From the NCBI RefSeq assembly GCF_000003605.2, contig NW_003113527.1:1-35419 (forward strand): a DNA stretch of 35,419 nucleotides, in the 5' to 3' direction. A program made the position numbers and the translations under genes. Below, one piece after another: positions 1-35,419 of the stretch. The stretch comes from Saccoglossus kowalevskii. Taxonomy: Eukaryota > Hemichordata > Enteropneusta > Harrimaniidae. Position 1 is the first letter of the stretch, and each line of letters opens with the position of its first letter. The notes under the pieces were generated by a model that ran no database searches, was not told the DNA's origin, and worked only from the letters and a program-made list of their open reading frames with translations.

Positions 1-618
1 TGCACTGGTTGCTGTGGCTGGTATTCCTGTTGTCAACAATATTATCCGTATGCCTGTATTTGCAATTGGTGAGCCCATTAGTCTAACCTGCAGTCTGTCA
101 TTAGCTGTTGCTGCCCTCCGACCATGTCCCACTTTTTTGGTGACTTCATAAAGCAGTAATTTTTTGCAGGTATAACCACACATTTGACACATCAAGCCCG
201 CAGTTACACAAATTCCCCATTTCTGAATGTCATACCACTGCAAGTCACCTGTGCACAAGGTTGTTGAATAACTCGCATGTTGTTTTATTGCTTTGTTTCA
301 CAGACTTGATGTTTTCTCCATGTCAAGCATCCTGTATCCTGTCGGTACTTTGGTCGGAGACTGCAAATATTCATCAATCGTCTGAGGTGTCCTTTCTATT
401 CAGGGTCTCGGCAAATGTACTTTTTCCGCAGTTGATATTTCACCACTGGATCCTGCCTTTGTTACTTCGTCATACATGTCCCTGGATAACCGCTGATATG
501 ATGAACCAGGTAGGTTCACACCTGTGGTCATCTTTTCTATTGCTAAACCTCTATTCCAGACAACAGATCCTTTCTGGAACTTGGACTCACAGATATTACT
601 TTTCTTGCTGCATGCCAT
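1..618 (-). pseudogene. Transposase copy T0, N-terminal part only, B-type sequence
   Basis: This is the N-terminal third of the Mutator-like transposase, cut by the left window edge. The expected ATG (MACSKK...) is at 618 and the FQKGxVxWNRG motif follows it. Two in-frame TGA codons interrupt it: at 298-300, where other copies have the Trp codon of SSLWNK, and at 400-402, where other copies have Arg in LRPRT. Up to about 570 the sequence belongs to a diverged B type shared with parts of T6 and T9. Further right it matches the common type. It cannot encode a full protein. Confidence 0.85.
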
Positions 619-1273
619 GACTTGTTTTCTTTTGAGTTCCAACAAAGTTGTGATAACTGCTCTCAAATGTACTGCATGTATGCCTATATATTGGGTGTTA
701 ACCAACCACCCCAATACTGGAGTATACCAATTATGGTCAGGCTTGCTCAGAATGCAGTTTTATGTCTCATGGTCACTGACAGCCTTCTGACATCACAGGA
801 AAGACAGTGAACCCATATTTGGGCCTGTGACCAATTAAAGCAAGGATAAACATTTACATTAGGATATACAATGTTGACAGATTTGATTTATTGATCTCCA
901 GAGATCTGACCAAAATGTTAAAATTTCATTAAATTCAGTGTACCATTTTGAAAAAAAAATTAAAAATACAAGCAGTGACCAAAGTTGGTATATTCTTTTA
1001 TGGGATGGTTGTTTGTATAACACTCTTTTATTTTATTAATTAAAAACACCCTTTCCTGTTCAGAATTTTAGGTACAAGGACACTTGGCCAGATGGTAAAT
1101 CTCTTCACTTGGGGCTGTAGTATGTGAAATGTATAGCGCCACCATGAGTCCAACTTTCCTACATATCTCCGAATTCTGTGAATTTGCATAAATTTTAATT
1201 ATCAAGAGTTGATCACCTGAAGTTGTTCTATCACCCACAGGAGGGATGAGCAAATTATCTAACCTTATTTCTC
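619..1273. other. Non-coding spacer upstream of T0, unit 1
   Basis: This AT-rich stretch lies between the transposase start and the embedded TIR element. I see no gene in it. Just before the TIR element it lacks a CTT triplet that the other units have (AACCTTATTT instead of AACCTTCTTATTT). The spacer entry at 4398 gives the details common to all units. Confidence 0.6.
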
Positions 1274-1277
1274 TGAA

Positions 1278-1739
1278 GGTCTCATGCCACTAATTAACCA
1301 ATGGCTGCTCGTAGCCCTCAATTTAAATGCCTAGCAGGAACCAATGAAATTTTTTTAATATTATTTTTCTCAGGTGTTCCCTGTTTGAGGGCGCGATCAC
1401 CTGGGTCAGAGGTGAGACTAACATGTGGTCTTTTGTTTACTACTTAGCGGCTGTGTACCTGTGGGATTATTCCGTGTGTATTTGGATGTTCTAATCTTGG
1501 TGTTTTTTCCCAGTGATTTCTCTAGGTGCAGTCCAAATACAGTAGGTGTGTCTTGTTTACCTGAGTTTTGCAAGAGTTTGAGCTGGCCAACATGTGTGTT
1601 TTTTTCATGTGGTTGATTACAGGCATGTTGATTTCCCATTTTAGAGCTATGTTTTCAACTTTGTTTATTATTTTCATATAGTAATCTCGTCATATGTTAA
1701 CATTGTCGTCTATGGAGTTTCAATTAGTGGTATGAGCCC
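1278..1739. mobile_element. Embedded TIR element (MITE-like), unit 1
   Basis: This 462-bp non-coding segment begins GGTCTCATGCCACTAATT and ends with the inverse of GGGCTCATACCACTAATT, giving 18-bp terminal inverted repeats with two mismatches. TGAA flanks it on both sides (1274-1277 and 1740-1743). Units 8 and 9 lack exactly this segment and keep one TGAA, so these are true insertion boundaries. No transposase is encoded inside. The superfamily is uncertain: a 4-bp target duplication fits several DNA transposon groups. Confidence 0.8.
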
Positions 1740-1867
1740 TGAACCAATATTTGATGTGGAACCACCTGCTTGACTTATATCTCTCCAAAATTTGTAATTT
1801 TAGTTGGAATTGAAACTTTTTTGGTTGAAATAATATTTAGTAATTTGTGATTTATTTTTACAATATT

Positions 1868-1892
1868 TGACCTCATTTGACCCCATTGACCT
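1868..1892. promoter_or_regulatory. Three TGACCT-type half-sites upstream of the HE start
   Basis: TGACCT, TGACCC and TGACCT lie in the same orientation with 4-bp and 3-bp gaps, ending 9 bp before the HE ATG. On the other strand they read as AGGTCA/GGGTCA, which is the nuclear-receptor half-site in DR3 and DR4 spacing. The same block is found at 5646, 9424, 13195, 17002, 21209, 24983, 28281, 31576 and 35318, including the diverged right-edge unit. Regulatory function is inferred from the motif alone. Confidence 0.3.
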
Positions 1893-1901
1893 CTATTAAT
1901 C

Positions 1902-2276
1902 ATGGATGACATTTGGCGAAAGCACTATTCTGACAAAGTTAATTTGAACTCTAGGCCAGTTGAAAACTTATTGGGCTGCATCATTTGGAGAGGGTATATA
2001 AAATCAAGCAGGGGGACACAATATGGCACCATAAGAGTGAGATTTCTTGGCTCTAGAAAGTGGAGCACTGTGCATGTCCACAGACTACAATACATGCTGT
2101 ACCACAAGACATTTGCTGTCGGTGGGAGAGATGTATCACATCTGTATCACAATAGTCTGTGCGTGGCCCCAACTCACATCTCACTGGAACCCCGAGGGGT
2201 TAACAATAGTCAAAAATTTTGCCATGGCAACCAGAGGTGCATTGGGCACAATCCATACCCACCATGTATTTTATAA
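1902..2276 (+). CDS. HE1: I-PpoI-like His-Cys box (His-Me finger) endonuclease
   Basis: The 124-residue protein should be a small, zinc-structured DNA endonuclease of the I-PpoI (His-Me finger) type. Residues 41-68 hold the beta-rich region that contacts DNA in I-PpoI. The active-site block follows: SHLYHN at 79-84 with presumed catalytic His80, then Cys87, His92, Glu96, Asn101 (Mg ligand, matching I-PpoI Asn119), and a second zinc cluster Cys107, Cys113, His116, Cys122. Cys26 matches I-PpoI zinc ligand Cys41. The ligand equivalent to Cys100 is Tyr82 here. The protein stops right after the last cysteine, so it lacks the C-terminal arm that I-PpoI uses for dimerisation. Specific to this copy are P49L and R104Q. 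The ATG at 1902 is the first in frame. Family assignment is from motif recognition and activity is unknown. Confidence 0.8.
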   Translation: MDDIWRKHYSDKVNLNSRPVENLLGCIIWRGYIKSSRGTQYGTIRVRFLGSRKWSTVHVHRLQYMLYHKTFAVGGRDVSHLYHNSLCVAPTHISLEPRGVNNSQKFCHGNQRCIGHNPYPPCIL

Positions 2277-2293
2277 AAACAAATAGTGGTGGA

Positions 2294-2305
2294 GGGGGGG
2301 GGGGG
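2294..2305 (+). repeat. Poly-G tract followed by TTTC-rich pyrimidine stretch
   Basis: A run of 12 G lies 17 bp after the HE stop codon and is followed by TTCTTTCTTTC-like sequence. The run varies from 9 to 13 G between units (13 in unit 2, 9 in units 3 and 8), as expected of slippage. It separates the two convergent genes. Confidence 0.8.
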
Positions 2306-2388
2306 TATTCATTCTTTCTTTCTTTCACTCACTCTGTCCATTCATCTCGCTTTCAAATATGACAATATCTGTGCTCTGATAACTGCAT

Positions 2389-2394
2389 TTTATT
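2389..2394 (-). terminator. Candidate polyadenylation signal for the transposase
   Basis: On the minus strand this reads AATAAA, about 55 bp past the T1 stop codon, and it is present in the same place in all units. In copies with an 8-T run the extended reading frame ends within this same stretch. I see no canonical AATAAA for the HE on the plus strand. Confidence 0.4.
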
Positions 2395-2410
2395 TTTTCA
2401 TGGTCTTGCT

Positions 2411-2469
2411 GTAAGTATGGTCAATTATTTTACATTTCTCAGTTAATTTATATTGATTTTTTTTTACAG
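2411..2469 (+). other. Candidate 59-bp plus-strand intron
   Basis: GTAAGT, a strong 5' splice site, is followed 59 bp later by a T-run and ACAG, a strong 3' splice site. It lies downstream of the HE stop and would be in a 3' untranslated region. The minus strand of the same stretch also reads GT...ACTTACAG, so an intron at the transposase 3' end is equally possible. There is no transcript evidence. Confidence 0.25.
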
Positions 2470-4397
2470 GACTGTACATTTAAATACATTCCTTTAACAT
2501 AAGTATTTTGTTTTTCTGAGTTCTTTACTTTATCGTATAAATCAAATCTTGCTTTTCTGAGTTTTCCTCTATTTATTTTAAATTTTTTAGATTTCTGTCT
2601 TTTTGCATGTCTCTCATTGTTAATTTGTTCTCGCTCTAATGACTTAATTAAATTTTTGTCCTTGGCCAACGGGGCGCCAATAGCCTCACATTTTTTAAGT
2701 ACAGAATTTGCACTTCCAGTGTTCAGATCAAGAATAGCACTATTAATTCTAGGTGAAAAATTTCTACTCCAAGTAATGCTCCTTGGATTTGTTTTTGAAT
2801 AACTACAGTGCACAGCTTCAGTTTTTTGTGTGCTTGTCATAAATTTTGTTTTTTCTAGTGCACTTGGACCAAGTCGCATCCAAATTATTCCCCGTAATTG
2901 TTCTTTGTCTGTCTCAGACATATTCAGTTCAGTGTCAAGCGGTAAAAATGATTTGTTCCATTTATTGCGTTTCCTACCTGTGCAAACAAATGAATATTTT
3001 CTGCACATTTCTCCACAGTTCCCACTATAACATTCAACGATGGCATCAACAGTGAATGATAATTTTTTTTTTATAATTTCCAGACATCCGCAATACTGCT
3101 TGAAAGCCTTTGTGTGTTCTGTATTGCATCTGGCAACCAGATCATAGGCAAAGCGATTTTTAAGTTTATCCTTAAATGCTCTTGTCTTCCCAGGAAACAT
3201 AGTAGCAGAGAAGGCGGTATTGCCTATTTTTTTCTTCATTCCACCACACAGGTGTCTAATGTCTATCAGGTGATCAACCGGTTCATGCTGTGTCATTTCA
3301 ATGCCATGGTGACCTTTACTGTCCCCATTGGAAGTGAAATGGCTGACAGTAAATTTCTGTCCCTCCATGCATTTCATGGATGCACTGCGTTCATCTCCAA
3401 TAGTGGCACCTGGTTGGATGTTGGCACTGCAGTGTCCATCATGTTCTGGGCAGTTGACAATTAATCCCTTATTCCGTTGCCTTTCAGCAGTCTTGCAAAG
3501 TTTGTTCCCAGTGTAGACTGACAGTATCTTTTTCTTTGCCGTGACATTTTCACAGATGGTATAGGTCATTTGTGTTGCAGGCTGAAATGGAGTTTTGCCG
3601 GGATGCACTCCACAGTGGGTTATTGTAGCGCGCATCATCTTTCCACTGGTAGTGCAGTATCCCGCAGTGGCACCACGAAGGTGTTTTACTGAATTAACAT
3701 GATCCAGTTGTGCTGCCATATCTTCCTTGTTCAGTTTCACTATGGCCTGTCCAATTTTATTGGCACACTTCTGCATGCCACTGGTGGCTGGGGCTGGTAT
3801 TCCAGTTGTCAACAATATTTTCCGTATGCCTGTATTTGCAATTGGTGAGCCCATTAGTCCAACCTGCAGTCTGTCATTAGCTGTTGCTGCCTTCCGACCA
3901 GGTCCCGCTTTTTTGGAGACTTCATAAAGCGGTACTTTTTTGCAGGTATAACCACACATTTGACACATCAAGCCCGCAGTTACACAAATTCCCCATTTCT
4001 GAATGTCATTCCACTGCAAGTCACCTGTGCACAAGGTTGTTGAATTACTCACGTGTTCTTTTATTGCTTTGTTCCAGAGACTTGATGTTTTCTCCATGTC
4101 AAGCATCCTGTATCCTGTCGGTACTTTGGTCGAAAACTGCAAATATTCATCAATCGTCTGAGGTGTCCCTACTGTTCTGGGTCTCAGCAAATGTACTTTT
4201 TCCGCAGTTGTTGATATTTTACCACTGGGTCCTGCCTTTGTTACTTCGTCATACATGTCCCTGGATAGCCGTTGATACGATGAACCAGGTAAGTTCACAC
4301 CTGTGGTCACCTTTTCTATTGCTAAACCTCTATTCCAGGCAACAGATCCTTTCTGGAACTTGGACTCACAGATATTACTCTTCTTGCTGCATGCCAT
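2448..4397 (-). CDS. T1: Mutator-like DDE transposase, open frame but damaged core
   Basis: This 649-residue frame starts at the ATG at 4397 (MACSKK); the frame is open for 37 more codons upstream but has no earlier ATG. I read it as the eukaryotic Mutator-like transposase group (the Pfam Mutator-like transposase domain). Visible parts are an N-terminal FQKGSVAWNRGL motif (14-25), a Cys cluster CxxCGYxC (145-152), a DGDSK motif near 357, a Cys-rich middle (CRKYSFVC), a TEAV motif with candidate catalytic Glu527, and a basic tail. In other copies a DARYNN motif near residue 254 could supply the first Asp. T1 has three separate 1-bp insertions around 3600-3665 that cancel in sum but replace about 30 residues, including DARYNN, and its DGDSK reads NGDSK. 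Despite being the longest frame it is probably inactive. The catalytic assignment is inferred. Confidence 0.7.
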   Translation of the reverse strand: MACSKKSNICESKFQKGSVAWNRGLAIEKVTTGVNLPGSSYQRLSRDMYDEVTKAGPSGKISTTAEKVHLLRPRTVGTPQTIDEYLQFSTKVPTGYRMLDMEKTSSLWNKAIKEHVSNSTTLCTGDLQWNDIQKWGICVTAGLMCQMCGYTCKKVPLYEVSKKAGPGRKAATANDRLQVGLMGSPIANTGIRKILLTTGIPAPATSGMQKCANKIGQAIVKLNKEDMAAQLDHVNSVKHLRGATAGYCTTSGKMMRATITHCGVHPGKTPFQPATQMTYTICENVTAKKKILSVYTGNKLCKTAERQRNKGLIVNCPEHDGHCSANIQPGATIGDERSASMKCMEGQKFTVSHFTSNGDSKGHHGIEMTQHEPVDHLIDIRHLCGGMKKKIGNTAFSATMFPGKTRAFKDKLKNRFAYDLVARCNTEHTKAFKQYCGCLEIIKKKLSFTVDAIVECYSGNCGEMCRKYSFVCTGRKRNKWNKSFLPLDTELNMSETDKEQLRGIIWMRLGPSALEKTKFMTSTQKTEAVHCSYSKTNPRSITWSRNFSPRINSAILDLNTGSANSVLKKCEAIGAPLAKDKNLIKSLEREQINNERHAKRQKSKKFKINRGKLRKARFDLYDKVKNSEKQNTYVKGMYLNVQSCKKKSI

Positions 4398-5053
4398 GAC
4401 TTGTTTTCTTTTGAGTTCCAACAAAGTTGTGATAACTGCTCTCAAATGTACTGCATGTATGCCTATATATTGGGTGTTAACCAACCACCCAATACTGGAG
4501 TATACCAATTATGGTCAGGCTTGCTCAGAATGCAGTTTTATGTCTCATGGTCACTGACAGCCTTCTGACATCACAGGAAAGACAGTGAACCCATATTTGG
4601 GCCTGTGACCAATTAAAGCAAGGATAAACATTTACATTAGGATATACAATGTTGACAGATTTGATTTATTGATCTCCAGAGATCTGACCAAAATGTTAAA
4701 ATTTCATTAAATTCAGTGTACCATTTTGAAAAAAAAATTAAAAATACAAGCAGTGACCAAAGTTGGTATATTCTTTTATGGATGGTTGTTTGTATAACAC
4801 TCTTTTATTTTATTAATTAAAAACACCCTTTCCTGTTCAGAATTTTAGGTACAAGGACACTTGGCCAGATGGTAAATCTCTTCACTTGGGGCTGTAGTAT
4901 GTGAAATGTATAGCGCCACCATGAGTCCAACTTTCCTACATATCTCCGAATTCTGTGAATTTGCATAAATTTTAATTATCAAGAGTTGATCACCTGAAGT
5001 TGTTCTATCACCCACAGGAGGGATGAGCAAATTATCTAACCTTCTTATTTCTC
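4398..5053. other. Conserved non-coding spacer between transposase start and TIR element (representative, unit 2)
   Basis: About 655 bp of AT-rich sequence with no convincing gene. It contains a palindrome GATCTCCAGAGATC (4671-4684), an A-run, a TTAATTAAAA stretch, a conserved GCGCCACCATGAG (ATG at 4921, frame of only 15 residues), and a minus-strand open frame at 4845-5030 that begins with TTG, not ATG. It probably carries the transposase promoter, but I see no clear TATA box at a suitable distance. Matching spacers are at 619-1273, 8175-8831, 11947-12603, 15749-16405, 19515-20171, 23727-24385, 27496-28152, 30791-31447 and 34079-34737. Confidence 0.6.
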
Positions 5054-5057
5054 TGAA

Positions 5058-5517
5058 GGTCTCATGCCTCTAATTAACCAATGGCTGCTCGTAGCCCTCA
5101 ATTTAAATGCCTAGCAGGAACCAATGAAATTTTTTTAATATTATTTTTCTCAGGTGTTCCCTGTTTGAGGGCGCGATCACCTGGGTCAGAGGTGAGACTA
5201 ACATGTGGTCTTTTGTTTACTACTTAGCGGCTGTGTACCTGTGGGATTATTCCGTGTGTATTTGGATGTTCTAATCTTGGTGTTTTCCCAGTGATTTCTC
5301 TAGGTGCAGTCCAAATACAGTAGGTGTGTCTTGTTTACCTGAGTTTTGCAAGAGTTTGAGCTGGCCAACATGTGTGTTTTTTTCATGTGGTTGATTACAG
5401 GCATGTTGATTTCCCATTTTAGAGCTATGTTTTCAACTTTGTTTATTATTTTCATATAGTAATCTCGTCATATGTTAACATTGTCGTCTATGGAGTTTCA
5501 ATTAGTGGTATGAGCCC
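5058..5517. mobile_element. Embedded TIR element, unit 2
   Basis: The element is 460 bp, flanked by TGAA at 5054-5057 and 5518-5521. Its left TIR has one extra mismatch (GCCTCTAATT). Inside are two CCAAT boxes 43 bp apart (5078-5082 and 5121-5125), which could supply promoter function to a neighbouring gene, and a foldable stretch at 5151-5183. Confidence 0.8.
5151..5183 (+). other. Conserved hairpin inside the TIR element
   Basis: CAGGTG (5151-5156) pairs with CACCTG (5178-5183), and inside it CCCT (5159-5162) pairs with AGGG (5168-5171) around a GTTTG loop. It recurs in the TIR element of every unit that has one; unit 4 has lost one C of the inner stem, and the right-edge unit has GACGG in place of GAGGG. 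Function is unknown and the pairing is short. Confidence 0.3.
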
Positions 5518-5679
5518 TGAACCAATATTTGATGTGGAACCACCTGCTTGACTTATATCTCTCCCAAATTTGTAATTTTAGTTGGAATTGAAACTTTTTT
5601 GGTTGAAATAATATTTAATAATTTGTGATTTATTTTTACAATATTTGACCTCATTTGACCCCATTGACCTCTATTAATC

Positions 5680-6054
5680 ATGGATGACATTTGGCGAAAG
5701 CACTATTCTGACAAAGTTAATTTGAACTCTATGCCAGCTGAAAACTTATTGGGCTGCATCATTTGGAGAGGGTATATAAAATCAAGCAGGGGGACACAAT
5801 ATGGCACCATAAGAGTGAGATTTCCTGGCTCTAGAAAGTGGAGCACTGTGCATGTCCACAGACTACAATACATGCTGTACCACAAGACATTTGCTGTCGG
5901 TGGGAGAGATGTATCACATCTGTATCACAATAGCCTGTGCATGGCCTCAACTCACATCTCACTGGAACCCCGATGGGTTAACAATAGTCGAAAATTTTGC
6001 CATGGCAACCAGAGGTGCATTGGGCACAATCCATACCCACCATGTATTTTATAA
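5680..6054 (+). CDS. HE2: I-PpoI-like His-Cys box endonuclease, most substituted copy
   Basis: The frame is open over all 124 codons, with catalytic His80, Asn101 and the second zinc cluster (Cys107, Cys113, His116, Cys122) present. This copy has the most private amino-acid changes: R18M, V20A, V88M, P90S and G99W. The last three lie between the zinc ligands of the active-site loop. Tyr82 stands where I-PpoI has a zinc-binding Cys. The concentration of radical changes in the active-site region suggests loss of constraint. Confidence 0.75.
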   Translation: MDDIWRKHYSDKVNLNSMPAENLLGCIIWRGYIKSSRGTQYGTIRVRFPGSRKWSTVHVHRLQYMLYHKTFAVGGRDVSHLYHNSLCMASTHISLEPRWVNNSRKFCHGNQRCIGHNPYPPCIL

Positions 6055-6165
6055 AAACAAATAGTGGTGGGGGGGGGGGGGTATTCATTCTTTCTTTCTT
6101 TCACTCACTCTGTCCATTCATCTCGCTTTCAAATATGACAATATCTGTGCTCTGATAACTGCATT

Positions 6166-8174
6166 TTATTTTTTCATGGTCTTGCTGTAAGTATGGTCAA
6201 TTATTTTACATTTCTCAGTTAATTTATATTGATTTTTTTTACAGGACTGTACATTTAAATACATTCCTTTAACATAAGTATTTTGTTTTTCTGAGTTCTT
6301 TACTTTATCGTATAAATCAAATCTTGCTTTTCTGAGTTTTCCTCTATTTATTTTAAATTTTTTAGATTTCTGTCTTTTTGCATGTCTCTCATTGTTAATT
6401 TGTTCTCGCTCTAATGACTTAATTAAATTTTTGTCCTTGGCCAACGGGGCGCCAATAGCCTCACATTTTTTAAGTACAGAATTTGCACTTCCAGTGTTCA
6501 GATCATGAATAGCACTATGAATTCTAGGTGAAAAATTTCTACTCCAAGTAATGCTCCTTGGATTTGTTTTTGAATAACTACAGTGCACAGCTTCAGTTTT
6601 TTGTGTGCTTGTCATAAATTTTGTTTTTTCTAGTGCACTTGGACCAAGTCGCATCCAAATTATTCCCCGTAATTGTTGTTTGTCTGTCTCAGACATATTC
6701 AGTTCAGTGTCAAGCGGTAAAAATGATTTGTTCCATTTATTGCGTTTCCTACCTGTGCAAACAAATGAATATTTTCTGCACATTTCTCCACAGTTTCCAC
6801 TATAACATTCAACGATGGCATCAACAGTGAATGATAATTTATTTTTTATAATTTCCAGACATCCGCAATACTGCTTGAAAGCCTTTGTGTGTTCTGTATT
6901 GCATCTGGCAACCAGATCATAGGCAAAGCGATTTTTAAGTTTATCCTTAGATGCTCCTGTCTTCCCAGGAAACATAGTAGCAGAGAAGGCGGTATTGCCT
7001 ATTTTTTTCTTCATTCCACCACACAGGTGTCTAATGTCTATCAGGTGATCAACCGGTTCATGCTGTGTCATTTCAATGCCATGGTGACCTTTACTGTCCC
7101 CATCGGAAGTGAAATGGCTGACAGTAAATTTCTGTCCCTCCATGCATTTCATGGATGCACTGCGTTCATCTCCAATAGTGGCACCTGGTTGGATGTTGGC
7201 ACTGCAGTGTCCATCATGTTCTGGGCAGTTGACAATTAATCCCTTATTCCGTTGCCTTTCAGCAGTCTTGCAAAGTTTGTTCCCAGTGTAGACTGACAGT
7301 ATCTTTTTCTTTGCCGTGACATTCTCACAGATGGTATACATGTAGGTCATTTGTGTTGCAGGCTGAAATGGAGTTTTGCCGGATGCACTCCACAGTGGGT
7401 TATTGTAGCGCGCATCACCTTCCACTGGTAGTGCAGTATCCGCAGTGGCACCACGAAGGTGTTTTACTGAATTAACATGATCCAGTTGTGCTGCCATATC
7501 TTCCTTGTTCAGTTTCACTATGGCCTATCCAATGTTATTGGCACACTTCTGCATGCCACTGGTGGCTGGGGCTGGTATTCCAGTTGTCAACAATATTTTC
7601 CGTATGCCTGTATTTGCAATTGGTGAGCCCATTAGTCCAACCTGCAGTCTGTCATTAGCTGTTGCTGCCTTCCGACCAGGTCCCACTTTTTTGGAGACTT
7701 CATAAAGCGGTACTTTTTTGCAGGTATAACCACACATTTGACACATCAAGCCCGCAGTTACACAAATTCCCCATTTCTGAATGTCATTCCACTGCAAGTC
7801 ACCTGTGCACAAGGTTGTTGAATTACTCACGTGTTCTTTTATTGCTTTGTTCCAGAGACTTGATGTTTTCTCCATGTCAAGCATCCTGTATCCTGTCGGT
7901 ACTTTGGTCGAAAACTGCAAATATTCATCAATCGTCTGAGGTGTCCCTACTGTTCTGGGTCTCAGCAAATGTACTTTTTCCGCAGTTGTTGATATTTCAC
8001 CACTGGGTCCTGCCTTTGTTACTTCGTCATACATGTCCCTGGATAGCCGCTGATATGATGAACCAGGTAAGTTCACACTGTGGTCACCTTTTCTATTGCT
8101 AAACCTCTATTCCAGGCAACAGATCCTTTCTGGAACTTGGACTCACAGATATTACTCTTCTTGCTGCATGCCAT
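6166..8174 (-). pseudogene. T2: Mutator-like transposase, frameshift and nonsense
   Basis: The ATG is at 8174. A 1-bp deletion near 8077 (CACACTGTGG instead of CACACCTGTGG) shifts the frame after about 30 residues, and a TAG at 7525-7527 replaces the Gln of GQAIVK. The rest, 6166-7518, is open, with the DARYNN and DGDSK motifs intact and a 6-bp insertion near 7340 that adds two residues. The T-run near the end has 8 T, so the frame reads through to a longer C-terminus (ending TMKK) instead of stopping at KKKSI as in T1. Confidence 0.8.
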
Positions 8175-8835
8175 GACTTGTTTTCTTTTGAGTTCCAACA
8201 AAGTTGTGATAACTGCTCTCAAATGTACTGCATGTATGCCTATATATTGGGTGTTAACCAACCACCCAATACTGGAGTATACCAATTATGGTCAGGCTTG
8301 CTCAGAATGCAGTTTTATGTCTCATGGTCACTGACAGCCTTCTGACATCACAGGAAAGACAGTGAACCCATATTTGGGCCTGTGACCAATTAAAGCAAGG
8401 ATAAACATTTACATTAGGATATACAATGTTGACAGATTTGATTTATTGATCTCCAGAGATCTGACCAAAATGTTAAAATTTCATTAAATTCAGTGTACCA
8501 TTTTGAAAAAAAAATTAAAAATACAAGCAGTGACCAAAGTTGGTATATTCTTTTATGGGATGGTTGTTTGTATAACACTCTTTTATTTTATTAATTAAAA
8601 ACACCCTTTCCTGTTCAGAATTTTAGGTACAAGGACACTTGCCCAGATGGTAAATCTCTTCACTTGGGGCTGTAGTATGTGAAATGTATAGCGTCACCAT
8701 GAGTCCAACTTTCCTACATATCTCCGAATTCTGTGAATTTGCATAAATTTTAATTATCAAGAGTTGATCACCTGAAGTTGTTCTATCACCCACAGGAGGG
8801 ATGAGCAAATTATCTAACCTTCTTATTTCTCTGAA

Positions 8836-9295
8836 GGTCTCATGCCACTAATTAACCAATGGCTGCTCGTAGCCCTCAATTTAAATGCCTAGCAGGAACC
8901 AATGAAATTTTTTTAATATTATTTTTCTCAGGTGTTCCCTGTTTGAGGGCGCGATCACCTGGGTCAGAGGTGAGACTAACATGTGGTCTTTTGTTTACTA
9001 CTTAGCGGCTGTGTACCTGTGGGATTATTCCGTGTGTATTTGGATGTTCTAATCTTGGTGTTTTCCCAGTGATTTCTCTAGGTGCAGTCCAAATACAGTA
9101 GGTGTGTCTTGTTTACCTGAGTTTTGCAAGAGTTTGAGCTGGCCAACATGTGTGTTTTTTTCATGTGGTTGATTACAGGCATGTTGATTTCCCATTTTAG
9201 AGCTATGTTTTCAACTTTGTTTATTATTTTCATATAGTAATCTCGTCATATGTTAACATTGTCGTCTATGGAGTTTCAATTAGTGGTATGAGCCC
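8836..9295. mobile_element. Embedded TIR element, unit 3
   Basis: 460 bp, flanked by TGAA at 8832-8835 and 9296-9299. The TIRs are of the common type. After the right TGAA this unit reads TCAATATT where the others read CCAATATT. Confidence 0.8.
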
Positions 9296-9457
9296 TGAAT
9301 CAATATTTGATGTGGAACCACCTGCTTGACTTATATCTCTCCCAAATTTGTAATTTTAGTTGGAATTGAAACTTTTTTGGTTGAAATAATATTTAATAAT
9401 TTGTGATTTATTTTTACAATATTTGACCTCATTTGACCCCATTGACCTCTATTAATC

Positions 9458-9832
9458 ATGGATGACATTTGGCGAAAGCACTATTCTGACAAAGTTAATT
9501 TGAACTCTAGGCCAGTTGAAAACTTATTGGGCTGCATCATTTGGAGAGGGTATATAAAATCAAGCAGGGGGACACAATATGGCACCATAAGAGTGAGATT
9601 TCCTGGCTCTAGAAAGTGGAGCACTGTGCATGTCCACAGACTACAATACATGCTGTACCACAAGACATTTGCTGTCGGTGGGAGAGATGTATCACATCTG
9701 TATCACAATAGCCTGTGCGTGGCCCCAACTCACATCTCACTGGAACCCCGAGGGGTTAACAATAGTCGAAAATTTTGCCATGGCAACCAGAGGTGCATTG
9801 GGCACAATCCATACCCACCATGTATTTTATAA
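9458..9832 (+). CDS. HE3: I-PpoI-like His-Cys box endonuclease, array-consensus copy
   Basis: This copy equals the array consensus at every position where I could compare. It has all expected metal and catalytic residues (Cys26, His80, Cys87, His92, Asn101, Cys107, Cys113, His116, Cys122) except that position 82 is Tyr. It is the best reference for the family sequence in this window. Whether it can cleave depends on how well the first zinc site tolerates Tyr82. Confidence 0.8.
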   Translation: MDDIWRKHYSDKVNLNSRPVENLLGCIIWRGYIKSSRGTQYGTIRVRFPGSRKWSTVHVHRLQYMLYHKTFAVGGRDVSHLYHNSLCVAPTHISLEPRGVNNSRKFCHGNQRCIGHNPYPPCIL

Positions 9833-10000
9833 AAACAAATAGTGGTGGAGGGGGGGGGTATTCATTCTTTCTTTCTTTCACTCACTCTGTCCATTCATCT
9901 CGCTTTCAAATATGACAATATCTGTGCTCTGATAACTGCATTTTATTTTTTCATGGTCTTGCTGTAAGTATGGTCAATTATTTTACATTTCTCAGTTAAT

Positions 10001-11946
10001 TTATATTGATTTTTTTTTACAGGACTGTACATTTAAATACATTCCTTTAACATAAGTATTTTGTTTTTCTGAGTTCTTTACTTTATCGTATAAATCAAAT
10101 CTTGCTTTTCTGAGTTTTCCTCTATTTATTTTAAATTTTTAGATTTCTGTCTTTTGCATGTCTCTCATTGTTAATTTGTTCTCGCTCTAATGACTTAATT
10201 AAATTTTTGTCCTTGGCCAACGGGGCGCCAATAGCGTCACATTTTTTAAGTACAGAATTTGCACTTCCAGTGTTCAGATCATGAATAGCACTATGAATTC
10301 TAGGTGAAAAATTTCTACTCCAAGTAATGCTCCTTGGATTTGTTTTTGAATAACTACAGTGCACAGCTTCAGTTTTTTGTGTGCTTGTCATAAATTTTGT
10401 TTTTTCTAGTGCACTTGGACCAAGTCGCATCCAAATTATTCCCCGTAATTGTTCTTTGTCTGTCTCAGACATATTCAGTTCAGTGTCAAGCGGTAAAAAT
10501 GATTTGTTCCATTTATTGCGTTTCCTACCTGTGCAAACAAATGAATATTTTCTGCACATTTCTCCACAGTTCCCACTATAACATTCAACGATGGCATCAA
10601 CAGTGAATGATAATTTATTTTTTATAATTTCCAGACATCCGCAATACTGCTTGAAAGCCTTTGTGTGTTCTGTATTGCATCTGGCAACCAGATCATAGGC
10701 AAAGCGATTTTTAAGTTTATCCTTAGATGCTCTTGTCTTCCCAGGAAACATAGTAGCAGAGAAGGCAGTATTGCCTATTTTTTTCTTCATTCCACCACAC
10801 AGGTGTCTAATGTCTATCAGGTGATCAACCGGTTCATGCTGTGTCATTTCAATGCCATGGTGACCTTTACTGTCCCCATCGGAAGTGAAATGGCTGACAG
10901 TAAATTTCTGTCCCTCCATGCATTTCATGGATGCACTGCGTTCATCTCCAATAGTGGCACCTGGTTGGATGTTGGCACTGCAGTGTCCATCATGTTCTGG
11001 GCAGTTGACAATTAATCCCTTATTCCGTTGCCTTTCAGCAGTCTTGCAAAGTTTGTTCCCAGTGTAGACTGACAGTATCTTTTTCTTTGCCGTGACATTC
11101 TCACAGATGGTATAGGTCATTTGTGTTGCAGGCTGAAATGGAGTTTTGCCGGATGCACTCCACAGTGGGTTATTGTAGCGCGCATCACCTTCCACTGGTA
11201 GTGCAGTATCCGGCAGTGGCACCACGAAGGTGTTTTACTGAATTAACATGATCCAGTTGTGCTGCCATATCTTCCTTGTTCAGTTTCACTATGGCCTGTC
11301 CAATTTTATTGGCACACTTCTGCATGCCACTGGTGGCTGGGGCTGGTATTCCAGTTGTCAACAATATTTTCCGTATGCCTGTATTTGCAATTGGTGAGCC
11401 CATTAGTCCAACCTGCAGTCTGTCATTAGCTGTTGCTGCCTTCCGACCAGGTCCCGCTTTTTTGGAGACTTCATAAAGCGGTACTTTTTTGCAGGTATAA
11501 CCACACATTTGACACATCAAGCCCGCAGTTACACAAATTCCCCATTTCTGAATGTCATTCCACTGCAAGTCACCTGTGCACAAGGTTGTTGAATTACTCA
11601 CGTGTTCTTTTATTGCTTTGTTCCAGAGACTTGATGTTTTCTCCATGTCAAGCATCCTGTATCCTGTCGGTACTTTGGTCGAAAACTGCAAATATTCATC
11701 AATCGTCTGAGGTGTCCCTACTGTTCTGGGTCTCAGCAAATGTACTTTTTCCGCAGTTGTTGATATTTCACCACTGGGTCCTGCCTTTGTTACTTCGTCA
11801 TACATGTCCCTGGATAGCCGCTGATATGATGAACCAGGTAAGTTCACACCTGTGGTCACCTTTTCTATTGCTAAACCTCTATTCCAGGCAACAGATCCTT
11901 TCTGGAACTTGGACTCACAGATATTACTCTTCTTGCTGCATGCCAT
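10001..11946 (-). pseudogene. T3: Mutator-like transposase, two frameshifts
   Basis: The ATG is at 11946. The N-terminal frame is intact to a 1-bp insertion near 11212 (CCGGCAG instead of CCGCAG), which ends it at GYCTTSGR just before DARYNN. The following frame, down to about 10131, has intact DARYNN, DGDSK and TEAV motifs. A 1-bp deletion near 10150 then removes the basic tail. With only two single-base lesions it is among the least damaged copies. Confidence 0.8.
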
Positions 11947-12607
11947 GACTTGTTTTCTTTTGAGTTCCAACAAAGTTGTGATAACTGCTCTCAAATGTAC
12001 TGCATGTATGCCTATATATTGGGTGTTAACCAACCACCCAATACTGGAGTATACCAATTATGGTCAGGCTTGCTCAGAATGCAGTTTTATGTCTCATGGT
12101 CACTGACAGCCTTCTGACATCACAGGAAAGACAGTGAACCCATATTTGGGCCTGTGACCAATTAAAGCAAGGATAAACATTTACATTAGGATATACAATG
12201 TTGACAGATTTGATTTATTGATCTCCAGAGATCTGACCAAAATGTTAAAATTTCATTAAATTCAGTGTACCATGTTGAAAAAAAAATTAAAAATACAAGC
12301 AGTGACCAAAGTTGGTATATTCTTTTATGGGATGGTTGTTTGTATAACACTCTTTTATTTTATTAATTAAAAACACCCTTTCCTGTTCAGAATTTTAGGT
12401 ACAAGGACACTTGGCCAGATGGTAAATCTCTTCACTTGGGGCTGTAGTATGTGAAATGTATAGCGCCACCATGAGTCCAACTTTCCTACATATCTCCGAA
12501 TTCTGTGAATTTGCATAAATTTTAATTATCAAGAGTTGATCACCTGAAGTTGTTCTATCACCCACAGGAGGGATGAGCAAATTATCTAACCTTCTTATTT
12601 CTCTGAA

Positions 12608-13066
12608 GGTCTCATGCCACTAATTAACCAATGGCTGCTCGTAGCCCTCAATTTAAATGCGTAGCAGGAACCAATGAAATTTTTTTAATATTATTTTTCT
12701 CAGGTGTTCCTGTTTGAGGGCGCGATCACCTGGGTCAGAGGTGAGACTAACATGTGGTCTTTTGTTTACTACTTAGCGGCTGTGTACCTGTGGGATTATT
12801 CCGTGTGTATTTGGATGTTCTAATCTTGGTGTTTTCCCAGTGATTTCTCTAGGTGCAGTCCAAATACAGTAGGTGTGTCTTGTTTACCTGAGTTTTGCAA
12901 GAGTTTGAGCTGGCCAACATGTGTGTTTTTTTCATGTGGTTGATTACAGGCATGTTGATTTCCCATTTTAGAGCTATGTTTTCAACTTTGTTTATTATTT
13001 TCATATAGTAATCTCGTCATATGTTAACATTGTCGTCTATGGAGTTTCAATTAGTGGTATGAGCCC
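12608..13066. mobile_element. Embedded TIR element, unit 4
   Basis: 459 bp, flanked by TGAA at 12604-12607 and 13067-13070. It lacks one C in the inner stem of the hairpin (TTCCTGTTTGAGGG) and has GTAGCAGG in place of CTAGCAGG. Confidence 0.8.
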
Positions 13067-13228
13067 TGAACCAATATTTGATGTGGAACCACCTGCTTGA
13101 CTTATATCTTTCCCAAATTTGTAATTTTAGTTGGAATTGAAACTTTTTTGGTTGAAATAATATTTAATAATTTGTGATTTATTTTTACAATATTTGACCT
13201 CATTTGACCCCATTGACCTCTATTAGTC

Positions 13229-13603
13229 ATGGATGACATTTGGCGAAAGTACTATTCTGACAAAGTTAATTTGAACTCTAGGCCAGTTGAAAACTTATTG
13301 GGCTGCATCATTTGGAGAGGGTATATAAAATCAAGCAGGGGGACACAATATGGCACCATAAGAGTGAGATTTCCTGGCTCTAGAAAGTGGAGCACTGTGC
13401 ATGTCCACAGACTACAATACATGCTGTACCACAAGACATTTGCTGTCGGTGGGAGAGATGTATCACATCTGTGTCACAATAGCCTGTGCGTGGCCCCAAC
13501 TCACATCTCACTGGAACCCCGAGGGGTTAACAATAGTCGAAAATTTTGCCATGGCAACCAGAGGTGCATTGGGCACAATCCATACCCACCATGTATTTTA
13601 TAA
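13229..13603 (+). CDS. HE4: I-PpoI-like endonuclease with complete zinc-ligand set (Cys82)
   Basis: Here the active-site block reads SHLCHN, so position 82 is Cys and matches I-PpoI Cys100. With Cys26, Cys87 and His92 the first zinc site is complete, as is the second. Only HE4 and HE7 have this. The one other private change is H8Y, away from the active site. Among the copies shown it is the best candidate for an active enzyme. Confidence 0.82.
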   Translation: MDDIWRKYYSDKVNLNSRPVENLLGCIIWRGYIKSSRGTQYGTIRVRFPGSRKWSTVHVHRLQYMLYHKTFAVGGRDVSHLCHNSLCVAPTHISLEPRGVNNSRKFCHGNQRCIGHNPYPPCIL

Positions 13604-13716
13604 AAACAAATAGTGGTGGAGGGGGGGGGGGGTATTCATTCTTTCTTTCTTTCACTCACTCTGTCCATTCATCTCGCTTTCAAATATGACAATATCTGTG
13701 CTCTGATAACTGCATT

Positions 13717-15748
13717 TTATTTTTTCATGGTCTTGCTGTAAGTATGGTCAATTATTTTACATTTCTCAGTTAATTTATATTGATTTTTTTTACAGGACTG
13801 TACATTTAAATACATTCCTTTAACATAAGTATTTTGTTTTTCTGAGTTCTTTACTTTATCGTTATAAATACTTTATATATAAATACTTTATACTTTACTT
13901 TATCGTTATAATCGTTATAAATCAAATCTTGCTTTTCTGAGTTTTCCTCTATTTATTTTAAATTTTTTAGATTTCTGTCTTTTTGCATGTCTCTCATTGT
14001 TAATTTGTTCTCGCTCTAATGACTTAATTAAATTTTTGTCCTTGGCCAATAGCCTCACATTTTTTAAGTACAGAATTTGCACTTCCAGTGTTCAGATCAT
14101 GAATAGCACTATGAATTCTAGGTGAAAAATTTCTACTCCAAGTAATGCTCCTTGGATTTGTTTTTGAATAACTACAGTGCACAGCTTCAGTTTTTTGTGT
14201 GCTTGTCATAAATTTTGTTTTTTCTAGTGCACTTGGACCAAGTCGCATCCAAATTATTCCCCGTAACTGTTCTTTGTCTGTCTCAGACATATTCAGTTCA
14301 GTGTCAAGCGGTAAAAATGATTTGTTCCATTTATTGCGTTTCCTACCTGTGCAAACAAATGAATATTTTCTGCACATTTCTCCACAGTTCCCACTATAAC
14401 ATTCAACGATGGCATCAACAGTGAATGATAATTTATTTTTTATAATTTCCAGACATCCGCAATACTGCTTGAAAGCCTTTGTGTGTTCTGTATTGCATCT
14501 GGCAACCAGATCATAGGCAAAGCGATTTTTAAGTTTATCCTTAAATGCTCTTGTCTTCCCAGGAAACATAGTAGCAGAGAAGGCGGTATTGCCTATTTTT
14601 TTCTTCATTCCACCACACAGGTGTCTAATGTCTATCAGGTGATCAACCGGTTCATGCTGTGTCATTTCAATGCCATGGTGACCTTTACTGTCCCCATCGG
14701 AAGTGAAATGGCTGACAGTAAATTTCTGTCCCTCCATGCATTTCATGGATGCACTGCGTTCATCTCCAATAGTGGCACCTGGTTGGATGTTGGCACTGCA
14801 GTGTCCATCATGTTCTGGGCAGTTGACAATTAATCCCTTATTCCGTTGCCTTTCAGCAGTCTTGCAAAGTTTGTTCCCAGTGTAGACTGACAGTATCTTT
14901 TTCTTTGCCGTGACATTCTCACAGATGGTATAGGTCATTTGTGTTGCAGGCTGAAATGGAGTTTTGCCGGATGCACTCCACAGTGGGTTATTGTAGCGCG
15001 CATCACCTTCCACTGGTAGTGCAGTATCCGCAGTGGCACCACGAAAGGTGTTTTACTGAATTAACATGATCCAGTTGTGCTGCCATATCTTCCTTGTTCA
15101 GTTTCACTATGGCCTGTCCAAGTTTATTGGCACACTTCTGCATGCCACTGGTGGCTGGGGCTGGTATTCCAGTTGTCAACAATATTTTCCGTATGCCTGT
15201 ATTTGCAATTGGTGAGCCCATTAGTCCAACCTGCAGTCTGTCATTAGCTGTTGCTGCCTTCCGACCAGGTCCCGCTTTTTTGGAGACTTCATAAAGCGGT
15301 ACTTTTTTGCAGGTATAACCACACATTTGACACATCAAGCCCGCAGTTACACAAATTCCCCATTTCTGAATGTCATTCCACTGCAAGTCACCTGTGCACA
15401 AGGTTGTTGAATTACTCACATGTTCTTTTATTGCTTTGTTCCAGAGACTTGATGTTTTCTCCATGTCAAGCATCCTGTATCCTGTCGGTACTTTGGTCGA
15501 AAACTGCAAATATTCATCAATCGTCTGAGGTGTCCCTACTGTTCAGGGTCTCAGCAAATGTACTTTTTCCGCAGTTGTTGATATTTCACCACTGGGTCCT
15601 GCCTTTGTTACTTCGTCATACGCTGATATGATGAACCAGGTAAGTTCACACCTGTGGTCACCTTTTCTATTGCTAAACCTCTATTCCAGGCAACAGATCC
15701 TTTCTGGAACTTGGACTCACAGATATTACTCTTTTTGCTGCATGCCAT
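13717..15748 (-). pseudogene. T4: Mutator-like transposase, multiply broken
   Basis: The ATG is at 15748. Lesions in reading order are: a 16-bp deletion near 15620 (frameshift), TGA at 15543-15545, a 1-bp insertion near 15045, an 11-bp deletion near 14048 between short CCAA repeats, and about 54 bp of extra AT-rich sequence at 13861-13914. The segment 14024-15013 with DARYNN, DGDSK and TEAV is open. It shares Phe in RAFKDK with T1 alone. Confidence 0.85.
13861..13914. repeat. Local AT-rich tandem expansion in T4
   Basis: About 54 bp are added here compared with other units. The insert is built from repeated CTTTA(TA) and TATCGTTATAA pieces that copy the flanking CTTTACTTTATCGT. It looks like replication slippage, falls in the C-terminal coding part of the transposase and is found in no other unit. 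Confidence 0.7.
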
Positions 15749-16413
15749 GACTTGTTTTCTTTTGAGTTCCAACAAAGTTGTGATAACTGCTCTCAAATGT
15801 ACTGCATGTATGCCTATATATTGGGTGTTAACCAACCACCCAATACTGGAGTATACCAATTATGGTCAGGCTTGCTCAGAATGCAGTTTTATGTCTCATG
15901 GTCACTGACAGCCTTCTGACATCACAGGAAAGACAGTGAACCCATATTTGGGCCTGTGACCAATTAAAGCAAGGATAAACATTTACATTAGGATATACAA
16001 TGTTGACAGATTTGATTTATTGATCTCAAGAGATCTGACCAAAATGTTAAAATTTCATTAAATTCAGTGTACCATTTTGAAAAAAAAATTAAAAATACAA
16101 GCAGTGACCAAAGTTGGTATATTCTTTTATGGGATGGTTGTTTGTATAACACTCTTTTATTTTATTAATTAAAAACACCCTTTCCTGTTCAGAATTTTAG
16201 GTACAAGGACACTTGGCCAGATGGTAAATCTCTTCACTTGGGGCTGTAGTATGTGAAATGTATAGCGCCACCATGAGTCCAACTTTCCTACATATCTCCG
16301 AATTCTGTGAATTTGCATAAATTTTAATTATCAAGAGTTGATCACCTGAAGTTGTTCTATCACCCACAGGAGGGATGAGCAAATTATCTAACCTTCTTAT
16401 TTCTCTGAATTCA

Positions 16414-16873
16414 GGTCTCATGCCACTAATTAACCAATGGCTGCTCGTAGCCCTCAATTTAAATGCCTAGCAGGAACCAATGAAATTTTTTTAATATTAT
16501 TTTTCTCAGGTGTTCCCTGTTTGAGGGCGCGATCACCTGGGTCAGAGGTGAGACTAACATGTGGTCTTTTGTTTACTACTTAGCGGCTGTGTACCTGTGG
16601 GATTATTCCGTGTGTATTTGGATGTTCTAATCTTGGTGTTTTCCCAGTGATTTCTCTAGGTGCAGTCCAAATACAGTAGGTGTGTCTTGTTTACCTGAGT
16701 TTTGCAAGAGTTTGAGCTGGCCAACATGTGTGTTTTTTTCATGTGGTTGATTACAGGCATGTTGATTTCCCATTTTAGAGCTATGTTTTCAACTTTGTTT
16801 ATTATTTTCATATAGTAATCTCGTCATATGTTAACATTGTCGTCTATGGAGTTTCAATTAGTGGTATGAGCCC
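16414..16873. mobile_element. Embedded TIR element, unit 5, with 4-bp insertion at its left junction
   Basis: 460 bp with common-type TIRs. On the left, TGAA (16406-16409) is followed by an extra TTCA (16410-16413) before GGTCTC, making the palindrome TGAATTCA. On the right TGAA follows directly (16874-16877). No other unit has extra bases at this junction. Confidence 0.8.
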
Positions 16874-17035
16874 TGAACCAATATTTGATGTGGAACCACC
16901 TGCTTGACTTATATCTCTCCCAAATTTGTAATTTTAGTTGGAATTGAAACTTTTTTGGTTGAAATAATATTTAATAATTTGTGATTTATTTTTACAATAT
17001 TTGACCTCATTTGACCCCACTGACCTCTATTAATC

Positions 17036-17409
17036 ATGGATGACATTTGGCGAAAGCACTATTCTGACAAAGTTAATTTGAACTCTAGGCCAGTGAAAAC
17101 TTATTGGGCTGCATCATTTGGAGAGGGTATATAAAATCAAGCAGGGGGACACAATATGGCACCATAAGAGTGAGATTTCCTGGCTCTAGAAAGTGGAGCA
17201 CTGTGCATGTCCACAGACTACAATACATGCTGTACCACAAGACATTTGCTGTCGGTGGGAGAGATGTATCACATCTGTATCACAATAGTCTGTGCGTGGC
17301 CCCAACTCACATCTCACTGGAACCCCGAGGGGTTAACAATAGTCGAAAATTTTGCCATGGCAACCAGAGGTGCATTGGGCACAATCCATACCCACCATGT
17401 ATTTTATAA
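17036..17409 (+). pseudogene. HE5: frameshifted endonuclease copy
   Basis: One T is missing near 17094 (CCAGTGAAAAC instead of CCAGTTGAAAAC), which shifts the frame at about residue 20. Downstream the original frame continues intact to the normal stop, including the active-site loop with Tyr82. An internal start is unlikely, because the first in-frame ATG after the lesion lies beyond the N-terminal strands. This is the only broken HE among the nine complete units. Confidence 0.88.
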
Positions 17410-17579
17410 AAACAAATAGTGGTGGAGGGGGGGGGGGTATTCATTCTTTCTTTCTTTCACTCACTCTGTCCATTCATCTCGCTTTCAAATATGACAATAT
17501 CTGTGCTCTGATAACTGCATTTTATTTTTTCATGGTCTTGCTGTAAGTATGGTCAATTATTTTACATTTCTCAGTTAAT

Positions 17580-19514
17580 TTATATTGATTTTTTTTTACA
17601 GGACTGTACATTTAAATACATTCCTTTAACATAAGTATTTTGTTTTTCTGAGTTCTTTACTTTATCGTATAAATCAAATCTTGCTTTTCTGAGTTTTCCT
17701 CTATTTATTTTAAATTTTTTAGATTTCTGTCTTTTTGCATGTCTCTCATTGTTCTCGCTCTAATGACTTAATTAAATTTTTGTCCTTGGCCAACGGGGCG
17801 TCAATAGCCTCACATTTTTTAAGTACAGAATTTGCACTTCCAGTGTTCAGATCATGAATAGCACTATGAATTCTAGGTGAAAAATTTCTACTCCAAGTAA
17901 TGCTCCTTGGATTTGTTTTGAATAACTACAGTGCACAGCTTCAGTTTTTTGTGTGCTGTCATAAATTTTGTTTTTTCTAGTGCACTTGGACCAAGTCGCA
18001 TCCAAATTATTCCCCGTAATTGTTGTTTGTCTGTCTCAGACATATTCAGTTCAGTGTCAAGCGGTAAAAATGATTTGTTCCATTTATTGCGTTTCCTACC
18101 TGTGCAAACAAATGAATATTTTCTGCACGTTTCTCCACAGTTCCCACTATAACATTCAACGATGGCATCAACAGTGAATGATAATTTATTTTTTATAATT
18201 TCCAGACATCCGCAATACTGCTTGAAAGCCTTTGTGTGTTCTGTATTGCATCTGGCAACCAGATCATAGGCAAAGCGATTTTTAAGTTTATCCTTATATC
18301 TTTATCTTCCCAGGAAACATAGTAGCAGAGAAGGCGGTATTGCCTATTTTTTTCTTCATTCCACCACACAGGTGTCTAATGTCTATCAGGTGATCAACCG
18401 GTTCATGCTGTGTCATTTCAATGCCATGGTGACCTTTACTGTCCCCATCGGAAGTGAAATGGCTGACAGTAAATTTCTGTCCCTCCATGCATTTCATGGA
18501 TGCACTGCGTTCATCTCCAATAGTGGCACCTGGTTGGATGTTGGCACTGCAGTGTCCATCATGTTCTGGGCAGTTGACAATTAATCCCTTATTCCGTTGC
18601 CTTTCAGCAGTCTTGCAAAGTTTGTTCCCAGTGTAGACTGACAGTATCTTTTTCTTTGCCGTGACATTCTCACAGATGGTATAGGTAATTTGTGTTGCAG
18701 GCTGAAATGGAGTTTTGCCGGATGCACTCCACAGTGGGTTATTATAGCGCGCATCACCTTCCACTGGTAGTGCAGTATCCGCAGTGGCACCACGAAGGTG
18801 TTTTACTGAATTAACATGATCCAGTTGTGCTGCCATATCTTCCTTGTTCAGTTTCACTATGGCCTGTCCAATGTTATTGGCACACTTCTGCATGCCACTG
18901 GTGGCTGGGGCTGGTATTCCAGTTGTCAACAATATTTTCCGTATGCCTGTATTTGCAATTGGTGAGCCCATTAGTCCAACCTGCAGTCTGTCATTAGCTG
19001 TTGCTGCCTTCCGACCAGGTCCCGCTTTTTTGGAGACTTCATAAAGCGGTACTTTTTTGCAGGTATAACCACACATTTGACACATCAAGCCCGCAGTTAC
19101 ACAAATTCCCCATTTCTGAATGTCATTCCACTGCAAGTCACCTGTGCACAAGGTTGTTGAATTACTCACGTGTTCTTTTATTGCTTTGTTCTAGAGACTT
19201 GATGTTTTCTCCATGTCAAGCATCCTGTATCCTGTCGGTACTTTGGTCGAAAACTGCAAATATTCATCAATCGTCTGAGGTGTCCCTACTGTTCTGGGTC
19301 TCAGCAAATGTACTTTTTCCGCAGTTGTTGATATTTCACCACTGGGTCCTGCCTTTGTTACTTCGTCATACATGTCCCTGGATAGCCGCTGATATGATGA
19401 ACCAGGTAAGTTCACACCTGTGGTCACCTTTTCTATTGCTAAACCTCTATTCCAGGCAACAGATCCTTTCTGGAACTTGGACTCACAGATATTACTCTTC
19501 TTGCTGCATGCCAT
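17580..19514 (-). pseudogene. T5: Mutator-like transposase, nonsense and several deletions
   Basis: The ATG is at 19514. TAG at 19191-19193 replaces the Trp codon of SSLWNK. The next stretch is open down to about 18294 and includes DARYNN and DGDSK; a net 2-bp loss near 18300 then shifts the frame. Two 1-bp deletions (near 17920 and 17957) and an 8-bp deletion near 17752 follow. The 8-bp deletion and a neighbouring GCGTC variant are shared only with T8. Confidence 0.85.
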
Positions 19515-20591
19515 GACTTGTTTTCTTTTGAGTTCCAACAGAGTTGTGATAACTGCTCTCAAATGTACTGCATGTATGTCTATATATTGGGTGTTAACCA
19601 ACCACCCAATACTGGAGTATACCAATTATGGTCAGGCTTGCTCAGAATGCAGTTTTATGTCTCATGGTCACTGACAGCCTTCTGACATCACAGGAAAGAC
19701 AGTGAACCCATATTTGGGCCTGTGACCAATTAAAGCAAGGATAAACATTTACATTAGGATATACAATGTTGACAGATTTGATTTATTGATCTCCAGAGAT
19801 CTGACCAAAATGTTAAAATTTCATTAAATTCAGTGTACCATTTTGAAAAAAAAATTAAATATACAAGCAGTGACCAAAGTTGGTATATTCTTTTATGGGA
19901 TGGTTGTTTGTATAACACTCTTTTATTTTATTAATTAAAAACACCCTTTCCTGTTCAGAATTTTAGGTACAAGGACACTTGGCCAGATGGTAAATCTCTT
20001 CACTTGGGGCTGTAGTATGTGAAATGTATAGCGCCACCATGAGTCCAACTTTCCTACATATCTCCGAATTCTGTGAATTTGCATAAATTTTAATTATCAA
20101 GAGTTGATCACCTGAAGTTGTTCTATCACCCACAGGAGGGATGAGCAAATTATCTAACCTTCTTATTTCTCTGAAGGTCTCATGCCACTAATTAACCAAT
20201 GGCTGCTTGTAGCCCTCAATTTAAATGCCTAGCAGGAACCAATGAAATTTTTTTAATATTATTTTTCTCAGGTGTTCCCTGTTTGAGGGCGCGATCACCT
20301 GGGTCAGAGGTGAGACTAACATGTGGTCTTTTGTTTACTACTTAGCGGCTGTGTACCTGTGGGATTATTCCGTGTGTATTTGGATGTTCTAATCTTGGTG
20401 TTTTCCCAGTGATTTCTCTAGGTGCAGTCCAAATACAGTAGGTGTGTCTTGTTTACCTGAGTTTTGCAAGAGTTTGAGCTGGCCAACATGTGTGTTTTTT
20501 TCATGTGGTTGATTACAGGCATGTTGATTTCCCATTTTAGAGCTATGTTTTCAACTTTGTTTATTATTTTCATATAGTAATCTCGTCATAT

Positions 20592-20888
20592 AGTAATCAA
20601 GGCAGACATACCAATCCAAAAACCCCATTAGAAAATAGAATTTGTAAACAATGCCCATTACAGGAGATCGAAGACGAATTACACTTTCTTTTAGTTTGCC
20701 CACGATATCAAACAGATAGAAATGATTTTATTTCCAATATTTTATTTCCCAAAGAAATCATTACCAACCTGCAAAAATTCACATATTTAATGAAAAGTAA
20801 TGACAGAAATATAATAAAACTTTTAGGGGAATTTTTGCATAAATCATTTATTTTAAGAAATGAGCTTTTTTTGGATATAATACCTTGA
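20592..20888 (+). pseudogene. C-terminal fragment of a LINE reverse-transcriptase ORF
   Basis: 98 codons are open from the insertion edge to a TGA at 20886-20888, with no start codon. The fragment has the Cys-His motif found near the C-terminus of many animal LINE polymerase ORFs: CxxC, then EDELHFLLVCPRY and an Arg three residues later. It holds neither reverse transcriptase nor endonuclease core motifs, as expected of 5' truncation. Confidence 0.8.
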
Positions 20889-20998
20889 CTCTTTTTTTTC
20901 TATTTTTTACGTTATCGTACTTTGATTTTTTTTTTAATCACTTATATATTTATTGCTGTAAACCAATAGAACATTTGTAATTCTAAGGATGCAATAAA

Positions 20999-20999
<1 letters not shown>

Positions 21000-21036
<37 letters not shown>
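21000..21036 (+). repeat. (TTA)n microsatellite tail of the LINE
   Basis: About 12 TTA repeats follow AATAAAG directly and end at the right insertion border. Such tails are characteristic of some animal LINE families that end in short repeats, not poly-A. Confidence 0.9.
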
Positions 21037-21242
21037 GTTAACATTGTCGTCTATGGAGTTTCAATTAGTGGTATGAGCCCTGAACCAATATTTGATGTGG
21101 AACCACCTGCTTGACTTATATCTCTCCCAAATTTGTAATTTTAGTTGGAATTGAAACTTTTTTGGTTGAAATAATATTTAATAATTTGTGATTTATTTTT
21201 ACAATATTTGACCTCATTTGACCCCATTGACCTCTATTAATC

Positions 21243-21617
21243 ATGGATGACATTTGGCGAAAGCACTATTCTGACAAAGTTAATTTGAACTCTAGGCCAG
21301 TTGAAAACTTATTGGGCTGCATCATTTGGAGAGGGTATATAAAATCAAGCAGGGGGACACAATATGGCACCATAAGAGTGAGATTTCCTGGCTCTAGAAA
21401 GTGGAGCACTGTGCATGTCCACAGACTACAATACATGCTGTACCACAAGACATTTGCTGTCGGTGGGAGAGATGTATCACATCTGTATCACAATAGCCTG
21501 TGCGTGGCCCCAACTCGCATCTCACTGGAACCCCGAGGGGTTAACAATAGTCGAAAATTTTGCCATGGCAACCAGAGGTGCATTGGGCACAATCCATACC
21601 CACCATGTATTTTATAA
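21243..21617 (+). CDS. HE6: I-PpoI-like endonuclease lacking zinc ligand His92
   Basis: The frame is open, but His92 is Arg (APTRISLEP), changed by a single A-to-G base. In I-PpoI the matching His110 binds zinc together with Cys41, Cys100 and Cys105. As position 82 is Tyr too, two of the four ligands of the first zinc site are gone. His80, Asn101 and the second cluster remain. It is probably misfolded or inactive. Confidence 0.78.
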   Translation: MDDIWRKHYSDKVNLNSRPVENLLGCIIWRGYIKSSRGTQYGTIRVRFPGSRKWSTVHVHRLQYMLYHKTFAVGGRDVSHLYHNSLCVAPTRISLEPRGVNNSRKFCHGNQRCIGHNPYPPCIL

Positions 21618-21786
21618 AAACAAATAGTGGTGGAGGGGGGGGGGTATTCATTCTTTCTTTCTTTCACTCACTCTGTCCATTCATCTCGCTTTCAATTATG
21701 ACAATATCTGTGCTCTGATAACTGCATTTTATTTTTTCATGGTCTTGCTGTAAGTATGGTCAATTATTTTACATTTCTCAGGTAAT

Positions 21787-23726
21787 TTATATTGATTTTT
21801 TTTTACAGGACTGTACATTTAAATACATTCCTTTAACATAAGTATTTTGTTTTTCTGAGTTCTTTACTTTATCGTATAAATCAAATCTTGCTTTTCTGAG
21901 TTTTCCTCTATTTATTTAAAATTTTTTAGATTTCTGTCTTTTTGCATGTCTCTCATTGTTAATTTGTTCTCGCTCTAATGACTTAATTAAATTTTTGTCC
22001 TTGGCCAACGGGGCGCCAATAGCCTCACATTTTTTAAGTACAGAATTTGCACTTCCAGTGTTCAGATCATGAATAGCACTATGAATTCTAGGTGAAAAAT
22101 TTCTACTCCAAGTAATGCTCCTTGGATTTGTTTTTGAATAACTACAGTGCACAGCTTCAGTTTTTTGTGTGCTTGTCATAAATTTTGTTTTTTCTAGTGC
22201 ACTTGGACCAAGTCGCATCCAAATTATTCCCCGTAATTGTTCTTTGTCTGTCTCAGACATATTCAGTTCAGTGTCAAGCGGTAAAAATGATTTGTTCCAT
22301 TTATTGCGTTTCCTACCTGTGCAAACAAATGAATATTTTCTGCACATTTCTCCACAGTTCCCACAATAACATTCAACGATGGCATCAACAGTGAATGATA
22401 ATTTATTTTTTATAATTTCCAGACATCCGCAATACTGCTTGAAAGCCTTTGTGTGTTCTGTATTGCATCTGGCAACCAGATCATAGGCAAAGCGATTTTT
22501 AAGTTTATCCTTAGATGCTCTTGTCTTCCCAGGAAACATAGTAGCAGAGAAGGCGGTATTGCCTATTTTTTTCTTCATTCCACCACACAGGTGTCTAATG
22601 TCTATCAGGTGATCAACCGGTTCATGTTGTGTCATTTCAATGCCATGGTGACCTTTACTGTCCCCATCGGAAGTGAAATGGCTGACAGTAAATTTCTGTC
22701 CCTCCATGCATTTCATGGATGCACTGCGTTCATCTCCAATAGTGGCACCTGGTTGGATGTTGGCACTGCAGTGTCCATCATGTTCTTGGCAGTTGACAAT
22801 TAATCCCTTATTCCGTTGCCTTTCAGCAGTCTTGCAAAGTTTGTTCCCAGTGTAGACTGACAGTATCTTTTTCTTTGCCGTGACATTCTCACAGATGGTA
22901 TAGGTCATTTGTGTTGCAGGCTGAAATGGAGTTTTGCCGGATGCACTCCACAGTGGGTTATTGTAGCGCGCATCACCTTCCACTGGTAGTGCAGTATCCG
23001 CAGTGGCACCACGAAGGTGTTTTACTGAATTAACATGATCCAGTTGTGCTGCCATATCTTGTTCAGTTTCACTATGGCCTGTCCAATTTTATTGGCACAC
23101 TTCTGCATGCCACTGGTTGCTGGGGCTGGTATTCCAGTTGTCAACAATATTATCCGTATGCCTGTATTTGCAATTGGTGAGCCCATTAGTCTAACCTGCA
23201 GTCTGTCATTAGCTGTTGCTGCCCTCCGACCAGGTCCCACTTTTTTGGTGACTTCATAAAGCGATACTTTTTTGCAGGTATAACCACACATTTGACACAT
23301 CAAGCCCGCAGTTACACAAATTCCCCATTTCTGAATGTCATACCACTGCAAGTCACCTGTGCACAAGGTTGTTGAATAACTCGCATGTTGTTTTATTGCT
23401 TTGTTTCACAGACTTGATGTTTTCTCCATGTCAAGCATCCTGTATCCTGTCGGTACTTTGGTCGGAGACTGCAAATATTCATCAATCGTCTGAGGTGTCC
23501 TTTCTATTCAGGGTCTCGGCAAATGTACTTTTTCAGCAGTTGATATTTCACCACTGGATCCTGCCTTTGTTACTTCGTCATACATGTCCCTGGATAACCG
23601 CTGATATGATGAACCAGGTAAGTTCACACCTGTGGTCATCTTTTCTATTGCTAAACCTCTATTCCAGACAACAGATCCTTTCTGGAACTTGGACTCACAG
23701 ATATTACTCTTCTTGCTGCATGCCAT
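21787..23726 (-). pseudogene. T6: chimeric transposase, B-type N-terminal half
   Basis: The ATG is at 23726. From about 23055 rightwards (N-terminal half) the sequence is of the diverged B type. It includes the same two TGA codons as T0: 23406-23408 (Trp position) and 23508-23510. A 4-bp deletion near 23058 marks the switch and shifts the frame. Leftwards it is common type and open with DARYNN, DGDSK and TEAV, until a TAA at 21916-21918 in the basic tail. It looks like a recombinant between two array lineages. Confidence 0.85.
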
Positions 23727-24385
23727 GACTTGTTTTCTTTTGAGTTCCAACAAAGTTGTGATAACTGCTCTCAAATGTACTGCATGTATGCCTATATATT
23801 GGGTGTTAACCAACCACCCAATACTGCAATATACCAGTTATGGTCAGGCTTGATCAGAATGCAGTTTTATGTCTCATGGTCACTGACAGCATTCTGACAT
23901 CACAGGAAAGACAGTGAACCCATATTTGGGCATGTGACCAATTAAAGCAAGGATAAACATTTACAGTAGAATATACAATGTTGACAGATTTGATTTATTG
24001 ATCTCCAGAGATCAGACCAAAATGTTAAAATTTCATTAAATTCAGTGTACCATTTTGAAAAAAAAAATTAAAAATACAAGCAGTGACCAAAGTTGGTATA
24101 TTCTTTTATGGGATGGTTGTTTGTATAACACTCTTTTATTTTATTAATTAAAAACACCCTTTCCTGTTCAGAATTTTAGGTACAAGGACACTTGGCCAGA
24201 TGGTAAATCTCTTCACTTGGGGCTGTAGTATGTGAAATGTATAGCGCCACCATGAGTCCAACTTTCCTACATATCTCCGAATTCTGTGAATTTGCATAAA
24301 TTTTAATTATCAAGAGTTGATCACCTGAAGTTTGTTCTATCACCCACAGGAGGGATGAGCAAATTATCTAACCTTCTTATTTCTC
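23727..24385. other. Non-coding spacer, unit 7, partly B type
   Basis: Up to about 24014 it carries B-type variants also seen in unit 10: CTGCAATATACC, TTGATCAGAATG, CAGCATTCTGACATC and AGATCAGACC. After that it is common type. The last variant extends the palindrome to TGATCTCCAGAGATCA (23999-24014). I see no gene. Confidence 0.65.
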
Positions 24386-24389
24386 TGAA

Positions 24390-24849
24390 GGTCTCATGCC
24401 ACTAATTAACCAATGGCTGCTCGTAGCTCTCAATTTAAATGCCTAGCAGGAACCAATGAAATTTTTTTAATATTATTTTTCTCAGGTGTTCCCTGTTTGA
24501 GGGCGCGATCACCTGGGTCAGAGGTGAGACTAACATGTGGTCTTTTGTTTACTACTTAGCGGCTGCGTACCTGTGGGATTATTCCGTGTGTATTTGGATG
24601 TTCTAATCTTGGTGTTTTCCCAGTGATTTCTCTAGGTGCAGTCCAAATACAGTAGGTGTGTCTTGTTTACCTGAGTTTTGCAAGAGTTTGAGCTGGCCAA
24701 CATGTGTGTTTTTTTCATGTGGTTGATTACAGGCATGTTGATTTCCCATTTTAGAGCTATGTTTTCAACTTTGTTTATTATTTTCATATAGTAATCTCGT
24801 CATATGTTAACATTGTCGTCTATGGAGTTTCAATTAGTGGTATGAGCCC
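24390..24849. mobile_element. Embedded TIR element, unit 7
   Basis: 460 bp, flanked by TGAA at 24386-24389 and 24850-24853. Small private changes are GTAGCTCTC and GGCTGCGTACC. Downstream of it, before HE7, the unit has a 5-bp TATAT duplication (near 24890). Confidence 0.8.
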
Positions 24850-25016
24850 TGAACCAATATTTGATGTGGAACCACCTGCTTGACTTATATTATATCTCTC
24901 CCAAATTTGTAATTTTAGTTGGAATTGAAACTTTTTTGGTTGAAATAATATTTAATAATTTGTGATTTATTTTTACAATATTTGACCTCATTTGACCCCA
25001 TTGACCTCTATTAATC

Positions 25017-25391
25017 ATGGATGACATTTGGCGAAAGCACTATTCTGACAAAGTTAATTTGAACTCTAGGCCAGTTGAAAACTTATTGGCCTGCATCATT
25101 TGGAGAGGGTATATAAAATCAAGCAGGGGGACACAATATGGCACCATAAGAGTGAGATTTCCTGGCTCTAGAAAGTGGAGCACTGTGCATGTCCACAGAC
25201 TACAATACATGCTGTACCACAAGACATTTGCTGTCGGTGGGAGAGATGTATCACATCTGTGTCACAATAGCCTGTGCGTGGCCCCAACTCACATCTCACT
25301 GGAACCCCGAGGGGTTAACAATAGTCGAAAATTTTGCCATGGCAACCAGAGGTGCATTGGGCACAATCCATACCCACCATGTAATTTATAA
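25017..25391 (+). CDS. HE7: I-PpoI-like endonuclease with Cys82
   Basis: Like HE4 it reads SHLCHN and has the full set of zinc ligands plus His80 and Asn101. Private changes are G25A, directly before ligand Cys26, and I123N at the second-last residue. Both are plausible in a folded protein, so this copy is a second candidate for activity. Confidence 0.8.
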   Translation: MDDIWRKHYSDKVNLNSRPVENLLACIIWRGYIKSSRGTQYGTIRVRFPGSRKWSTVHVHRLQYMLYHKTFAVGGRDVSHLCHNSLCVAPTHISLEPRGVNNSRKFCHGNQRCIGHNPYPPCNL

Positions 25392-25503
25392 AAACAAATA
25401 GTGGTGGAGGGGGGGGGGGTATTCATTCTTTCTTTCTTTCACTCACTCTGTCCATTCATCTCGCTTTCAAATATGACAATATCTGTGCTCTGATAACTGC
25501 ATT

Positions 25504-27495
25504 TTATTTTTTCATGGTCTTGCTGTAAGTATGGTCAATTATTTTACATTTCTCAGTTAATTTATATTGATTTTTTTTACAGGACTGTACATTTAAATAC
25601 ATTCGTTTAACATAAGTATTTTGTTTTTCTGAGTTCTTTACTTTATCGTATAAATCAAATCTTGCTTTTCTGAGTTTTCCTCTATTTATTTTAAATTTTT
25701 TAGATTTCTGTCTTTTTGCATGTCTCTCATTGTTAATTTGTTCTCGCTTTAATGACTTAATTAAAGTTGTGTCCTTGGCCAATGGGACGCCTCACATTTT
25801 TAAGTACCGAATTTGCACTTCCAGTGTTCAGATCATGAATAGCACTATGAATTCTAGGTGCAAAATTACTACTCCAAATAATGCCCCTTGGATTTGTTTT
25901 TGAATAACTACGGTGCACAGCTTCAGTTTTGTGTGTGCTTGTCATGAATTTTGTTTTGTCTAGTGCACTTGGACCAAGTCACATCCAAATTATTCCCCGT
26001 AATTGTTCTTTGTCTGTCTCAGACATATTCAGTTCAGTGTCAAGCGGTAAAAATGATTTGTTCCATTTATTGCGTTTCCTGCCAGTGCAAACAAATGAAT
26101 ATTTTCTGCACATTTCTCCACAGTTCCCACTATAACATTCGATGATGGCATCAACAGTAAATGATAGTTTATTTTTAATAATTTCCAAACATCCGCAATA
26201 CTGCTTGAAAGCCTTTGTGTGTTCTGTATTGCATCTGGCAACTCATGGGCAAAGCGATTTTTAAGTTTATCCTTAGATGCTCTTGTCTTCCCAGGAAACA
26301 TAGTAGCAGAGAAGGCGGTATTGCCTATTTTTTTCTTCATTCCACCACACAGGTGTATAATGTCTATCAGGTGATCAACCCGTTCATGCTGTGTCATTTC
26401 AATGCCATGGTGACCTTTACTGTCCCCATCGGAAGTGAAATGGCTGACAGTAAATTTCTGTCCCTCCATGCATTTCATGGATGCACTGCGTTCATCTCCA
26501 ATAGTGGCACCTGGTTGGATGTTGGCACTGCAGTGTCCATCATGTTCTGGGCAGTTGACAATTAATCCCTTATTCCGTTGCCTTTCAGCAGTCTTGCAAA
26601 GTTTGTTCCCAGTGTAGACTGACAGTATCTTTTTCTTTGCCGTGACATTCTCACAGATGGTATAGGTCATTTGTGTTGCAGGCTGAAATGGAGTTTTGCC
26701 GGATGCACTCCACAGTGGGTTATTGTAGCGCGCATCACCTTCCACTGGTAGTGCAGTATCCGCAGTGGCACCACAAAGGTGTTTTACTGAATTAACATGA
26801 TCCAGTTGTGCTGCCATATCTTCCTTGTTCAGTTTCACTATGGCCTGTCCAATTTTATTGGCACACTTCTGCATGCCACTGGTGGCTGGGGCTGGTATTC
26901 CAGTTGTCAACAATATTTTCCGTATGCCTGTATTTGCAATTGGTGAGCCCATTAGTCCAACCTGCAGTCTGTCATTAGCTGTTGCTGCCTTCCGACCAGG
27001 TCCCACTTTTTTGGAGACTTCATAAAGCGGTACTTTTTTGCAGGTATAACCACACATTTGACACATCAAGCCCGCAGTTACACAAATTCCCCATTTCTGA
27101 ATGTCATTCCACTGCAAGTCACCTGTGCACAAGGTTGTTGGATTACTCACGTGTTCTTTTATTGCTTTGTTCCAGAGACTTGATGTTTTCTCCATGTCAA
27201 GCATCCTGTATCCTGTTGGTACTTTGGTCGAAAACTGCAAATATTCATCAATCGTCTGAGGTGTCCCTACTGTTCTGGGTCTCAGCAAATGTACTTTTTC
27301 CGCAGTTGTTGATATTTCACCACTGGGTCCTGCCTTTGTTACTTCGTCATACATGTCCCTGGATAACCGCTGATATGATGAACCAGGTAAGTTCACACCT
27401 GTGGTCACCTTTTCTATTGCTAAACCTCTATTCCAGACAACAGATCCTTTCTGGAACTTGGACTCACAGATATTACTCTTCTTGCTGCATGCCAT
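25504..27495 (-). pseudogene. T7: transposase with intact N-terminal three quarters and a diverged patch
   Basis: The ATG is at 27495. The frame is open for about 420 codons with FQKG, the Cys cluster, DARYNN and DGDSK all intact, the longest undamaged stretch of correct frame in the window. A 4-bp deletion near 26245 then shifts it. The following segment, about 25740-26240, differs at many positions from every other copy and has further indels (near 25785 and 25797). The C-terminal end uses the 8-T extended frame. Confidence 0.83.
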
Positions 27496-28152
27496 GACTT
27501 GTTTTCTTTTGAGTTCCAACAAAGTTGTGATAACTGCTCTCAAATGTACTGCATGTATGCCTATATATTGGGTGTTAACCAACCACCCAATACTGGAGTA
27601 TACCAATTATGGTCAGGCTTGCTCAGAATGCAGTTTTATGTCTCATGGTCACTGACAGCCTTCTGACATCACAGGAAAGACAGTGAACCCATATTTGGGC
27701 CTGTGACCAATTAAAGCAAGGATAAACATTTACATTAGGATATACAATGTTGACAGATTTGATTTATTGATCTCCAGAGATCTGACCAAAATTTTAAAAT
27801 TTCATTAAATTCAGTGTACCATTTTGAAAAAAAAATTAAAAATACAAGCAGTGACCAAAGTTGGTATATTCTTTTATGGGATGGTTGTTTGTATAACACT
27901 CTTTTATTTTATTAATTAAAAACACCCTTTCCTGTTCAGAATTTTAGGTACAAGGACACTTGGCCAGATGGTAAATCTCTTCACTTGGGGCTGTAGTATG
28001 TGAAATGTATAGCGCCACCATGAGTCCAACTTTCCTACATATCTCCGAATTCTGTGAATTTGCATAAATTTTAATTATCAAGAGTTGATCACCTGAAGTT
28101 GTTCTATCACCCACAGGAGGGATGAGCAAATTATCTAACCTTCTTATTTCTC

Positions 28153-28156
28153 TGAA
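28153..28156. other. Empty insertion site of the TIR element, unit 8
   Basis: The sequence TTTCTCTGAACCAATATT joins the two flanks seen around the TIR element in other units and retains exactly one TGAA. It is either a precise excision or a deletion between the TGAA repeats. The spacer to its left (27496-28152) is common type. Confidence 0.85.
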
Positions 28157-28314
28157 CCAATATTTGATGTGGAACCACCTGCTTGACTTATATCTCTCCC
28201 AAATTTGTAATTTTAGTTGGAATTGAAACTTTTTTGGTTGAAATAATATTTAATAATTTGTGATTTATTTTTACAATATTTGACCTCATTTGACCCCATT
28301 GACCTCTATTAATC

Positions 28315-28689
28315 ATGGATGACATTTGGCGAAAGCACTATTCTGACAAAGTTAATTTGAACTCTAGGCCAGTTGAAAACTTATTGGGCTGCATCATTTG
28401 GAGAGGGTATATAAAATCAAGCAGGGGGACACAATATGGCACCATAAGAGTGAGATTTCCTGGCTCTAGAAAGTGGAGCACTGTGCATGTCCACAGACTA
28501 CAATACATGCTGTACCACAGGACATTTGTTGTCGGTGGGAGAGATGTATCACATCTGTATCACAATAGCCTGTGCGTGGCCCCAACTCACATCTCACTGG
28601 AACCCCGAGGGGTTAACAATAGTCGAAAATTTTGCCATGGCAACCAGAGGTGCATTGGGCACAATCCATACCCACCATGTATTTTATAA
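28315..28689 (+). CDS. HE8: I-PpoI-like His-Cys box endonuclease
   Basis: An open frame with Tyr82 and all other expected catalytic and metal residues. Changes are K69R and A72V, both in the loop before the active site. A72V is shared only with HE9. The shortened leader upstream (no TIR element) means its transcription start may differ from that of HE1-HE7. Confidence 0.77.
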   Translation: MDDIWRKHYSDKVNLNSRPVENLLGCIIWRGYIKSSRGTQYGTIRVRFPGSRKWSTVHVHRLQYMLYHRTFVVGGRDVSHLYHNSLCVAPTHISLEPRGVNNSRKFCHGNQRCIGHNPYPPCIL

Positions 28690-28857
28690 AAACAAATAGT
28701 GGTGGAGGGGGGGGGTATTCATTCTTTCTTTCTTTCACTCACTCTGTCCATTCATCTCGCTTTCAAATATGACAATATCTGTGCTCTGATAACTGTATTT
28801 TATTTTTTCATGGTCTTGCTGTAAGTATGGTCAATTATTTTACATTTCTCAGTTAAT

Positions 28858-30790
28858 TTATATTGATTTTTTTTTACAGGACTGTACATTTAAATACATT
28901 CCTTTAACATAAGTATTTTGTTTTTCTGAGTTCTTTACTTTATCGTATAAATCAAATCTTGCTTTTCTGAGTTTTCCTCTATTTATTTTAAATTTTTTAG
29001 ATTTCTGTCTTTTTGCATGTCTCTCATTGTTCTCGCTCTAATGACTTAATTAAATTTTTGTCCTTGGCCAACGGGGCGTCAATAGCCTCACATTTTTTAA
29101 GTACAGAATTTGCACTTCCAGTGTTCAGATCATGAATAGCACTATGAATTCTAGGTGAAAAATTTCTACTCCAAGTAATGCTCCTTGGATTTGTTTTTGA
29201 ATAACTACAGTGCACAGCTTCAGTTTTTTGTGTGCTTGTCATAAATTTTGTTTTTTCTAGTGCACTTGGACCAAGTCGCATCCAAATTATTCCCCGTAAT
29301 TGTTCTTTGTCTGTCTCAGACATATTCAGTTCAGTGTCAAGCGGTAAAAATGATTTGTTCCATTTATTGCGTTTCCTACCTGTGCAAACAAATGAATATT
29401 TTCTGCACATTTCTCCACAGTTCCCACTATAACATTCAACGATGGCATCAACAGTGAATGATAATTTATTTTTTATAATTTCCAGACATCCGCAATACTG
29501 CTTGAAAGCCTTTGTGTGTTCTGTATTGCATCTGGCAACCAGATCATAGGCAAAGCGATTTTTAAGTTTATCCTTAGATGCTCTTGTCTTCCCAGGAAAC
29601 ATAGTAGCAGAGAAGGCGGTATTGCCTATTTTTTTCTTCATTCCACCACACAGGTGTCTAATGTCTATCAGGTGATCAACCGGTTCATGCTGTGTCATTT
29701 CAATGCCATGGTGACCTTTACTGTCCCCATCGGAAGTGAAATGGCTGACAGTAAATTTCTGTCCCTCCATGCATTTCATGGATGCACTGCGTTCATCTCC
29801 AATAGTGGCACCTGGTTGGATGTTGGCACTGCAGTGTCCATCATGTTCTGGGCAGTTGACAATTAATCCCTTATTCCGTTGCCTTTCAGCAGTCTTGCAA
29901 AGTTTGTTCCCAGTGTAGACTGACAGTATCTTTTTCTTTGCCGTGACATTCTCACAGATGGTATAGGTCATTTGTGTTGCAGGCTGAAATGGAGTTTTGC
30001 CGGATGCACTCCACAGTGGGTTATTGTAGCGCGCATCACCTTCCACTGGTAGTGCAGTATCCGCAGTGGCACCACGAAGGTGTTTTACTGAATTAACATG
30101 ATCCAGTTGTGCTGCCATATCTTCCTTGTTCAGTTTCACTATGGCCTGTCCAATGTTATTGGCACACTTCTGCATGCCACTGGTGGCTGGGGCTGGTATT
30201 CCAGTTGTCAACAATATTTTTCGTATGCCTGTATTTGCTATTGGTGAGCCCATTAGTCCAACCTGCAGTCTGTCATTAGCTGTTGCTGCCTTCCGACCAG
30301 GTCCCACTTTTTGGAGACTTCATAAAGCGGTACTTTTTTTGCAGGTATAACCACACATTTGACACATCAAGCCCGCAGTTATGCCCGCAGTCTGAATGTC
30401 ATTCCACTGCAAGTCACCTGTGCACAAGGTTGTTGAATTACTCACGTGTTCTTTTATTGCTTTGTTCCAGAGACTTGATGTTTTCTCCATGTCAAGCATC
30501 CTGTATCCTGTCGGTACTTTGGTCGAAAACTGCAAATATTCATCAATCGTCTGAGGTGTCCCTACTGTTCTGGGTCTCAGCAAATGTACTTTTTCCGCAG
30601 TTGTTGATATTTCACCACTGGGTCCTGCCTTTGTTACTTCGTCATACATGTCCCTGGATAGCCGCTGATATGATGAACCAGGTAAGTTCACACCTGTGGT
30701 CACCTTTTCTATTGCTAAACCTCTATTCCAGGCAACAGATCCTTTCTGGAACTTGGACTCACAGATATTACTCTTCTTGCTGCATGCCAT
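28858..30790 (-). pseudogene. T8: Mutator-like transposase, broken in the Cys cluster and the tail
   Basis: The ATG is at 30790. Around 30375-30400 a stretch is replaced by a shorter copy of nearby sequence (GCCCGCAG repeated), removing part of the KWGICV segment. A 1-bp insertion near 30339 and a 1-bp deletion near 30312 follow. From 30307 to 29024 the frame is open with DARYNN, DGDSK and TEAV. The 8-bp deletion near 29032 then ends it at LEREQ. That deletion and GCGTC are shared with T5. Confidence 0.83.
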
Positions 30791-31447
30791 GACTTGTTTT
30801 CTTTTGAGTTCCAACAAAGTTGTGATAACTGCTCTCAAATGTACTGCATGTATGCCTATATATTGGGTGTTAACCAACCACCCAATACTGGAGTATACCA
30901 ATTATGGTCAGGCTTGCTCAGAATGCAGTTTTATGTCTCATGGTCACTGACAGCCTTCTGACATCACAGGAAAGACAGTGAACCCATATTTGGGCCTGTG
31001 ACCAATTAAAGCAAGGATAAACATTTACATTAGGATATACAATGTTGACAGATTTGATTTATTGATCTCCAGAGATCTGACCAAAATGTTAAAATTTCAT
31101 TAAATTCAGTGTACCATTTTGAAAAAAAAATTAAAAGTACAAGCAGTGACCAAAGTTGGTATATTCTTTTATGGGATGGTTGTTTGTATAACACTCTTTT
31201 ATTTTATTAATTAAAAACACCCTTTCCTGTTCAGAATTTTAGGTACAAGGACACTTGGCCAGATGGTAAATCTCTTCACTTGGGGCTGTAGTATGTGAAA
31301 TGTATAGCGCCACCATGAGTCCAACTTTCCTACATATCTCCGAATTCTGTGAATTTGCATAAATTTTAATTATCAAGAGTTGATCACCTGAAGTTGTTCT
31401 ATCACCCACAGGAGGGATGAGCAAATTATCTAATCTTCTTATTTCTC

Positions 31448-31451
31448 TGAA
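31448..31451. other. Empty insertion site of the TIR element, unit 9
   Basis: It has the same clean junction as in unit 8 (CTCTGAACCAAT). The identical structure in adjacent units points to one loss event followed by local duplication. Confidence 0.85.
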
Positions 31452-31609
31452 CCAATATTTGATGTGGAACCACCTGCTTGACTTATATCTCTCCCAAATT
31501 TGTAATTTTAGTTGGAATTGAAACTTTTTTGGTTGAAATAATATTTAATAATTTGTGATTTATTTTTACAATATTTGACCTCATTTGACCCCATTGACCT
31601 CTATTAATC

Positions 31610-31984
31610 ATGGATGACATTTGGCGAAAGCACTATTCTGACAAAGTTAATTTGAACTCTAGGCCAGTTGAAAACTTATTGGGCTGCATCATTTGGAGAG
31701 GGTATATAAAATCAAGCAGGGGGACACAATATGGCACCATAAGAGTGAGATTTCCTGGCTCTAGAAAGTGGAGCACTGTGCATGTCCACAGACTACAATA
31801 CATGCTGTACCACAAGACATTTGTTGTCGGTGGGAGAGATGTATCACATCTGTATCACAATAGCCTGTGCGTGGCCCCAACTCACATCTCACTGGAACCC
31901 CGAGGGGTTAACAATAGTCGAAAATTTTGCCATGGCAACCAGAGGTGCATTGGGCACAATCCATACCCACCATGTATTTTATAA
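31610..31984 (+). CDS. HE9: I-PpoI-like His-Cys box endonuclease
   Basis: An open frame, consensus except A72V. His80, Cys87, His92, Asn101 and the second zinc cluster are present and position 82 is Tyr. It is the last complete HE before the diverged right end. Confidence 0.78.
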   Translation: MDDIWRKHYSDKVNLNSRPVENLLGCIIWRGYIKSSRGTQYGTIRVRFPGSRKWSTVHVHRLQYMLYHKTFVVGGRDVSHLYHNSLCVAPTHISLEPRGVNNSRKFCHGNQRCIGHNPYPPCIL

Positions 31985-32153
31985 AAACAAATAGTGGTGG
32001 AGGGGGGGGGGTATTCATTCTTTCTTTCTTTCACTCACTTTGTCCATTCATCTCGCTTTCAAATATGACAATATCTGTGCTCTGATAACTGCATTTTATT
32101 TTTTCATGGTCTTGCTGTAAGTATGGTCAATTATTTTACATTTCTCAGTTAAT

Positions 32154-34078
32154 TTATATTGATTTTTTTTTACAGGACTGTACATTTAAATACATTCCTT
32201 TAACATAAGTATTTTGTTTTTCTGAGTTCTTTACTTTATCGTATAAATCAAATCTTGCTTTTCTGAGTTTTCCTCTATTTATTTTAAATTTTTTAGATTT
32301 CTGTCTTTTTGCATGTCTCTCATTGTTAATTTGTTCTCGCTCTAATGACTTAATTAAATTTTTGTCCTTGGCCAACGGGGCGCCAATAGCCTCACATTTT
32401 TTAAGTACAGAATTTGCACTTCCAGTGTTCAGATCATGAATAGCACTATGAATTCTAGGTGAAAAATTTCTACTCCAAGTAATGCTCCTTGGATTTGTTT
32501 TTGAATAACTACAGTGCACAGCTTCAGTTTTTTGTGTGCTTGTCATAAATTTTGTTTTTTCTAGTGCACTTGGACCAAGTCGCATCCAAATTATTCCCCG
32601 TAATTGTTCTTTGTCTGTCTCAGACATATTCAGTTCAGTGTCAAGCGGTAAAAATGATTTGTTCCATTTATTGCGTTTCCTACCTGTGCAAACAAATGAA
32701 TATTTTCTGCACATTTCTCCACAGTTCCCACTATAACATTCAACGATGGCATCAACAGTGAATGATAATTTATTTTTTATAATTTCCAGACATCCGCAAT
32801 ACTGCTTGAAAGCCTTTGTGTGTTCTGTATTGCATCTGGCAACCAGATCATAGGCAAAGCGATTTTTAAGTTTATCCTTAGATGCTCTTGTCTTCCCAGG
32901 AAACATAGTAGCAGAGAAGGCGGTATTGCCTATTTTTTTCTTCATTCCACCACACAGGTGTCTAATGTCTATCAGGTGATCAACCGGTTCATGCTGTGTC
33001 ATTTCAATGCCATGGTGACCTTTACTGTCCCCATCGGAAGTGAAATGGCTGACAGTAAATTTCTGTCCCTCCATGCATTTCATGGATGCACTCCTTTCAT
33101 CTCCAATACTGGCACCTGGTTGGATGTTGGCACTGCAGTGGGTGTCATGTTCTGGGCAGTTGACAATTAATCCTTTATTCCGTTGCTTTTCAGCAGTCTT
33201 GCAAAGTTTGTTCCCAGTGTACACTGACAATATCTTTTTCTTCACCGTGACATTCTAACAGATGGTATAGGTCATTTATGTTGCAGGCTGAAATGGAGTG
33301 AAATGCCGGATGCACTCCACAGTGGGTTATTTTAGCGAGCAGCATCCGCAGTGGCACCACAAAGGTGTTGTACTGAATTAACATGATCCAGTTGTGCTGC
33401 CATATCTTCCTTGTTCAGTTTCACTATAGCCTGGCCAATTTTATTGGCACACTTCTGCATGCCACTGGTTGCTGTGGCTGGTATTCCAGTTGTCAACAAT
33501 ATTATCCGTATGCCTGTATTTGCAATTGGTGAGCCCATTAGTCTAACCTGCAGTCTGTCATTAGCTGTTGCTGCCCTTCGACCAGGTCCCACTTTTTTGG
33601 TGACTTCATAAAGCGGTACTTTTTTGCAGGTATAACCACACATTTGACACATCAAGCCCGCAGTTACACAAATTCCCCATTTCTGAATGTCATACCACTG
33701 CAAGTCACCTGTGCACAAGGTTGTTGAATAACTCGCATGTTGTTTTATTGCTTTGTTTCACAGACTTGATGTTTTCTCCATGTCAAGCATCCTGTATCCT
33801 GTCGGTACTTTGGTCGGAGACTGCAAATATTCATCAATCGTCTGAGGTGTCCTTTCTATTCAGGGTCTCGGCAAATGTACTTTTTCAGCAGTTGATATTT
33901 CACCACTGGATCCTGCCTTTGTTACTTCGTCATACATGTCCCTGGATAACCGCTGATATGATGAACCAGGTAAGTTCACACCTGTGGTCACCTTTTCTAT
34001 TGCTAAACCTCTATTCCAGGCAACAGATCCTTTCTGGAACTTGGACTCACAGATATTACTCTTCTTGCTGCATGCCAT
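32154..34078 (-). pseudogene. T9: transposase, common-type C-terminal half joined to B-type N-terminal half
   Basis: The ATG is at 34078. The N-terminal half is B type, with TGA at the Trp position (near 33760) and at 33860-33862. A deletion of about 20 bp near 33341 removes DARYNN, and a TAG at 33255-33257 replaces the Glu codon of ICENV. From about 33085 leftwards it becomes common type and is open to the KKKSI stop, with DGDSK and TEAV intact. The type switch lies inside the gene. Confidence 0.85.
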
Positions 34079-34737
34079 GACTTGTTTTTTTTTGAGTTCC
34101 AACAAAGTTGTGATAACTGCTCTCAAATGTACTGCATGTATGCCTATATATTGGGTGTTAACCAACCACCCAATACTGCAATATACCAATTATGGTCAGG
34201 CTTGATCAGAATGCAGTTTTTATGTCTCATGGTCACTGACAGCATTCTGACATCACAGGAAAGACAGTGAACCCATATTTGGGCCTGTGACCAATTAAAG
34301 CAAGGATAAACATTTACATTAGGATATACAATGTTGACAGATTTGATTTATTGATCTCCAGAGATCAGACCAAAATGTTAAAATTTCATTAAATTCAGTG
34401 TACCATTTTGAAAAAAAAAAATAAAAATACAAGCAGTGACCAAAGTTGGTATATTCTTTTATGGGATGGTTGTTTGTATAACACTCTTTCATTTTATTAA
34501 TTAAAAACACCCTTTCCTGTTCAGAATTTTAGGTACAAGGACACTTGGCTAGATGGTAAATCTCTTCACTTGGGGCTGTAGTATGTGAAATGTATAGCGC
34601 CACCATGAGTCCAACTTTCCTACATATCTCCGAATTCTGTGAATTTGCATAAATTTTAATTTTCAAGTGTTGATTACCTGAAGTTGTTCTATCACCCACA
34701 GGAGGGATGAGCAAATTATCTAACCTTCTTATTTCTC
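34079..34737. other. Non-coding spacer, right-edge unit, B type
   Basis: B-type variants continue here (CTGCAATATACC, CAGCATTCTG, TGATCTCCAGAGATCA at 34352-34367) and further private changes appear towards the right (AATTTTCAAGTGTTGATTACC). I see no gene. Confidence 0.6.
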
Positions 34738-34744
34738 TTAAGGT
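34735..34744 (+). other. I-PpoI-like target core at the TIR-element junction
   Basis: CTCTTAAGGT is identical to ten bases of the published I-PpoI recognition sequence CTCTCTTAAGGTAGC. The other filled units have CTCTGAAGGT at the same place (1271-1280, 5051-5060, 8829-8838, 12601-12610, 20169-20178, 24383-24392). In unit 5 four extra bases split it, and in units 8 and 9 it reads CTCTGAACCA. Function as a target of the array's own endonuclease is a hypothesis. Confidence 0.35.
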
Positions 34745-35210
34745 CTCATGCCACTAAATAACCAATGGCTGCTCGTAGCCCTCAATTTAAATGCCTAGCA
34801 GGAACCAATTACATTTTTTAAATATTTTTTTTCTCAGGTGTTCCCTGTTTGACGGCGCGATCACCTGGGTCAGAGGTGAGACTAACGTGTGGTCTTTTGT
34901 TTACTACTTAGCGGCTGTGTACCTGTGGGATTATTCCGTGTGTATTTGGATGTTTTAATCTTGGTGTTTTTCCAGTGATTTCTCTAGGTGCAGTCCAAAT
35001 ACAGTAGGTGTGTCTTGTTTACCTGAGTTTTGCAAGAGTTTGAGCTGGCTAGCATGTTAGTTTTTTTTCATGTGGTTGATTACAGGCATGTTGATTTCCC
35101 ATTTTAGAGCCATGTTTTCAACTTTGTTTATTATTTTCACCTAGCATTCTTATCATGTAATGTATTGCATACATTGTCGTCTATGGAGTTTCAATTAGTG
35201 GTATGAGCCC
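34742..35210. mobile_element. Embedded TIR element, right-edge unit, diverged
   Basis: 469 bp with recognisable TIRs. The left flank is TTAA (34738-34741) where other units have TGAA; the right flank is TGAA (35211-35214). Many private changes occur throughout (TTTGACGGCG, CTAGCATGTTAG, CACCTAGCATTCTTATCATG). Its presence in the most diverged unit suggests the insertion is older than the array's spread. Confidence 0.75.
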
Positions 35211-35350
35211 TGAACCAATATTTGATATGGAACCACCTGTTTGATTTATATCTTCCCCCAATTTGTAATATTTGTTGAAATAATGTTTAATAATTTGAGT
35301 TTTATTTTCACAATATTTGACCTCATTTGACCCCATTGACCTCTATTATC

Positions 35351-35419
35351 ATGGATGACATTTGGCGAAAGCACTATTCTGACAAGTTAATTTGAACTTA
35401 TTGGTCTGCATTATTTGGA
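35351..35419 (+). pseudogene. HE10: degenerate start of an endonuclease copy, cut by the window
   Basis: It begins with the usual ATGGATGACATTTGG, then loses one A (GACAAGTT) and 18 bp between short AAC repeats (GAAC/AAAC), so the frame is broken within the first 20 codons. Only 69 bases are visible. With the diverged leader this marks a decayed unit at or near the array edge. Confidence 0.8.

Follow-up and report, generated by a model that had tools for sequence, protein, structure and literature searches.

A tandem array in Saccoglossus kowalevskii is very probably a KolobokP-type DNA transposon in decayed multimeric form

Results

Organization of the array

The window analyzed here is the whole of contig C739 (35,419 bp) from Saccoglossus kowalevskii. 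It consists of head-to-tail copies of one unit (~9.4 × 3.78 kb), with a partial unit ahead of unit 1, nine full units, and the beginning of a further unit after unit 9 (Table 1). Units were counted from the endonuclease ATG or its equivalent, the first coordinate of each endonuclease row in the table. The unit measures ~3,775 bp; its copies are 95.5–99.2% identical to unit 1, and pairwise divergence between units is 0.4–3.4%. A preliminary description of this DNA, made from the letters alone, had proposed head-to-tail amplification of a module with two convergent genes. Both points hold: the ~3,775-bp unit recurs head to tail over the entire window, and every full unit carries an endonuclease gene (PF05551) and, convergent with it, a DDE transposase gene (PF20700). 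There is no host DNA on either side of the array in this contig, so the multimer's own ends and its own target duplication lie out of view.

Overlooked in the preliminary description was a long terminal direct repeat (LTDR) of ~462 bp within the unit. It is exposed as a discrete 461–462-bp repeat by units 7 and 8, which are without 464 bp present in the others. The LTDR has inverted ends, AGGTCTCATGCCACTAATTAA at one end and AGGGCTCATACCACTAATTGA on the other strand, matched at 18 of 21 positions. Its termini fit the pattern 5'-RR and YY-3', reading AG..CC or AG..CT depending on the choice of end. With the internal region (INT), a monomer built from these parts would measure ~462 + 3,316 + 462 = 4,240 bp.

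Table 1. Coordinates of the features of the array in the 35,419-bp window
Feature	Coordinates	Strand	Basis
Array, very probably a KolobokP multimer, (LTDR-INT)n, ~9.4 units	1..35419	.	whole contig C739
LTDR between partial unit 0 and unit 1	1277..1740	+	
INT (internal region) of unit 1	1741..5056	.	
I-PpoI-like His-Cys box (His-Me finger) endonuclease ORF of unit 1 (124 aa), with one zinc-ligand Cys replaced by Tyr	1902..2276	+	
Kolobok-type DDE transposase gene, unit 1; three compensating 1-bp insertions, DARYNN out of frame	2448..4397	-	
LTDR, 462 bp, AGGTCTCATGCC...GGTATGAGCCCT, inverted ends 18/21, common left-end form	5057..5518	+	
Endonuclease ORF, unit 2	5680..6054	+	
Transposase core (PF20700), unit 2, one in-frame stop	6778..7890	-	
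LTDR	8835..9296	+	
Endonuclease ORF, unit 3	9458..9832	+	
Transposase core, unit 3, frameshifted	10554..11661	-	
LTDR	12607..13067	+	
Endonuclease ORF, unit 4, SHLCHN form	13229..13603	+	
Transposase core, unit 4, frameshifted	14372..15479	-	
LTDR, 4-bp insertion exactly at left edge	16413..16874	+	
Endonuclease gene, unit 5, frameshifted by 1-bp deletion	17036..17409	+	
Transposase core, unit 5, one in-frame stop, frameshifted	18336..19229	-	
LTDR interrupted by ~445-bp insertion	20175..21081	+	
Endonuclease ORF, unit 6, Arg at I-PpoI H110 position	21243..21617	+	
Transposase core, unit 6, frameshifted	22342..23444	-	
LTDR	24389..24850	+	
Endonuclease ORF, unit 7, SHLCHN form	25017..25391	+	
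Transposase core, unit 7, frameshifted downstream	26221..27210	-	
INT-INT junction: LTDR absent, 464 bp gone, TTTCTCTGAACCAAT remaining	28148..28160	.	
Endonuclease ORF, unit 8	28315..28689	+	
Transposase core, unit 8, one in-frame stop	29405..30505	-	
Second INT-INT junction, sequence identical to first	31443..31455	.	
Endonuclease ORF, unit 9	31610..31984	+	
Transposase core, unit 9, frameshifted	32709..33796	-	
LTDR, diverged copy; left junction = CTCTTAAGGT	34741..35211	+	

The endonuclease gene

The plus-strand ORF of unit 1 matches PF05551, the zinc-binding loop region of homing endonucleases, at 1.6e-10. Six-frame translation recovered SHLxHN in all nine full units, and both Asn101 and the His-Me motif align with those of I-PpoI from Physarum polycephalum, the array's SHLxHN..C..P.H lying over SHLCHN..C..P.H. 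This agrees with the earlier assignment to the His-Cys box enzymes. The array protein is shorter than I-PpoI (124 versus 163 residues), and its host is a transposon rather than a group I intron. A profile built from seven of this genome's endonucleases retrieved nothing but I-PpoI from the PDB (five distinct sequences up to E = 1; best 4.9e-6), whereas a PDB search with a single endonuclease sequence gave no match. AlphaFold returned an unusable model (mean pLDDT 37).

The endonuclease ORF is full length in eight of the nine full units, the exception being the unit 5 copy. The two zinc clusters claimed for it are complete in few copies. The catalytic motif is present, and the zinc ligands (eight His/Cys expected) are damaged in most copies. 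Seven of nine units read SHLYHN: Tyr takes the place of a zinc-ligand Cys that is present in I-PpoI and in a second endonuclease family of this genome. The Cys is kept in just two copies, those at 13229 and 25017. In unit 6, Arg replaces His at the position of I-PpoI H110. Most endonuclease copies in the array look impaired. Distinct changes within the array number 14 nonsynonymous to 1 synonymous, small numbers from which we do not claim positive selection. Given this 14:1 ratio, the survival of the frame reflects the shortness of the gene and gives no indication of selection within the array.

The transposase gene

The convergent ORF on the minus strand (2448–4508) matches PF20700, named "Mutator-like transposase", at 9.3e-41. 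In six-frame translations of the full units, DARYNN and DGDSK were each found in eight of nine and TEAV in all nine. Read by eye in a single frame, units 2 and 8 show GDARYNN, a C..CPEHDGHC zinc motif, DGDSK, DIRH, a C-x4-C-x3-C-x6-C cluster and TEAV. Kolobok signatures, as defined in PMC9587614, are a DxxH motif, a zinc finger between the second D and E, and a CCHC motif after the first D. These are found in the core of units 2 and 8, where DIRH is the DxxH motif.

No full unit has an intact transposase, all nine carrying frameshifting indels. The unit 1 frame (686 aa) is open only because three 1-bp insertions sum to three; DARYNN lies outside that frame, and NGDSK stands in place of DGDSK. 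In units 2–9, frameshifting indels split the gene into shorter ORFs, and the partial first copy, before unit 1, has a 214-bp deletion. Distinct changes within the array comprise 86 nonsynonymous and 44 synonymous, with 9 stops. The transposase of about 650 residues described earlier is thus intact in no copy, unit 1 itself having DARYNN out of frame and NGDSK. Searching PDB with the transposase gave only two chance-level rows, both argininosuccinate lyase.

LTDR loss and solo LTDRs

Both LTDR gaps in the array are closed by the same joint, TTTCTCTGAACCAAT, a single copy of the flanking bases, as excision predicts. LTDRs have been lost cleanly from these two places, through two excisions or through one excision followed by duplication.

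We searched the assembly (572 Mb, 4,830 contigs) for the LTDR and found at least 41 matches, 9 in the window and 32 elsewhere, with 40 of 451 first-look candidates scored. Loci were returned for 30 of these rows, 22 of them outside the window. Setting aside five (three in the multimer on contig C917 described below, one multimer end and one truncated copy) left 17 solo LTDRs. With the last LTDR base assigned to the flank, 14 of the 17 show a 3-bp target duplication; mismatched pairs give an expectation of 1.75. Allowing further LTDR end bases gave exact duplications of 4 to 7 bp at 15 of 17. The remaining two (L044 and L047) showed no duplication in any register tested. Exact duplications of 8–12 bp were found at none of the 17 solo LTDRs; when two mismatches or fewer were allowed, one of the 17 had a duplication at 8 or 9 bp. 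Nor do the sites have the TTAA duplication of canonical Kolobok: the duplications are of ~3 bp and vary in sequence.

Related loci

Contig C917 (17,157 bp, of which the first 8,700 were analyzed) carries the LTDR, at 93% identity, in three places around an internal region of ~1.64 kb. Outside the LTDR edges, blastn matched none of this region to the array INT, and neither protein was detected in it by tblastn. C917 also contains an INT-INT junction, TTTCTCTGAAGTAAC. It is a second multimer with the LTDR in common, a nonautonomous-looking partner of the array element.

Outside the window, we found eight further endonuclease loci in the genome. Four (C1794, C379, C2121 and C1938) hold decayed copies of the array endonuclease and, adjoining them, convergent remnants of the array transposase, the one on C1794 being >90% identical (tblastn). 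The other four (C1204, C3439, C151 and C3365) belong to the second endonuclease family, ~35% identical. No significant transposase match was found at these loci, over all of C1204, 9,900 of 11,951 bp of C3439, 7,065 of 11,364 bp of C151 and ~3.1 kb of C3365. None of the 50 PF20700 matches listed genome-wide falls on these four contigs either, which counts for little since C1794 is also missing there despite its certain transposase remnant. Hence the convergent pair, whose recurrence elsewhere was a point left to be checked by the preliminary description, was found at four of eight loci and not found at the other four over the stretches just listed.

A pattern search for endonuclease relatives gave no match in viral contigs, and five matches in genome contigs included no true relative. 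This is expected, as those public collections hold viruses and prokaryotes. Rfam at gathering thresholds returned nothing in the window or in stretches of three second-family endonuclease contigs, and NCBIfam returned one irrelevant sub-threshold row only.

Discussion

Probable assignment to KolobokP

The preliminary description knew of no described element with this composition. That claim does not stand: a unit with both genes was in substance published in 2022 as KolobokP, named by Kojima and Bao (Mobile DNA 13:24; PMC9587614). As described there, KolobokP has a Kolobok transposase and, on the opposite strand, an I-PpoI-like nuclease, placed between LTDRs of ~450 or ~660 bp. These LTDRs have inverted ends of their own, 5'-RR and YY-3', and elements are often multimerised. 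There, 228 families are published, autonomous oyster families measure 4,022–4,748 bp, and a TTAA target duplication is not required (PMC9587614). In our literature search, which covered 5.39 million papers, the name KolobokP occurred in PMC9587614 only, and PMC12750733 cites that paper for tandem Kolobok-like sequences in bivalves.

The array shares with KolobokP, as there described, the same two genes in the same relative orientation, the LTDR architecture and the formation of multimers. It also has an LTDR of the ~450-bp class, short inverted ends, solo LTDRs, INT-INT junctions and nonautonomous relatives, and its monomer of ~4,240 bp falls within the size range of the oyster families. Some details differ. 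A target duplication of 3 bp fits best here, versus 3–4 or 4–5 by family in PMC9587614; the inverted ends are 21 bp with three mismatches, versus up to 18 bp; and the present array is long (nine full units) and decayed. On this match, we assign the array to the described lineage. Taken together, anatomy, motifs and the published description make it highly probable that the window represents a nuclear DNA transposon of KolobokP type, in the form of a decayed multimer. An element that seemed new from sequence alone thus turns out to belong to a described lineage, to which are added here a long multimer, two junctions left by clean loss of an LTDR, and a partner that looks nonautonomous.

The earlier label "Mutator-like" is accurate as the Pfam domain name of PF20700, whereas the published class of this element type is Kolobok. 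Taken at face value, the Pfam name would favor a new composite, in which a transposon of the Mutator (MuDR) superfamily had acquired an I-PpoI-like endonuclease independently. We regard this as very improbable. MuDR-type target duplications are 8–11 bp long, and exact duplications of 8–12 bp occur at 0 of 17 solo LTDRs. The ends and duplications here are instead of KolobokP type, and the published KolobokP is matched in LTDR, inverted ends, target duplications of 3 bp, zinc motifs and order of the genes.

Nor is it at all likely that the array is a satellite or multigene array which the host retains for a useful endonuclease, with the transposase as passenger. The contrast between the genes, one full length in eight of nine units and the other intact in none, would agree with such a role, but fewer disabling hits are expected in a gene ~5 times shorter than the transposase. 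Moreover, the 14:1 excess of nonsynonymous changes in the endonuclease gives no sign of purifying selection, and the zinc-ligand Cys is lost in seven of nine copies. Least probable is that assembly or sequencing produced the tandem structure artefactually, from chimeric or collapsed rolling-circle reads, as might be suspected of a contig holding only the array without flanks: the units differ by 0.4–3.4% and have private indels of several lengths, reaching 214 bp, one LTDR contains a 445-bp insertion, C917 holds a comparable multimer, and KolobokP multimers are published (PMC9587614).

A model for movement and array growth

For a KolobokP-type element of this anatomy, the mobile unit would be LTDR-INT-LTDR, ~4.2 kb in length. 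The transposase is expected to act at the LTDR's short inverted ends, and could thereby excise and insert the whole element or a lone LTDR, with duplication of ~3 bp. The anatomy of these events is seen in the joints and solo LTDRs; the part of the enzyme is predicted. Direct LTDRs would also permit recombination between neighboring copies, and the array may have grown by unequal crossover. Following the hypothesis put forward in PMC9587614, the I-PpoI-like endonuclease probably promotes growth through cleavage within the LTDR or at its edge. Since the proteins of the array are mostly defective, its recent growth and homogenization are probably due to host recombination of near-identical repeats, or to activity in trans.

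A possible I-PpoI-like site at the INT-LTDR junction

One candidate for such a cleavage site is the INT-LTDR junction. The best matches of the unit to the I-PpoI 15-mer are this junction, TTCTCTGAAGGTCTC, and a site inside the endonuclease gene, tied at 11/15. In unit 9, the most diverged copy, the junction reads TTCTCTTAAGGTCTC and matches at 12/15. Near LTDR edges, permuted sites scored at least 11/15 in 24 of 2000 cases and at least 12/15, the unit 9 value, in 2 of 2000, in what is a post hoc comparison. If the lead holds, the target of the KolobokP endonuclease becomes directly testable. A homing site at every repeat boundary would, moreover, let the element drive its own tandem amplification. 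We consider it unlikely that the KolobokP endonuclease cuts the INT-LTDR junction at a site related to the rDNA target of I-PpoI by descent or by resemblance. CTCTGA is found at seven of eight LTDR left edges in the window and at two of the three C917 junctions read; because this form prevails in both, CTCTTA, which is closer to the I-PpoI site, is probably derived. Small insertions lie exactly at the INT-LTDR edge in unit 4 and in C1794, and these insertions, like the junction signal, could equally be footprints of the transposase.

A second I-PpoI-like endonuclease family

Contigs C1204, C3439 and C151 (each ∼11.4–11.9 kb) carry nearly identical copies of a second endonuclease, and C3365 holds the ∼600-bp block containing it in decayed form. 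No transposase adjoining this endonuclease was found in the stretches read of these four contigs. On C1204, the endonuclease shares the contig with SET-domain exon-like ORFs. The decayed block of C3365 lies close to a helicase-like fragment (sub-threshold DEAD match).

Features in the window and elsewhere in the genome
Feature	Location	Remark
Second-family endonuclease	L010:4582-4947 (C1204)	SHLCH form, full length
Second-family endonuclease	L011:2927-3298 (C3439)	SHLCH form, full length
Second-family endonuclease	L012:4710-5075 (C151)	SHLCH form, full length
Second-family endonuclease	L029 (C3365)	remnant
SET-domain exon-like ORF	L010:914-1186 (C1204)	
SET-domain exon-like ORF	L060:3260-3847 (C1204)	
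PF20700 transposase	C809:54949-56005	genome-wide listing, best E 4.9e-67
PF20700 transposase	C1243:2641-3465	genome-wide listing (G000)
Insertion, unit 4	window 16409-16412	ATTC, precisely at LTDR left edge
Insertion, C1794	L013:4175-4186	CTCTTAATA for CTCTGA, precisely at LTDR left edge
∼445-bp insertion	window 20591-21036	interrupts one LTDR

Other transposases and LTDR insertions

Open frames of the additional PF20700 transposases span 277 and 487 aa (C809) and 595 aa (C1243); neither contig has a row in the genome endonuclease searches, which are known to miss loci.

The short insertions at the left edge of the long terminal direct repeat (LTDR), in unit 4 and C1794, are possibly break-and-repair scars. 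The longer insertion has a (TTA)n run at its end and, by eye, looks like a LINE 3′ end.
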